A DNA stretch of 64,000 bases from Chloroflexota bacterium (lineage in GTDB: Bacteria > Chloroflexota > Limnocylindria > P2-11E), in contig VBDX01000127.1 of assembly GCA_005881885.1 (NCBI GenBank), positions 1-64,000 of the forward strand, in the 5' to 3' direction. Each line of letters opens with the position of its first letter. Position 1 is the first letter of the stretch. The position numbers and the translations under genes were made by a program. The notes under the pieces were generated by a model. The model was not told where the DNA came from. It did no database searches and was given only the letters and a program-made list of their open reading frames with translations. This document shows, piece after piece, positions 1 through 64,000 of this stretch.

Positions 1-633
1 CTCTTCGCCCGCATGGCCGAGCTCGACCGCGCGATCTGGGTCCATCCCGCGCGCACCGCGACGATGCCGGACTACCCAAGCGAGAACCGGTCGAAATACG
101 AGCTCTGGTGGGTCTTCGGTTGGCCCTATGAGACCGCCATCTTCATGTCTCGCCTGATCTTCTCCGGCCACCTCGACCGGTATCCGAACCTGCGCATCCT
201 GACGCACCACGCCGGCGGGATGGTCCCGCACTTTGCCGGCCGGATCGGTCCGGGACTGGACCAGCTAGGCGCGCGCACGCCCGAGGAGGACCTCGGCGCG
301 CTCGCGCGACGGCTGCGCAAGCGTCCGTTCGACTATTACAAGATGTTCTATGGGGACACCGCGCTCTTCGGCGCCGAACACGCCCTTCGTTGTGCGATCG
401 AGTTTTTCGGCGTCGACCACATGCTCTTCGGCAGCGACATGCCCTTCGATCCCGAGAAGGGTCCGCAGTTCATCCGCGAGACGATCGCCAATCTCGATGC
501 GATCGGGCTCTCAGCCGCGGATCGGCAGCGCATCGACGAGCAGAACGCCCGTCGCGTGCTGCGGATCGCAAGTCCGCGCGAACGTGAAGCTCGCGTCGAG
601 CGTGCGCCTTCAGGCCCGGCGACGTCATCCTGA
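1..633 (+). CDS. Amidohydrolase (amidohydrolase_2 / ACMSD-like), 5' end probably truncated by window edge
   Basis: ORF 13..633; motifs LTHHAGGMVPHFAGR and MLFGSDMPFDPEKG typical of metal-dependent amidohydrolase_2 proteins. Confidence 0.8.
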   Translation, partial: LFARMAELDRAIWVHPARTATMPDYPSENRSKYELWWVFGWPYETAIFMSRLIFSGHLDRYPNLRILTHHAGGMVPHFAGRIGPGLDQLGARTPEEDLGALARRLRKRPFDYYKMFYGDTALFGAEHALRCAIEFFGVDHMLFGSDMPFDPEKGPQFIRETIANLDAIGLSAADRQRIDEQNARRVLRIASPREREARVERAPSGPATSS

Positions 634-777
634 CGGCGCGCCCGCGAGCGCCGAGGAGCTCCGCGACAGGGATATCCTCGATGCCCGGGGATCGACCGTA
701 TCGGGCGGCTTCGCATTGACCGTCACCCGCTCTTGCGCGCGAACGCCGGCGGGGACGACGAACGGGGAGGCATCGAG

Positions 778-1902
778 ATGATCACCCAGTCACCGGCGAA
801 AGAGGGCGCGGTCGCGGCTCCGAAGGGACCGCGCGAAGTCACCGCGGAGCTCAAGGCAGAGCGCGAGAAGTTCTACGCCGATCTGCCCAAGTACCAGCTC
901 GGCGCGCTCTGGAACGTCCTCGACGACGCGCTCACGCCGGAGCCGAGGATCCGAAGCGTCCCGTACCTCTGGAAGTGGTCGGAGGTGCGGCCGCGCGTGA
1001 TGCGCGCGGGAGAGCTGGTGACCGCGAAGGAGGCGGAGCGTCGCGTTCTGTACTTCCTCAACCCCGGCCTGCCGCCGGAGAAGATCAGCGCCGTCGGAAC
1101 GCTCTACGCCGGCATCCAGCTCATCCTTCCGGGCGAGATCGCGCGCACGCATCACCACACGCCCGCCGCGACCCGCTTCATCATCGAGGGCGAGCGCGCC
1201 TACACGACTGTGAGCGGCGAGCGCACGCTCATGAAGAAGGGGGACTACGTCACCACGCCCAACTGGACGTGGCACGATCACGGCAACGAGTCCGACAAGC
1301 CGATGCTCTGGCTCGATGGGCTCGATGTCCCGCTGGTCACCGAGCTCGACGCGGTCTTCTTCGAGCTCTTCGTTGAGCGAACGGGGAACGAGGTGCAGCC
1401 GGTCACGAAGCCCATGGAGGACGCGAGCCACCGCTGGGCAAAGAATCTCCGTCCGACGTACCAGCGTCATGCGGGCAAGTTCTCGCCGATCCTCAATTAC
1501 CGCTGGGACGACTGTCGGTCGGCGCTGCAGGCTCTTCGCGATGACACGGGCAGCCCGTTCGATGGGATCGTGCTCGAGTACATCAATCCCAACACCGGCG
1601 GTCCATCGCTGCCGACGATGAGCGCGTACCTGCAACTCATCCGCTCGAGTGAGCACACGAAGGCGCACCGTCACACCGCGAGCACCGTCTATCACGTGGC
1701 CGAGGGAAGGGGGTATAGCGTCATCGGCGGCAAACGATTCGATTGGGCCGAGGGTGACACCTTCGTCGTGCCGTCGTGGTCGTGGCACGAGCATGCCTCC
1801 GACGGTGGCGAGGCAGTGCTGTTCTCGTTCAGCGACCGCCCAGTGCTCGAGGCATTCGATCTCATCCGCGAGCAGCCACTGGAGGCCGGCTACCAGCGCT
1901 AA
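778..1902 (+). CDS. Gentisate 1,2-dioxygenase-like double-cupin protein
   Basis: Two cupin repeats (ARTHHHTPAATRFIIEGERAYTTVSGE..; KAHRHTASTVYHVAEGRGYSVIGGKRFDWAEGDTFVVPSWSWHEH); ATG at 778 is the likely start inside ORF 733..1902. Confidence 0.8.
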   Translation: MITQSPAKEGAVAAPKGPREVTAELKAEREKFYADLPKYQLGALWNVLDDALTPEPRIRSVPYLWKWSEVRPRVMRAGELVTAKEAERRVLYFLNPGLPPEKISAVGTLYAGIQLILPGEIARTHHHTPAATRFIIEGERAYTTVSGERTLMKKGDYVTTPNWTWHDHGNESDKPMLWLDGLDVPLVTELDAVFFELFVERTGNEVQPVTKPMEDASHRWAKNLRPTYQRHAGKFSPILNYRWDDCRSALQALRDDTGSPFDGIVLEYINPNTGGPSLPTMSAYLQLIRSSEHTKAHRHTASTVYHVAEGRGYSVIGGKRFDWAEGDTFVVPSWSWHEHASDGGEAVLFSFSDRPVLEAFDLIREQPLEAGYQR

Positions 1903-2024
1903 CCCTACAAGCCGTCGATCCACGCTCCGCGTGGACTGCGGGCGGCGCGGGATGGGGGCAGGACCCGCGACGGTCGCGGCGCGGCCATCGTGACCGCCGG
2001 TACACTCCGCCCACGACGCCGGGG

Positions 2025-3095
2025 GTGGCCAGCGCGGTGAAGACTTTCGTTCGTCTAACCCTCGTCTCGGTGTTCGCACTCGCGGCCTGCGGCCCGAACC
2101 CACAGCCCGTCCCCGCGGCGAGCGCGTCGGGGACGACCGCCGCCACGCCCACCCCGGCCCCGGCGACCGTGAGGTTCGGGCAGGTCGGCAGCGTGTCCGA
2201 CGGGGCGATCTTCATCGCCGACGCGAAGGGCTATTTCAAGGAGCAGGCCATCACGCTGGAGGCCGTGCCGTTCACCTCGGCCGCGCAGATGGTGGCGCCG
2301 CTCGGCACGGGCGAGCTCGACGCGGGCGGCGGCGCGCCGAGCGCCGGTCTCTACAACGCGGTCAACAGCGGCGTGCAGCTGCGGATCGTCGCTGACAAGG
2401 GGACGATCACCGCGGGGCACGGGTACGAGGCGGTCATCGTGCGTAAGGCGCTCGCCGACAAGGTGAAGTCGGCGAAGGACTTCAGGGGACTCAAGGTGTC
2501 TATCGCCGCGCGCGACATCGTCCCCGAGTACTCGCTCGACCAGTTCCTGCGCACCGGCGGGCTCACCATCAAAGACATCGAGGTCGTTCCGCTTGGATTC
2601 ACCGACATGATCCCGGCGATGGCCAGCGGGGCCATCGATGTCGCGGTCCCCACCGAGCCGACTGCGACGCGCATCCTCGATGCGGGCACCGGCGTCCTGC
2701 TCACCCGTACCGACACCGTCGTGCCGGGCGAGCAGACCGCAGTGGTGCTCTTTTCCGAGAAGTTCGCGCAGAGGAAGGACGTCGCGGTGCGGTTCATGGT
2801 CGCGTATCTGAAAGGCGCGCGCTTCTACACGGACGCGTTCGATAAGAAGGACGCCGCGAAGCGCACCGACGCGATCGACATCATCGCGAAGGCGACGAAG
2901 CTCGATGCCACGCTGATCGGGCGGATCGTGCTGCCGAACGTCGATCCGGACGGCAAGGTGAATAGCGAAAGCCTCAATGCATCGCAGCAGTACTTCGTGC
3001 AGAAGGGCACCCAAGCGAAGGCCGTCGATCTGAGCAAGGTCGTCGATGGATCATTCGCGGCGGAGGCGATCAGGCAGCTCGGCCCTTACAGGTAG
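2025..3095 (+). CDS. ABC transporter substrate-binding lipoprotein, NMT1/SsuA-like
   Basis: Lipobox VFALAACGPN, Pro/Ala linker, then NMT1-type fold (VRFGQVGSVSDGAIFIADAKGYFKEQAI); start GTG 2025 or 2037. Confidence 0.8.
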   Translation: MASAVKTFVRLTLVSVFALAACGPNPQPVPAASASGTTAATPTPAPATVRFGQVGSVSDGAIFIADAKGYFKEQAITLEAVPFTSAAQMVAPLGTGELDAGGGAPSAGLYNAVNSGVQLRIVADKGTITAGHGYEAVIVRKALADKVKSAKDFRGLKVSIAARDIVPEYSLDQFLRTGGLTIKDIEVVPLGFTDMIPAMASGAIDVAVPTEPTATRILDAGTGVLLTRTDTVVPGEQTAVVLFSEKFAQRKDVAVRFMVAYLKGARFYTDAFDKKDAAKRTDAIDIIAKATKLDATLIGRIVLPNVDPDGKVNSESLNASQQYFVQKGTQAKAVDLSKVVDGSFAAEAIRQLGPYR

Positions 3096-3099
3096 CGCC

Positions 3100-3240
3100 T
3101 CAGCGGAGCTTGATATCGATCAGCGGTTTGGCCTCCGGCCCGCTGCCGACCGGCACGGTCGCGAGGATCACGACCACGACGAGGATGAGCAGAAGAAGAC
3201 CGAGCGCCAAGCCCGCTGAGAACCCACCGTCAGTACGCAT
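3100..3240 (-). CDS. Small single-TM protein (46 aa)
   Basis: Manual translation MRTDGGFSAGLALGLLLLILVVVVILATVPVGSGPEAKPLIDIKLR*; below the ORF-track length cutoff; downstream of and co-directional with the GNAT gene. Confidence 0.45.
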   Translation of the reverse strand: MRTDGGFSAGLALGLLLLILVVVVILATVPVGSGPEAKPLIDIKLR

Positions 3241-3276
3241 GTTCAGAAGACGAGCATGCCGCATGCCCGCCCGTGC

Positions 3277-3762
3277 TCATTCGCGCGAGCCGGGGTAAAG
3301 CGCGTAGGTGAACCACACGGTCCGCACCGCGTCGAACTTCTCGTAGAGCCGCTGAGCGACTCGGTTGTCCAGCTCCGTACGCCACTCCAGGCGGCTCGCG
3401 CCGCGCTCCTCGGCGCGACGCAGCGAGAATTCGATCAGCCGCCGTCCGATCCCCGCTCCTCGCTGGGCTTCGACCACGAATAGGTCGTTCAGCAGGACGA
3501 TGGGCCCGGCGGCGACGCTGCTGAACGTCCAGTAGAGGTTCGCGAACCCCCCCACGCGCCCATCGTCCCATGCCGCGATCAGCTCGCCGCGGTCGCTGGG
3601 CGCGATGAATCCCCGGAGGAACTGGCGGTTCGCGGGGATATCCGGAGTCTTGACCCCATAGAAGCGCTGGTAATCCGCGAAGAGCGGGAGGACGCGCTCG
3701 AGCTCGTCCGACGCCACGGGCCGGATGACGGGTCGCTCGTCTTCGGAATCCGCATGCCGCAT
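3277..3762 (-). CDS. GNAT family N-acetyltransferase
   Basis: C-terminal part of ORF 3277..4278; [55 protein letters not shown]. Confidence 0.85.
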
Positions 3763-3813
3763 CTCGGACGCAGTCCTAACACGGGTGGACATCTCCTTGC
3801 ACACTTGGCCTTC

Positions 3814-4890
3814 GTGGAGCTCGGCATCTACAGCTTCGGCGAGAGAACGCCCGACCCGAGGACCGGTCGAACGATCAGCGCGGAGGAGCGGATCCGCCGA
3901 CTCCTCGAGGAGATCGAGCTCGCCGATCAGGTCGGGCTCGACGTCTTCGGGGTCGGCGAGCATCACCGCTCCGAGTTCGTCGTGTCCACGCCCGCGGTCA
4001 TCCTTGCCGCTGCCGCCACGCGCACCAAACGCATCCGCCTGACGAGCGCCGTCACCGTGCTCAGCTCGGACGACCCGGTTCGTGTATTCCAAGACTTCGC
4101 GACGCTGGATCTCATCTCCGGTGGGCGGGCCGAGATCATGGCCGGTCGCGGGTCGTTCACCGAGTCGTTCCCGCTGTTCGGCTACGACCTGGCCGACTAC
4201 GACGAGCTGTTCGAGGAGAAGCTCGAGCTGCTCCTTCGGATCCGGCAGGGCGAGCGGGTCACGTGGAAGGGCGAGCATCGGCCGGCGCTCGAAGACCTTC
4301 CCGTCTACCCGCGTCCGCTACAGGATCCGCTTCCCATCTGGGTCGCGGTCGGCGGACATCCCGAGTCGGTCGTGCGCGCGGGACGGCTCGGTCTTCCCCT
4401 GGCGCTCGCGATCATCGGGGGCGAGCCGCGGCGCTTCGTTCCGCTCATCGACCTCTACCGGCAGGCCGCGCGCCGGGCCGGCCACGATCCGGCGAAGCTT
4501 CCGGTCAGCATCAACTCGCACGGTCTGATCGCGGACGACTCCCGGCGCGCCGCGGACGACGCGTACGCCGCGTACCTGTACGTGATGACCAAGATCGGCC
4601 GCGAACGGGGGTGGGCGCCCCCGACCCGCGAGCAGTTCGAGGCCGAGCGTGGACCGCGAGGCGCGAATCTCATCGGCAGCCCGGACGAGATCGCGGCGAA
4701 GATCCTGTACGAGCACGAGCTCTTCGGACTCGACCGCTTCCTCATCCAGATGAGCGTGGGGACGCTGCCGCGCGAAACCGTGCTTCGTTCGATCGAGCTC
4801 TTCGGGTCGAAGGTCGCGCCGATCGTGCGCGAGGAGATCGCGCGCCGCAGTGCGCCGATCCCCATGCCTGCCGGAGATGGAGTCTTGTAG
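3814..4890 (+). CDS. LLM-class flavin-dependent oxidoreductase
   Basis: [87 protein letters not shown]. Confidence 0.9.
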
Positions 4891-5430
4891 CTAGCTGTCG
4901 GTGATCTCGATCACCGACGGATCGAAGCGGCCCTCCGTCCGGTCGATGATCCGAAACGGATTCGTGTCGACGACTAGATCGCCCTCGGCGTTCTCGGCGA
5001 TGTGGAAGAGCTGAAGCGGCTTGGGCGCGGGCGTCCGAAGGACCACCGCGGTCCTCTTGTCGTACAGCGAGCCGTGGCAGGGGCAGTGGAAGCGGTCCTC
5101 AGCGTCGTTCCAGGGCACGGCACAGCCGAGATGGGTGCACTTCCGGTACGCGGCAATGATCCCGCTCGGCGCATGCAGCAGGAAGAAGCGGCCTTCGCGG
5201 AAGAGGATCGGCCGGTCGTTCGTGGCCGCGAAGCGGTCGAGGATCTCGCGCTTGGTCCCGACCGTGACCGGGACGCCGAGGCCCTCGATACGGTTCACGC
5301 GAATGAACGGTGCGACGAGCACGCCGAGCTCCGTCGTGGCCAGACCGAGCGCCCCGAGGAAGCCCAGACGAAGAAGCGCCCGCCGCCGCCACCGCGAGGC
5401 CACCGCGGCGGGTGTTGCGAGTCGAAGCAT
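4891..5430 (-). CDS. Rieske [2Fe-2S] protein (QcrA-like), N-terminal TM
   Basis: Rieske motifs CTHLGC and CPCHGS, N-terminal hydrophobic anchor. Confidence 0.9.
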
Positions 5431-5548
5431 CTACAGACCTCCGCCCTGAACTACTACGAAGGAATAGCAGATGACTTCGCCGAGTCAACCGCGGGCAGCG
5501 CGGTGCTAGGCTCAGACGCTACGCGTCCTGCAGGGGAGGGCCAAGCTG

Positions 5549-7165
5549 ATGTCCATTCGCCACCGTTCGGTCGTCTTCGCCGCCGCGCTGCTCGTCGCCG
5601 CGGCGTGCGCTCCGGCCACGTCGCCTGGGGGCGCCAGCGCTACCGCTACGCCATCCGCCTCGGCGGGCGGTGCGGCCAGCACGCTCGTCTGGTACGCCGA
5701 TGTGAGCGATCTGATCTCGCTGGACCCGGCGGTCGCGTACGAGTTCAGCGGCGTCCTCCTGGCCCACAACGTGTACGAGACCCTCGTGAAGTTCGAGGGC
5801 GCAGATCTTTCGACCATCAAACCGAGCCTCGCGCAGAGCTGGGACATCAAGGACAGCGGCGCGAGCTGGGACGTGACTTTCAAGCTCAAGTCCGGTGGCA
5901 AGTTCGCGAGCGGCAACGCGCTCAGCGCCGATGACGTTGTGTACTCCTTCCAGCGTGCCATCAAGCTGAACAAGTCACCGGCTTTCCTGTTCACCGACAT
6001 CGCGCAGCTCAAGGCCGAGAGCATCAAGGCGACCGACCCGAGCACCGTCGTCGTGAGCCTGCCGAAGACGGCGAGCCCGCAGGGCTTCCTATCGATTTTG
6101 ACCTTCACCATCGGCGGGATCGTCGACTCGAAAGACGTGAAGGCGAAGGAGACGGGTGGGGACTCCGGCTCGGGTTACCTGCTCGATCACTCGTCCGGCA
6201 GCGGCCCGTATGTCGTGGACCACTGGACGAAGAACTCCGAGGTTCTCCTCAAGTCCAATCCGAACTACAGCGGAACGAAGCCGCCGCTCGGCGGCGTGCT
6301 CGTCAAGCACGTCCCCGAGTCGACGAACCAGCAGTTCGCGCTCGAGCGGGGCGACGCCGATCTCGCGCGGAACCTGGGCGCCCAGCAGATAGCGGCGCTC
6401 CAGGGCAAGCCAGGCGTGGCGACCACGTCGGGGAACAGCCTGCAGCTGGTCTACGTGGGCATGAACGTGACGGTGAAGCCGCTCGACAACGTGAACGTCC
6501 GTGAGGCCTTGCGCACCGCCGTCGACTACGACGGGATCGTGAAGGATCTCCTCAAGGGGAACGCCAAGAAGGTGCAGGGCATCGTTCCGGCCGGCCTCGC
6601 CGGCTACAACGAGTCGACGCCTTTTCAGGCCGATGTCGCGAAGGCGCAGTCGCTCATGAAGCAGGCCAACCAGGACAAGGTGACGCTGGAGCTGCTCGTT
6701 CCGACCGGTCCCGCGCCAGGTGGGGTGGCATGGGCCGACCTCGCGGCGAAGCTTCAGGCCGACTGGGCGAAGATCGGGGTGACCGTCAACATCAAGCAGA
6801 CCACGCAGGCCGATCTGCTTACGACATATCGCGCGCAGAAGGGCCAGCTCGTCATGATCCTGTGGGGGCCGGACTTCCCGGACCCAGACGCCAACGTCGG
6901 CCCGTTCACCGACTACAAAGCCAAGTCGATCGCCTACCGCAACGGCTGGGACGACAAGATCGCCGACAAGGGTCGTGAGGCCGCGCTCATCACGGACACG
7001 TCCAAGCGGGCGGCCGCGTACAAGGACATCACCGACTACGTGCTCCACAACGGCCCGTACGTGATCCTCTATCAGCCGACCGAACCCTTCGGCCTGCGCT
7101 CCAACGTGAAGGGGTTCGTCTGGAGCCCGATGGACTGGACGGATTTCGCCTCGATAAGTAAGTAG
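5549..7165 (+). CDS. ABC transporter substrate-binding lipoprotein, family 5 (peptide/nickel type)
   Basis: Lipobox VAAACAPATS; SBP_bac_5 pattern (LDPAVAYEFSGVLLAHNVYETLVKFEG..). Confidence 0.9.
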   Translation: MSIRHRSVVFAAALLVAAACAPATSPGGASATATPSASAGGAASTLVWYADVSDLISLDPAVAYEFSGVLLAHNVYETLVKFEGADLSTIKPSLAQSWDIKDSGASWDVTFKLKSGGKFASGNALSADDVVYSFQRAIKLNKSPAFLFTDIAQLKAESIKATDPSTVVVSLPKTASPQGFLSILTFTIGGIVDSKDVKAKETGGDSGSGYLLDHSSGSGPYVVDHWTKNSEVLLKSNPNYSGTKPPLGGVLVKHVPESTNQQFALERGDADLARNLGAQQIAALQGKPGVATTSGNSLQLVYVGMNVTVKPLDNVNVREALRTAVDYDGIVKDLLKGNAKKVQGIVPAGLAGYNESTPFQADVAKAQSLMKQANQDKVTLELLVPTGPAPGGVAWADLAAKLQADWAKIGVTVNIKQTTQADLLTTYRAQKGQLVMILWGPDFPDPDANVGPFTDYKAKSIAYRNGWDDKIADKGREAALITDTSKRAAAYKDITDYVLHNGPYVILYQPTEPFGLRSNVKGFVWSPMDWTDFASISK

Positions 7166-7179
7166 GGCGCTGGCGCGCC

Positions 7180-8193
7180 GTGCGGTTCCTCGGCTTCCTC
7201 GCGCGCCGCGTGGTCGGGATCGTCGCGGTGATGATCGGCGTGTCGGTTATCACGTTCGCGATTTCGCACGTGATCCCGGCGGACCCCGCGGTGGCCGCGC
7301 TTGGCGACCACGCGACTGCCGACCAGATCACGGCATTCCGGGCCGAATACCACCTCGATCGTCCGCTGGCGGAGCAGTACCTCACCTACGTGGGCGGCCT
7401 CCTGCACGGCGATCTCGGGCGGAGCATCCGCACGCGGCGGGCAGTCGCCGACGACCTCGCCGATTCGTTCCCAGCGACGCTCGAGCTTTCCTTCGCCGCT
7501 CTGCTCGCGGCGATCGCTGTGGGAATACCCTCCGGCGTGTGGTCGGCCGTCTTTCGCGGCCGCCTTCCCGACTTCGTCGTTCGCCTTCTCGCGCTGATCG
7601 GAGGGTCGATCCCAGTCTTCTGGCTCGGACTGATAGTGATCGGTCTCGGCTACTACCAGCTTGGCTGGTTCCCCGGTGGCGGCCGGATCGATTTGTTCGT
7701 TGACCCGCCACCGACCCGTACCGGCCTCTTCGTCGTCGACAGCTTGCTGACCGGCGACCTCACCGCGCTCCGGAGCAGCTTGCTGCATCTGGTCTTACCG
7801 GCGTTGACGCTTGGCTATTTCTCGACAGCCCTCATCGCCCGTATGACGCGCTCGAGCATGCTCGAAGTCCTCGGCCAGGACTACATCCGCACCGCTCGAG
7901 CGAAGGGTCTTCGCGAGCGAGTCGTCATCTTTCGACACGGCCTGCGCAACGCGCTCATCCCTACGGTGACGATCATCGGACTGACGTTCGGCAGTCTGCT
8001 CTCCGGCGCGGTGCTGACCGAGACGATCTTCAGCTGGCCGGGCCTGGGCCGCTACGCGACCGCCTCGGCGGTGAGCCTCGACTTTCCGGCCGTCCTCGGC
8101 GTGACCCTTCTCGCAGCCGTCGTCTATCCGCTCGCGAACCTCGCCGTCGATGTGGCCTATTACTGGCTTGACCCACGGACGCAGCGTGGCTGA
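7180..8193 (+). CDS. ABC transporter permease (DppB-like)
   Basis: MRFLGFLARRVVGIVAVMIGVSVITFAISHVIPADP; C-terminal EAA-like loop. Confidence 0.92.
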   Translation: MRFLGFLARRVVGIVAVMIGVSVITFAISHVIPADPAVAALGDHATADQITAFRAEYHLDRPLAEQYLTYVGGLLHGDLGRSIRTRRAVADDLADSFPATLELSFAALLAAIAVGIPSGVWSAVFRGRLPDFVVRLLALIGGSIPVFWLGLIVIGLGYYQLGWFPGGGRIDLFVDPPPTRTGLFVVDSLLTGDLTALRSSLLHLVLPALTLGYFSTALIARMTRSSMLEVLGQDYIRTARAKGLRERVVIFRHGLRNALIPTVTIIGLTFGSLLSGAVLTETIFSWPGLGRYATASAVSLDFPAVLGVTLLAAVVYPLANLAVDVAYYWLDPRTQRG

Positions 8194-9064
8194 TCCCGCC
8201 GTCGGCGCGCTGCGCCTTCGCGGAGTGGGTCAGCGAGCCGGCGCCCCGGTCTTCGCCAACCCTCTGAATGTCACCGCGCTCGTTCTGATCGGCGCCTTCG
8301 CGATCTGTGCGGTCCTTGCTCCGATCGTCGCGCCGTACGACCCCCTCGCGCAGGCGCTCGGCTCCCGGCTCGAGCCGCCTTCGCCGCAACACTGGCTTGG
8401 CACCGATCAGCTCGGCCGCGACATCGCCAGCCGGCTCCTCTACGGCGCGCGAATCTCATTGGTGATCGGGATCGTCGTCGTCGCGCTGGCCGGGATCTTC
8501 GGCACGTTGGTGGGGCTGGTCGCCGGCTACGCCGGCGGCCTGGTGGATGAGACGCTGATGCGCGTCACGGAGGTCTTCCTCGCGTTCCCGCCGCTCATCC
8601 TGGCGATGGCGATCGCGGGCGCTCTCGGTCCGAGCCTCACGAACGCGATCATTGCCATCGCCGCCGTCACCTGGGCGGTCTACGCGCGGCTCACGCGCGG
8701 CCAACTTCTGTCACTGCGCCGTCGCGAGTTCGTCGAGGCGGCGCGCGCGATCGGCGCGTCGCGCGGAAGGATCCTCGCGCGGCACCTCCTTCCGAACGCA
8801 CTCGCTCCGCTGATGGTCCAGGCGAGCTTCGACATGGGCGCGGCCATCATCTCCGCGGCCGGCCTCAGCTTCATTGGCTTCGGGGCACAGCCGCCGACTC
8901 CCGAGTGGGGCGTCATGATCAGCGAGGGCCGGAACTTCATCAGCACCCAACTCTGGCTCTCGCTCTTCCCGGGACTTGCGATCCTTCTCGCCGTCGGCTC
9001 GTTCAACGTTCTCGGCGATGGCCTGCGCGATCTCTTCGATCCACGGCTTCGCCGAGCCGGCTGA
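8186..9064 (+). CDS. ABC transporter permease (DppC-like)
   Basis: GTG start 8186 overlapping dppB-like stop; LGTDQLGRDIASRLLYGARISLVIG..EAARAIGASRGRILARHLLPN. Confidence 0.92.
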   Translation: MADPAVGALRLRGVGQRAGAPVFANPLNVTALVLIGAFAICAVLAPIVAPYDPLAQALGSRLEPPSPQHWLGTDQLGRDIASRLLYGARISLVIGIVVVALAGIFGTLVGLVAGYAGGLVDETLMRVTEVFLAFPPLILAMAIAGALGPSLTNAIIAIAAVTWAVYARLTRGQLLSLRRREFVEAARAIGASRGRILARHLLPNALAPLMVQASFDMGAAIISAAGLSFIGFGAQPPTPEWGVMISEGRNFISTQLWLSLFPGLAILLAVGSFNVLGDGLRDLFDPRLRRAG

Positions 9065-9265
9065 CGTTTCTCTTCGGTCGCAACGAAACACGCGACCACA
9101 CAGCGCGCCGATCGGCAAGCTGAAAGGTCGATCCGCTCCACCGGTTGAGAGTTCGCAAATTCTGATCGCTCGCGCCTGCGTGGTGAGCGACCTGGGGCAC
9201 GGTTGCTCGTCAAGCGAGCAGGATTACGCACCGCCTATTGCTTACTACCGTTCGGCGATAGGAGG

Positions 9266-10342
9266 ATGGAGCGGTTGCTTCGTTCGCTCGGGTTGGTGGG
9301 AATCCTCATCGTCGGGACCGCTTGCGGGAGTGGCATCGCGATGCCGCTGGCCGAAAGCGATCAGGCGAGTACGCCGGCCGCGCCCGTAGCTCAACAGACC
9401 GAGGCACCGCAACCGGCGCCGGCTCCTCGCGCCGCCTCGGCCCCGCGATCGGCGACCGCGACCCGCTTCCCATATGCCGCGCAGCCCGAATGGCTGCCCA
9501 CGCAGACGAACTACTGGGAAGGCCGCGGCGGCGCTCCGATCGATTACATCGTCATCCATTACACCGCCATCAGCTACGCGCGCACCCTTAGGGCGTTCAG
9601 CATTCGTGCCTCTGATGTGAGCGCGCACTACGTCATCCGTGGAGACGGCCACATTGCGCAGATCGTGGGCGAAGCGGACACCGCCTGGCACGCCGGCAGC
9701 GCCTGGTTCAATCGACATTCCATCGGCATCGAGCTCGAGCTCGATCGCATCACGAATCCCGCCTTCACGCCGGAGCAGTACTACGCCGCCGCGGTCCTCG
9801 CCTGCGCGATCTCAGCCCGCCACGAGATCCCGCTCGATCGCGCGCACGTCGTCGGCCACAACGAAGTCCCGGGAAGCACACACTCCGATCCCGGTCCGAC
9901 GTGGGGATGGCCACACTTCATGTATCTCACAAGCCTCTGCGCGCCGCCGACCGCGTCCACCGTCCATGCGAGCTTCGTCTCTGAGACGGCGTTCCCCGAG
10001 ATTGCCACGCATGAGGCCGCGAGAGTCTCGATCGTCCTGCGCAATACCGGCGCGACGGCGTGGCGCAAGGGCACCTCGCAGGAAGCGCGTCTGGGAATCT
10101 CGAACAACGATCCGCGGCTGGCCTTCCTCGGCGATGGCTGGCCGGCGCCGGATCGCCCGGCGGTCCAGGCCGAGGACCTCGTTCCGCCGGGCGGTGCCGC
10201 CACGTTCAGCTTCGGAGTGAAGGGAACGCGGCCAGGCACCTTCCTGGTCCCGCTACGTGGGGTCGTGGACGGCGCGGCGTGGATGGACGACCTCGGGATC
10301 TACACGGTCATTACCGTTCTCGAGAAGAGCGCCCGCTTCTAA
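9266..10342 (+). CDS. Secreted N-acetylmuramoyl-L-alanine amidase (amidase_2/PGRP-like) with C-terminal Ig-like domain
   Basis: Lipobox GTACGSG; IDYIVIHYTAIS..SAHYVIRGDGHIAQIVGEADTAWHAG..SIGIELE; RBS ggagg just before ATG 9266. Confidence 0.85.
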   Translation: MERLLRSLGLVGILIVGTACGSGIAMPLAESDQASTPAAPVAQQTEAPQPAPAPRAASAPRSATATRFPYAAQPEWLPTQTNYWEGRGGAPIDYIVIHYTAISYARTLRAFSIRASDVSAHYVIRGDGHIAQIVGEADTAWHAGSAWFNRHSIGIELELDRITNPAFTPEQYYAAAVLACAISARHEIPLDRAHVVGHNEVPGSTHSDPGPTWGWPHFMYLTSLCAPPTASTVHASFVSETAFPEIATHEAARVSIVLRNTGATAWRKGTSQEARLGISNNDPRLAFLGDGWPAPDRPAVQAEDLVPPGGAATFSFGVKGTRPGTFLVPLRGVVDGAAWMDDLGIYTVITVLEKSARF

Positions 10343-10352
10343 AAACGGGCGC
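10329..10352. terminator. GC-rich hairpin overlapping the amidase stop codon (candidate terminator)
   Basis: gcgcccg-cttctaaaaa-cgggcgc, 7-bp perfect stem; no clear U-tract. Confidence 0.3.
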
Positions 10353-10558
10353 GCGACGCGTTGCGCGATGGAGGTCGCGCAAGGCGCCGATCTCGCCGCC
10401 CGTGGTGCAGGTCGTGGTGGATCATCAGTTCCCAGAACAATTCGTCGTCGGTCAGCGGTTATGAGGCCCTTCTTATGGAATTGTTAGACCTCGCTTGAGC
10501 CGCTTTCATGATCCGCTCGTAAAGTCAGCGGAACACGCCTCATTGAGGAGTACCCCGA

Positions 10559-11263
10559 GTGAAGAACCCTGCATCCGCTCGTCCCATCGCGGTCGCCGCC
10601 CTCGCGAGCTTCCTGGCGGCGGCGTGCGGCGGATCCGCCTCGCCGGCCACGACGACCTCGACGCCCACGCCGTCGACGACGACGACCGCGACGCCGGCTG
10701 CGACCACAGCGGCGTCGGCCAGCGTTTGGACGGTGAGCGACAAATCGAAAGCCACCATTCGCGTTCGCGAGCAGCTTGTCGGCGTCAGCCTCCCATCCGA
10801 CGCCGTGCTCACCGCGACCGGCGCGATCGGGTCGTTCGACCTGAACGGCGATGGCACATTCGCATCGGGATCGAAGATCAGCTTCGACGTCAGCACGCTC
10901 TCGAGCGATGAGCGCAATCGCGACAGCTTCATCAAGCAGGACACCTTGCAGGTCCGCCAGTTTCCCAAGGCCGAGTTCGTGCCCACAAAGGTGAGCGGGC
11001 TCTCCCTGCCGCTCGCGACGAACGGCAGCTTCACGTTCACACTGACCGGCAACATGACCATCCGCGGCAAGACCAAGGAGGTCACGTTCGACGTCGTGGC
11101 CAAGCGCGACGGCAGCGATCTCACCGCCACCGCCACGGCGAATCCCAGTTGGAAGTTCGGCGACTTCGGTATGACCGCGCCATCGGTGCCGCTCCGCGTC
11201 GTGAGCGTGACGGACGAGATTCGCGTGACCATCGATCTGGTCGCGACGGGACCGAAGAGCTAG
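10559..11263 (+). CDS. YceI family lipoprotein
   Basis: Lipobox LAAACGG; ASVWTVSDKSKATIRVREQLVGVSLPSDAVLTATGAIGSFDLNGDG..FDVSTLSSDERNRDSFIK. Confidence 0.88.
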   Translation: MKNPASARPIAVAALASFLAAACGGSASPATTTSTPTPSTTTTATPAATTAASASVWTVSDKSKATIRVREQLVGVSLPSDAVLTATGAIGSFDLNGDGTFASGSKISFDVSTLSSDERNRDSFIKQDTLQVRQFPKAEFVPTKVSGLSLPLATNGSFTFTLTGNMTIRGKTKEVTFDVVAKRDGSDLTATATANPSWKFGDFGMTAPSVPLRVVSVTDEIRVTIDLVATGPKS

Positions 11264-11369
11264 GACCTGTAGCTCGACGGTAGCAACTTGGACTACCGAA
11301 GCATCATCAGATCGGCGCATGACTCTGGCGTTCGTATTGCCGCGGCGCGACCGGCGTTAGCCGTGAAGA

Positions 11370-12680
11370 GTGGGATTGCGGGTGCTCGCGCCGTTGGCGG
11401 TCGTCGCCCTCATGGTGAGTTGGCTCGGTGGTCCATTGCCGATCGCGCGTGCCGCGACCGCGGCTGCGACATGCAGCGGTAGCACCGGACCTGGTATCCC
11501 GCCGCCGGCGAGCCTTCCCGCGGGGATCGGCGGATTCCACGCGCAGTGGTACGGGCAGAGCGGATATCCCACGCTCTGTCCCGGGCAGCGTTCGACGGCG
11601 ACGGTCGCCTACTACAACAGCGGATCGCTGGGATGGGTGAGCGGGCGCATGGGCGAGGTCGCGTATCTGGGGACGTGGGGTCCGGAGCCGGGACAGGATG
11701 CGGCGAGCCCGCTGGGCGGCGATGGCGCGCTCGGTTCTCCGGCGACGGGATGGCCGCGCTACAACCGCATCGCCATGCAGCCGGCCGCGTACGTCGGGCC
11801 CGGCCAGGTCGCCTGGTTCCAGTTCACGATCCAGGCGCCCGCCACGGCCGGTTACTACCGCCTCTATCTGCGTCCGCTCGTCGAAGGCGCGACCTGGATG
11901 GAGGACTTCGGCGTGTTCTGGCTCGTCACCGTCCTCAACGCCGATGGCACCCCGCCGACTCCCGCGCCGAGCGGAACCGGGTACAGCTTCCAGAACGTCG
12001 CGACGGTGCGCGGCACGTTCGGCGTGCACCTCATCAAGGAGCGGCTCTCCGACGTCACGGTGAAGACGTTGACGGCGAACAGCACGGACTGCTTCAACAA
12101 TTGCCCGGCCAAACCGCTCGCCCAATACGCACTCGAGAACGCCGCGTACGCCGGCATGAATGGCACATATCTTTGCCCGCCGGACTACGCGGACTGTGCA
12201 AGCAAGGTGAACTCGTACGAGTACGCCGTGTTCAACAGCGTGCTGCGCAAGTGGCTCAATCCGCGCGCGATCAACAGCCAGAACGGTCTCGCGGTCTGGA
12301 ACGGCGCGACGCCCACGTTCTACCGCCGCGGCGCCACCTACGCACAAAGCTCCGCGTCGCAGACCCCGCCCACCGCGGCGATCTCGAACTATCCGCTCCT
12401 GCTCCAAGGCGGCGCGGTCGTCGACTCGACCGCCGAGCAGAGCCCTACGCAAATGCTGCGCGGCACCAAGGGCGCGATCGGCGTCGACGGAACGTACGTG
12501 TACCTGGCGATCGTCACCGGAGCCACCATGACCGAGTCGGCGTTTGCGCTCCAGGCGCTCGGCGTAAGGGACGCGCTCAATCTCGACGGCGGCGGCACCG
12601 CCGCGATGTGGATCGGCGGTTCGTACAAGGTCGGCCCCGGCCGCCAGCTCCCGAACGCGGTGCTCTTCACCAAACCGTAG
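11370..12680 (+). CDS. Secreted phosphodiester glycosidase (NAGPA domain) with N-terminal Ig-like domain
   Basis: Signal peptide; C-terminal NAGPA signature (YPLLLQGGAVVDST..RGTKGAIGVDGTYVYLAIVTGATMTESAFALQALGVRDALNLDGGGTAAMWIGG). Confidence 0.82.
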   Translation: MGLRVLAPLAVVALMVSWLGGPLPIARAATAAATCSGSTGPGIPPPASLPAGIGGFHAQWYGQSGYPTLCPGQRSTATVAYYNSGSLGWVSGRMGEVAYLGTWGPEPGQDAASPLGGDGALGSPATGWPRYNRIAMQPAAYVGPGQVAWFQFTIQAPATAGYYRLYLRPLVEGATWMEDFGVFWLVTVLNADGTPPTPAPSGTGYSFQNVATVRGTFGVHLIKERLSDVTVKTLTANSTDCFNNCPAKPLAQYALENAAYAGMNGTYLCPPDYADCASKVNSYEYAVFNSVLRKWLNPRAINSQNGLAVWNGATPTFYRRGATYAQSSASQTPPTAAISNYPLLLQGGAVVDSTAEQSPTQMLRGTKGAIGVDGTYVYLAIVTGATMTESAFALQALGVRDALNLDGGGTAAMWIGGSYKVGPGRQLPNAVLFTKP

Positions 12681-12763
12681 CGGAGCTCGCTCGGTCGTCG
12701 CGCATCCGGTTCAGGGTTCAGGCGTAGTGTGTCCCCTGAGTTAGTAGCAGGGGAGGACAGGCC

Positions 12764-13267
12764 GTGCCAAAGCATCCAGTCACGCATTTCGAGGTGAACG
12801 CGCGCGACGCGAAGGCGCAGCAGAAGTTCTACGCGGACCTCTTCGGTTGGGGCATCGACACGAACAATCCCCAGGACTACGGGATCATCGACACAAAGAC
12901 GAAGGGGCACGGCATCAACGGGGGCATCGGCGCGAGCCAGGACGGCCGCAACTGGATCACGTTCTACGTCGAGACGCCCGATCCGGCGCAGACCTTGAGC
13001 AAGGTCGAGCGGCTAGGCGGGCGGACGGTGATGCCGCCGATGGACATGGCGGGACTCACCTATGCGCTCTTCGCGGATCCCGAGGGCAACGTCATCGGTC
13101 TCGCGAAGATGACGAACGGGCAGCAACAGTCGCAACCCACGAACGGCGCGAAGGCCGCGACGAAGACCGCGAAGAAGACCTCGACCGCGCGGAAGAAGAC
13201 GACGGCGCGGAAGAAAACGACGGCGCGGGCGTCATCGACTCGGAGGCGGACGGCGAAGCGCCGCTAG
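12764..13267 (+). CDS. VOC/glyoxalase family protein with C-terminal Lys/Arg/Thr/Ala-rich tail
   Basis: MPKHPVTHFEVNARDAKAQQKFYADLFGW..; tail AATKTAKKTSTARKKTTARKKTTARASSTRRRTAKRR. Confidence 0.88.
   Translation: MPKHPVTHFEVNARDAKAQQKFYADLFGWGIDTNNPQDYGIIDTKTKGHGINGGIGASQDGRNWITFYVETPDPAQTLSKVERLGGRTVMPPMDMAGLTYALFADPEGNVIGLAKMTNGQQQSQPTNGAKAATKTAKKTSTARKKTTARKKTTARASSTRRRTAKRR
13187..13228 (+). repeat. 18-bp tandem repeat (about 2.3 copies) inside the basic tail
   Basis: gcgcggaagaagacgacg / gcgcggaagaaaacgacg / gcgcgg. Confidence 0.8.
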
Positions 13268-13599
13268 TTCGCGGCGCGTAGCTCGAACGTGAGCCGGCGG
13301 ATGCGTTCGCCGTCGGTCTCGAAGTGCCAGGTCGTGTAGTTGGCGAAGATGCCGGGAGCGCGGGTCAGGGTCGTGACGCGCACGTCCGTCCCCTCCTCCT
13401 TCTCTTCGCGCAGGCTCTGCACGAGCTCCGACGGAGCCATGCGGATCATCTGACGGACGCCGTCGCGTCCCTGGAAGGGCACGGGGACGCCGGGGATCGT
13501 CACGACGACGTCGTCCGCGCAAAGTGCGGCCGCGGCGTCCGCGTCGCGCGATTGCACCGCCTGCACGAATGAGCGCGCGACGTCGAGTGAGTTGCCCAT
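13264..13599 (-). CDS. NTF2-like / SnoaL-like protein
   Basis: MGNSLDVARSFVQAVQSRDADAAAALCADDVVVTIPG..FQGRDGVRQMI. Confidence 0.78.
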   Translation of the reverse strand: MGNSLDVARSFVQAVQSRDADAAAALCADDVVVTIPGVPVPFQGRDGVRQMIRMAPSELVQSLREEKEEGTDVRVTTLTRAPGIFANYTTWHFETDGERIRRLTFELRAAN

Positions 13600-13792
13600 G
13601 CTCGGATGCTAGTAGTCACCGAGCGGTGCGTCCTCTCCTTGACCGACCTTTACGCCGGAACTAGCCTGAGGCCGCCTTTTTTCCGAGGCGGGGAGCATCA
13701 AGGGGGCGGCCATGTTCAGAGGTCTCTTGCATGCACACCCTCCGCCGCTCCAGGCATCGTCGAGCGACGAACGGCGCGGTAGGAGGTAGGAA

Positions 13793-14299
13793 ATGGCGCA
13801 GGCGATCACGGTCACGGTCAACGGGACGAAGCGGACCAAGGACGTCGAACCTAGTCAGCTTCTCGTCGAGCTCCTCCGCGACACGCTTGGGCTCACCGGC
13901 ACACACGTCGGCTGCGACACCAGTCAGTGCGGCGCCTGCACCGTCCTCGTCGACGGCCGCGCGACGAAGTCCTGCACGATCCTCGCGGTCCAGACCGACG
14001 GCGCCGAGGTCGTGACCGTCGAAGGCCTCGCCAAGAACGGCGAGCTCCATCCGGTCCAACGCGCATTCGCGAGCGAACACGCGCTCCAGTGCGGCTTCTG
14101 CACCCCGGGCTTGATGATCACCGCCGTCGACTTCCTCGCCCGCAACGCCTCGCCGAGCGATGCCGAGATACGCCACGCGATCGAGGGCAACCTCTGCCGC
14201 TGCACCGGCTACCACAACATCGTGAACGCCATCAGGTCCGCAGCCGCAATGATGACGATGAGCGCACAGTCGAAGGTCGCCGCGGAGGTGAAGCGATGA
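13793..14299 (+). CDS. coxS: Molybdenum hydroxylase [2Fe-2S] small subunit (CoxS-like)
   Basis: [48 protein letters not shown]. Confidence 0.93.
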
Positions 14300-16656
14300 C
14301 CACTGCCACGACGACGACCTACATCGGGACGCGCCTCCAGCGCAAGGAAGACCCGCGCCTCATCACCGGCAGCGGCCTGTTCACGGACGATGTGACGCTC
14401 CCGGGGATGGTCTACGTGAGCCTGGTCCGCAGCCCGCACGCCCATGCGCGGATCCGGCGCATCGACACGTCAGCGGCGACGAAGGAGCCCGGCGTGGTCG
14501 CGGTGCTGACCGGTAAGGACCTCGAGGCCACCGGCGTGTTGCCTGTCTTCATCTCGGTCCCAAAGCAGAGCACCTCGAAGCACATGCCGATCGCGACCGA
14601 TAAGGTCCGGTACGCCGGCGATGCCGTCGCGGCGGTCGTGGCCGAGACCCGCGACGCCGCGAAGCGCGCGGCGGACGCAGTCACGGTGGATTACGAGCCG
14701 CTCCCCGTCGTGGTCGACGCGACCAAGGCGCTCGAGCCGGGCGCGCCGATCGTCAACGAGGAGCTCGGGACGAACCTCGTCTTCACCTATCCGGTGAAGG
14801 GCGGGGACATCGACAAGGCCTTCGGGGACGCCGAAGTGAAAGTCTCTCTGCACTTAGTGAACCAGCGTCTCATCGCGAACGCGATGGAGCCCCGCTCGGC
14901 CGCAGCCAAGTTCGAGGCAGGAGAGCTCACGCTCTGGTCGACGACGCAGATCCCACACTTCGTACAGCTCATCGCCTCGCTGAACCTCGGGCTCTCGCAG
15001 AACAAGGTGCGCGTGATCGCGCCTGAGGTCGGCGGTGGGTTCGGCAGCAAGCTGCAGGTCTATGCCGAGGAGCTCCTGGTCGGGCACCTCGCGAAGACCC
15101 TCGGCCGCCCGGTGAAGTGGACCGAGGAGCGGCGTGAGGGATACCTCGCCACGGTGCATGGGCGCGATCTCGTAGGGGACATCGAGGTCGCCGCGAAGCG
15201 CGACGGCACCATCCTTGGGGTCCGCATCCGAACCGTGGCGAACATGGGCGCTTATTTACAGGCGTTCGCCCCGGTGAGCGCGACGATCCTTCACGCGTTC
15301 ATCATTCCCGGCCCGTACATCATCCCGGCGTTCGACATCGAGATCCGCGGCGCATATACGAACACGACGCCGGTGGATGCCTATCGCGGAGCCGGCCGTC
15401 CCGAGGCCATCTACGCGATGGAGCGCGCGATCGATCGCCTGGCCGACGAGATCGGCATGGACCCTGCGGAGGTCCGGCGAAAGAACTTCATCCCGCCTGA
15501 CGCCTTCCCGTTCAACACGATCACCGGCATCACCTACGACAGCGGCAACTACGCCCCCGCGCTCGATCGCGCCCTTGCCATGGCCGACTACAAAGGGTTC
15601 GAGAAGCGTCGCGCCGAATCGAAGGGCCGCGGCAACTACCGGGGTATCGGGATCTCGAGCTACGTCGAGATCTGCGGCCTCGCGCCGTCGAAGGCGAACT
15701 CAGCTCTCGGCGTGGGCTGGGGAGGCTACGAAAGCGCGCGCATCCGCGTCCATCCGACGGGAGCGGTGCAGGTCTTCACCGGCACGTCTCCGCACGGTCA
15801 GGGCCACGAGACCTCCTGGTCGCAGATCGCGGCCGACGCCCTCGGGATCAGCCCGAACGACATCGAGGTCCGGCACGGCGACACGTTCGAGTCGCCGGGC
15901 ATGGGGGTCGGCACGTTCGGGAGCCGCAGCCTTCCGGTGGGCGGCATCGCCGTGCACAAAGCCGCGGAGAAGATCCGCGAGAAGGTCATCCAGATCGGCG
16001 CGCATCTGCTCGAGGCGTCGCCCGACGACGTCGTCATCGAGGGCGGCAAGGTCTTCGTGAAGGGCGTCCCCGAAAAGGCGAAGAACTTCGGCGACGTCTC
16101 CATGGCGGCGTACGTTGCGAACAATCTGCCGGCGGGCATGGAGCCGGGGCTCGAAGCGACGGTCTATTACGACCCGCCGAACTTCACGTTCCCCTTCGGC
16201 ACGCACGTCGCCGAGGTCGAGATCGACGGCGAGACCGGCGCAGTGGAGCTCGTGCGCTACTCGGCGTGCGACGACTGCGGCCGCCAGATCAATCCGATGA
16301 TCGTCGAGGGGCAGCTCCATGGCGGCATCGCGCAGGGCATCGGGCAGGCGCTTTACGAGGGCGCGGTCTACGACGACAACGGCCAGCTGCTCTCGGGAAG
16401 CATGATGGAGTACCACGTCCCGACCGCCGAAGACGTGCCCGCGTTCAAGCTCGACCACACGGTCACGCTCACGAAGACGAACCCGCTCGGCGTGAAGGGC
16501 GTTGGCGAGGCGGGCACGATCGGCTCGACGCCAGCGGTGGTCAACGCCGTGATCGACGCGCTCTCGCCGCTCGGGATCAAGCACCTCGACATGCCGCTCA
16601 CGCCGGAGAAGATCTGGCGGGCCACCCTGAAGTCCAAGGGGGAGGGAAAGCGATGA
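14296..16656 (+). CDS. Molybdopterin large subunit, CoxL form II / xanthine dehydrogenase family
   Basis: ATGA overlap with coxS; active-site loop reads AYRGAGR (form II); [26 protein letters not shown]. Confidence 0.9.
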
Positions 16657-17522
16657 TCACGCACCCCTTCAGCTATCAGGCCCCCTCGACGATCGAGGAA
16701 GCGATCGCGACACTCGGTCGTTCCCGTGACGGCAAGGTGCTGGCTGGCGGGCACAGCCTCCTTCCGCTCATGAAGCTCGGGCTGGCACAGCCCGACACGC
16801 TTGTCGATATCCGCAAGATCGCATCGCTCCGCGACATCCGCGCCGAAGCCGACGGGACGATCGTGGTCGGCACGCTCGCGACGCATCGCTCGATCGCCGA
16901 AGACCGGACGATCGGGGCGAAGCTCGCCGCGCTGGCCGAGGCGGCGGCCGCAGTCGGCGACCCTCAAGTACGCTCGCGCGGCACCATCGGCGGAAGCCTG
17001 GCTCATGCCGATCCCGCGGCCGACGAGCCCGCACCGACTCTCGCGTTCGACGCGATCATCCGCGCGATCGGAAGCAAAGGGAAGCGCGACATCCCGGCGC
17101 GCGAATTCTTCAAGGCCCCGTTCGAGACCGCGCTGGCACCGGGCGAGATCGCCGCCGAGATCCGCTTTCCGGCGCAGCCCGGCCGTACCGGCAGCGCGTA
17201 TCTCAAGTTCCGGCATCCCGCATCGCGGTTCGCCGTGGTCGGGGTCGCGGCGGTGGTGACCGCGAAAGCTGACGGCACCATCGAGCGCGCTGCGATCGGC
17301 GTCACCGGCGCGGCTGAAGCGCCATTCCGCGCGACGGCCGCGGAGCGGGCCATCACCGGCACGAAGGGCGACGCGAAGGCGATCGCCGCGGCGGCCGCGA
17401 AAGCCGCGGAGGGGATGACCACGCTATCGGACCTGGCGGCATCCTCCGAGTACCGGCGTCATCTCGTCAGCGTGTACGCGAAACGCGCGCTGGAGCGCGC
17501 GACGCAGCGCGCCCGAGGCTAG
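16653..17522 (+). CDS. coxM: FAD-binding medium subunit (CoxM-like)
   Basis: ATGA overlap with coxL; KVLAGGHSLLPLMKLGLAQPDTLVDI..RSRGTIGGSLAHADPAADEPA. Confidence 0.92.
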   Translation: MITHPFSYQAPSTIEEAIATLGRSRDGKVLAGGHSLLPLMKLGLAQPDTLVDIRKIASLRDIRAEADGTIVVGTLATHRSIAEDRTIGAKLAALAEAAAAVGDPQVRSRGTIGGSLAHADPAADEPAPTLAFDAIIRAIGSKGKRDIPAREFFKAPFETALAPGEIAAEIRFPAQPGRTGSAYLKFRHPASRFAVVGVAAVVTAKADGTIERAAIGVTGAAEAPFRATAAERAITGTKGDAKAIAAAAAKAAEGMTTLSDLAASSEYRRHLVSVYAKRALERATQRARG

Positions 17523-17539
17523 TCGACCCCAGCACGAGC

Positions 17540-17572
17540 GTGCGCCGGCGCAGGGGGGAAACGCCGGCGCAC
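17540..17572 (+). terminator. Strong hairpin between coxM and the MoxR-like gene
   Basis: Perfect 11-bp stem gtgcgccggcg / cgccggcgcac, loop caggggggaaa; no U-tract. Confidence 0.5.
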
Positions 17573-17616
17573 GCCGATCGATTGGGGCCTCGTACCCCCA
17601 TAGACTTCTGGCGCAC

Positions 17617-18513
17617 ATGGGGAGCGCCTTCGAGCCTTCATCCGTGGACGAGGTCGCCGCAGCCCTCGAAGGTGAGCGCTACGTCGCCGATCGCGGACTC
17701 GCCGTCACGCTGTACCTCGCGCTCCGCCTCGGCAAACCGCTCTTCGTCGAAGGCGAGGCGGGAGTGGGCAAGACCGAGATCGCGAAGGCGCTTGCCTCCG
17801 CGCTCGGCCGTCGCCTGATCCGCCTGCAGTGCTACGAAGGTCTCGATGTCGCGACCGCGGTGTACGACTGGGACTATCCGCGGCAGATCCTCGAGATACG
17901 TCTCGCCGAAGGTGAGGGTCGCGCGGGTGAAGCGCGCGACAGGATCTACAGCGAGCGCTTCCTCATCAAGCGCCCGCTCCTCGAAGCCATCACCGACGCA
18001 AGCGGCCCCGTCCTGCTCATCGACGAGATCGACCGAGCGGATGAGGAGTTCGAGGCGTACCTGCTCGAGCTCCTCTCCGATTTCCAGATCACGGTCCCCG
18101 AGCTCGGTACCTTCCGCGCTGCCGCGCCCCCGCCCGTCGTGATCACATCGAACCGTACTCGCGAAGTCCATGACGCCCTCAAGCGCCGCTGCCTCTACCA
18201 CTGGATCGACTACCCGACCGTCGAGCGCGAACTGGCGATCATCGCGCGCCGCCTGCCCGACGTTCCGGAGCGCCTCGCACGCAGCGTCGTCGCCGTCGTG
18301 CAGGCGCTTCGGCGCGACGATCTCTTCAAGAAGCCCGGCGTCGCGGAAACGCTCGATTGGGCGACGGCGCTCGGTGCGCTCGGCACCGCGGATCTCGATC
18401 TCGAGACGCTGGACGGCACGCTCGGCGTCCTCTTGAAGTACGAGGAGGATGTCAGCCGCGTGCGTGGGGAGATGCTCTCGCGGCTCGTGGCGGAGGCCGC
18501 CGCGGCCCATTAG
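17617..18513 (+). CDS. MoxR/CoxD-like AAA+ ATPase
   Basis: Walker A GEAGVGKTEIAK, Walker B PVLLIDEIDRADEEFEAYLLELLSDFQITVPELG, ITSNRTREVHDALKRRC. Confidence 0.92.
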   Translation: MGSAFEPSSVDEVAAALEGERYVADRGLAVTLYLALRLGKPLFVEGEAGVGKTEIAKALASALGRRLIRLQCYEGLDVATAVYDWDYPRQILEIRLAEGEGRAGEARDRIYSERFLIKRPLLEAITDASGPVLLIDEIDRADEEFEAYLLELLSDFQITVPELGTFRAAAPPPVVITSNRTREVHDALKRRCLYHWIDYPTVERELAIIARRLPDVPERLARSVVAVVQALRRDDLFKKPGVAETLDWATALGALGTADLDLETLDGTLGVLLKYEEDVSRVRGEMLSRLVAEAAAAH

Positions 18514-18679
18514 GGCGATCGAAACGTGCCTGCTACCGGATCCGGTCGCAGGTGGGCGCAACGTGTCCTGGCATGACGCGTGCCTTGACAAACGGCGTGG
18601 ACCGAAACCTGTTGGACACGTCGCACCCCCCGTTCGTTCGAGCGCAGACCGCATGGCAGGCGTGGAGCGTTATGTAGGT

Positions 18680-18886
18680 ATGGACACAAACGCCGCGCTC
18701 GACGCGATCCTCGCTCTTCGCGCCATCTGGCGAGCGAAGGTGGGCCGCGTCACTCTCGCCGATCTCGAGATCGAGGTGCGCCGCTGTGTTCGCAGTCGTG
18801 GGGGCGCGGCCCTCGCCCCGGAGCGCTGGCGCGTCCGTCCCTGGGCCCCGCTGACACGCCACGAGTGGGTGTTCGAGCCGATCTGA
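18680..18886 (+). CDS. Hypothetical small protein (68 aa)
   Basis: MDTNAALDAILALRAIWRAKVGRVTLADLEIEVRRCVRSRGGAALAPERWRVRPWAPLTRHEWVFEPI; internal ATG of ORF 18449..18886. Confidence 0.35.
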   Translation: MDTNAALDAILALRAIWRAKVGRVTLADLEIEVRRCVRSRGGAALAPERWRVRPWAPLTRHEWVFEPI

Positions 18887-18913
18887 TCTGACCTCGCGCG
18901 AAGACTCGTATCG

Positions 18914-18952
18914 AAAAAACTGATCGCCCCGGGCGCCGAGCCTGGGGCGATC
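18914..18952 (-). terminator. Intrinsic-terminator-like element oriented on the minus strand
   Basis: gatcgccccgggc-gccga-gcctggggcgatc (13-bp stem, one non-Watson-Crick pair) with aaaaaa on the + strand 5' side, i.e. U-tract on the minus-strand transcript. Confidence 0.5.
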
Positions 18953-19076
18953 GTCGTTGGGGTCGACCTGTCCTGGCCGTCGCGGCGTCGAACAGGTACC
19001 GTACGCACGAGACGAATCGAGCGCATCGGGTGGTCAGGGCGGGAGCGTCAAGGTCGCGACGGGAGAGTTAGGTGGG

Positions 19077-20012
19077 ATGCGCATAGCAGCGGGGAGCTGG
19101 CTCACGATCGCGCTGATCGTCAGCGCCTGCGCGTCGCCGAGGGCGACGGCGCCGGCCCCGACCGCGCTGGCTGCGACGGCGCCGGCCCCGACCGCACCGG
19201 TTGCGCCGACGCCGTCACCGAGCGAGACGCCGGCGGTATCCGCGGTCGCGAGCGCCGCGCCGGGGCGGCCGCACGTGTTCGTGATCGTGATGGAGAACGC
19301 GTCGCTTGCGAGAGCGCTCGCCGCGCCTGCGGTCGGGACGCTCGCGTCGAAATACCGCGTCGCCACGAACTATCACGCGGTCGCGCGGCCGAGTCTTCCG
19401 AACTACCTGGCGCTGACCTCAGGGAGCACGTGGGGCGTGGCGGACGACGACGATCACGCGCTTCCTGCCGGCGGGATCGGCGCGCAGCTTTCGATGGCGG
19501 GCGTGTCCTGGCGTGCGTACATGGAAGGCCTGACCGCGGGCGGCTGCCGCAACAGTCCCTATCCCTATGCGCTCAAGCACAATCCGTTCGCGTACTACGG
19601 CGGTGCCTGTCCCAAGAACGTCGTCCCGTTCGATGCGCTGGATGCGGATCTCGCCGGCGAGACGCCGCAGTTCGTGTGGATCACTCCGGGCCTGTGCCAC
19701 GACGGGCACGACTGCGCCCTCGCGGAGGCCGGCCCCTGGCTGGCGCAGCTGGTCGCGCGGATCGTCGCGTCAGCCTCTTTCCGCGAACGCGGCGCCTTGT
19801 TTGTCGTGTGGGACGAAGGTGACGAAGGAGATCGCGCGAACCTGGTCCCGCTTATCGTGGTGACGCCCGATCCCGCCGCGCGCCGTTCGGCGGAGCTCTA
19901 CGACCACTATTCGCTTCTCGCGACGATCGAGGATACGTTCGGCCTTTCGCGCCTGGGTGCGGCGGCCAGCGCCCGGTCCCTTACCGACCTGCTGTCGCTG
20001 CGGGGACCCTGA
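19077..20012 (+). CDS. Secreted phosphoesterase/acid-phosphatase-like lipoprotein
   Basis: Lipobox IVSACASP; HVFVIVMENAS..PSLPNYLALTSGSTWG..LFVVWDEGDEGD..DHYSLLATIEDTFGL. Confidence 0.85.
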   Translation: MRIAAGSWLTIALIVSACASPRATAPAPTALAATAPAPTAPVAPTPSPSETPAVSAVASAAPGRPHVFVIVMENASLARALAAPAVGTLASKYRVATNYHAVARPSLPNYLALTSGSTWGVADDDDHALPAGGIGAQLSMAGVSWRAYMEGLTAGGCRNSPYPYALKHNPFAYYGGACPKNVVPFDALDADLAGETPQFVWITPGLCHDGHDCALAEAGPWLAQLVARIVASASFRERGALFVVWDEGDEGDRANLVPLIVVTPDPAARRSAELYDHYSLLATIEDTFGLSRLGAAASARSLTDLLSLRGP

Positions 20013-20058
20013 GCGCCCTAATCCTCAGAGAGGCCAAGGAAGCGGTCGCTGCAGAGTC

Positions 20059-20256
20059 CTAGCGACCTCGACCGGGGCGCGCCGAGCGAGCGAGCCAGAG
20101 CACCACTACGGCGCCGGCCGCGAGGGCCGCGCCGGCGATCGCCCACTCGCTCCGGCCGGTCATGAACGACCCGGGAAGGGCGCCGATACCTTGGAAGATC
20201 CAGGTCGCACCGACCGCGAGCGCGATGATGCAGAAGCCACGCAGGACCCCGCGCAT
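20059..20256 (-). CDS. Small two-TM membrane protein
   Basis: MRGVLRGFCIIALAVGATWIFQGIGALPGSFMTGRSEWAIAGAALAAGAVVVLWLARSARPGRGR. Confidence 0.65.
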   Translation of the reverse strand: MRGVLRGFCIIALAVGATWIFQGIGALPGSFMTGRSEWAIAGAALAAGAVVVLWLARSARPGRGR

Positions 20257-20259
20257 CCG

Positions 20260-20622
20260 CTAGCCCGAGCGCTTCGCGGGACGGAGGCTACGGCCCCATT
20301 TCTCGATCGAGTCGATGATCGGCCGGAGGCTTCGGCCCTGTGGCGTGAGCTGGTAGTCGACGCGCGGCGGGATCTCGGCGTGGACCGTACGAGTGAGCAG
20401 ACCGAGCTGCTCGAGCTCCCGCAAACGGACCGTCAGCATCTTTGGGGAGGCCCCGGGGACCAGACGCTGCAGCTCGCCGAACCGCTTGGGCGTGTCCATC
20501 AAGTGATGAAGGACGATCAGCGTCCATTTGGCGCCGACGACCGCGAGCGCCTTCTCCACGGCGCAGCTCTCCGCGGCGGGGCTGGCGCGCAGCTCGGGCG
20601 GCGGATTCGCGATGGTGACCAC
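20260..20622 (-). CDS. HxlR family winged-helix transcriptional regulator
   Basis: ESCAVEKALAVVGAKWTLIVLHHLMDTPKRFGELQRLVPGASPKMLTVRLRELEQLGLLTRTVHAEIPPRVDYQLTPQGRSL. Confidence 0.93.
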   Translation of the reverse strand: MVTIANPPPELRASPAAESCAVEKALAVVGAKWTLIVLHHLMDTPKRFGELQRLVPGASPKMLTVRLRELEQLGLLTRTVHAEIPPRVDYQLTPQGRSLRPIIDSIEKWGRSLRPAKRSG

Positions 20623-20629
20623 CGCATCA

Positions 20630-20649
20630 TACTAACTTTTCGGTAAGTA
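20630..20649. promoter_or_regulatory. Candidate HxlR operator
   Basis: Imperfect dyad TACT-N12-AGTA (tactaacttttcggtaagta) in the HxlR/DoxX divergent intergenic region. Confidence 0.4.
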
Positions 20650-20720
20650 CTAGCCTTTGGGAAGTATCCGCGCCGGCGCGCTGTTGTTCCGGCGAACCCG
20701 CAGCGGGAGGGACTGTTCCG

Positions 20721-21236
20721 ATGAATGTGGATCTCGCGATATTCGTACTTCGCGTCGTGGTCGGTGGGGTGGTCGCGATGCACGGCTTCCTGAAGCTCGG
20801 TTGGGTCGGCAAAGGCGGCTCGATCGCCGGCGTCGCCGGGTGGTTCAATGGCATCGGCCTCCGCCCAGGGATCTTGTGGGCGGTCGTCGCCACGCTGGCC
20901 GAGGCCGGTGGCGGCACGCTCATGGTCCTCGGACTCGGCGGTCCGCTCGGACCCGGGGTCGTTGCCGGGGATCTCGTCGTCGTCGCCATCGTCGCGCACT
21001 GGTCACAGGGGTTCTGGGCCGGCGGCGGCAAGGTCGGCTGGGAGTTCCCGGTGCCGCTGGCGGCGGCCGCATTCGCGGTCGCGCTCATCGGCAACGGGGC
21101 CTGGTCGCTCGACCGGCTGCTTGGCCTCGCCTACCCGGACTGGCTTCTTGGAGCCTGGCTCGTGATCGTGCTGGTCGGCGCGGTGCTCGCGCTCGGCGCG
21201 CGCGCCATGTTCGCGCCGAAGCAGGCGGCTTCTTAG
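20721..21236 (+). CDS. DoxX family membrane protein
   Basis: FVLRVVVGGVVAMHGFLKLGWVGKGGSIAGVAGWFNGIGLRPGILWAVVATLAEAGGGTLMVLGLGGPLGPGVVAGDLVVVAI; divergent from HxlR. Confidence 0.88.
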   Translation: MNVDLAIFVLRVVVGGVVAMHGFLKLGWVGKGGSIAGVAGWFNGIGLRPGILWAVVATLAEAGGGTLMVLGLGGPLGPGVVAGDLVVVAIVAHWSQGFWAGGGKVGWEFPVPLAAAAFAVALIGNGAWSLDRLLGLAYPDWLLGAWLVIVLVGAVLALGARAMFAPKQAAS

Positions 21237-21254
21237 CCGAGAGGGCGCGCAATT

Positions 21255-21292
21255 CTTAAGCCGCGCTCAGGGCGCTCTTAAGCCGCTCTGAG
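21255..21292 (+). repeat. Direct repeat 2 x 16 bp with 22-bp period upstream of the G1 peptidase
   Basis: cttaagccgcgctcag (21255) and cttaagccgctctgag (21277), 14/16 identical. Confidence 0.7.
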
Positions 21293-21308
21293 CCCGGCGC
21301 GAGAGGCT

Positions 21309-22625
21309 ATGCGCATGTACGACTCGGATCCTGCGACCACCGCACCGCTGACCCCCACGCCGCCACCGCCGCCGAAGAAGACCGGGGGCCAGGGCGCGAT
21401 GCGCCTTCTGGCGATCGGCGTGCTGGCCTTCGCCTTCGCCGTTTTCACCGGGCGTCTCGACCTCGCGGGCGTCGTCTCGAGCGCGCGCGGTCTCGTCGCC
21501 CCGACTCCCGCCGCGCGCACCACGACGACAACGACGACGAACACCACCGGCACCGCCACCGTAACCGCGATCAAGGACGTCATCGAGCGCGCGAATCACG
21601 CGCAGGCGCGGGCCTTCGCCAAAAGCGACGACACGCTGATGCGCGACACCGCCACCGACTCGTACTACCAGGAGCTCGTGCAGACGAACCGCGATCTCGC
21701 GAGCGGCGGCGTCACGTCGATCACCCTTACGAACATCGCGTGGGGCGACGTCATCGTGAGCGGCACGATCGCCCAGGCGACCGCGTTCGAGACCTGGCGA
21801 TCCACCTACAACGACGGGTCGAACGACGAGCGTACCGACCGCAACGAGTACACCCTCACGCAGCTGTCGGGCGCATGGCGGATCTCCGCGGACGTGCAGC
21901 CCGATTCGCGGGTGATCGAGCCCGGAACAGGCACCTCACCGAGCGTCACGCAGCCGGGCACGCCCGCGGCGGCCCTGAGCCGCTCGAGCAACTGGTCCGG
22001 CTATGCCGCGACGGGCGGCGTCTTCACCTCGGTCACCGGCTCGTGGATCGTGCCGACGGTGACCAGCACGAGCATCGGTGCCGACGCGACGTGGGTCGGC
22101 ATCGGCGGCCTCTCGGGCCGCGACCTGCTACAAGCCGGTACGCAGGCGATGGTGAGCGCGGACGGCATGGTCGAGTACTCCGCCTGGACCGAGATGCTCC
22201 CGCAGACCTCGCACACCGTCCCGCTCGCAGTGCGCGCCGGCGACGCCGTCACGGCGACGCTCACCCAGAAGTCCGGCAACAGCTGGATCATCACGATCAA
22301 CAACGACACCACGAAAGCGAACTACAGCGTCACGGTGCAGTACAGCTCGTCCAACTCGTCCGCGGAGTGGATCCAGGAGGCACCGAGCGCCGGCCGCGGA
22401 CTCGTACCGCTCGATCAGTTCGGGACGCTGCGCGTCACCGCCGGCAGTGCGGTGCAGAACGGGAAGAGCCAAACGCTTGCGGAGCTCGGTGCGAGGGCGA
22501 TCACGATGATCAACGGGGCGGGGCAGGCGATCGCGCAGCCGTCGGTGCTCGGACATGACGGCAGCACCTTCACCGTCACGCGAACCGACGCGCCGAGCAC
22601 CAGCGGCCGGCGGGGCCGGCCTTAG
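21309..22625 (+). CDS. Membrane-anchored glutamic peptidase (G1/eqolisin family) with N-terminal NTF2/IMS-like domain
   Basis: N-terminal TM; SNWSGYAA..GSWIVPTV..ATWVGIGGLSGRDLLQAGT..AWTEMLP..AEWIQEAPS. Confidence 0.82.
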   Translation: MRMYDSDPATTAPLTPTPPPPPKKTGGQGAMRLLAIGVLAFAFAVFTGRLDLAGVVSSARGLVAPTPAARTTTTTTTNTTGTATVTAIKDVIERANHAQARAFAKSDDTLMRDTATDSYYQELVQTNRDLASGGVTSITLTNIAWGDVIVSGTIAQATAFETWRSTYNDGSNDERTDRNEYTLTQLSGAWRISADVQPDSRVIEPGTGTSPSVTQPGTPAAALSRSSNWSGYAATGGVFTSVTGSWIVPTVTSTSIGADATWVGIGGLSGRDLLQAGTQAMVSADGMVEYSAWTEMLPQTSHTVPLAVRAGDAVTATLTQKSGNSWIITINNDTTKANYSVTVQYSSSNSSAEWIQEAPSAGRGLVPLDQFGTLRVTAGSAVQNGKSQTLAELGARAITMINGAGQAIAQPSVLGHDGSTFTVTRTDAPSTSGRRGRP

Positions 22626-22927
22626 CCGAAGATCGCTTTAGCTCGGCGCTGCGCGCGCCGCGACAGCATCGCGACCGTCTCGGGGTCACCTTTTTCAACG
22701 GCCGACAGAAGGTCGTCGGCATATTCGCCCAGACGCTCGTGATCATCGGTGGAGGCCTCGTTGCCCGAGGTCGGATCGAGGGCCAGCCGCGCCGTCTCTC
22801 TGATCGCCATGGCCATGATCCGCGCGGCGTGCCAGGTCTCGCGGTCCACGCCTGCGCGGTCCCAGGGTCCGCCGGCCACCTGCTCCACGCCGGGCACTTT
22901 GCGCGCTGGCCGCGCGCTTGTGAACAC
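22622..22927 (-). CDS. Conserved hypothetical protein
   Basis: 101 aa, helical charged protein; plausible coding composition. Confidence 0.5.
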   Translation of the reverse strand: MFTSARPARKVPGVEQVAGGPWDRAGVDRETWHAARIMAMAIRETARLALDPTSGNEASTDDHERLGEYADDLLSAVEKGDPETVAMLSRRAQRRAKAIFG

Positions 22928-22993
22928 CGTACGGGATGGGAGATTTCGGCTACCCCGGATGGGGGACCTTCGTGGGCGCGCTACCTTGGTCCT

Positions 22994-23185
22994 ATGACGC
23001 GCGAAGGCAAGATCCTCGATCCGGTCTGCGACATGGTCGTGGATGTCGCGGAGCAGCGAGAGCAGGGCCTGACGCTCGAACGCCCCGAGCGCGAATACGC
23101 GTTCTGCGGGCCGGGATGTCTCGAACGGTTTGCAAAGGATCCGAAACGCTACATCGGCAAGGTGGAGCGCTGGCTCGCCGCCTAG
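22994..23185 (+). CDS. YHS-domain protein
   Basis: ILDPVCDMVVD..REYAFCGPGCLERFAKDPKRYIG. Confidence 0.85.
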   Translation: MTREGKILDPVCDMVVDVAEQREQGLTLERPEREYAFCGPGCLERFAKDPKRYIGKVERWLAA

Positions 23186-24414
23186 CGCAAGTCCCCGGGC
23201 GACCCTTGGTCCACCTTCCTGATCTTCGCGGTGAAGACACCGTTCGCATCCTGCGCGCTGATCGTGTAGCCGCCGCGAGCGCGCGTCGGTGGCACGCCGT
23301 CGAAGTTCGAGCCGAACGGTGAGATGACCATCGGCCAGCTTTCGCTGCCGCGCGGGCCGCTGATCGTCACCGTGACCGTCGTCGCGGGCGCGAATCCGTA
23401 GAGGAGGTAGCTCTCGGGCGCGACCGCGATGAGCCCCGGCGCCTGCGGGACGGCCTCGCGCATCCGCTCGGCGAGGCCGGAAACGAACTCGGGGAACGGG
23501 CGGCCGGTGAGCGAGGCGTACGCCTGGGCCACGTTTTGGCCACGCCTCATCCGCTCGTAGAGGAGCGCGATGGGCGCATCCCCGCCGATATCCTCGCGCA
23601 GGAGCTCGACCACACGTGCGGCCTCCTGGTATTTGAAATAGCCCGCCCAGTCAGTGAGCGCGTTCCAGGCGAGCTGCGATACGAGCGCGTTGAGCGGGAT
23701 GAGCGTGCCGGTCTGGGCCATCGACGCGGCTTCGTAGCGGACCCGAACGAGCCGCCAGTCGCTGCCGGGAACGAGCGCCTCCGCAAGACGCGCTTGGCCC
23801 TCATTCAGCCAGGCCGGGACGAGGTCGCACCGCGGCGCGCAGGCGTCGAGGGTGAGAAGGTGCGTGAGCTCGTGTCGGATCGCGGCGATCGGCCGGCGAT
23901 CGCGAACGGCTTCCCAGTTGACCGCGATCAGCCGCAACGATGGTTCGAAGAAGGACACCGAGTTATCGGCGACGAAGGTCGCGGTCGCCTTTCCGTACCC
24001 AAAGATGCGGACGAACCCGTCCGTGTAACCGGGGGTGCTGGCGAAGACGTAGATCACGGGGCGGCCGACGAACGATCGGGCGAATTCGCGCTCGACCGCG
24101 GGGATGTCCGATGCGACCGCGCTCGCGACGACCGCCTCGTCGTCTCGAGAAAGCGACGTCTCGATCCGGAGGTCCGCCGCGCCGGGGACGAGCGCGAACT
24201 CGATGCCTCCGACCTCACGCGTCACGCGAGGGGGCGGCTCCGGGCGTACCGTCGGCGGGAACAATGATGGCATGGTTACCGCGCTGGGCTCGGCGCTGGC
24301 CGTGGCGAGCAAGCGTGCGACCGGCGGCGGCGATGTCGGTGCGTCACGGTCCACCGGCCGCGGCGCGCACGCGGTCAGGGCCGCGAGCGCGATCGCCAGG
24401 ACGCGCGTCCTCAT
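23182..24414 (-). CDS. Lipoprotein with gluzincin metallopeptidase (peptidase MA-like) domain
   Basis: Lipobox ALTACAP; RHELTHLLTLD (HExxH) and downstream WLNEGQA. Confidence 0.8.
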   Translation of the reverse strand: MRTRVLAIALAALTACAPRPVDRDAPTSPPPVARLLATASAEPSAVTMPSLFPPTVRPEPPPRVTREVGGIEFALVPGAADLRIETSLSRDDEAVVASAVASDIPAVEREFARSFVGRPVIYVFASTPGYTDGFVRIFGYGKATATFVADNSVSFFEPSLRLIAVNWEAVRDRRPIAAIRHELTHLLTLDACAPRCDLVPAWLNEGQARLAEALVPGSDWRLVRVRYEAASMAQTGTLIPLNALVSQLAWNALTDWAGYFKYQEAARVVELLREDIGGDAPIALLYERMRRGQNVAQAYASLTGRPFPEFVSGLAERMREAVPQAPGLIAVAPESYLLYGFAPATTVTVTISGPRGSESWPMVISPFGSNFDGVPPTRARGGYTISAQDANGVFTAKIRKVDQGSPGDLR

Positions 24415-24498
24415 CAGAGGAAGCCTACCGATGAGCCGGTCGGGTGGTCCGGATTTTGCGGTTGCTGACCGAAAAGAGATACGACCTGGAGGGTACTT

Positions 24499-24672
24499 AT
24501 GCCACCGCGTGGTGTGAAGAGCGCGAAGCGCAAGCGGCAGTACGAGCACATCAAGCGCAGCGAGACCGCACGCGGACTTTCGAATAAGGTCGCGGAGCGC
24601 ATCGCCGCCGCCACGACCAATAAGACTCGTCGCGCCAAGGGCGAGACGAAGGGCTCCCGCACGAGCTCCTAA
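24499..24672 (+). CDS. Small basic protein (57 aa)
   Basis: Manual translation MPPRGVKSAKRKRQYEHIKRSETARGLSNKVAERIAAATTNKTRRAKGETKGSRTSS*, RBS gagggt; missed by the 60-aa cutoff. Confidence 0.65.
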   Translation: MPPRGVKSAKRKRQYEHIKRSETARGLSNKVAERIAAATTNKTRRAKGETKGSRTSS

Positions 24673-24779
24673 CGCAGGCGCGCAGCGATAGCAGTCGCCG
24701 AGCGGGGCTAACGATCCCTGGCGCGCAACAGGCGCGCGAGCGGACTCAGGTGCGCAGGGACCAGGACCGGGTCGTTGAT

Positions 24780-24995
24780 CTAACTGGTGGTTTCGGTGAC
24801 GCCAGGCCGTCGCGAGCGGCGAACGAGCTGCTCGAGAGCGATGCCCCCGGTTGCTATCCATTGATGAGGCGTGTCCGGCTCTTCGGTGCCGCAGTAGGCC
24901 CATCCACCGCGGTGGACGGTCAAGCCGCCCTCACGAATGGTCTGCCCGTGCTGGTGGGTCTTGGCGACGCATTCGTAGCGGATGACGTCAGGCAT
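24780..24995 (-). CDS. Hypothetical small protein (71 aa)
   Basis: MPDVIRYECVAKTHQHGQTIREGGLTVHRGGWAYCGTEEPDTPHQWIATGGIALEQLVRRSRRPGVTETTS. Confidence 0.6.
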   Translation of the reverse strand: MPDVIRYECVAKTHQHGQTIREGGLTVHRGGWAYCGTEEPDTPHQWIATGGIALEQLVRRSRRPGVTETTS

Positions 24996-25068
24996 CCCGA
25001 AGGCACCTCCCCGCGCAGAGCGTCTGACACAGACATAACGCGTGCGGGCCTCGGTCGTTCGGGTGCCC

Positions 25069-27114
25069 TCAGACCGGTCGGCGTGTCGCAAGGCGGGCGA
25101 GCAAGCGCGGTGTGCCCTGGAGTGCCACAGCGATCACGAAGAGTGTGAGCCCGGCGATGTCCGCGAGGAGACCCGGGGCGACGAGCAGCACGCCGCCGAG
25201 GACGAGCAGCGCGCGTTCGATGAGGCTCGTCGGCCGTAGCAGATATCCGCCCACGCCGGCGACGAGCGCCGTGATCCCGATGGCCGCGGAGACCGACGCG
25301 AGGAGCGCCTCGGGGATCGTGACACCGGTCCAGAGGATCGCGAGACCGTCCGGTTGCGTGAACATGAAGGGCACGAGGAAGCAGGGGAGCGCGTATTTCC
25401 AGGTCAGCATCATCGTCTTGTACGGGTTTCCGCCGGTGATCGCAGCGGCCGCGAACGGCGAGAGCGCGACCGGCGGCGACACCTCCGACAGCACCGCGTA
25501 GTAGAAGACGAACATGTGCGCCGCCGGCGCGGGAACGCCCAGCGTGATCAGCGCCGGCACCACCGTGGGCACCGCGACCAGATAGGTCGCGGTGATCGGA
25601 AGAGAGAGGCCGAGCACCCAGAGGACGATCCCCGACACTACGAGTGTCGCGACGAGGTTCCCGAAGCCGAGCGAGAGGATGAGGCTCGAGATCTTGAGGC
25701 CCAGCCCGGTCTGGAGAAGGATCCCTACGGCGATTCCGGCGACTGCCGTCGTCGCGGCGACCGAGAGCACCTGCTTCGTGCCGCCGGCCAGCGCCCGAAT
25801 GAGCTTGGGTGGAGTGAGCGACGTCTCCGTGCGGATGTAGGAGACGAGGATCGCGACGATGATCGACCAGAAGATCGCGGTGATCGTCGATAACCCCGCG
25901 ACGAGGAAGACGATGATCGCGAAGAGCGACGTGTACTGGTACCAGTAGCGCTTCGTGAGCTCCCAGAACCCCGGTGCGTCGAGCGCGATATCCCGCGCGC
26001 CGAGGCGGCGCGCGTCGACCTCGATCATCAGCAGGATGCCGAGGTAATAGAGGATCGTCGGCATCATGGCCATGATCACGACCTGCAGGTAGCTGATCCC
26101 AAGGATCTCGGCCATCAGGAATGCCGCCGGTCCGAGCACCGGGGGCGAGATCACGGCACCGATACCGCCCGCCGAGAGGATGGCGCCGCTCGACTCTCGA
26201 TCATGCCCGGCGCGTTTCAGCATCGGGTACGTGATCGAGCCGAGCGTGACCGTCGTCGCTACCCCCGATCCCGAGACGGTGCCGAGCAGGAATGACGCGA
26301 TCGTCACGGTCCGCGCCGCGCCCGTGGGGCGCCGGCCGGTCAGCGCGAACGCGAGGTCGACGTAGAACTTGCCGGCGCCGGTGTATTCGAGGATGGCGCC
26401 GTAGATCGTGAACAGGATGATGAACGTCGCCGCGACCTGAAGCGGGGTGCCGAGCATGCCGTCGAGTCCGAGGTACTGGTTCGAGACGATGTCGTCGAGG
26501 TCCTTCGGCGGGCCGCGGAAGGGCCCGGGCATGAAATCGGCGAAGTACGCGTAGGCGATCGCCGCCAGACCGATCGCCGGCAGGTGCCAGCCGATCGTCC
26601 GTCGCCCAGCCTCGAGGACGGTGACGATGGCGACGACGCCGAACACGAAGTCGGTCTGATTGGGGCTGTTGACGCGGTAGATGACGGTCTCGAAGTTCAG
26701 GAAGACGTACGCGGTGATCGCGATCGACGCGGCAACAAGGACCAGGTCGACGACGTTCACGCTCTTGATGAAGCGGGGATGCATGGGGTAGAGGAGGAAG
26801 GTCAGGATGAGGATCGAGGTGAGGAAGATCATCACGTAGATCTGCGGCGTGGTGATGGTCTGCCCGAGGATGCGGAACGAGGGCACGAGCACGACGTTGG
26901 TCATCGGGATCTCGGCGCCCGCCGCGGCGTAGTACAGGGCGAAGAGCGTCGTGGCGACGGAGAGCGCCGTGACGACGCCGTCCCAGAGGCCGCTGAACGT
27001 CCGGGTCTTCGCCTCGGACTCGAACTGCTCGATGAGCTCCTTGGTCTTGTCCTCGGCGAGGACCGCGTCCAGATCCGGACGCGCGATGATCTCGGGCTCG
27101 GGCCGTTCGCTCAG
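25069..27114 (-). CDS. TRAP transporter 4TM/12TM fused permease (TAXI type)
   Basis: Very hydrophobic, GTVSGSGVATTVTLGSITYPMLKRAGHDRESSGAILSAGGIGAVISPPVLGPAAF; probable CTG start 27114. Confidence 0.92.
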   Translation of the reverse strand: MSERPEPEIIARPDLDAVLAEDKTKELIEQFESEAKTRTFSGLWDGVVTALSVATTLFALYYAAAGAEIPMTNVVLVPSFRILGQTITTPQIYVMIFLTSILILTFLLYPMHPRFIKSVNVVDLVLVAASIAITAYVFLNFETVIYRVNSPNQTDFVFGVVAIVTVLEAGRRTIGWHLPAIGLAAIAYAYFADFMPGPFRGPPKDLDDIVSNQYLGLDGMLGTPLQVAATFIILFTIYGAILEYTGAGKFYVDLAFALTGRRPTGAARTVTIASFLLGTVSGSGVATTVTLGSITYPMLKRAGHDRESSGAILSAGGIGAVISPPVLGPAAFLMAEILGISYLQVVIMAMMPTILYYLGILLMIEVDARRLGARDIALDAPGFWELTKRYWYQYTSLFAIIVFLVAGLSTITAIFWSIIVAILVSYIRTETSLTPPKLIRALAGGTKQVLSVAATTAVAGIAVGILLQTGLGLKISSLILSLGFGNLVATLVVSGIVLWVLGLSLPITATYLVAVPTVVPALITLGVPAPAAHMFVFYYAVLSEVSPPVALSPFAAAAITGGNPYKTMMLTWKYALPCFLVPFMFTQPDGLAILWTGVTIPEALLASVSAAIGITALVAGVGGYLLRPTSLIERALLVLGGVLLVAPGLLADIAGLTLFVIAVALQGTPRLLARLATRRPV

Positions 27115-27569
27115 CGCACGCCCTCGAGGACGGCGACCAGCCACGGCCGGTCCTGAGCGCGCACACGAACGACCGTCTCCCCGAAGCGCGGCCTGAGATC
27201 CAACCTCCACCGCGACGTCGAGAAGGCCTGCTCGCCGGCGGCTGTGATGCGGACGACGAGCTCGGGATCCATGACGACGGTCGCGGGGGATTCCTCCATC
27301 CAGAGCCCGTTCGCCTCCTGCGCCGGCTCGCCCTTCCAGCCGAAGTACTCGACCGAGCGGACGTCCGGCGACCGGACGCGCTCGATTCGCAGTCCGGTGC
27401 CGGCGCGAGTCAGCTCCTCATAGACCGGCACCTGATAGATCGACTGGCGGTACGAGTAGGTGAGCGACTCGTCGCGGTCGAGCGCGGCCACGAACTCTGT
27501 CATCCCGTCGTCGACGCTGAGGACAGCGACGGGGGTGGCGAGCGCCACCCCCAGCGAGGTCACGATCAC
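27111..27569 (-). CDS. DUF1850 domain protein
   Basis: LTYSYRQSIYQVPVYEELTRAGTGLRIERVRSPDVRSVEYFGW; lies between TAXI binding protein and fused permease. Confidence 0.8.
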   Translation of the reverse strand: MIVTSLGVALATPVAVLSVDDGMTEFVAALDRDESLTYSYRQSIYQVPVYEELTRAGTGLRIERVRSPDVRSVEYFGWKGEPAQEANGLWMEESPATVVMDPELVVRITAAGEQAFSTSRWRLDLRPRFGETVVRVRAQDRPWLVAVLEGVR

Positions 27570-27591
27570 GGCGATCAGCGCGACGAGAGCG

Positions 27592-28599
27592 CTATTTCTT
27601 CCACGCGTTCTTGGACTTGTAATAGTCGATCGCTCCCTGGTGGAAGTCGATCGGGGAGCCCACGGTCGCGCTCTCGAGCACGAGGTCCTTCGCGGCGACG
27701 TGGACCTTCACCAGATCGTCCTTGTTGTCGAACATCGTCGCCAGGATCGCTTGAGCGAGCGCGGGATCGAAGTTCGAAGGCACGACGAGAAGGTTCGCGA
27801 CGCCGGATACCGTCACGTCCGCGGCGGTGTTGTACGTGGTCTTCGGAACCTTGAACGAGAAGTAGAAGGGGCCGTACTTATCGGCCATCTTCTTGATGCT
27901 GTCGGTAAGGTCCAGAAGCTTGATCTTCGTCGCGGTCGACAGGTCGAGCACTGCCGGGACCGGCAAGCCGCCGCTGAAGAAGAACGCATCGATCTTGCTG
28001 TCGCGGAGCGCATTCGCCGAGTCCTGGGCCCCGAGGCGCTCGCGCGAGATGTCCTTCGCTGGGTCCAAACCATAGGCCTCGAGCGTGCGGTTCGCGATGA
28101 CCTCGGTGCCGCTCCCAGCGGTCCCCATCGAGACGCGCTTGCCCTTGAGCTCGGTGACGGCGTTGATCCCGCCGCCGTCCTTGACGACGAGATGAGTCGC
28201 GTTCGAGTAGAGGACGGCGAGGGCCTTCGCATCCACCTTCTTCTCGGGCGGCGCGAAGGTGTTGGTGCCGTTCACCGCGTCGAAGAGCGTGTCCGAGAGA
28301 GTGAAAGCGAGGTCGGCCTTGCCGTCGCGGATGAGCTTCATGTTGTCGACCGACGCGGTCGTCGACTGTGCGCTCGCGGCCGTCCCGAGCCTCTTGTTGA
28401 GCAGCTCGGCGAGTCCCGCGCCGTAGACGATGTACACCGCGCCGGTGCCGCCGGTGACGATGTTCAGCGTCTTTCCGGTGAAGCTCGGCGTGCCGGTCGC
28501 GACAGGCGTCGCGGACGATGTCGCCCGCGGCGCGTTGCACGCGGCGGCGACCAGCAGCGTCGCCAGGAATGGCGCAAGAATGCGAGTGGCCCCTCTCAT
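27592..28599 (-). CDS. TAXI family TRAP transporter solute-binding lipoprotein
   Basis: Lipobox LVAACNA; LNIVTGGTGAVYIVYGAGLAELLNKRL..KGKRVSMGTAGSGTEVIANRTLEAYGL. Confidence 0.92.
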   Translation of the reverse strand: MRGATRILAPFLATLLVAAACNAPRATSSATPVATGTPSFTGKTLNIVTGGTGAVYIVYGAGLAELLNKRLGTAASAQSTTASVDNMKLIRDGKADLAFTLSDTLFDAVNGTNTFAPPEKKVDAKALAVLYSNATHLVVKDGGGINAVTELKGKRVSMGTAGSGTEVIANRTLEAYGLDPAKDISRERLGAQDSANALRDSKIDAFFFSGGLPVPAVLDLSTATKIKLLDLTDSIKKMADKYGPFYFSFKVPKTTYNTAADVTVSGVANLLVVPSNFDPALAQAILATMFDNKDDLVKVHVAAKDLVLESATVGSPIDFHQGAIDYYKSKNAWKK

Positions 28600-28700
28600 A
28601 CACACCTCCCCGAAGACGCGAGGAGTCTACGTCGCCTAGGAGTCCGCGACCGCGAGCTCGCTCGCGAGCGCGGCGACGATGGCGACGACGAGCGAAGCGA

Positions 28701-29135
28701 CTATGCGGTTCGCGGCCTCTTTAGCCGCAGCGCGCGCCGGGCCTCGGCGGCCGACAGCCGGCGTCTCTCATCGTCCGTCTCGGCCACGAGCGGCGGAAGC
28801 GGGACCGGTTGCCCGCGTTCGTCGGTGGCGACGAACACGAGATAGGCCGAGGCCACGTGCACCACGTTCCCGGTCAGCATGTCCTCCGCCTCGACACGCA
28901 CGCCGATCTCCATGCTCGTCCGGCCGACGTGGTTCACCGACGCCTTTGCCGTGACCAGATGTCCGACGTAGACCGGCGCGAGGAACGAGAGCTCATCGAT
29001 GCGCGCGGTCACGACCCGCGCGCGGGCGTGACGCGTCGCGGCGGCGCCGGCGACCTCGTCGATGAGCTTCATGACCTCGCCGCCGTGCACGTTCCCGTAC
29101 GGGTTCGCGTCGGACGGGAGCATCGTGCGCGACAT
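28701..29135 (-). CDS. Acyl-CoA thioesterase (hotdog fold)
   Basis: MLPSDANPYGNVHGGEVMKLIDEVAGAAATRHA..DELSFLAPVYVGHLVTAKASVNHVGRTSMEIGVRVEAED. Confidence 0.9.
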   Translation of the reverse strand: MSRTMLPSDANPYGNVHGGEVMKLIDEVAGAAATRHARARVVTARIDELSFLAPVYVGHLVTAKASVNHVGRTSMEIGVRVEAEDMLTGNVVHVASAYLVFVATDERGQPVPLPPLVAETDDERRRLSAAEARRALRLKRPRTA

Positions 29136-29252
29136 GACGGTCTTCGAGATGGCGACGGTCTTTGGCGCCCCGGCAGCAGGTCCAGGCACGCGGGGATTCT
29201 GGCATCGGTCTTGTGACTCCGTCCTTCGGACCCCGGCTAGCATCCGCTCGAC

Positions 29253-29762
29253 GTGACGGTCCTCTCCCGTGAAGAGCTTCGCGCGGCCCTCGCGAGCACG
29301 CCGGCGCTCGTCGAGGACGTCGACGTTGGGCTGCAGCTCCAGCCCAACGGCGTCGATCTGCGGGTCGAACGCGTCCAGCGCCTCACATCGCCGGGACTCC
29401 TGGGGGCCGCCGATACCGTGCGCGAGCCCGCGGCGCGCGAGGACGTGCAGACCGATAAGGACGGTTGGTGGGATCTTCACCGGGGCGCGTACGTGATCAC
29501 GTACCGCGAGAAGGTGAACCTGCCGAGCGATCTCATGGCGCTGTCGCGGCCACGCTCGAGCTTGCTTCGGTCGGGTGTGGCTATCCACGGCGCGGTGTGG
29601 GATGCCGGATATTCGGGCCGGGGCGAGGGTTTGCTCTCCGTGCTCAATTCGCGCGGCTATCGCTTGCAGCGCGGCGCGCGGGTCGCGCAGCTCGTCTTCT
29701 TCAGGCTTTCAGCACCGACCGGCGAGGGATACAAAGGCAGGTATCACGGCGAGAACGCGTGA
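29253..29762 (+). CDS. dUTPase / dCTP deaminase family protein
   Basis: LPSDLMALSRPRSSLLRSGVAIHGAVWDAGYSGRGEGLLSVLN..GARVAQLVFFRL. Confidence 0.82.
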   Translation: MTVLSREELRAALASTPALVEDVDVGLQLQPNGVDLRVERVQRLTSPGLLGAADTVREPAAREDVQTDKDGWWDLHRGAYVITYREKVNLPSDLMALSRPRSSLLRSGVAIHGAVWDAGYSGRGEGLLSVLNSRGYRLQRGARVAQLVFFRLSAPTGEGYKGRYHGENA

Positions 29763-30562
29763 TGCCCGCTGACCTGCACGTCGCACCCACAGTCCTCGCG
29801 CCGCCATCGGGCGCGCGCGTCGAGCGCGATGTGGTGTACCGGACCGAGGGCGCGCGCGTGTTGCAGCTCGACGTGTACCGGCCGCCGGGCGATGACCGGC
29901 CGCGCCCGGTGGTGTTCCTCGTCAACGGCGACGCGCCCGAGGACGTCATCGCGACGGCGAAGGATTGGGCCGTCTTCCGCTCGTACGGCGAGCATCTGGC
30001 GGCGCTCGGGCTCATCGGCGTCCCGTTCAACCATCGCTCGGGTGTCGACGGGCAGCACACGGCCGAGATCGCGGCGGAGGTCCACGCGGCGATAGGTTTC
30101 GTGCGCGGCGGAGCAGCGGCCTTCGGCGTTGACCCGATGCGCGTGGGGCTATGGGTCTTCTCCGCCGGGGCCCCATTCGGGCTAGCTCCGCTGCTGCAGC
30201 TCCGTCCGGACTGGCTTCGCTGTGCGGCGGGGTTCTACACGATCTGGGACCTCGCGCCCTACCGGGAACAGATTCGTCCGCCGGTCGACGAAGCCATCCG
30301 GCGCTGGTCGGCCGTCACAGCGCTCGATTCGGATACGCCCGACCTGCCACCCTTGCTTCTCGCCCGTGCCGGGCGCGACGGTGCCGGCATCCTCGAAGGC
30401 ACGGACACGTTCATCCGTCGAGCCCGGCAGCGCGGCATCGATCTCACCGTTCTCGACCATCCGACCGGCCAGCATGGGTTCGACATCCGCGACAACGACG
30501 AGCGATCGCGCGAGATCATCCAGATGACCCTCGACTTCTTCGTACGAAACCTGAGTGAATAG
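29762..30562 (+). CDS. Alpha/beta hydrolase
   Basis: VLQLDVYRPPGDDRPRPVVFLVNG..VDPMRVGLWVFSAGAPFG..HPTGQHGFDIRDND; TGATG coupling with dUTPase-like gene. Confidence 0.82.
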   Translation: MPADLHVAPTVLAPPSGARVERDVVYRTEGARVLQLDVYRPPGDDRPRPVVFLVNGDAPEDVIATAKDWAVFRSYGEHLAALGLIGVPFNHRSGVDGQHTAEIAAEVHAAIGFVRGGAAAFGVDPMRVGLWVFSAGAPFGLAPLLQLRPDWLRCAAGFYTIWDLAPYREQIRPPVDEAIRRWSAVTALDSDTPDLPPLLLARAGRDGAGILEGTDTFIRRARQRGIDLTVLDHPTGQHGFDIRDNDERSREIIQMTLDFFVRNLSE

Positions 30563-30598
30563 GCCTGCGCTTTCCCGGGTTATCTAGCCTGTAGCACG

Positions 30599-30823
30599 GT
30601 GGCAGGACCGACGATTCGCACCGAGGCGAACGGGCCGTACGTCGTCACCGGCCCGCTCACCATCCTCGACGTCGACGGGCACGAACACTTCGTCCCGGAG
30701 GGTCACACCGTCAAACTCTGCCGCTGCGGCCACTCGGCAAAGAAGCCGTTCTGCGATTCGACGCATCGGCGCGTCGACTTCGTGTCGCGTCCGTCGTTCG
30801 AGCCAGAGCCCACCGAGCGGTGA
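30599..30823 (+). CDS. CDGSH iron-sulfur domain protein
   Basis: VKLCRCGHSAKKPFCDSTHRRVDF. Confidence 0.92.
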   Translation: MAGPTIRTEANGPYVVTGPLTILDVDGHEHFVPEGHTVKLCRCGHSAKKPFCDSTHRRVDFVSRPSFEPEPTER

Positions 30824-31968
30824 ACGCGCGCGGCCTGGTCTGGTCAGCCGGTGTCGTCGTCGCGGTCCTCGCGCTGCTCGCGGCGCTGGTGGTGGCGAGC
30901 GCGCTCCCCGCCGGATACGACTTCCGCGCCTACTGGCTCGCGGGCCGGCATCTCTTGACCGGCGCGCCGCTCTATCCCGGCCCCGACACGATCCTCGGAC
31001 TGCCCGACGAATTTCGGTACCTGCCGGCCGTCGCGATCCTCTTCGTGCCGCTCGCGCTCCTGCCCTACGAGGCCGTCCTCCCGCTCTGGACCGCGCTGCA
31101 AGTGGCGATCGCCGCGGCGGTCGGCATCGCCCTCATTCGCCCACTCCCTCCCTCCTGGCGGCCCTGGGCTGCGGCCGGCTACGTCTTCTTCCTGGCCCTC
31201 GTCCTCGAAGTGACCCTCGGGAACGTGAACCTCATCTCGCTCGCCCTCGCTCTCGCCGCCTGGCGTCTGCGGGCGCGGGCCCTCCCGGCGGGCGTCCTCC
31301 TCGCGGCCGCCGTCGGGCTCAAGTTCCTGCCCTTCAACCTCCTCCTTTTTTATGTGGCGGCGGGACGGTGGCGGCCGGTCGCGGCCGGGGCGGCGATCGG
31401 CACGGCCGCCCTGGTCACGAGCGCGCTCGCGCTGCCCGACCGCACCGCCGAATACGTTCGCTTCGCGCCGCGGATCCTCGAGCAGGACTGGGTCTACGCC
31501 CACATCGCACGGCCGGGTCCTCCGGCGCTCGCGACGATCTTCTGGTCGGAATGGTTTCCTCTCGTGCTCGCGGTCGCTTCGGTCCTCGTCGCCCTTCTCG
31601 CGGGGATCGCCGCGCGCCGCGATCGCGCGAATGAAGACACATGGCACGGACTGACGCTCGCGACCGCCGGCTACCTCGCGCCCTTCGGCTATTTCTGGAC
31701 CACGTTCCTCATCCTCTCGCTACCGCTCGCCGCCGACACGCTGCGCCGCGCCGCCGCACGCGGGTCACGCGAGCGCGCCGCGATCGTCGGCGCGGTCGTT
31801 CTCTCGTGGCTCTTGATGGAACCGCAGCAGGTCGGCACCCTCGTGCCAATCGCCATGCATTTTCTGGGTGTCCTGCTCCTCTGCGCTCTGGCGCTCGCCA
31901 CGCTCGCGCGACAAACGGCGGCCACACGGCTCACGCTACCCAGTACCAGAGCGCGTACATCGCAGTGA
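30820..31968 (+). CDS. Polytopic membrane glycosyltransferase (GT87/DUF2029-like)
   Basis: GTGA overlap with CDGSH gene; YDFRAYWLAGRHLLTGAPLYPGPDT..; EVTLGNVNLISLALALAAWRLRARALPAGVLLAAAVGLKFLPF. Confidence 0.82.
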   Translation: MNARGLVWSAGVVVAVLALLAALVVASALPAGYDFRAYWLAGRHLLTGAPLYPGPDTILGLPDEFRYLPAVAILFVPLALLPYEAVLPLWTALQVAIAAAVGIALIRPLPPSWRPWAAAGYVFFLALVLEVTLGNVNLISLALALAAWRLRARALPAGVLLAAAVGLKFLPFNLLLFYVAAGRWRPVAAGAAIGTAALVTSALALPDRTAEYVRFAPRILEQDWVYAHIARPGPPALATIFWSEWFPLVLAVASVLVALLAGIAARRDRANEDTWHGLTLATAGYLAPFGYFWTTFLILSLPLAADTLRRAAARGSRERAAIVGAVVLSWLLMEPQQVGTLVPIAMHFLGVLLLCALALATLARQTAATRLTLPSTRARTSQ

Positions 31969-33013
31969 AGATGACTCCGATCGTCGTACCGAGCGCGACG
32001 TACGTTCGACCGACCCAGGGATGAGCGACCAGCGCGAGGACCACGAAAGCCGGGAAGATCGTCAGGTAGTAGCGCGGCGCTGACGTGAGCGATCCGGTGG
32101 CGATCGAGATGAGGAAGACGACCGTGGCATACGCGGCGAGGCTGGGCCGAAGGATCCGCCACGCGACAATGACGAGCGCCCCGATGAGCACGGTGAAAGC
32201 GAGGACGAAGTACGGGAACCCGTACACGCTCGGGTCGAACAGGTCGGCGAAGGCCTGTAAGGGCACGGCCGGACGAGTCCCCCAGTTGGCCTCCGCGGTG
32301 AAGAGCGCCTTCTGGTCGCCTGTCATACGCCAGAGGACCGCGAGCCAAGCGATGAAGGCCGCGGGCGCCCAGGTCGCCGTCGCGAGCGCGCCACGGGCAC
32401 CGGTGCGACGGAACGCCTCGATCGCTATTGGCAGCGCGACCGCCGCGCCGACGAACGCTCGCGTGAGCGCGGCCAGCACCCCAAGGGCTCCCGCGAGAAG
32501 CCACTCACCGCGTCGCGCGTGGTACACCGCGCCGATCGAGAGCGCGAGGAGCAGCGACTCCGGGTACACGACGCTGAAGAACATGCTCGTGGGAAAGACC
32601 AGCAGGTAGAGCGCGGCGCGAGATCCGGTCGCGCTGTCGTGATCGATCTCGACCAAACGCACCAGATACACGAGCGCGGCGAGCAGCGCGGCGTTCGAGA
32701 TGACCACACCGGCGGCCAAATACGCATCGTCACTTCCGCCGAGCACGACGCCGAGCGCGTGCATGAGCGCGGGATAGAGCGGAAGGTAGGCGTGGTTGCC
32801 CGTCACCACCGCGCCATATCCATCGCGCGCGATGGAAAGATATGCACCGGCATCCCAGCGCGTGGCCGCGTCGAGCAGCGGATTGGCGGACGGGTGGCAC
32901 ACGTCCGGGCAGCTCGTCGGAGTCGGAAAGAGCTCGATCGCGGCTAGTGCGACAGCGGCGGTGAGGGCCCGCGTAAGGAGGAACGGGACGAGTACGCGGC
33001 GGGCCGCCGACAC
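31931..33013 (-). CDS. Polytopic membrane mannosyltransferase (PIG-V-like)
   Basis: ATRWDAGAYLSIARDGYG..HAYLPLYPALMHALG; multi-TM; 38-bp convergent overlap with the GT87-like gene. Confidence 0.78.
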   Translation of the reverse strand: MSAARRVLVPFLLTRALTAAVALAAIELFPTPTSCPDVCHPSANPLLDAATRWDAGAYLSIARDGYGAVVTGNHAYLPLYPALMHALGVVLGGSDDAYLAAGVVISNAALLAALVYLVRLVEIDHDSATGSRAALYLLVFPTSMFFSVVYPESLLLALSIGAVYHARRGEWLLAGALGVLAALTRAFVGAAVALPIAIEAFRRTGARGALATATWAPAAFIAWLAVLWRMTGDQKALFTAEANWGTRPAVPLQAFADLFDPSVYGFPYFVLAFTVLIGALVIVAWRILRPSLAAYATVVFLISIATGSLTSAPRYYLTIFPAFVVLALVAHPWVGRTYVALGTTIGVIFTAMYALWYWVA

Positions 33014-33023
33014 CGCGGCAATC

Positions 33024-34673
33024 CTAGGTGCTTGGTAGGTCGATCCCGCTCCGATGCGCGAAGTCGATCGCGTCCGGATACCCCGCGTCGGCATGGCGCA
33101 TCACGCCGGTGCCCGGGTCTGTGGTGAGCACTCGGCGCAGCTTCTCGCGGCTGAGCGGCGTCCCGTCGGCGACGGCGACCATGCCCGCGTGTATGGAGTT
33201 GCCGATGCCGACGCCGCCGCCATGATGCACCGAGACCCACGTGGCGCCGGCCGACGTGTTCACGAGCGCGTTGAGGATCGGCCAGTCCGCGATCGCGTCG
33301 CTTCCATCACGCATCGCCTCGGTCTCGCGGAACGGTGACGCGACGGAGCCCGAATCGAGGTGGTCGCGTCCGATCACGATCGGCGCGCCGAGCTCGCCGC
33401 GCGCGACGAGATCGTCGATGCGCTCACCGAACTCGGCGCGCTCGCCGTAGCCCAGCCAGCACACACGTGCCGGAAGACCTTGGAATGGGACACGCTCGCC
33501 GGCGAGCCGGATCCAGCGTCCGAGAGTGTGATCCTCGGGGAAGAGCTCGAGTACAAGCTGGTCCGTGCGCCGGATGTCCGCTGCGTTCCCGGACAGCGCC
33601 ACCCAGCGAAAAGGACCGCGTCCTTCCGAGAAGAGCGGTCGGATGTACTCCGCGACGAAGCCTGGATAGCTGAAGGCCTTCGCGAAGCCCGCCGCTCGCG
33701 CCTCTCCGCGCAGATTGTTCCCGTAATCGAACGCGACCGCGCCTCGCTCCGCAAGCGCGACGATCGCTTCGCAGTGCCGCGCGATGGACGCCCGCGACCG
33801 GCGGACGTACTCGTCGGGGTCCTCTCGCCGCACCCGCCCCGGATCCGCCACGCCGGCCGGGACGTATCCGTTGAGCGGGTCGTGCGCGCTCGTCTGATCG
33901 GTGACCACGTCGACCGCGACGCCGCGGCGAACGAGCTCGGGTAGCACGTCTGCCGCGTTCGCGACGACGCCGATGGACCGCGCAGTCGCGTCTTTGCGGT
34001 GACGCACGATGCGCGTGAGCGCGTCATCGAGCGAAGGCGCGATCTCGTCCAGGAAGCCCTGAGCCTTCCGCCGCTCGGCGTGCGCCGGATCTACCTCGAC
34101 GATGAGCGCGATGCCTTCGTTCATCGTGATGGCAAGCGGCTGCGCGCCGCCCATCCCGCCAAGGCCGGCGCTCACCACCAGGCGACCGGCGAGCGACCCA
34201 GAAAAATGCCGCTTCGCGACCGCGGCGAAGGTCTCGTACGTGCCCTGCAATATCCCCTGGGTCCCGATGTAGATCCAGGAGCCCGCGGTCATCTGGCCGT
34301 ACATCGTGAGGCCAAGAGCCTCGAGCCTTCGGAACTCGTCCCAGGTCGCCCAGCGCGGGACGATCAGTGCGTTGGCGATGAGCACGCGCGGTGCCCACTC
34401 GTGCGTGCGAAAGACCCCGACCGGCTTTCCCGACTGCACGAGGAGGGTCTCGTCGTTTTTCAGCCGCTTCAGGGTCGCCAAGATGCGATCGAACGCGGCC
34501 CACGAGCGCGCGGCACGACCGGTTCCGCCGTAGACGATGAGCTCTTCGGGGCGCTCCGCTACCTCAGGATCGAGGTTGTTCTGGATCATCCGGAACGCCG
34601 CTTCCTGGGGCCAGCCGCGGCACTGCAGTGTGCTGCCGCGAGGTGCCTGGACGACCCGAGTAGCGAGGCTCAC
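33024..34673 (-). CDS. hutU: Urocanate hydratase
   Basis: [84 protein letters not shown]. Confidence 0.95.
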
Positions 34674-34708
34674 CGCTCAATTGTCGCTCGTCCGTAGACT
34701 CCGAGCGC

Positions 34709-35404
34709 ATCGAACTCTCGATCGTCATCCCGGCGCATAACGAGGAGTCCACGGTGGCCGGAGTCGTCGCCGGTCACCGCGATACCGCGCGGGCACTTGC
34801 ATCGAGCTTCGAGATCATCGTCTGTGACGACGGCAGCACGGACGCGACGTGGGCAGCGCTCGAGGCCTCCCGTGCGGCGACGTCCGAGCTACGGCTCATG
34901 CGGAACCCATCGCGTTCCGGGATCCCATTCAGCATGAAGCGGCTCTACGCCGATGCGCGCGGCGAGTGGATCTATTTCGCACCCGCCGACGGCCAGGTGC
35001 CCGCGGCCGCGCTCGAACGCATGTGGTCGATCCGCGATGGAGCGGCGTTAGTGGTCGGCCGGCGGATCCCGCGGCGCGATCCGGCGAGCCGAGTGCTGAT
35101 CGCGCAGGTCTACTCGGCGATGCTTCGCTGGCTCTTCCGACTCCCGGTCCGCGACATCGACAGCGTGAAGCTCTACCGTGCAGATGAGCTGCGGGCGGTG
35201 CCGCCGCGAAGCGAGTCGAACTTTTTCGAGGCCGAGATCCTGATCGGCCTTTGCTCGCGCGGACGGGTCGTGCGCGAGATCGACATCCCCCACAGGCCAC
35301 GGATCGCGGGAGCCGCGAAGGGAGTTACCCCGGCCGATTCCGTGCGCGCACTGCGCGACGTCGCCGCGTTCACGATCGGCTGGTTGTTCCGTCGCAGTCG
35401 CTGA
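34709..35404 (+). CDS. Family 2 glycosyltransferase, apparent ATC start
   Basis: Frame upstream of ORF 34754 reads (I)ELSIVIPAHNEESTVAGV..FEIIVCDDGSTDATW; no ATG/GTG/TTG before the conserved N-terminal strand. Confidence 0.85.
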   Translation: MELSIVIPAHNEESTVAGVVAGHRDTARALASSFEIIVCDDGSTDATWAALEASRAATSELRLMRNPSRSGIPFSMKRLYADARGEWIYFAPADGQVPAAALERMWSIRDGAALVVGRRIPRRDPASRVLIAQVYSAMLRWLFRLPVRDIDSVKLYRADELRAVPPRSESNFFEAEILIGLCSRGRVVREIDIPHRPRIAGAAKGVTPADSVRALRDVAAFTIGWLFRRSR

Positions 35405-35564
35405 GCACCGCGCTCGTCGAGCACGCACAAGAAGCCCGCGCCCACCAACCGGGACCGTTCGGCCCCACCGTGCGGACGAGAGCCGGTTGGACGTTTCTGG
35501 AGAGGACCCCGGCGGTACTAGGACTCTGGTCGCGCGCGGTCTCGGGCCCTAGCGTTACCCGCCA

Positions 35565-36917
35565 ATGCGTATAGCGATCCTGCTCGCCCTCGCGGCGATC
35601 GTCGCCTACTCGTCGAATCTGGTGCTGACCGTCGAAGCCAACGCGACACCGAATGTGCTTACGGCCGCCTCGTGGATCGCGCAAGGCAACGCGGACCTCG
35701 ATGAGTACGTCGGGCGCGCCCCGTTCACCGAGCAGATCGTCGACGGTCACGTCTATCCGGCCAATCCTCCGGGGACTGCGTTGCTTCTGGTCACGCCCGT
35801 CGCCGTCGCGATGGCTGCAGGTATCGACGTCGCGTCGTGGGAGTTCCTCGGTGTCTTCGGCAAGATCGCGGGCATCCTCGCCGCCAGCGTGTCGGTGGCC
35901 TTCGTGTATCTCGCGTGCGCAAGGCTCACACGCCCGATGCCCGCCCTCATCGCGGCGGTCGGCTATGCCTTCGGCACCACGGTGTGGACCGTCTCAGCGC
36001 AACAGATCTGGATGCACGGGCCCGCGCAGCTCTTCATGGCCCTCGGGCTCTTCCTGCTCGTCCGCGGCCGCGGGAGCCCTCGCGCCGGGCTCGCACTCGG
36101 TTTGGCCGCGGCCATTCGCCCGGTCGATGCCCTTGCCGCCGCGGCCGGCTTCCTCATCGCGCGAAGGCGGCGCTTCGCTGCGCGCTACCTTGCCTGGGGC
36201 CTTCCGGCGGTTGCGTTCCTCGCGACGTACTACCTCATCACTTTTCGCGGACCCCGCGATAGCTACGGCGGGGTCCCCTGGTTCTTCCCACCGCCAGGCT
36301 GGCTTGGCCTATTGATCAGCCCCTCGCGGGGACTCTTCGTCTACTCGCCGTTCCTGCTCTTCGCCGTGGCCGGCTTCGTGATCGCCTGGCGACGCCGGTC
36401 CGATGATGCGAGCCTGTTCGTCCGCGATGCGTCGCTCGCCGCGCTCGGGATCTATCTCGTGTATTCGTTCTTTGGAGTGTGGATGGGCGGTTGGGCGTAC
36501 GGCACGCGCTACGTCTCCGACGCGCAGCCGCTTCTCGCGCTCGGCTTGGCGTATGCGATAGAGCGTGGACTCTTGACGCACCTCGTCGCTCGGGTCGGCT
36601 TCGCCATCACGCTCTTGTGGTCGGTCTTCCTCGAGTACGCGGGGGCCGGCTGGTACTTTTTCTTTTGGAACGGCTACCACTGGGACGTCACTCCGAACAT
36701 CGACGAGACGGGTTATCGCGCCTGGGACATCACCGACACGCAGTGGGGGTTCGTCCTGAGACACATGGTCGCCGATCCTGGCACCACGCTCGTCCCGACC
36801 CTGATCGGGGCAGCGGTCGCCGGACTCATCGTGTGGCGCGGGTTCGCGAGCGCGCGCAGGCAGCAGCAAGTGATTGCGGTTTCGGCGACGCACCAACTCG
36901 GAGCGTCACCATCGTAA
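35565..36917 (+). CDS. Polytopic membrane glycosyltransferase-like protein (ArnT/GT39-like)
   Basis: Multi-TM; NPPGTALLLVTPVAVAM..; PSRGLFVYSPFLLFAVAGFVIAWRRR. Confidence 0.7.
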   Translation: MRIAILLALAAIVAYSSNLVLTVEANATPNVLTAASWIAQGNADLDEYVGRAPFTEQIVDGHVYPANPPGTALLLVTPVAVAMAAGIDVASWEFLGVFGKIAGILAASVSVAFVYLACARLTRPMPALIAAVGYAFGTTVWTVSAQQIWMHGPAQLFMALGLFLLVRGRGSPRAGLALGLAAAIRPVDALAAAAGFLIARRRRFAARYLAWGLPAVAFLATYYLITFRGPRDSYGGVPWFFPPPGWLGLLISPSRGLFVYSPFLLFAVAGFVIAWRRRSDDASLFVRDASLAALGIYLVYSFFGVWMGGWAYGTRYVSDAQPLLALGLAYAIERGLLTHLVARVGFAITLLWSVFLEYAGAGWYFFFWNGYHWDVTPNIDETGYRAWDITDTQWGFVLRHMVADPGTTLVPTLIGAAVAGLIVWRGFASARRQQQVIAVSATHQLGASPS

Positions 36918-36976
36918 GCATCGGTCGTCCTGCCCTGCCTCGACGAGGTCGAGACCGTGGCTACGGTCCGGTCAGG

Positions 36977-37933
36977 TCAGTCCGCCTTGCTGTGCAGGCG
37001 CGGGTCGAGCGCATCGCGGACCGCGTCCCCGAGCAGGTTCGCGGCTAGCACGACGGAGGTGACGGTGATCCCGGGGAAGACCGCGAGCCACCAGGCGATG
37101 CGCAGATAGCGCCGCGCCTCGGAGAGCATGAGGCCCCACTCCGCCGCCGGCGGCTGCGCGCCAAGGCCGAGGAACGACAGCGCCGCGATCGAAAAGATCG
37201 CCGTCGCCAGGCCGAAGGTGGCGATCGTGATCACCGGCCCGAGCACCTGCGGAACGATGTGCGCGAAGGCGATCCGCACCTCGCTCGCGCCGATGCTCCG
37301 GGCCGCTTCGACGAAGAGCTCGTGACGCGTCGCGAGCACGGACCCACGGACGATCCGCGCGAAGCGCGGGATGCCGCCGATGCCGACGGCGATCGCAACT
37401 TTCTCGAGGCCGGACCCGAGGATGGTCACGATGATGAGCGCGAGCAGGATTCCCGGGAACGCGAGCTCGACATCGACCAGGCGCATGAGCACGCTATCCA
37501 TCCATCCACCGCGCATGCCGGACATGAGTCCGATGAGCCCGCCCGAGATCGCGGCGATCGTCACGGCGGCGAATCCGACGGACAGCGACGCGCGACCGCC
37601 GTCGATGAGCCGGAGCAGCACGTCGCGTCCGAACTGATCGGTCCCGAGCGGATGTCCTGTCGAGCCAGGCGCGAGCAGCGAATCCTTGAGGCTCTGCCGG
37701 AACGGGTCGATCGAGATCGCCATCGGCAGGAGCAGGACGGTGGCGATGAGCGCGCCGAGGTAGACAAGCATCACCATCGCGGTGCGGTCGGACCGAAGGC
37801 GCCGCCACGCGCGCATGTAAGGGCCGGGGCTCGCAGGGAACAGCGGCATGGGTCGCTGCGATCCCTGCGCCGCGGCCACGATCGGGGCGCCGCCGAGGTT
37901 AGGCGGCGCGGATCCTGGGGTTGATGAAGCCAT
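36977..37933 (-). CDS. ABC transporter permease (DppC-like)
   Basis: GHPLGTDQFGRDVLLRLIDGGRASLSVGFAAV..EAARSIGASEVRIAFAHIVPQ. Confidence 0.92.
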   Translation of the reverse strand: MASSTPGSAPPNLGGAPIVAAAQGSQRPMPLFPASPGPYMRAWRRLRSDRTAMVMLVYLGALIATVLLLPMAISIDPFRQSLKDSLLAPGSTGHPLGTDQFGRDVLLRLIDGGRASLSVGFAAVTIAAISGGLIGLMSGMRGGWMDSVLMRLVDVELAFPGILLALIIVTILGSGLEKVAIAVGIGGIPRFARIVRGSVLATRHELFVEAARSIGASEVRIAFAHIVPQVLGPVITIATFGLATAIFSIAALSFLGLGAQPPAAEWGLMLSEARRYLRIAWWLAVFPGITVTSVVLAANLLGDAVRDALDPRLHSKAD

Positions 37934-38843
37934 ATGAGATGTCGACGAGCAGATTGGCGATCACGTAGCTCGTCGCCGTCAGCAGGATCACGCCCTGGAC
38001 GACCGGATAGTCCTTCGCGAGGATCGAGTCGATCGCGAGCTGCCCGATGCCCTGCCGCGCGAACACCGTCTCGACGATCACGCTCCCCGCAAGCAGGCGC
38101 CCGAGCTGCAGGCCGACGATCGTCACCACGGGGATGAGCGCGTTGCGCATCGCGTGGCCGAGCAGGACGGTGCGCGGCGGCAGGCCTTTCGCGTGAGCCG
38201 TGCGCACGTATTCGCGGCCGAGCACGTCGAGCAGCGACGCGCGCGTGAGCCGTGCGATGAGGCCGATGCCCTCGTAGCCGAGCACGAGCATCGGAAGGAT
38301 GAGGCGGTCGAGGCTCCCTGACCCGGTCGCGGGTACGAGGCCGAGCGTGACCGAGAACACGAGGATGAGGACGATCGCGAGGACGAAGCTCGGGATCGAG
38401 ACGCCGCCGAGCGAGACGAACATCACCAGACGGTCGATCGGCGAGTTCCGTTTGACCGCCGCCACGATCCCGAGGGCGACGCCGAGCAGCACCGAGATCA
38501 CGAGCGCCGACCCGGCGAGCTCGATCGTGCTCGGGAGCCGGTCGCCGATGACTTTGATGACCGGCTGATGCCGAATGAACGATTCCCCGAGATCGAGGTG
38601 CGTCGCATTCCAGAGCCAGCGGATGTACTGGAGCGGCAGCGGATCGCCCAGGCCGAGCTGCTGGCGCAGGCTCGCGACGAGCTGCTCCTGTGCGGCCCGG
38701 TCGCCGACCCCGAAGGATGCCGCGCCGATCATGGCGTCGATGGGGTCCCCGGGGACCAGATGCAGGATCGCGAAGACGAGCAGAGACGCGAGTAGGAGAA
38801 CTGGCACGGATTCGACTAGCCGCTGCGAGACGAACTTCGCCAC
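37899..38843 (-). CDS. ABC transporter permease (DppB-like)
   Basis: MAKFVSQRLVESVPVLLLASLLVFAILHLVPGDPIDAMIG. Confidence 0.92.
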   Translation of the reverse strand: MAKFVSQRLVESVPVLLLASLLVFAILHLVPGDPIDAMIGAASFGVGDRAAQEQLVASLRQQLGLGDPLPLQYIRWLWNATHLDLGESFIRHQPVIKVIGDRLPSTIELAGSALVISVLLGVALGIVAAVKRNSPIDRLVMFVSLGGVSIPSFVLAIVLILVFSVTLGLVPATGSGSLDRLILPMLVLGYEGIGLIARLTRASLLDVLGREYVRTAHAKGLPPRTVLLGHAMRNALIPVVTIVGLQLGRLLAGSVIVETVFARQGIGQLAIDSILAKDYPVVQGVILLTATSYVIANLLVDISYGFINPRIRAA

Positions 38844-38857
38844 CCAAGCCTCCCCTG

Positions 38858-39811
38858 CTAGCCGGAATCGTCCCTCACATCGAAGCCCTTGTCGCGCAGG
38901 AGCGTGACCGTGCTTTCCATCAGCGGCGCCACCTTCTCGAGTGGCGCGTCCATCCGCTTGATCTTGGAAAGCGGGCGGACGGCCCCGTGCACCGCGCCGG
39001 CGTTCACCGGCGTCTCGCCGAACAGGCGCGCGAGCAGGGTCTGGATCTCCGTCGAGAGGAGAAAGTCCACCAAAGCACGGGCCTCCGCGGGATGCTTCGC
39101 GTCCGCGAGCACGGCGACGGTGTGCGCCTCGACGTGCGTCCCCGTTTCATTCCCAGCCTGGTCGAGCCACGCCTCGCCGACGGGGTTCCCTTCCATATAG
39201 AAGACGTGGATGTTCGAGGAGTTCGCGATGGCGACGGCCTTCCGCTCCCGCGCGAGCGCTTCGCGCGTGCGCAGGTTCGAGCCGTAGATCCGCATTCCAT
39301 TCGCGAGCAGCGCGTCGATAAGCCGCGTCGCGTACGCGTCCCCTTTGACGACGCGCAGCGCCGCGAACTGCGCCACTGTCGTCATCTCGACGAGCGCGGC
39401 GCACGCGACTGCGTCCCGGAAGCGTGTATCGGTGAGATCCTCGAGGCGGACGGGCCACGTGGCGCTCTCCGGGAGGACCGCGCGATTGACCATCGCGGCC
39501 CGCGGCCACGCGGTGAAAGACAGCCACGCGAAATCCGGGGCGCGCAGCCACTCGGGGTAGGCCTTCGCCACAGGCGATGCGTACGGTTCGAAGATCCCCG
39601 AACCGCGCGAGAGCTCGACCGCGAGCTGACTGTTGGTCAGGAGGAGATCGGCCTGCGGATCGGCGCGCTCGGCCACGATCCGTTGCTCGACATCGTGGTG
39701 GTAGACCTTCTCCACAGTGGTCTTGATGCCGGTGAGCCGTTCGAAGAGCAGGTAAACCGGAGTGAGGTCAGGACGATTGCGTCCCGAATAGATGCGCAGC
39801 TCGCCGGCCAT
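38858..39811 (-). CDS. Fe(3+)/AfuA-type ABC substrate-binding protein without signal peptide
   Basis: MAGELRIYSGRNRPDLTPVYLLFERLTGIKTTVEKVYHHDVEQRIVAERADPQADLLLTNSQLAVELSRGSGIFEPYASP; N-terminus begins directly with the mature fold. Confidence 0.82.
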   Translation of the reverse strand: MAGELRIYSGRNRPDLTPVYLLFERLTGIKTTVEKVYHHDVEQRIVAERADPQADLLLTNSQLAVELSRGSGIFEPYASPVAKAYPEWLRAPDFAWLSFTAWPRAAMVNRAVLPESATWPVRLEDLTDTRFRDAVACAALVEMTTVAQFAALRVVKGDAYATRLIDALLANGMRIYGSNLRTREALARERKAVAIANSSNIHVFYMEGNPVGEAWLDQAGNETGTHVEAHTVAVLADAKHPAEARALVDFLLSTEIQTLLARLFGETPVNAGAVHGAVRPLSKIKRMDAPLEKVAPLMESTVTLLRDKGFDVRDDSG

Positions 39812-39812
39812 C

Positions 39813-41075
39813 TCAGTCCGCGCCCGATGCCAGGGTTCGCTCGGCCTGCCGGCGCTGCCGACGCTCGACCTCTTCGGGTGGCCGGACGTCGCGGAACGTG
39901 AAGTAGATCGCGATGTCGTAGACGATCTTGAGCGCGCCCGCGATGAAGAACGGCAGGCCGAGCGCGGCCGCGCTGAAGGCCATGCCCGCGAACGTCGGTG
40001 AGATCGCCGTCGCCGTAGTCCGCGCGACGTTCGTGATCCCGGCTGTCGCGGTCCGCTCGTCCGGATCGACGACCGCCATCGTGTACGACTGCCGTGTCGG
40101 GACATCCATCTGCGAGACGCTCATCCGCGCTAGGTACAGGGCGACTGCGAGCCAGGAGACCGGCGCGAGCGGCACCAGGACGAGCAGGATCTGCGAGGGC
40201 AGATGCGTGAAGACCATGGTGTTGAGTAGGCCGATCCGCTCCGCGAGCCAGCCGGCCAAAAGGAGCGAGAGCCCCGAGAGCACGCCGACCCAGAAGAACA
40301 GGACGGCGAGCGTCGCTGGATCGAAACCCCAACGCAGGAAGAACCAGTACGCGACGATCGACTGCACGACGAACCCGCCCGCGAAGGCGTCGAGGCCGAA
40401 GAGGAGCGAAAGCTTGGCGACCGTCCCCGTCGACCGGTGGATCCCGAGGAAGCGCCGCTCGCCCTCGACCTTCGTGAGTTCGACCCGGTCGCTGAGGGTG
40501 AGGAAGATCGCGAGATTGAGAAGCCCGACCACCGCGTAGAAGGCGAAGAGCGGGCGGTACGCGTCGGCGCCGTGCAAACCCTGCGCGGCGAAGAAGCCCA
40601 CCGCTGCGGCGGCGAGCGATCCAAGCGCGCCCGCGAAGTTCGCCGCGGTGTTGTAGATGGAGAACAGCCAGGTCCGTCGCTCGTTCGGCGCGGTCTGCGG
40701 AAGGATGGCCTGCTCGACGGTTTGGAAGATCCCGACCTCCGAGCTCGTCGCGCTGATGGTTCCGGTGAAGGCGCCGAGGACCAGGATCCAGAAATCGCTG
40801 GTGACCGCGAAGAGCAGGCCGCCGACCGCCATGAGCATGGCCATCGTCTGGATCGTCCGCCGCCGTCCGTAGCGATCCGCCACGAGGGACCAGAGGACGG
40901 TCATGAGCGCGGAGCCCGCGATCGCGGCCGTGAAGATCAGACCGATCTGGACCTTCGACATACCGAGCTGATCCAGATATAGCCCGAGGACGACCGCGAG
41001 GTAGCCGTACGCGAAGGTGCGCAGGACGCGCGTGGCAAGGAGCTTCTTGCCGTCAGCCGAAAGCCAGTCGAGCAC
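39813..41075 (-). CDS. MFS transporter
   Basis: 12-TM pattern; YGYLAVVLGLYLDQLGMSKVQIGLIFTAAIAGSALMTVLWSLVADRYGRRRTI. Confidence 0.9.
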   Translation of the reverse strand: MLDWLSADGKKLLATRVLRTFAYGYLAVVLGLYLDQLGMSKVQIGLIFTAAIAGSALMTVLWSLVADRYGRRRTIQTMAMLMAVGGLLFAVTSDFWILVLGAFTGTISATSSEVGIFQTVEQAILPQTAPNERRTWLFSIYNTAANFAGALGSLAAAAVGFFAAQGLHGADAYRPLFAFYAVVGLLNLAIFLTLSDRVELTKVEGERRFLGIHRSTGTVAKLSLLFGLDAFAGGFVVQSIVAYWFFLRWGFDPATLAVLFFWVGVLSGLSLLLAGWLAERIGLLNTMVFTHLPSQILLVLVPLAPVSWLAVALYLARMSVSQMDVPTRQSYTMAVVDPDERTATAGITNVARTTATAISPTFAGMAFSAAALGLPFFIAGALKIVYDIAIYFTFRDVRPPEEVERRQRRQAERTLASGAD

Positions 41076-41082
41076 GAAGCCC

Positions 41083-42234
41083 CTAGCGGATAGCCGCAAG
41101 TGGCCGCGCCGAGACCGTCGCCTCCTGGTAGAGGTTCCACGGAAGCAGGCGGTACTCGTTCTCGCATGGGTTGCCGGACGCGATCCAGTACTCGCCGGTC
41201 GTGAGGTCGACGATGCTCGACGCGATCGTCTGGTTCAGGTCCGTCCCTCCCGACGCCTCGTCGCCATGCTTGCAGACCGCGTTCGGATATCCGAAGTGGT
41301 CCCGGAGCGCCGCGCCGATCGCGCCTCGGATGGTCGCGGGATCGCCCGGGTCCTTCGCCGCGCGCAGGCCTTCCGTGAGGCGAGGAAGCCGCCAGAGCGA
41401 GTTCACCGAGAACGGCCGGTACGTCGCTGCGATCTGCTCGGGGACGAAGGCGACGAAGTGGTTCGTGTGCACGAGCAGGCCATTGGTGGGGTACATCCAG
41501 CCGTGTCTATCGGGCGTCGTCTCGAGATCGATCGCGAATCCGTCGCGGTGCGTCACGACCAGGTTCGTGCAGAGCGACTGGCGCGAGTCGAAGACGGCGC
41601 GGAGCGCCGATTGCATCTCCGTCGCCTCCAGCACTTTGCGGCGGATGATCGGCTGCGGAACGCCGATGCCCTTGCCCCATCTGGTGCCGAGCCCGTTCGC
41701 GTTGAGGGCGATCCCGGCCGAGTTCGCGCCGTGCCGTCCGACCTGTCCGGCTTCGGTCTGCATGATGATCGTTGGCCGGCCTGGTTGGATGATGCGCAGG
41801 AGGATCACCGTACCCGCCGTCTCGCAGCGCCAGTCCCAGTTCTGTCCGCAGTAGACGTGGCCGTCGCCCGATGCCTGGGGCAGGATCGCGTACGACGAGC
41901 AGCCCTCCTCAGCCTCATCGGCAAAGGGGTTGTGGGTCGAGAGCTCACCGCGCGCGTTCAGCGCGAGCACCTCCTCGAAGTCGACGCCCGCGCCCTCGGC
42001 GATGCCGCGAATCTCGTCGCCGATCCCAGGGAGGTAGCTCTCAATGGGCGGCACCCAACGCGGCGCGTTGCGGCGGATCTCCGACCACTCGAGTCCGGTC
42101 GTGCGCTTGAACGACTCGCGGTAGTAGCCGATCGAGTCGCGGATCTGGCTCCGTGCGGCCTCGCCGTGCTGGCGCCCGAGCTCGGGCCGGTCGCCGCTGA
42201 TCTCGATCGTCGGTAACGCCGCTGCAGCTTCCAT
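41083..42234 (-). CDS. C45 family autoproteolytic acyltransferase/hydrolase (IAT-like)
   Basis: EEGCSSYAILPQASGDGHVYCGQNWDWRCETAGTVILLRI; LGRQHGEAARSQI; nucleophile Cys in GCSSYA. Confidence 0.88.
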   Translation of the reverse strand: MEAAAALPTIEISGDRPELGRQHGEAARSQIRDSIGYYRESFKRTTGLEWSEIRRNAPRWVPPIESYLPGIGDEIRGIAEGAGVDFEEVLALNARGELSTHNPFADEAEEGCSSYAILPQASGDGHVYCGQNWDWRCETAGTVILLRIIQPGRPTIIMQTEAGQVGRHGANSAGIALNANGLGTRWGKGIGVPQPIIRRKVLEATEMQSALRAVFDSRQSLCTNLVVTHRDGFAIDLETTPDRHGWMYPTNGLLVHTNHFVAFVPEQIAATYRPFSVNSLWRLPRLTEGLRAAKDPGDPATIRGAIGAALRDHFGYPNAVCKHGDEASGGTDLNQTIASSIVDLTTGEYWIASGNPCENEYRLLPWNLYQEATVSARPLAAIR

Positions 42235-42284
42235 CGCATCGCCCCCGGCTTGAATCTCGCCGCAGCATACACTACAGTCCGCCC

Positions 42285-43181
42285 GTGGCAACGGCAGCGA
42301 ACGCTACAAGGCCTGCGGCGACCCTCGACGAGCGCATCGCCGCGACGCGTCCCACGCTCAGCCCGGCGGAAGAGCGCGTCGCGTCGTTCTTCGCCCAGCA
42401 TCGCGAGGAGGCCGTCTTTCTCTCCGCCGCGGAGATCGCCCGACAGCTCGAGACGAGCGACGCGACGGTGATCCGGGCGGTGCAGTCGCTCGGGTACGGC
42501 GGACTTCCGGCGCTCAAGGCCGAGCTTCAGGACGCGCTTCGCTCGCGCGCGACACCCACGCTCCGCCTTGGGCGCAGCATCGAGGAGCTGGGCGACGATC
42601 CTTCGGTCGTCCTCGAGCACGTTCTCGCGACGGAGCTACAGCTGCTGCACGACGCCCGAGAGACACTGCGCACCACCGACTTTGCGCGGGCGCTGAAGCT
42701 CCTCGCCGGCGCGCAGCGCGTCGTGATCCAGGGCCTCGGGCCGAACGCTCCACTGGGCGAGTACTTCGCCGCGCGACTGCGCCGGATGCGGCGGCCTGCC
42801 GTCGCGGTGGGTGCGCGCGGCCAGGCGCTGGCGGACGCGTTGATCGACATGCGGCGGGGCGACGTCGTCATCGTCATCGCGTACGACCGCTCGAGCCCCG
42901 AGGCCGAGCTCACGCTCGAACGCGCGCGCGAGCTGAAGCTGCCGTCCATCCTCATCACCGACACGCTGGGCCTTGCGCTCGACGGCCAGTTCACCGTCGC
43001 GCTTTCCGCGCGCCGCGCCGGCGGGGGTATGTTCCATCTGTCGGCGATGACGATCGTCGTGCTGGATGCTCTGCTGTTTGGTCTCGCGGGCCAGGATCGC
43101 GCGGCGGCGCTCGCCGCTGCCGAGGAGCTTGGGGAACTGCGCGCACGCATCGACAAGCGCGCGTTGGGGGGAACGGAGTGA
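42285..43181 (+). CDS. RpiR/MurR family transcriptional regulator (HTH_6 + SIS)
   Basis: RPTLSPAEERVASFFAQHREEAVFLSAAEIARQLETSDATVIRAVQSLGYGGLPALKAEL; SIS domain. Confidence 0.92.
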   Translation: MATAANATRPAATLDERIAATRPTLSPAEERVASFFAQHREEAVFLSAAEIARQLETSDATVIRAVQSLGYGGLPALKAELQDALRSRATPTLRLGRSIEELGDDPSVVLEHVLATELQLLHDARETLRTTDFARALKLLAGAQRVVIQGLGPNAPLGEYFAARLRRMRRPAVAVGARGQALADALIDMRRGDVVIVIAYDRSSPEAELTLERARELKLPSILITDTLGLALDGQFTVALSARRAGGGMFHLSAMTIVVLDALLFGLAGQDRAAALAAAEELGELRARIDKRALGGTE

Positions 43182-44539
43182 GCACACTCACGCAAACACG
43201 GATGGGGCTTTCGAGCGCGGACGTTCGCCAGCTGCGGGAGCAGTACGTACCTAGGGGTCTGCACGTCGGGACTCCGGTGGTGGTCGCGCATGCGTCCGGC
43301 GCGGAGGTCTTCGATCCCGAGGGGAAGCGCTATCTCGACTTCGTCTCCGGCATCGGCGCCCTGAACCTCGGCCATCAGCACCCCGAGATCATCGCCGCCG
43401 TGCAGGAGCAGCTCGAGCGTTACGCGCACGTGTCGGCCCAGGTCGTGACGTACGAGCCGTACGTGCGCCTCGCCCAGGAGCTCGACCGAATTTATCCCCG
43501 TACGAGCGGCTCGACGGTCGCGACGAAGAGCGTCTTCGCGAACAGCGGCGCCGAGGCGGTCGAGAACGCGATCAAGATCGCTCGGGTCGCCACCGGGCGC
43601 GAGTGGATCGTGGCCTTCCAGAACTCGTTCCACGGCCGCACCTACACCGCGATGACCGCGACGGGCAAGACGAAGAACTCTCGGATGGCGTTCATGCGCT
43701 CGACCACGCCGAACATTGCCCATCTGCCGTACCCCTATCCCTACCGGCCGATCGCGAACGTTGCTGACGAGGAGCTCGCGGAGCTGTACGTGCGCCTCTT
43801 CGAGCAGGCGCTTGACACCAACCTCGCGCCGGAGCACGTGGCGGCCGTCATCATCGAGCCGGTCCAGGGCGAGGGCGGCTTCGTCGTGCCGCCGGCGCGC
43901 TTCTTGAAGCGCGTCGCGGCGATCTGCCGCCGTCACGACATCCTCTTCATCGCCGACGAGATCCAGACTGGCATGGCGCGGACCGGACGCATGTTCGCCA
44001 TCGAGCACGCCGGCGTCACGCCCGATCTTCTCGTGACCTCCAAGTCGCTGGGTGCCGGATTCCCGATCGGCGCGGTCACCGGGCGCGCGGAGCTCTTCGA
44101 GGCGCTTGGGCCGGGCACGCTCGGGAGCACGTTCGGAGGCCACCCCATCGCCTGCGCGGCGGCGCTCAAGACCATCGAGATCATCGAGCGAGACGGACTG
44201 ATCGCGCGCGCCGGCGAGATCGGGCGCGCGATCCGAGCGCGATTCGACACCATGGCGGAGCGGTTCGCTTCGATCGGAGAGGCACGCGGCATCGGCGCGA
44301 TGCAAGCGATCGAGCTCGTGCGCGATCGCAAGACGAAGGCGCCGGCCCCGGACGTGGTCGAGGCGTCCATCCGCGCGGCCTGCGAGCGTGGCCTGTTGCT
44401 ACTGCGGGCGGGCCTCTACTCGAACGTCATCCGTACGCTCGTCCCGCTCACGATCACCGACGCGCAACTCAACGAAGGGCTCGACGTCCTCGAAGCAGCG
44501 CTGGCCGCCAACACCAAGGACGCGGCAGGCTCACGCTGA
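43178..44539 (+). CDS. gabT: Class III aminotransferase, 4-aminobutyrate transaminase-like
   Basis: SGIGALNLGHQHPEIIAAVQ..FANSGAEAVENAIKIAR..FHGRTYTAMTATG..IADEIQTGMARTGRMFAIEHAGVTPDLLVTSKSLGAGFPIGAVTGR; GTGA overlap with RpiR gene. Confidence 0.9.
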   Translation: MSTLTQTRMGLSSADVRQLREQYVPRGLHVGTPVVVAHASGAEVFDPEGKRYLDFVSGIGALNLGHQHPEIIAAVQEQLERYAHVSAQVVTYEPYVRLAQELDRIYPRTSGSTVATKSVFANSGAEAVENAIKIARVATGREWIVAFQNSFHGRTYTAMTATGKTKNSRMAFMRSTTPNIAHLPYPYPYRPIANVADEELAELYVRLFEQALDTNLAPEHVAAVIIEPVQGEGGFVVPPARFLKRVAAICRRHDILFIADEIQTGMARTGRMFAIEHAGVTPDLLVTSKSLGAGFPIGAVTGRAELFEALGPGTLGSTFGGHPIACAAALKTIEIIERDGLIARAGEIGRAIRARFDTMAERFASIGEARGIGAMQAIELVRDRKTKAPAPDVVEASIRAACERGLLLLRAGLYSNVIRTLVPLTITDAQLNEGLDVLEAALAANTKDAAGSR

Positions 44540-44547
44540 AGGCGAAC

Positions 44548-46179
44548 ATGTACCGGCGCCAATTCCTGAGGCGGTCCGCGCTTGCGGCGGCGAGCCTCGC
44601 GGTCTTCGCCTGCGCGCCCGGCGCGACCGGGCCCGCGGCGTCGGCGGCGCTCAAACCGGTCAAGGGCGGCACGCTCACCTGGGGGCTGTGGGACAAGATC
44701 GACGTCATCGACCCCGCGCTCACCACAGGGGCGGCCGCCGGCGAGATCGCGCAGAACATCCTGGACACGCTCATCACGATCGACAGCGACCAGAAGCTCT
44801 ACCCGGCGCTCGCCTCCAAGTGGACCATCACCGACTCCTCGAAGACCTTCACGTTCACGCTCCGCGACGGCGTGAAGTTCCACGACGGGAGCACCCTCAC
44901 GGCCGCCGCGGTGAAGGGATCCTTCGATCGGATCCTCGATCCAAAGACGAAGGCCGGTGCCGTCGTCTCGCTCGTGGGTCCGATCGACAAGATCACAACG
45001 CCGGACGACAAGACGGTGGTCTTCAGCTTCAAGCAGCCGTATCCGGCGTTCATGCTGCAGATCTGGCGCTACTTTTTCGGGGTCCTCTCGCCGAAATACC
45101 TCGCGACACTGAAGCCCGGCGACGTAGCGGCGGAGCCCGTCGGTTCGGGTCCGTTCATGTTCGCGGGGCGGTCGTCCGACGGCGTCGTCACGATCAAAGC
45201 CTTCGCCGACTACAACTGGGGTAATGAGCTCTTCAAGAACCGCGGCGCGGCTTACCTCGACCAGCTGAAGTTCCGCGCGATCACCGAGCCGTCGACCCGC
45301 GTGGCCACTCTCGAGAGCGGCGAGAATCTGTTCATCGACGAGATCCCCGAGGCAGACTACGCGCGCCTGAAGGAAGACAAACGTTTCCGCTTCGTCCAGT
45401 CACCCCGCGCGAGCCACACGCTCGGCTTCAGCATGAACGTCACCAAGGCGCCGACCGACGACCACGCGGTCCGTGAGGCCGTGAACTGGGCCGTCGACCG
45501 TAAGTCGATCGTCGACAAGATCTTCTTCGGCGTCCATCACGTGTCCATGGGCCCGCTCTCCGAGGGCGTCTGGGCGCGCGACGAGAGCATCGAGAAGTCT
45601 TTCGGCTATGACCCGGCGAAGGCGAAGAAGATCCTCGACGACGCGGGCTGGAAGGCCGGCGCGTCAGGCCCGATCCGCGAGAAGAGCGGACAGAAGCTCG
45701 AGATCGCTCTCGCCACTTTCCGCAGCCCCTGGACCGAGATCGCCCAGGCGATGCAATCGCAGCTTCGCGACATTGGCATCGACCTCAAGGTGCAGGTGAT
45801 GGAGCGCGGCCCGTATCTCGATTTCGTGCGCGCATACAAGCACAACATGGCCGCGACTTCGTCGACAGCGATCGATCCGGACGGGATCCTCCGCGTCTGC
45901 TATCACTCGGCGAACCGGGTCTCCGGGAGCAACTTCTCAAACACGAACGACCCGCAGCTCGACGCACTGCTTGTCAAGGGGCAGTCGCAGGACCTGAGCA
46001 CGCCCGAGCGCAAGCAGACCTACGTCGACGCGCAGAAGCGCGTCATGGAGATCCTGCCGTTCGTCGGCGTCATGAGCCAGGTGCGGGTCGAAGCCATGTC
46101 CACAAAGGTGCACGACTTCAAGCCGGGACCCGATGGACTCACCGGGACCGCCATGAACGACGTCTGGCTGGAGAGCTAG
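44548..46179 (+). CDS. ABC transporter substrate-binding lipoprotein, family 5, Tat-like signal
   Basis: MYRRQFLRRSALAAASLAVFACAPG; LTWGLWDKIDVIDPALTTGAAAGEIAQNILDTLI. Confidence 0.92.
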   Translation: MYRRQFLRRSALAAASLAVFACAPGATGPAASAALKPVKGGTLTWGLWDKIDVIDPALTTGAAAGEIAQNILDTLITIDSDQKLYPALASKWTITDSSKTFTFTLRDGVKFHDGSTLTAAAVKGSFDRILDPKTKAGAVVSLVGPIDKITTPDDKTVVFSFKQPYPAFMLQIWRYFFGVLSPKYLATLKPGDVAAEPVGSGPFMFAGRSSDGVVTIKAFADYNWGNELFKNRGAAYLDQLKFRAITEPSTRVATLESGENLFIDEIPEADYARLKEDKRFRFVQSPRASHTLGFSMNVTKAPTDDHAVREAVNWAVDRKSIVDKIFFGVHHVSMGPLSEGVWARDESIEKSFGYDPAKAKKILDDAGWKAGASGPIREKSGQKLEIALATFRSPWTEIAQAMQSQLRDIGIDLKVQVMERGPYLDFVRAYKHNMAATSSTAIDPDGILRVCYHSANRVSGSNFSNTNDPQLDALLVKGQSQDLSTPERKQTYVDAQKRVMEILPFVGVMSQVRVEAMSTKVHDFKPGPDGLTGTAMNDVWLES

Positions 46180-46947
46180 ATGGACCTGGTGACCCTTGCC
46201 ATCGCCGCCACACCGTCGTTCATCGCCAGCGCCGTCGAGTTCGTCGAGGCGACAACGATCGTCCTCGCCGTCGGGATCACGCGCGGCTGGCGCGCGCCGC
46301 TCGCCGGCAGCGCGCTGGCGGCGCTCACGCTCGGCGTGATCGTCGGCACGCTCGGGGTTGCGCTCGTCACGGTCGTACCCGAGCACCTGCTGCTCGGTCT
46401 CGTCGGCACGCTGCTGCTGCTCTTCGGCCTGCGCTGGCTGCGCAAGGCAGTCCTCCGCTTCGCAGGGATCGTCGCGCTGCACGACGAGGAAGAGATCTAT
46501 CGCAAAGAGGTCGCCGAGCTTCGCTCGCAAGGCCGGAGGAAGACCGAGTGGGATTGGGTCGGCATGATCGTGGCATACAAGGCGGTGCTCCTTGAGGGCA
46601 TCGAGGTCGCCTTCATCGTCATCGCGTTCGGCGCGAAGGGCCTCGGCGCGATGAACGCGGCGATCGTCGGCGCCATCGCCGCCGGCATCATCGTCATCGC
46701 GCTCGCGGCCGCGCTTCGGCATCCGCTCACGGCCGTTCCGGAGAACTGGATGAAGTTCGGTGTCGGCGCGATGCTCTCGAGCTTCGGCGTCTTCTGGTTC
46801 GGCGAGGGTGTCGGTGCGGAGTGGCCAGGCGACGCCGCGTCGATCCCGATCATCCTCGGCGCGTTCCTCGTCGCGAGCTGGATTGCGGTGCGGCTCCTGA
46901 ACGGCCTACTCCCACAGGGCGCGCGCGTGGAGGCGCGGAATGTCTAG
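46180..46947 (+). CDS. Predicted membrane protein (COG4280-like), two E-x-x-E-containing TM repeats
   Basis: SAVEFVEATTIVLAVGITRGWRAPL and AVLLEGIEVAFIVIAFGAKGLGAM repeats. Confidence 0.78.
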   Translation: MDLVTLAIAATPSFIASAVEFVEATTIVLAVGITRGWRAPLAGSALAALTLGVIVGTLGVALVTVVPEHLLLGLVGTLLLLFGLRWLRKAVLRFAGIVALHDEEEIYRKEVAELRSQGRRKTEWDWVGMIVAYKAVLLEGIEVAFIVIAFGAKGLGAMNAAIVGAIAAGIIVIALAAALRHPLTAVPENWMKFGVGAMLSSFGVFWFGEGVGAEWPGDAASIPIILGAFLVASWIAVRLLNGLLPQGARVEARNV

Positions 46948-47170
46948 CGTGCTGCGCGCGATCTGGGACAACACGTACGGGCTGCTCGTCGACGACGGCC
47001 AGCTCGCGATCGGGGCGATCGCCGCGCTCGCCATCACCTGGCTCATCGCGGCGTCGAGTTCCGAGGCGCTCCGCGGGAACGCCGGCTGGGTGCTGCTCGT
47101 CCTGGTCCTCGCGCTGGTGGTCGCAAACCTTTACCGCGCCGGGCACAGCGCGCGCCGACGCACCGGCTAG
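46940..47170 (+). CDS. Small two-TM membrane protein coupled to COG4280-like gene
   Basis: MSSVLRAIWDNTYGLLVDDGQLAIGAIAALAITWLIAASSSEALRGNAGWVLLVLVLALVVANLYRAGHSARRRTG; 8-bp overlap. Confidence 0.78.
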   Translation: MSSVLRAIWDNTYGLLVDDGQLAIGAIAALAITWLIAASSSEALRGNAGWVLLVLVLALVVANLYRAGHSARRRTG

Positions 47171-47577
47171 CGAGCTACGGCACTTCCGCGGGGTTGAGCC
47201 TTCGCTCCGCGGTCCGTTCGCAGAAGCGCGAAGACGAACATCGCGCTCAGGATCAGGTGGAGCAGAGACGCGCTCGCGGCTTGTGCCGGCAAGTGGCCGG
47301 CAAGGACCTCACTCGCGTTCACCAGCAACGAGAGGATCTGGACGACAAGGTTTCCGCCGAGGAGACTGCGCAACACCTCGCCGGTCGCGCCGCGCAACAG
47401 CCAATCGATGACCCCGAGTCCCGTGACCGTCGCGCCGGCGCCGCGTGCGATCGCGATCCCTCCATCCGGCAGCGTGAGGCCGGAGATAGCGAGCATCGAC
47501 GCCGGGAAGAGCAGCAGAGGAAGACCGAACGCGAACGCTTGCACGGCGCCGATGGTGAGCGCCAGGCGCGGGCTCAA
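47167..47577 (-). CDS. Four-TM membrane protein of unknown function
   Basis: Hydrophobic 136-aa ORF; shares stop palindrome with 46940..47170. Confidence 0.65.
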   Translation of the reverse strand: MSPRLALTIGAVQAFAFGLPLLLFPASMLAISGLTLPDGGIAIARGAGATVTGLGVIDWLLRGATGEVLRSLLGGNLVVQILSLLVNASEVLAGHLPAQAASASLLHLILSAMFVFALLRTDRGAKAQPRGSAVAR

Positions 47578-47588
47578 GGCACGCGATT

Positions 47589-49256
47589 ATGAGCGAGCCG
47601 GCCGATCTGATCCTTCACGGAGGAAGGGTCTGGACCGTCGATCCAGAGCGGCCCGAGGCGCGAGCGGTCGCGGTCCGCGGCGACCGTTTCGTCGCGGTCG
47701 GGCCCGAGCAGGAGGTGCTCGGACTCCGGGGACCGGCAACGCAGGTCATCGAGCTGGGCGATCGCCTCGTGCTTCCGGGATTCATCGACGCGCACACCCA
47801 CTTCGGGAACGCCGCCGCGTGGCTCTTCCGCGTGAGCCTCTACGAGGTCGGCGATGCGCCTCTGGCCATCGACAAGGTGGCGGCCGCGGCGCAGCTGGTG
47901 CCGGAAGGCCTCTGGATCACCGGTGGCGACCTCGGCGCCGCCGACGCGTGGGTGGCCGATCGCGCCGGACGTCCTCGGCCCGCGCCGCCGGCCGTGGACC
48001 GATCCGCGCTCGACCGCGCCGCTCCTCGGCATCCGGTCTTGCTGCGTCGGGTGGACGGCGCATACGTCGCGAACTCGCTCGCGCTGGCGCGCGCCCGCCT
48101 CGGTCGACGCGCTCCCGATCCACGGGGCGGGGGCGTCGATCGCGACCCGGCCACAGGCGAGCCGACGGGGCTTCTCTTCGGTCGCGCGGGCGAGCGGATG
48201 ATCGAGCTCATGCCGCCGGCGAGCCTCGAGTACCTGCTCGTTGGCGCTCGCGCCGCTCTGGAGGACCTGCGGCGGGTGGGGATCACGTCGATCCACGATG
48301 TGGCGCGCCTGCCGGAAATTTCGCGGACCCGCGTCTTCCACACGGACGTCGAGCGCAGCGCCACCGACCTCGACATCTTCCGCGAGCTCCAACGCCGCGA
48401 CCAGCTGACGATCCGGGTCTACGCGTTCCTCACGCTCGCGGTCTGGCGCGACATAGTGAAAAGCGGGATCAGGCCGCGTTCCGACGACGGCTTGATCCGC
48501 TTTGGGGGACTCAAGGCCTTCGTCGATGGCTTCCTCATGGAGATGCCGTACGCGGATGACCCGGACTATGCGGGCGACTTCACTTTCCGCTTCGTCGACG
48601 AGGAGACGATGGCCGCGGACATCGCCGGGGCCGACCGCGCCGGCTTCGACCCCGTCATCCACACGATCGGCGATCGCGCACATCGGCTGCTGCTCGACTG
48701 GTACGAGGCGGCCGTCCGCGCCAATCCATCGCGCGACCGGCGCTTCCGCGTCATCCACGCCTGGTACCCGAGCGCGCGCGAGGTCCAACGGATCGGGACC
48801 CTCGGGCTGATCGCGGACGTCACACCGCAGCACCTGGCGAACGACGTTGCGTTGGTCGAGCGCAGGCTCGGGCCGGAACGCGCAAGGACCGCGCACGCGT
48901 GGCGATCGCTTCTCGAGGCTGGTGCCCGCCTCGATCTCGTCTCGGACTGGCCGGGGTCTTTCAACGAGCAGCGGGCGACCCCGCTCGCGCCGCTCGAGAA
49001 CATCGCGCTCGCGGTCGGCCGCGAGTGGCACCCGGAGCAGGCGTTGACCGTCGCGGAGGCCATCGCCGCGTACACGTCCACCCCGGCCTACGCCTCGCAC
49101 GAGGAACATCGCAAGGGCAGCATCACCGAGGGCAAGCTCGCCGATCTCGTGGTGCTTTCGCGCGACATCCTCTCCCTCAATGCGGAAGAGATCCGGGCGA
49201 CGGAGGTCGACCTGACCATCCTGGGCGGGCGAGTCATCTATCGACGGACCGACTGA
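47589..49256 (+). CDS. YtcJ-like amidohydrolase
   Basis: ADLILHGGRVWTVDPERPEARAVAVRGDRFVAVG..LPGFIDAHTHFG..IHTIGDRAHRLLLDWYEAA..LDLVSDWPGSFNEQR. Confidence 0.88.
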   Translation: MSEPADLILHGGRVWTVDPERPEARAVAVRGDRFVAVGPEQEVLGLRGPATQVIELGDRLVLPGFIDAHTHFGNAAAWLFRVSLYEVGDAPLAIDKVAAAAQLVPEGLWITGGDLGAADAWVADRAGRPRPAPPAVDRSALDRAAPRHPVLLRRVDGAYVANSLALARARLGRRAPDPRGGGVDRDPATGEPTGLLFGRAGERMIELMPPASLEYLLVGARAALEDLRRVGITSIHDVARLPEISRTRVFHTDVERSATDLDIFRELQRRDQLTIRVYAFLTLAVWRDIVKSGIRPRSDDGLIRFGGLKAFVDGFLMEMPYADDPDYAGDFTFRFVDEETMAADIAGADRAGFDPVIHTIGDRAHRLLLDWYEAAVRANPSRDRRFRVIHAWYPSAREVQRIGTLGLIADVTPQHLANDVALVERRLGPERARTAHAWRSLLEAGARLDLVSDWPGSFNEQRATPLAPLENIALAVGREWHPEQALTVAEAIAAYTSTPAYASHEEHRKGSITEGKLADLVVLSRDILSLNAEEIRATEVDLTILGGRVIYRRTD

Positions 49257-49276
49257 TTCCGGCGAGGACCGGCCCG

Positions 49277-49891
49277 CTAGTCGGGCTTGGCGGTTTCCTC
49301 TGTCGCGGACAATCCCAGCTCCGTAAAGCGCTCCTTCGCGACCTGCTCGGCCTGATCCCACCATCGCGCCAGGCGTTCCTCCTGGTCGAACAGCCGGAGA
49401 GCGAGCTGCTCCTCGAAGGCGGTGAGCTCATTCATGAGCCGCTCGCGGAACCGCTCCTCTTCCTCGGCGAGGTAGTGCTGGACCCGCTCGCGCTCTTCGA
49501 CCTTCCAGGCTTCGAGGCGCGTAGCCTCGGCTTTTCGCTGCTCCTTGAGCTGCGCCAGCATCAGATCGAGGCCCGCGACGAGCCGGCGCTGCTGATCCGC
49601 GAGCCATAGATCCACGCGGCGGTCCGTCTGCGCAACCGCGCGGTCGAGACCCTCGCTCCACGCGCCGCGTGCCAGCGCAACGACCGGCGCGTCTTCCGTT
49701 CTGAGCTCCGGAGCGCGCGGCATCTCCTCGACCGCAACATCGTCCGCGCCGGCCTCCGCTCCCTGATACTCGAGGGAATCGGCCAAGGCGTCGGCGATCT
49801 CGGGCGTCACCTCCGACTGGTGCCAGAAGTCCGCGCGTGGCCCCAGCCGAAGGCGAAGGGGCGTCGGGTCGGGCTCGGATCTGAACGTCAT
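49277..49891 (-). CDS. Hypothetical protein with long C-terminal coiled coil
   Basis: Charged heptad-rich region LAQLKEQRKAEATRLEAWKVEERERVQHYLAEEEERFRERLMNELTAFEEQLALRLFDQEERLARWWDQAEQ. Confidence 0.7.
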   Translation of the reverse strand: MTFRSEPDPTPLRLRLGPRADFWHQSEVTPEIADALADSLEYQGAEAGADDVAVEEMPRAPELRTEDAPVVALARGAWSEGLDRAVAQTDRRVDLWLADQQRRLVAGLDLMLAQLKEQRKAEATRLEAWKVEERERVQHYLAEEEERFRERLMNELTAFEEQLALRLFDQEERLARWWDQAEQVAKERFTELGLSATEETAKPD

Positions 49892-49942
49892 CTCGTGCCT
49901 CCTAGGTTCTCGTAGGAGGTTTACACGCGAGGGCCGGGCCGC

Positions 49943-50482
49943 TTATCCCTCGAACGGGGGGGATATCTCGCGCCGGCGGTAGCACCCCGGCTCGTGGTCA
50001 TTGCGCATGCCCACGGCCTGCATGAACGACTCGACGATGGTCGGGCCGACGAATCCGAACCCGCGCTTCCGGAGATCCTTGGAGAGCGCGACCTTGTCAT
50101 CGAATGCCCACACGTAGCGATCGAACGAACCGAACTCGCGACGCACCTGGCCGAACGCCTTCGCATTCGCGATCGCTGCGTCGATCTTGGCGCGATTGCG
50201 GATGATGGACTCGTCCGTCATGAGCCGCGCGGCCTCGCGCGCTCCGAATCGCGCGACCTTGACTGGGTCGAAGCGAGCGAATGCCCGCCGGAACGCCGCA
50301 CGCTTTCGGAGAATCGTTTCCCACGAGAGCCCGGCTTGCATGCCTTCGAGAATGAGAAATTCAAACAGTCGTCGATCGCGGTGCTGGGGCACGCCCCACT
50401 CGCGATCGTGATACGAGAGCAGCGGCTCCCGCGATGCCCACGCGCAGCGTCGGCGCCGGCGCGCCGTCGCCGCTGCGACCAT
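49943..50482 (-). CDS. tag: DNA-3-methyladenine glycosylase I
   Basis: RCAWASREPLLSYHDREWGVPQHRDRRLFEFLILEGMQAGLSWETILRKRAAFRRAFARFDPVKVA. Confidence 0.93.
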   Translation of the reverse strand: MVAAATARRRRRCAWASREPLLSYHDREWGVPQHRDRRLFEFLILEGMQAGLSWETILRKRAAFRRAFARFDPVKVARFGAREAARLMTDESIIRNRAKIDAAIANAKAFGQVRREFGSFDRYVWAFDDKVALSKDLRKRGFGFVGPTIVESFMQAVGMRNDHEPGCYRRREISPPFEG

Positions 50483-51222
50483 TAGGCCCCGCCCCAGCGC
50501 TGAAGGAGCTCGGGGATCTCGGAGAGACGGATGATCTCCGCAGTCGGCACGGCGATCGACGACGGGAAACCGGATTCGTTCTTCCGCCACACGCCCCGCA
50601 TGCCGGCTTCGAGCGCGCCGGATACGTCGTCGACCATTCGATCGCCCACCATCACGCATTCATCCGGCAGCACCTCGAGTCTTCGCGCCATCTCCTCGAA
50701 CACCGTGTGGTGGGGCTTCGAATGCGGGAGGTCCGAGGTGTAGGCGATCGCGTCGATCAGAGCGGCGAGTCCGTGCGTCGCGAGGTCGGCGTTGTGCCAG
50801 TCCGCGGCCCACCACGTGTTCGATAGAAGTCCGAGCCGGTAGCCGCGTTCACGCAGGAGGGTGAGCGTCGCGACCGCGTCCGGATCGACCGCCGACCAGC
50901 CAGCGATCGCCTTCGCGTAGCCGTCCATCGCGCCGAGCAGCTCAGCGCCGCTGACCGGCACGCCGAGCCGATCGAAGGCCGCTCGCACGAGGCCGGTGGG
51001 CGGCCCGCTCCATCGTTCGGTGTCGACCCGTTTCCAGTGCTCGCGCTCGGCCTCGCGCATCGCCATCACGTACGCATCCCGTGCCGGCCACCGACGATCG
51101 GCGAACTGCGTGACGAGGTGATCGTACGAAGCCGCCCACTTCGCATCGGCGCCGGTGTCCCAGTCCGACCAGTGAACGAGCGTCCCACCGAGGTCGAAGA
51201 TGACGCCGCGCGGGATCGCCAT
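50482..51222 (-). CDS. HAD family hydrolase
   Basis: GVIFDLGGTLVHW..RLGLLSNTWWA..PDECVMVGDRMVDDVSGALEAGMRGVW. Confidence 0.9.
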   Translation of the reverse strand: MAIPRGVIFDLGGTLVHWSDWDTGADAKWAASYDHLVTQFADRRWPARDAYVMAMREAEREHWKRVDTERWSGPPTGLVRAAFDRLGVPVSGAELLGAMDGYAKAIAGWSAVDPDAVATLTLLRERGYRLGLLSNTWWAADWHNADLATHGLAALIDAIAYTSDLPHSKPHHTVFEEMARRLEVLPDECVMVGDRMVDDVSGALEAGMRGVWRKNESGFPSSIAVPTAEIIRLSEIPELLQRWGGA

Positions 51223-51275
51223 GCCGCATCACGATAGGGAAGGCGGCACACGCACGAAAAGCGCATCCTGTCCAC

Positions 51276-52136
51276 GTGCCGGATCTTTCCTGGCTCCTCT
51301 GGCTCTTCATCCTCGCCCAGTTCTTCGTTCCCCTGTACCAGAAGCAGATGCTCGCTCTTCAGAGGAACCGGAAGTTCCACGCATTCGAGCAGCGCCGGCG
51401 GACGCGACTCATCACGATGATCCATCGCCAAGAGACGATGAGCTTTCTGGGGTTTCCGATCGCGCGCTACATCGACATCGAGGATTCCGAGCAGGTGCTC
51501 CGCGCGATACGGCTCACCCCGCCGGACATGCCGATCGACCTGATCATTCACACGCCCGGAGGACTCGTCCTCGCTGCGGAGCAGATCGCGTTCGCGCTGA
51601 AGCGCCATAAGGGAAAGGTGACCGTTTTCGTGCCGCATTACGCGATGTCGGGCGGAGCGCTCATCGCTCTCGCAGGCGACGAGATCGTCATGGATCCCAA
51701 CGCCGTGCTTGGCCCGGTCGATCCGCAACTTGGCACCCAGCAGGCGGCGTTTCCCGCGGCGTCGGTCCTGAAGGCGCTCGCCCAGCCGAACCCAAATCGC
51801 GACGATCAGACGCTCATCCTCGGCGACCTGGCCGAGAAGGCGTTACGCCAGGTCAAGGCGACGACGAAGCGACTGCTGCTCGAGCATCACTCCGAAGCCG
51901 ACGCCGAGCGGATAGCGACGAAGCTCGCCTCCGGAGAGTGGACCCACGACTACGCGCTCGACGTAGAGGAGCTGCGCGCGCTGGGCGTCGCCGTTCAGGA
52001 GCAGATGCCGCGCGAGGTCTACGAGCTCATGGACCTCTTTCCGCAGACGAGCCAGCGGCGCCCGGGCGTCGAGTTCATCCCGCTCCCGTACGCGCCGGCG
52101 CCGCCTCCGCTGCCGCGTAAGACCGAGAACCCCTGA
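51276..52136 (+). CDS. SDH-type (ClpP-fold, SppA-like) membrane serine peptidase
   Basis: N-terminal TM; IDLIIHTPGGLVLAAEQIAFALKRHKGKVTVFVPHYAMSGGALIALAGDEIVMDPNAVLGPVDPQLG. Confidence 0.88.
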   Translation: MPDLSWLLWLFILAQFFVPLYQKQMLALQRNRKFHAFEQRRRTRLITMIHRQETMSFLGFPIARYIDIEDSEQVLRAIRLTPPDMPIDLIIHTPGGLVLAAEQIAFALKRHKGKVTVFVPHYAMSGGALIALAGDEIVMDPNAVLGPVDPQLGTQQAAFPAASVLKALAQPNPNRDDQTLILGDLAEKALRQVKATTKRLLLEHHSEADAERIATKLASGEWTHDYALDVEELRALGVAVQEQMPREVYELMDLFPQTSQRRPGVEFIPLPYAPAPPPLPRKTENP

Positions 52137-52137
52137 C

Positions 52138-54126
52138 CTAACTCGCCGTCGCGTTTCGTACGCGGTCGCGCGTGAGCGGAAGCTGCCGCAGGCGAGCGCC
52201 GCACGCCGCGAAGACCGCGTTCGCGATCGCCGCCGCGGTCGGCACGGCGCCGGGCTCGCCGACGCCCGTCGGTGGTGCGCTTGCGTCGCCCTCGACCAGC
52301 ACCTCGATCGATGCGGGCGCATCGTTGAAGGTCGCGATGGGGTAGGCGTCCCAGCCGGTAGTTGTGACGCGGCCGTCGCGGTGGCGTAGCTCCTCGAGAA
52401 GCGTCCACGAGGCGGATTGCTGGATGCCGCCCTCGATCTGGTTGCGGACGCCGTCGGGATTGATGGTCTGGCCTGGATCCACGACGCACCACACGTTGAG
52501 CAAGCGGACCTGCCCCGAGGCTGTGACCTCGACCTCCGCGACCTGAGCGACGTAGGTGTCGTGATAAACGGTGCACGCGATCCCGCGACCGTGGCGCGGC
52601 GGCAGCGTCCCCCCGCTCAAGCCACTGCGCTCGGCGACGCGCTCGACGACCCGCCGGAAGCGCGGATCCTCAATATGCCGCAGACGGAACGCGAGCGGCT
52701 CCTGGCCCGATGCGGCCGCGAGCTCGTCCATGAACGATTCGATCGCGAAGACGTTCTCCGCGGCCGCGAGCGATCGGAAGTTCGCCGTCCGCAGGCGCGT
52801 CGGTTCCAGATGCAGGGTCACCTTCGCCGCGAACGGTCCGTAGGGCGGGATCGCGTTGCGCCCGGAGGTGACCGACAGGACCTGCGGGTCCAGGCCGGCC
52901 GCCGTGTGCACGTTGGTGTGCTCGTCGTAGTTCCAGGCAAGGATGTGGCCCTCCGGATCAAGTCCAGCGGTCACCTCGAGCAGCGCCTCGGGCCGGGACG
53001 GCGACCAGGCGAATTCCTCCTCGCGCGTCCACTGCAAGAGGACGGGCCGCCCGGCGCCCTTGGAGAGGATCGCGGCTTCGATCGCCGCATCGCCAAGGGT
53101 GTTGCGCCCGTACGAGCCGCTCGTGATCTGCGGCAGCACGCGGACCTTGTCTTCGGGCAGCCCCAGGGTCTTCGCGACCTGCTCCCGAACGCCGAACGGC
53201 CGGTGCGTGCCTACATACATCGTCGCGCCATCCGGTCGCACATCCGCGACCGCCGCGCTCGGACCGATCGGTGCATTCGCGATCGGAGGCAGGACGTACG
53301 TTTGCGCGAGTCGAAGAGATGCGCGCGCGAGTGCCCGGTCGACGCCGGCGTCGGACCGCATCGGCACGTCGGCGCTCGGCCCCTCGACCGGGACAAGATG
53401 CCACTCCACCTCGACCGCCCCGGCGGCGGCGCGGGCCTGCTCTTCGCGCTCCGCCACGACGCCGACGACATCGCCTTCGCGGACGACGGCGACGACGCCC
53501 GGCATCTTTCGCGCGGCCTCGTCGTTCAGCGAGCGCAGCTTCGCGCCGCGACCGGGCGGGCGGACCATCGCTCCCCGCAGCATGCCCGGAAGACGGACGT
53601 CCGCGACGAACGTCGCGCGGCCGGTGACGATGTCGCGGGCTTCGAGCCGGGGCATCGGCTGACCCGCGTAGCGCCGGCGCGAGTCGGGCATAAGCGGCAG
53701 CTCGTCGGGTATGGGCCCGGTGAGCGGCGTACCGTCCAGAAGCTCGACGTACGGGATCCGCCGGTCGCCACGGTCGACGACCGCGCCGCGGTCGGTGTCG
53801 AGCCGGTCGACGGGTACGCGAAGCTTCGCGCTGGCGCGCTCGAGCAGCTGCCGGCGCGCGAACGCCGCGGCATTGCGTAGGCGCGGCGTCTCCTGTGCGA
53901 CGGAGTGGCTTCCGAAAGTCCCGAAATCGAAGGGCACCTGCGCCGTGTCGCCGAGCACGACGTGCACGCGTTCGATAGGCAGGTCGAGCTCGTCCGCGAC
54001 GAGCTGGGCGAACGCCGTCCTGATCCCCTGTCCGAAGTCGATCTTGCCCGAGAGCGCCGTCACGGTGCCGTCGCGCTCGAGACGGATGCGCTGCTCGAGC
54101 CGCTCAGGATCCTTCCGATCCCACAT
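52138..54126 (-). CDS. Molybdopterin hydroxylase large subunit, IorB/NicB type
   Basis: N-terminal KIDFGQGIRTAFAQLVADELDLPIERVHVVLGDTA; later GRATFVADVRLPGMLRGAMVRPP; C-terminal GVGEPGAVPTAAAIANAV. Confidence 0.85.
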   Translation of the reverse strand: MWDRKDPERLEQRIRLERDGTVTALSGKIDFGQGIRTAFAQLVADELDLPIERVHVVLGDTAQVPFDFGTFGSHSVAQETPRLRNAAAFARRQLLERASAKLRVPVDRLDTDRGAVVDRGDRRIPYVELLDGTPLTGPIPDELPLMPDSRRRYAGQPMPRLEARDIVTGRATFVADVRLPGMLRGAMVRPPGRGAKLRSLNDEAARKMPGVVAVVREGDVVGVVAEREEQARAAAGAVEVEWHLVPVEGPSADVPMRSDAGVDRALARASLRLAQTYVLPPIANAPIGPSAAVADVRPDGATMYVGTHRPFGVREQVAKTLGLPEDKVRVLPQITSGSYGRNTLGDAAIEAAILSKGAGRPVLLQWTREEEFAWSPSRPEALLEVTAGLDPEGHILAWNYDEHTNVHTAAGLDPQVLSVTSGRNAIPPYGPFAAKVTLHLEPTRLRTANFRSLAAAENVFAIESFMDELAAASGQEPLAFRLRHIEDPRFRRVVERVAERSGLSGGTLPPRHGRGIACTVYHDTYVAQVAEVEVTASGQVRLLNVWCVVDPGQTINPDGVRNQIEGGIQQSASWTLLEELRHRDGRVTTTGWDAYPIATFNDAPASIEVLVEGDASAPPTGVGEPGAVPTAAAIANAVFAACGARLRQLPLTRDRVRNATAS

Positions 54127-54578
54127 CAGGACGCCGCTCTCTTCACGGCGCGAATGGCCCGTCCGTACACGCCGCATCTGCAGAGGTTGCCCGCGAGGGC
54201 GTCGCGGATGGCGACCTCGTCGGGGGCGCGATCGCGCGCGAGGAGGGCGGCGGCGGAGATGAGCATCCCGCTCGTGCAGTAGCCGCATTGCATCGCGTCC
54301 TCTTCGACGAAGGCGCGTTGCACCGGATGCAGCTCTTCGCCGCGCGCGAGACCTTCGACCGTGGTGATCTCCATGCGCGCGGCCTGATCCGCCGTGAGCA
54401 GGCAGGACGCCACGGCCCTCTCATCGGCGATCACGAAGCATGCCCCGCATTGACCACGGCCGCAGCCGAACCGCGTGCCGGTGAGCGCGAGGTCGTCGCG
54501 CAGCACGGAGAGGAGCGTCGCGTTCGGCGGGATATCGACGTCTCGCCGCGCGCCGTTGACCGTGAGGGTGAGCTTCAC
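54126..54578 (-). CDS. [2Fe-2S] small subunit (IorA/NicA/CoxS type)
   Basis: [71 protein letters not shown]. Confidence 0.92.
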
Positions 54579-56104
54579 AAGAGCTCGGGAAGCCGCATTC
54601 GGACGGCGGCGATCAGGACCTCGCGGGCGATGGCGTCCGCCATCGCGCCGATCTCCGCGGAGAGTGAGCGGTCCTCGTCCACTTGGGCCGAACGTTCCCG
54701 GACGACGCGCCGCGCTTCCTCGACGCCCGGGCCGGTCCTGGCCTCGAGCAAGTCGAGCCCCTGTGCCGCGCAGAGGGCCTCGATCGCGAGGACCTCCCGC
54801 GTGTTGCGCACGACGTCGACGAGCTTGTGAGCGGCGTGCACGCCCATGCTCACGTGGTCCTCCATCCCTGCCGACGTGGGGAGCGATTCGACCGACGCGG
54901 GGAAGGAACGCAGGCGGTTCTCGGTCACCAGCGCGGCGGCGGTGTACTGCGCGACCATAAACCCTGAGTTCGTCCCGGGATCGCGTGTGAGGAACGGTGG
55001 CAGGCCGCTCGTGTGGCCGTTGGTCATCCGATCGACGCGCGCTTCGCTGATGTCCGCGAGCTCTGCGACCGCGATCGTCGCGAGGTCGAGCGCGATGGCG
55101 ACCGGCTGGCCGTGGAAGTTCCCGCCGCTCACGACGCGGTTGTCCTCGGCGAAGACGATCGGATTGTCGGTGACCGCATTGATCTCGATCTCGAGGACAC
55201 GCCGCGTGTAGGCGATGGCATCCCGCGACGCGCCATGGACCTGCGGCATGCAGCGGATCGAATAAGGATCCTGCACACGCAGGTCGCCGACGCGATGCGA
55301 CGCGACGTTTGGGCTTGCGGCCATGAGGGACCGAAGGTTCGCCGCGACGGCCTGCTGGCCGGGATGCGGGCGCGTCGCGTGCAGCTCGGCGTCCCAGGCG
55401 CGATCGGTCGATCGAAGGGCCTCAGCCGACATCGCGCCGACGATGTCCGCGGTGGTCGCGAGCACCTCGGCGTCGTGCAGCGCGAGGCAGCCGATCGCGG
55501 TCATCACCTGCGTTCCATTGATCAGCGACACGCCCTCTTTCGGCGCGAGCTCGATCGGCTTGAGCCCGGCCGCCTTGAGCGACTCCGCTCCCGGGCGGCG
55601 CTTCCCTTCGGCCACCGTTTCGCCTTCGCCGATCAGCACCAGCGCGGCGTGCGCGAGCGGGGCGAGGTCGCCGGACGCTCCGACGCTCCCGTGTCGCGGG
55701 ATGACCGGATGGACCCGCCGATTCAGCATGTCGCAAAGCAAGTTGACCACGTCTGTTCGCACGCCGGAATGTCCGGCCGCGAGCGTATTCGCGCGGAGCA
55801 GCAGGACCGCGCGCACCACGTCTTCGGGAAGCGCGGGGCCGACGCCCACCGCGTGGCTTCGCACGAGGTTACGCTGCAAAGCGCGCAGATCCCCGTGCGC
55901 CACGCGCACAGCCGCAAGATCGCCGAAACCGGTGTTCACGCCGTAGACGGGATCGTCACCCTCGGCGATCTGCGCGACCACCTTGGCCGCCTGCTGTACC
56001 TGACGCTCCGCGGCGCGATCGAGGCCTACCGCGACGTCGCGGCGCGCGACCGCGACGACGTCCGCGATCGAGAGATCGTGCCCGGTGAGGCGGAGGGTCG
56101 CTAT
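54575..56104 (-). CDS. hutH: Histidine ammonia-lyase family protein, probable non-canonical start
   Basis: MIO motif GASGDLAPLAH; VYGVNTGFGDLA; LTGHDLSIADV N-terminus; candidate starts ATA 56104 or CTG 56125. Confidence 0.92.
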   Translation of the reverse strand: MATLRLTGHDLSIADVVAVARRDVAVGLDRAAERQVQQAAKVVAQIAEGDDPVYGVNTGFGDLAAVRVAHGDLRALQRNLVRSHAVGVGPALPEDVVRAVLLLRANTLAAGHSGVRTDVVNLLCDMLNRRVHPVIPRHGSVGASGDLAPLAHAALVLIGEGETVAEGKRRPGAESLKAAGLKPIELAPKEGVSLINGTQVMTAIGCLALHDAEVLATTADIVGAMSAEALRSTDRAWDAELHATRPHPGQQAVAANLRSLMAASPNVASHRVGDLRVQDPYSIRCMPQVHGASRDAIAYTRRVLEIEINAVTDNPIVFAEDNRVVSGGNFHGQPVAIALDLATIAVAELADISEARVDRMTNGHTSGLPPFLTRDPGTNSGFMVAQYTAAALVTENRLRSFPASVESLPTSAGMEDHVSMGVHAAHKLVDVVRNTREVLAIEALCAAQGLDLLEARTGPGVEEARRVVRERSAQVDEDRSLSAEIGAMADAIAREVLIAAVRMRLPELL

Positions 56105-56616
56105 TTCAGATTCTCGCGATACCAGCGGCTGAGTTCGGTGTAATGCTCGGCCGCTCGCACGGTCCACCGCGCATCGTCGGGGCGCACCTCGCGCACCACT
56201 TTCGCGGGGACGCCGAGCACCAGCGAACGTGCGGGCGGCGAGAACTTCTCCGGCAGGACGGCGCCCGCTCCCACGATCGTCTCCGCGCCGATGACGTTCC
56301 CACCCACCAGCACCGCCGCCTGCCCGATCAGGACGTTGCGGGCGATGACGCTCGAGTGCACGAGCGCGTTGTGCCCGATCGTGACGTCCGGACCCACCAA
56401 CGTTGGCTCGCCCTCGTCCGTGTGGATCGTCGAGTTGTCCTGGACGTTGGTGCGCTCGCCGATCACGATCCGATCCATGTCGCCGCGCAGGACCGTCCCG
56501 AACCACACCGACGCGCCACTTTGCACCGTCACGTCGCCGATGAGCACGGCCGTGGGGGCGACGAACGCATCGGGGGCGACCTTCGGCATCTTCCCGCGGT
56601 AGCCGTAAAGCGGCAC
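56101..56616 (-). CDS. Gamma carbonic anhydrase-like left-handed beta-helix protein
   Basis: APTAVLIGDVTVQSGASVWFGTVLRGDMDRIVIGERTNVQDNSTIHTDEGEPTLVGPDVTIGHNALVHSSVIARNVLIGQAAV. Confidence 0.93.
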   Translation of the reverse strand: MPLYGYRGKMPKVAPDAFVAPTAVLIGDVTVQSGASVWFGTVLRGDMDRIVIGERTNVQDNSTIHTDEGEPTLVGPDVTIGHNALVHSSVIARNVLIGQAAVLVGGNVIGAETIVGAGAVLPEKFSPPARSLVLGVPAKVVREVRPDDARWTVRAAEHYTELSRWYRENLK

Positions 56617-56634
56617 GTCGGGAACAATAGTGCG

Positions 56635-57750
56635 ATGAAGACGCGCGACCTTCGGGTCACCGGCTATCGCCCGCTGGTCCCGCCGGCGATCATCCTCGAG
56701 GAGCTTGCCCTCTCCGAGAGCGGCTCGCGAGCGGTGGCCCGCTGGCGCGACGAGCTCGCACGCATTCTGGACCTCGACGACGGCCGCCTCATGGCGATCG
56801 TCGGCCCGTGCTCGATACACGATCCCGTGGCGGCCCTCGACTACGCGCGCCACCTGCGCGCGGTTGGCGACGAGCTTCGCGACGACCTCGTCGTGGTGAT
56901 GCGTGCGTACTTCATGAAGCCGCGCACCAGCGTCGGCTGGAAAGGTCTCGTCTCGGATCCCCGCCGGGACGGCTCGTTCCGGATCAACGACGGATTGCGA
57001 ATGACGCGCCGGCTTCTCCTGGACCTCGTTGAGATCGGCATCCCCGCCGCCTGCGAGTTCGTGGATCCTATCTCGCCGCAGTACACGAGCGACTTGGTCG
57101 CGTGGGCGGCGATCGGCGCGCGTACGACTGAAAGCCAGGTCCATCGCGAGCTCGCGTCCGGTCTCTCGATGCCCGTGGGATTCAAGAACGGGACCGATGG
57201 GAACGTCCAGGTCGCGATCGACGCCGTGCGCACGGCGCGCGAGCCACACAGTTTCATGGGGGTCACCGAACAGGGGCTTGCGGCGATAGTCGAGACCGGC
57301 GGGAATCCAAGCGCGCACGTCGTCCTACGCGGGGGCACGCCCGGTCCGAATCACGGACGCGAGAGCGTCGGCCGGGCTCTCGAAGCCCTGCGCTCGATCG
57401 GTCTGCCCGCCCACGTCGTCATCGATCTCTCGCACGGCAACAGCGGCCGCGATCACCGCCGCCAACAGACGGTCGCCCGCGACGTCGCGGCGCAGATCGC
57501 CGAGGGCGAGCGAGGGATAGTCGGGGTGATGGCCGAGAGCTTTCTCGTCGAGGGTCGTCAGGACGCCGAGGCCGAGCCGCTTGTCTACGGGCAGAGCATC
57601 ACCGACGCGTGCATCGGATGGGAGACGACCGTCGACGTTCTGCGAGACCTCGCGACAGCGGTCCGCGCTCGCCGCGTGGCGGTCTCTACCTCTGCCGCTC
57701 GATCAGGCGATACCCGAAGCCCCGCGCCGTCTCGATCGACACCTCGGTGA
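56635..57750 (+). CDS. 3-deoxy-7-phosphoheptulonate synthase, class I
   Basis: LMAIVGPCSIHDPVAALDYARHL..RAYFMKPRTSVGWKGLVSDPRRDGSFRINDGL..GARTTESQVHRELASGLSMPVGFKNGTDG. Confidence 0.93.
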   Translation: MKTRDLRVTGYRPLVPPAIILEELALSESGSRAVARWRDELARILDLDDGRLMAIVGPCSIHDPVAALDYARHLRAVGDELRDDLVVVMRAYFMKPRTSVGWKGLVSDPRRDGSFRINDGLRMTRRLLLDLVEIGIPAACEFVDPISPQYTSDLVAWAAIGARTTESQVHRELASGLSMPVGFKNGTDGNVQVAIDAVRTAREPHSFMGVTEQGLAAIVETGGNPSAHVVLRGGTPGPNHGRESVGRALEALRSIGLPAHVVIDLSHGNSGRDHRRQQTVARDVAAQIAEGERGIVGVMAESFLVEGRQDAEAEPLVYGQSITDACIGWETTVDVLRDLATAVRARRVAVSTSAARSGDTRSPAPSRSTPR

Positions 57751-58423
57751 CGGGAGCCTGCTCCAGCTTCTTGCGGAGCCGGCCAACGTGCACGTCGACG
57801 AGACGCGTGTCGCTCCCGGGCTCGTAGCTCCAGACCCCGACCAGAAGATCGTCGCGCGTGAAAACGCGTCCGGGCTCGCCAGCCAGCGTCCGCAGGAGCT
57901 TGAACTCCGTGGGCGTCAGCGGAAGCTGCTTGTCGCCCGCGATCGCCTGCAGGCTCGCGAGATCGATGATGAACCGACCAAACCGGAGCTGCCGGTCCTT
58001 GCCGTGATCGCCGTGGATGCGGTCACGGCGCAGAAGCGCCTCGACGCGCGCGGCGAGCTCGTCGTTGTCGAATGGCTTGCCCAGGTAATCATCCGCACCG
58101 ATGCGCAGACCGACGACTCGGTCGGGCGGGTCGTCCTTCGCGGACAGAAAGAGGATCGGAACATCGGAGTTATGCCGGAGCTGAAGGCAGAGACTTATCC
58201 CGTCGACGCTCGGCATGAGCACGTCGAGTGTCACCAGATCCGGATGGAACTCATTGAAGCTGTCCATCGCCTGGCGCGCGTCGGTGATGGCTCGCACCTG
58301 GTGTCCGGCCTCAGCGAGTACGGTGCCGACCAGCTGCGCCACGTCCCGGTCGTCGTCGACCACGAGGATGCGTCCCCCGAGCGCCGCCGGGCGTGCGGCC
58401 GGAGCAACTTCCTGGTCAAGCAT
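57686..58423 (-). CDS. OmpR/PhoB family response regulator
   Basis: GRILVVDDDRDVAQLV..DLVTLDVLMPSVDGISLC..LFLSAKDD..GADDYLGKPFDNDEL; wHTH LTPTEFKLLRTLAGEPGRVFTRDDLL..VDVHVGRLRKKLE. Confidence 0.93.
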   Translation of the reverse strand: MLDQEVAPAARPAALGGRILVVDDDRDVAQLVGTVLAEAGHQVRAITDARQAMDSFNEFHPDLVTLDVLMPSVDGISLCLQLRHNSDVPILFLSAKDDPPDRVVGLRIGADDYLGKPFDNDELAARVEALLRRDRIHGDHGKDRQLRFGRFIIDLASLQAIAGDKQLPLTPTEFKLLRTLAGEPGRVFTRDDLLVGVWSYEPGSDTRLVDVHVGRLRKKLEQAPVTEVSIETARGFGYRLIERQR

Positions 58424-58507
58424 GTGTAACGAAAGCCCGGCATGCGGCATGCCATTTGTGAAGACGAGCGCCCGCTCGACCGCCTTTTCATCATCTTTGG
58501 CGAGTTG

Positions 58508-59392
58508 TTAGGCCAAAGCGGCGTTCAGCCGAGCGAGCGTGCCGGCGACCCAATCGGCTCTTGCGCCGACCTCCGTGGGCCATGGCGTAAAGAACAAGCG
58601 GTCGGTGTCGTTCTCGATCTGCTGACGCACTTGCGCCCCTCGTTCGGTCGTGCGGAGCGCGTCAGACTCGACCAGGCCGTCTTTACGGAATCGCGCGACC
58701 GCCGCCCTGACGTCTTCCGGACGCTGATGCGGCATCAGGCCGATCAGCGCCGTTTCGTCAGCGGCCTTCCCACGCCAAATCGCCGTGAGGACCTCGGTCT
58801 GGGGACCCGTAAGTCCGGCCGCACGCCAGGCCGCCATGTGACAGTCGTCGCGCACCTGCCAGAGGCCGTAGACCGCAGCATCGAGCTGGGCGAATGACCC
58901 GGCGGGCGGGTCATCGCCGCGGTACGCGAATGCCCATGGCGTGTGTCTTCGCTCCCGCGGTTCTTCCGCCTTCGCCGCCGCGAGGAAGGCGCGATCGAGC
59001 AGTCGCGCGAGCTCGGAGAGCTCCTCTTGCGGCAACACGGCGAGCGTCGCGTAATGCGCGCGGGCCGCCTCATGCATCGCCTGTGCGAGACCGCGACCTT
59101 TGTCGGTGAGGTGCCAGCGCCCGTCGCGCTCCTCGACGAGGCCCGCGCCACGCGCCGCCGCGGCCTGCGGCAGCCAGCGATCCGGGATCGTCGAGTACGG
59201 GCTCACAAGATCCCCGGGCTCGGCGGTCGCGCCCTTCGGACCGCGATACGAGAGATTGATCGTCCACATGAACGCCGGCCGGTCGAGGCCGAGCTCCTCG
59301 ATCTTCTGGAGAGGAAAGGTCATCTTCGAGCGGCGCGTGTTCAGGAACTCCGGTAGCAGCGGTGGGATATTGGTGGGGAAGGGTGGCCTCAC
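58508..59392 (-). CDS. Winged-helix (MarR-like) protein of unknown function
   Basis: AGLVEERDGRWHLTDKGRGLAQAMHEAA and LTGPQTEVLTAIWRGKAADETALIGLMPHQRPEDVRAAVARFRKDGLVESDALRTTERGAQV. Confidence 0.65.
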   Translation of the reverse strand: MRPPFPTNIPPLLPEFLNTRRSKMTFPLQKIEELGLDRPAFMWTINLSYRGPKGATAEPGDLVSPYSTIPDRWLPQAAAARGAGLVEERDGRWHLTDKGRGLAQAMHEAARAHYATLAVLPQEELSELARLLDRAFLAAAKAEEPRERRHTPWAFAYRGDDPPAGSFAQLDAAVYGLWQVRDDCHMAAWRAAGLTGPQTEVLTAIWRGKAADETALIGLMPHQRPEDVRAAVARFRKDGLVESDALRTTERGAQVRQQIENDTDRLFFTPWPTEVGARADWVAGTLARLNAALA

Positions 59393-59410
59393 CCGATCAT
59401 TGTGCGGCCC

Positions 59411-59779
59411 TCAGCGTGCGCTGCTCTGCTGCTCCCGCTCGGCGTCGTCGACGCAATACGGCGTTTCGGGTACGAGCTCGAGACGCTCTTCGGGAATGGG
59501 CTGGCCGCAAACGACGCAGCGTCCGTACTTGCCACGCTCGAGCCGCGCGAGGGCTTCATCGATGAGCGCGATCTTCGCCTCGAACATGTTTTGCCGCGCG
59601 ACGTCGAGCTCGCGCGCCTCGGTCTCGCTGGCGGCGTCGGCGGGATGCTGATCGACGAGCGCGATTTCCCCACCGCTGTCGCGCTGGGGGACCGCGAGGC
59701 GTTCGCGGATGCGCTCCACCGTTCCTTGGAGGTCCGCGCGCTCCCGCACCAGGCGCTCGCGCATCGCGTTGCGGTCCAC
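59411..59779 (-). CDS. DksA/TraR-type zinc-finger protein
   Basis: ALARLERGKYGRCVVCGQPIPEERLELVPETPYCVDDAE. Confidence 0.85.
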   Translation of the reverse strand: MDRNAMRERLVRERADLQGTVERIRERLAVPQRDSGGEIALVDQHPADAASETEARELDVARQNMFEAKIALIDEALARLERGKYGRCVVCGQPIPEERLELVPETPYCVDDAEREQQSSAR

Positions 59780-59808
59780 TTCTCGCCTCCGTACGCCAGA
59801 ATTGACCC

Positions 59809-60126
59809 GTGCTTCCCCCAGACGTCAGCAAGCGGCGTTCCGAGCTGCACCTTCTCGACGTGCGAGAGCAGGACGAATGGGACGCCGGCCACATCGATGG
59901 CGCGCAGCACATCCCGCTCGGCGAGCTCGGAGCTCGCGTCGGCGAGGTCCCGAAGGATCGTGTCGTCGTCGCGGTCTGCCGTAGCGGTTCGCGGAGCGAC
60001 CGCGCCGCGAAAGCCCTGCGGGCGAGCGGCTTCGAGGCCGAGAACCTCGACGGCGGCGTAGCCGCCTGGGCCCGCTCGGGCTTGCCGCTCGTCACCAGGT
60101 CCGGCGGCGCCGGTCGCGTGATCTAG
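59809..60126 (+). CDS. Single-domain rhodanese
   Basis: LHLLDVREQDEWDAGHIDGAQHIPLGEL..VVVAVCRSGSRSDRAAKALRASGFEAENLDGGVAAWARSGLPL. Confidence 0.92.
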   Translation: MLPPDVSKRRSELHLLDVREQDEWDAGHIDGAQHIPLGELGARVGEVPKDRVVVAVCRSGSRSDRAAKALRASGFEAENLDGGVAAWARSGLPLVTRSGGAGRVI

Positions 60127-60143
60127 CCGGTACCCTCGAAGCG

Positions 60144-60917
60144 ATGGCGGAACGCGCGACGCCGGCCACGGACTATCTCAGCAAGCGGTGGCTCGCCGAG
60201 CACCTGACCGACGAGCGCCGGTCCGCCGATCTTTTGAGCGAGGTCCGCGAGGCGATCTTCGGCGCGCAGGACGGCGTGACCAGCATCCTCACCGTGGTCA
60301 TCACCGTCGCGACGGCGACGAGCCAGCAATACGCGGTGCTCGTCGCTGGCATCGCGGCGGCGCTCGCCGAGGTCATCTCCATGGGAGCGGGCGAATACAT
60401 GAGCTCGAGGAGCCAGCGCGAGATCTTCCTCGCGCAGATCGAGAAGGAGCGCCAAGAGGTCGCCGATCGTCCCGGCGAGTCCGAAGCGGAGGTCGCGTAC
60501 ATGCTCGAGCAGGAGGGTCTGCCCGAGGCCACCGCGAAACGTGTCGCGGCGGAGATCGCGCGGGAGCCCAACGTGCTTCTCAAGACGATGGTCGAAAAGG
60601 AGCTCGGGATCACAGTAGAGGAGGGCCACAGCCCGCTCCAAGGGGCGCTGGTCCTCGCGTTCACGTTCGCGCTCGCCTCGCTCGTGCCGATCTCGCCGTT
60701 CTTCTTCTTCCCGGTGGCGACGGCGCTGGCGATCGCGGTGATCTTGTCGGCCGTCGTCATGTTCTTCCTCGGGGTCGCGAAGTCGAGGCTGACGGGGCGC
60801 AATCCGGTGCGGTCGGGGCTCGAGATCGTTGGGCTGGTGCTCGCGGCGACGGTGGGGGGATGGATCTTTGGCACCCTGCTGCCCCACGCGCTCGGCCTTG
60901 CGGGCGTAGGGGTCTGA
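60144..60917 (+). CDS. VIT1/CCC1 family Fe/Mn transporter
   Basis: VREAIFGAQDGVTSILTVV..GIAAALAEVISMGAGEYMSSRSQREIF; C-terminal TMs. Confidence 0.9.
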   Translation: MAERATPATDYLSKRWLAEHLTDERRSADLLSEVREAIFGAQDGVTSILTVVITVATATSQQYAVLVAGIAAALAEVISMGAGEYMSSRSQREIFLAQIEKERQEVADRPGESEAEVAYMLEQEGLPEATAKRVAAEIAREPNVLLKTMVEKELGITVEEGHSPLQGALVLAFTFALASLVPISPFFFFPVATALAIAVILSAVVMFFLGVAKSRLTGRNPVRSGLEIVGLVLAATVGGWIFGTLLPHALGLAGVGV

Positions 60918-60949
60918 CGCGCGGCACGACGCTTGCCGCGCAGCGTGGC

Positions 60950-61123
60950 ATGGATAAAGAGAAGCCTCGTCCCGAGGATTCCCCAGAGCAAGCTCAGGCC
61001 AAAAGCAAGAGTGTCGATGAGCGCATCCCACCGGTGATCGCGCCGAAGGACGGCCTGCCCGGGCCCGGCGAGCAGGTGCTCGAGCAGGAAGCGAAGGCGA
61101 CTCGGCAGCCGCAGCGCCCGTAG
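60950..61123 (+). CDS. Small hydrophilic protein (57 aa)
   Basis: MDKEKPRPEDSPEQAQAKSKSVDERIPPVIAPKDGLPGPGEQVLEQEAKATRQPQRP*; below track cutoff. Confidence 0.4.
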   Translation: MDKEKPRPEDSPEQAQAKSKSVDERIPPVIAPKDGLPGPGEQVLEQEAKATRQPQRP

Positions 61124-61157
61124 CACCGTCCGAGCGAGCAGGCACAATGCGACGGCG

Positions 61158-62510
61158 GTGCTGATCGAACAGTTCTTCGATCCCGGCCTCGGTCATGCGA
61201 GCTACCTCGTCGCGGACCCGGATGCCGGGGTCGCCTTTCTTGTCGATCCGGACCGTCACATCGACGCCTACCTGGACGCCGCCTCGCGGCTGGGCGTGCT
61301 CATTACCGACTCGTTTGAGACGCACGTCCACAACGACTACGTTTCGGGCTCGCGCGCTCTCGCCGAGCTCCGTCCCATCGCGGTGCATGCCGGCACGTCG
61401 GCGGAGATCGCTTACCCGCACTCCGGACACGCGGACGGCGACGTGATCCGGGTCGGGGAGCTCGCCGTCCGCTGCATCGCGACTCCAGGCCATACGCCGG
61501 AGCACGTCGCATATCTCGTCGCCGATCGGCGGCGGTCGGACGATCCGCAATACCTGTTCTCAGGCGGCGCACTCCTCGTCGGCAGCATCGCGCGTGTCGA
61601 CCTCCTTGGACCGGACATCGGGGGAAAGCTGGCGCGCTCCGCATACGAGACGCTGCGCCAGCGCGTACTTCCGCTGGCCGATTACGTCGCGGTTTTCCCG
61701 ACGCACGGCGGCGGAAGCGCCTGCGCGGCGGAGGTGGCGGGATCGCGCTGGACGACGCTCGGATTCGAACGTCTCCACAACCACATCGCTCGCGCCGCGA
61801 CCGGAGACTTCGAATCTTTTCGCGCGGCCATCGCCGAAGGCCTCCCGGTCGCGCCGGCCTACTACCCACACGTCCGCACGATGAACGCGAAAGGCGCCGA
61901 GCTCTCCTCACGCTCGCCGCTGCCACTCCTTCGCGAGCCCGCCCGCGGCGCTGCGCTCATCGACCCGCGGCCACCTCATCTCTTCGGCGCGGGGCATCGT
62001 CGGGAGGCGCTGAACGTGGTCGGCAACGATTCCTTCGCGGTCCGGGTCGGCGCGATCGTTCCGTTCGGCACGCCAGTCGTCATCCTCACGCTCGATGCCG
62101 AGCAGGCGCAGAGACTCCGCGCGCAGCTCGCGGTGATCGGCTTCGACGACGTGCGTGGGTATCTCTCGCCTGAGCCATCCGTCGGCGACGAGCCTCTGCG
62201 GATCGAGCAGCTCGACGCTCGGGCTGCCGCGAGTCGGGCGAGCGACGGAGCGGTCCTCCTCGACGTCCGCGAAGAGTCCGAGTGGGTCGCGGGCCATGCT
62301 CCGGGAGCGATCCACATCCCGTACGAGCACCTTCGTGATCGAGCGCGCGAGATCCCGAGCGGCAGGCTGGTCGTGACCTACTGCGCCGGCGGGATCCGTT
62401 CGAGCCTCGCCGCGAGCGTCCTCGAAGCGGCCGGTCGCGACGTCGCCAACATGCGCGGAGGCTTCACCGCGTGGCGTAACGCGGGGCTTCCGGTATCGCG
62501 GGAGACATAG
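61158..62510 (+). CDS. MBL-fold hydrolase fused to C-terminal rhodanese (persulfide-dioxygenase-like)
   Basis: DSFETHVHNDYVSGSRALAEL..IATPGHTPEHVAYL; rhodanese VLLDVREESEWVAGHAPGAIHIPYEHL..VVTYCAGGIRSSLAASVLEAAG. Confidence 0.9.
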   Translation: MLIEQFFDPGLGHASYLVADPDAGVAFLVDPDRHIDAYLDAASRLGVLITDSFETHVHNDYVSGSRALAELRPIAVHAGTSAEIAYPHSGHADGDVIRVGELAVRCIATPGHTPEHVAYLVADRRRSDDPQYLFSGGALLVGSIARVDLLGPDIGGKLARSAYETLRQRVLPLADYVAVFPTHGGGSACAAEVAGSRWTTLGFERLHNHIARAATGDFESFRAAIAEGLPVAPAYYPHVRTMNAKGAELSSRSPLPLLREPARGAALIDPRPPHLFGAGHRREALNVVGNDSFAVRVGAIVPFGTPVVILTLDAEQAQRLRAQLAVIGFDDVRGYLSPEPSVGDEPLRIEQLDARAAASRASDGAVLLDVREESEWVAGHAPGAIHIPYEHLRDRAREIPSGRLVVTYCAGGIRSSLAASVLEAAGRDVANMRGGFTAWRNAGLPVSRET

Positions 62511-62525
62511 TCGAAGGCACGCGTC

Positions 62526-63839
62526 GTGCTCGGCCCCTGGAGGGTGGCCGATTCCCCCGTCCCTCCTTCGAGCGTGGTGTTGCCAGTCGAGACAGCGGTG
62601 GCACCGCAGAATGGTGTCGTGCGTATCGCCTTTATCGCCTCCGCGGTCCCGCGCCGGTGCGGGATCGCCACATTCACCGCTGATCTGATGGCGGCTGTAA
62701 AGACGGCCGACCCAGCGGTCCGTTGCATCGCTGCCGCGATCGACGAGCCGAATGCCGCGCGCGCCTATGGGCCGGAGGTTCGCTGGCGGATCAGGCAGGG
62801 TGACCGGGAGAGCTATCGGGGTGCCGCCCGCGCGATCAACGAGTCGTCGGCGGACGTCGTGAACCTTCAGCACGAATTCGGCATCTTTGGCGTCTGGCGC
62901 GATGGCATCTACGAGGACCATTGCGTGCCCCTGCTCGAGGAGCTGAACAAGCCGGTCATCACCACCTTGCACACGGTGTTGCCGAAGCCGGAACCGCAGA
63001 TCCGCGAGGTCGTGCGCCGCATCGCCGACCGGAGCACGACGATCGTCGTGATGGCCGAGACGGCCGCGCATCTGCTCGCGGACGTCTACGGCGTCGCGCA
63101 TCGCCCGGTGGTGATCCCGCATGGGATGCCGGCGATCGTGCCCCGCGGCCGTCATCAGCTGAAGCGGCAGCTGGGCATGGAGCATCGCGCGATCATTTCG
63201 ACCTTCGGCCTCGTCGACCCCCGCAAGGGCCTTGAGTACATGATCGAGGCGATGCCGGCGGTGATCGCCCGTCATCCAAACGTGCTCTACCTGATCGTTG
63301 GTCAGACCCACCCCGAGCTTCAGCGGAAGGAAGGCGAGCGCTATCGGAACGAGCTCGCTGCTCAGATCGACGCTTCGGGGATGGGGGATCACGTCCGCTT
63401 CGTGAACCAGTACCTCACACAGCGCGAGATCGTGGACTACCTTCTCGCGACCGATGTCTATGTCACTCCCTATCTCGACCTGAACCAGATCACAAGTGGC
63501 ACGCTCGCCTACGCGCTCGGCGCCGGAAAAGCGATCGTCTCGACCCGCTATCTCCATGCCGCCGAGGCGCTCGCGGATGGCCGCGGGCTGCTCGTCGACG
63601 TGCGCGACTCAGCCGGACTCGCGCACGCCGTGCTCGCGATCCTCGGAGACGGAACGCTGAAGGCGGAGCTCGAGCAGAGGGCGTACCAGTACGGCAAGGA
63701 GATGGCGTGGCCGAACGTGGGCCGTCGCGTCCTTGCTCTCACCCGCGAGGTGCTCGATGAGACGACGCATATGCCGAGTGGGGCGCCGCGGCCTGCTGAA
63801 GAACCCGTCGAGACCGAGGCTCCACTCCACAGCGCATGA
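62526..63839 (+). CDS. Family 4 glycosyltransferase
   Basis: RIAFIASAVPRRCGIATFTADLM..VVNLQHEFGIFG..ISTFGLVDPRKGLEYMIEAMPAVIARHPNVLYLIVGQTHP; true start likely GTG near 62620. Confidence 0.9.
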   Translation: MLGPWRVADSPVPPSSVVLPVETAVAPQNGVVRIAFIASAVPRRCGIATFTADLMAAVKTADPAVRCIAAAIDEPNAARAYGPEVRWRIRQGDRESYRGAARAINESSADVVNLQHEFGIFGVWRDGIYEDHCVPLLEELNKPVITTLHTVLPKPEPQIREVVRRIADRSTTIVVMAETAAHLLADVYGVAHRPVVIPHGMPAIVPRGRHQLKRQLGMEHRAIISTFGLVDPRKGLEYMIEAMPAVIARHPNVLYLIVGQTHPELQRKEGERYRNELAAQIDASGMGDHVRFVNQYLTQREIVDYLLATDVYVTPYLDLNQITSGTLAYALGAGKAIVSTRYLHAAEALADGRGLLVDVRDSAGLAHAVLAILGDGTLKAELEQRAYQYGKEMAWPNVGRRVLALTREVLDETTHMPSGAPRPAEEPVETEAPLHSA

Positions 63840-64000
63840 CGACCGCCCGCCTGGATCGCACCGCGCTTGGTCGGCGCCTCGAGCAGAACCCGCTGATAAC
63901 GGCGCGCGACGTAAAGCCATCGCAACCCGAGCTCGAGGTGGTCTCCGCCTTCAACGCCGGAACGGCGAAGCTCGACGGCGAGACCGTCCTCCTGCTTCGC
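63836..64000 (+). CDS. GH130-type glycoside hydrolase/phosphorylase, N-terminal fragment truncated by window edge
   Basis: Manual translation MTTARLDRTALGRRLEQNPLITARDVKPSQPELEVVSAFNAGTAKLDGETVLLLR; ATGA overlap with GT4 gene. Confidence 0.75.
   Translation, partial: MTTARLDRTALGRRLEQNPLITARDVKPSQPELEVVSAFNAGTAKLDGETVLLLR

Follow-up and report, generated by a model that had tools for sequence, protein, structure and literature searches.

A conserved divergent gene island of soil Chloroflexota that joins a C45 enzyme to an RpiR regulator, a class III transaminase and peptide-type import genes

Background

Enzymes of the C45 family (Ntn hydrolases and acyltransferases) are common in bacterial genomes, and we know of few that have been given a role. 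The insect protein Tan, a relative of this family, cleaves beta-alanyl amides. The C45 enzyme AzsT removes the N-succinyl group from an amide (PMC10445470), and among regulators of the RpiR family the RccR protein of Pseudomonas binds TGTAGT/ACTACA palindromes, two copies of which lie before aceE (PMC5489143). Apart from AzsT and an aphA1 flank, our literature searches on COG4280, on C45 clusters and on RpiR with C45 brought up nothing of relevance.

Here we describe an island in which a C45 gene and an RpiR gene diverge from one another. It lies in a 64,000-nucleotide stretch of DNA (called the window below) on contig C172 of a 3.36-Mb assembly that is 92% complete; the named records closely related to it are MAGs of soil Chloroflexota. 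The reading that we favor, and to which we give slightly better than an even chance, is that the island, repressed by RpiR, serves to import an amide of an omega-amino compound, to cleave it and to transaminate an amine so released.

Results and discussion

Gene content of the island

The ten genes of the initial annotation, with their strands, gaps and overlaps, are borne out; all of the ORFs are open at the positions given here, and Pfam and NCBIfam searches agree with the assigned gene families. On the minus strand, reading outward from the center, lie the genes for the C45 protein (41083–42234), an MFS transporter (39813–41075; MFS_1, 127.6 bits), an AfuA/FutA-fold protein that lacks a signal peptide (38858–39811; SBP_bac_6, 48.7 bits), a DppB/OppB-type permease (37899–38843; BPD_transp_1, 130.5 bits, and BPD_transp_1_N, 46 bits) and a DppC/OppC-type permease that is syntenic in relatives (36977–37933, with a start possibly at 37849; BPD_transp_1, 102.7 bits, and OppC_N, 30.9 bits). 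A divergent gap of 50 bp (42235–42284) separates C45 from the plus-strand arm, which begins with the RpiR regulator (42285–43181). This gene shares a 4-bp GTGA overlap with that for a class III omega-aminotransferase resembling GABA transaminase (43178–44539; Aminotran_3, 406 bits), and then follow, after 8 bp, a family 5 solute-binding lipoprotein (44548–46179; SBP_bac_5, 289 bits), with no gap at all, a COG4280/OFeT_1 membrane protein (46180–46947) and, overlapping it by 8 bp, a small protein with two hydrophobic segments (46940–47170) that has no Pfam match.

The block extends further than was first thought. An Amidohydro_3 amidohydrolase gene on the plus strand (47589–49256; PF07969, 264.6 bits) had been overlooked and belongs to the block by synteny: it is a block member in G001, G002, G003, G007, G010, G022, G024 and G026, and in relatives it adjoins the gene for the small membrane protein. 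In the window an antisense ORF of 136 amino acids (47167–47577) sits between these two genes; it was not found at that position in the relatives.

Conservation and rearrangement in family genomes

The initial annotation had treated the two arms as a single unit, and three observations agree with this: synteny of the whole divergent block in the eight other soil Chloroflexota genomes just named (with some rearrangement, the blocks of G003 and G026 being split between contigs), the joint phyletic presence of genes from both arms, and a predicted RpiR-type operator pair between the arms (below). C45 (at least 68% identity) and RpiR (at least 59%) occupy exactly the same ten of the 28 family genomes, and the transaminase is found in those ten and in G020, while G021 has a match of 49% identity. 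The probability that two sets of ten coincide by chance is 7.6e-8, a figure that ignores phylogeny and assumes independence of genomes that are not independent. C45, RpiR and the transaminase co-occur, and the divergent block is real, beyond chance. The COG4280 gene and its small partner are distributed differently; they occur without C45 in G004, G008, G012, G013, G016, G018 and G020, and G022 has a C45 block without COG4280. For this reason we divide the island into a core (C45, RpiR and the transaminase) and a cassette (COG4280 and the small partner).

Within the family there are two C45 types, which are about 70% identical to each other, and the AfuA/MFS pair also exists in two types, between which the gene order is reversed, so that the order of the MFS and AfuA-like genes varies among relatives. 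All four combinations of these types are present: C45 type I with MFS first (the window) or AfuA first (G001, G002, G010 and G026), and type II with MFS first (G003 and G007) or AfuA first (G024). The RpiR proteins of the window, G003 and G024 are nevertheless 90–94% identical, and this mosaic pattern therefore points to recombination within the island. Such movement of modules (differing island order, recombining C45 and AfuA/MFS types, a separable COG4280) is what might be expected if two unrelated operons merely shared an intergenic region, but the co-distribution of C45, RpiR and transaminase and the predicted operator pair between the arms make that explanation most improbable.

The surroundings of the island suggest another possibility, namely that the substrate is a histidine dipeptide, carnosine or homocarnosine, of which C45 would release one part, beta-alanine or GABA, to the transaminase and the other, histidine, to flanking hut genes. 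A urocanate hydratase gene (33024–34673) and an aromatic amino acid lyase gene (54575–56167) do flank the island, HutU of G002 lies directly downstream of DppC with a 21-bp gap, and the activity of Tan on beta-alanyl amides would fit. However, hut genes are absent from beside C45 in the actinobacterial and proteobacterial loci examined and in G007 and G022, while G020 and G004 have hut genes at the same place yet no C45, and these four genomes make it less likely that the hut flanks belong to the system. In addition, hutI is located elsewhere; a full HutI is encoded on contig C61, and the idea that the Amidohydro_3 enzyme replaces it was dropped on that account. We consider the dipeptide explanation improbable.

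The C45 enzyme

The C45 protein scores 229.4 bits against NF040521 (cut-off 85) and 62.9 bits against PF03417 (cut-off 23.2). By sequence, the closest of the solved structures is that of isopenicillin N acyltransferase (IAT), with 27–28% identity, and the structure model of the C45 protein (pLDDT 86.4) gives TM-scores of 0.82/0.88 to IAT 2x1c, the next-best fold matches being acid ceramidase and NAAA. The residues C112, D134, N258 and R282 are invariant across 48 C45 sequences; Gly111-Cys112 is the putative cleavage site in the window protein and Cys112, which follows Gly111, its predicted nucleophile. Judged from the model and the profile matches, this is a true family member with a predicted IAT fold. 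In a phylogenetic tree the C45 proteins of this Chloroflexota family form a clade (support 100/97) beside the actinobacterial ones, and the two groups are jointly a clade (100/99). Such an enzyme might make amides instead of cleaving them, which is a point against the reading that we favor.

The regulator and its predicted operators

The RpiR protein has both of the domains of its family, HTH_6 (44.6 bits) and SIS (48.8 bits), above cut-off. When the RpiR–C45 gap was aligned among relatives, two conserved GTAG-N6-CTNC boxes came to light, which are also present in Microtetraspora. In the window the boxes are read on the minus strand, are 14 bp long and lie 32 bp apart: one, GTAGCGTTCGCTGC (42294–42307), is at the start of RpiR and the other, GTAGTGTATGCTGC (42262–42275), overlaps the −10 of the sole promoter-like site found there. 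The latter (TTGCCA-16-TATGCT, minus strand, 42264–42291) matches the consensus at 9 of 12 positions, where 0.0 were expected in shuffled sequences, and would serve the C45 arm. The exact pattern TGTAGYGTNNNCTGC is confined to these two sites in the whole 3.36 Mb genome.

A generalized motif, GTAR-N6-YTAC with no more than one mismatch, was counted in 36 C45 loci that belong to the RpiR-linked clade and come from Chloroflexota and Actinomycetota. Its density is 6.9 per kb upstream of C45 against 0.14 per kb outside these regions, a roughly 50-fold enrichment in front of RpiR-linked C45 genes; none was found upstream of C45 in six sampled GntR-linked loci. Since some of the loci on which this motif was scored had also served to define it, a stricter motif was checked on a held-out set of 25 loci, where there are 12 exact sites, spread over 8 loci, against 0.19 expected. 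The boxes at 42262–42275 and 42294–42307 are therefore probable RpiR operators, and it appears from these counts that the same regulator–enzyme pair, with what is predicted to be the same DNA switch, recurs in actinobacteria. The effectors of RpiR proteins known so far include phosphosugars and not amides, and this counts against the unit proposed here.

The transaminase and omega-amine genes near C45 elsewhere

Alignment of the transaminase with E. coli GabT (366 bits; 1sf2) shows that the residues aligned to I50, R141, E211, K268 and R398, which we take to be those of the GabT active site, are all kept. The label gabT given initially is in agreement with these residues but goes further than the family models allow, as the protein falls below the 4-aminobutyrate transaminase cut-offs of TIGR00700 (477.7 vs 506.65) and NF005376 (493.5 vs 676).

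Genes of omega-amine metabolism are found near C45, independently, in other phyla. In Amycolatopsis an aminobutyraldehyde dehydrogenase (ABALDH) gene overlaps C45 by 4 bp, GabT and SSADH are encoded beside C45 in Nocardia, an OAT-like (ornithine aminotransferase) protein is encoded there in Micromonospora, and the alphaproteobacterial GntR–C45 clusters of Rhizobium (with SSADH), Neorhizobium and Chelatococcus carry an AptA-type transaminase. Of 14 actinobacterial loci that were scanned together with their genomes, 4 encode a class III transaminase no more than about 10 kb from C45 (expected 3% per locus; p ~7e-4). By analogy, these recurring omega-aminotransferases and semialdehyde dehydrogenases give support to amide cleavage followed by transamination. 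Transamination is not obligatory, since most Streptomyces RpiR–C45 loci have no transaminase nearby. Most of the sampled actinobacteria have C45 followed by SBP5-DppB-DppC and ATPases, with RpiR usually divergent. The ABC types that partner C45 vary (Opp, Fec, polar amino acid) and so do not compel one particular substrate. The earlier proposal of an N-acyl omega-amino substrate is plausible in kind, given the neighbors of C45 elsewhere, but not as to a specific compound.

These neighborhoods also bear on whether the island is nutritional at all. The nearest solved structure of C45 is an acyltransferase and the MFS gene adjoins it, so C45 could be an acyltransferase or an acylase that detoxifies lactam- or antibiotic-type amides, with the MFS protein as exporter. 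Against this, C45 loci are dominated by peptide-type importers, and semialdehyde dehydrogenases and omega-transaminases recur in them; catabolism is therefore favored, and we regard a detoxifying or acyl-transferring role as unlikely.

Predicted import proteins

The SBP_bac_5 protein begins with RRQFLRR followed by a lipobox-like LAVFAC, and its nearest solved structures are HbpA, AgaA, GsiB/YliB and NikA. With the OppB and OppC permeases it has the components of a NikA/Opp importer (289, 130 and 103 bits), so the dedicated uptake foreseen in the initial annotation is present as to binding protein and permeases but not as to its ATPase: no DppD/DppF-type ATPase gene is found in the island. Genome-wide there are 16 permeases of the DppB type and three matches to oligo_HPY ATPases (in a fragmented assembly, and ATPases without oligo_HPY would escape this search), and because all of these matches are on other contigs and none in the island, the ATPases are presumably shared and encoded elsewhere.

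The AfuA-like protein matches SBP_bac_6, and its nearest solved structure is FutA1 (2pt1). It is nonetheless not a typical exported ferric-binding protein; none of six orthologues has a signal peptide, their N-termini beginning at the mature position, and the Tyr-Tyr ferric ligands of FutA are absent, the aligned residues being Ser-Ser/Asn. We rejected its assignment as a ferric-binding FbpA/AfuA/FutA protein on these two grounds.

The COG4280 pair and metals

The COG4280 protein scores 47.8 bits against PF16955 (cut-off 26.9), the match spanning profile positions 89–181 of 207, and its E20xxE23 and E139xxE142 motifs are invariant in 7 orthologues. It has no match to the TMEM165/GDT1 Pfam family, OFeT_1 being the only family reported at E <= 0.001; its structure model (mean pLDDT 53.5) is too weak to serve in a search by fold. 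The small partner follows COG4280 in Chloroflexota, in actinobacteria and on alphaproteobacterial plasmids, where the pair lies near ChrB, PAP2 and cation transporters. In Microtetraspora the C45 operon runs on into Peripla_BP_2, two FecCD, ATPase, COG4280 and small-partner genes (and VIT1 in locus L018), and Micromonospora yasonensis has the collinear run RpiR operator–COG4280–small partner–Amidohydro_3–C45–Peripla_BP_2–FecCD. The Fec binding proteins near C45 are most like the ferric dicitrate type, slightly under cut-off. The pair is separable and metal-linked; it was correctly named as a partner in the block, but as a cassette it is also found with metal genes.

These arrangements invite the explanation that the island scavenges metallophores, C45 opening an amide of an imported siderophore-like chelate, the COG4280 pair handling the metal set free, and the transaminase and amidohydrolase using the organic part. 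The two actinobacteria combine C45, a FecBCD-type transporter and the COG4280 pair in one run, the OFeT_1 protein has ExxE motifs, and ferrioxamines contain N-succinyl amides. But COG4280 is separable from C45; COG4280–partner–VIT1 runs are widespread without C45 in Streptosporangiaceae, the family of Microtetraspora, which makes the gene order of the latter less convincing as proof that these genes are linked in function. Moreover, most RpiR–C45 loci have peptide-type ABC systems, genes for siderophore biosynthesis or for a ferric reductase were not recognized in the block, and the AfuA-like protein lacks ferric ligands. Metallophore scavenging is accordingly unlikely in our judgment. A bolder form, in which metal-chelate capture is the business of a cross-phylum RpiR–C45 regulon with the COG4280 pair as a working part, C45 freeing the metal in the cytoplasm by cleaving an amide of the chelator and the omega-amino fragments then being catabolized, we find likewise doubtful.

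A model for the island

From the anatomy, conservation, co-distribution, operator conservation and catalytic residues described above, and from the modeled C45 fold, we infer binding, repression, import, a substrate class and an order of steps for the amide-utilization unit as follows. Without inducer, RpiR would sit on the two 14-bp palindromes and so mask both the C45-arm −10 and the beginning of rpiR, holding both arms down until an inducer acts on its SIS domain and releases it. An omega-amino compound in the form of a small amide conjugate would be taken up by the family 5 lipoprotein and DppBC, with ATPases from elsewhere; C45 would activate itself in the cytoplasm by cutting before Cys112 and then hydrolyze the amide, and the transaminase would take off the omega-amino group thus set free. 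The Amidohydro_3 enzyme might attack a second amide or a formamide, the MFS protein might move a related substrate or product, and the signal-less AfuA-like protein may be a cytoplasmic ligand binder. COG4280 and its partner would be a cation-handling cassette that joined the same transcription unit.

The two-copy probable RpiR operator (GTAR-N6-YTAC) between the arms is newly found here, and the conservation of operator and gene neighborhood across Chloroflexota and Actinomycetota makes this a testable regulon with a predicted footprint. The likely chemistry is narrowed to amides of omega-amino compounds, and the unstudied COG4280 pair is tied to a regulated context. Cultured actinobacteria (Streptomyces, Microtetraspora, Micromonospora) offer test hosts for a system whose other occurrences in this analysis are all in uncultured soil Chloroflexota.

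Comparison with known systems

The regulator resembles the RccR/HexR type in its HTH_6 and SIS domains and, as far as its predicted sites go, in the TGTAG/CTAC(A) half-sites and their pairing near a promoter, but the spacer is 6 bp rather than 5 bp, the exact sites occur at one locus only in the genome and the adjoining genes are not those of sugar catabolism. GabT-GabD, Puu and AptA modules share with the island a class III omega-transaminase with GABA-transaminase active-site residues, whereas the island has no semialdehyde dehydrogenase, its enzyme misses the GABA-transaminase cut-offs and a C45 amidase would act upstream. The COG4280/OFeT_1 and small-protein genes found elsewhere (under the NCBI name TMEM165/GDT1 family) are the same two genes, usually with a start-stop overlap; there they lie beside ChrB, VIT1, cation transporters and PAP2, while in the window they lie between a binding protein and an amidohydrolase in the same transcription unit. 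The GntR–C45–Opp clusters of Rhizobium, Chelatococcus, Phyllobacterium and others, which are annotated but unnamed, likewise have C45 divergent from a regulator and a peptide-type ABC system, and some have an AptA-type transaminase and SSADH; they differ in having GntR instead of RpiR, mostly an ABC ATPase and no COG4280 pair, and their C45 proteins are about 35% identical to that of the window. Finally, IAT, AzsT and insect Tan have in common with the window C45 the fold (here as modeled), the Gly-Cys processing site, the active-site Asp and Asn and, presumably, N-acyl amide chemistry, but the window enzyme, unlike these, is embedded in what is probably an RpiR-controlled import and transamination island.

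Gene content in and around the island

Across the relatives, the C45 protein occurs in two types and the neighbouring AfuA/MFS genes likewise in two, and all four of the possible pairings are found (window 38858–42234 and compared loci L063, L064, L065 and L070); this assortment of sequence types is a sign of recombination within the island. A gene for urocanate hydratase (33024–34673, minus strand) lies on one flank of the island; on the other is one for a histidine-type aromatic amino acid lyase (54575–56167, minus strand). In relatives G020 and G004 C45 is absent, yet the hut genes are present at the same place.

A hydrophobic antisense ORF of 136 aa (47167–47577, minus strand) separates the gene of the small membrane protein from that of the amidohydrolase; it gave no match in a Pfam search and was not seen at that position in the relatives. 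Elsewhere in the window, two sets of genes (13793–17522, plus strand; 52138–54578, minus strand) encode molybdenum hydroxylases of the xanthine/CO dehydrogenase type, and there is a second SBP_bac_5-DppB-DppC set (5549–9064, plus strand), which has no adjoining ATPase gene. The whole genome has 16 DppB-type permeases but three oligo_HPY ATPase matches.

In Streptosporangiaceae, COG4280 and its small partner are followed by a VIT1-family gene, a family also represented in the window (60144–60917, plus strand, 186 bits). In one such genome (locus L148) this COG4280-small partner-VIT1 order is followed in turn by a C45 protein of a different subfamily (3468–4535, plus strand).
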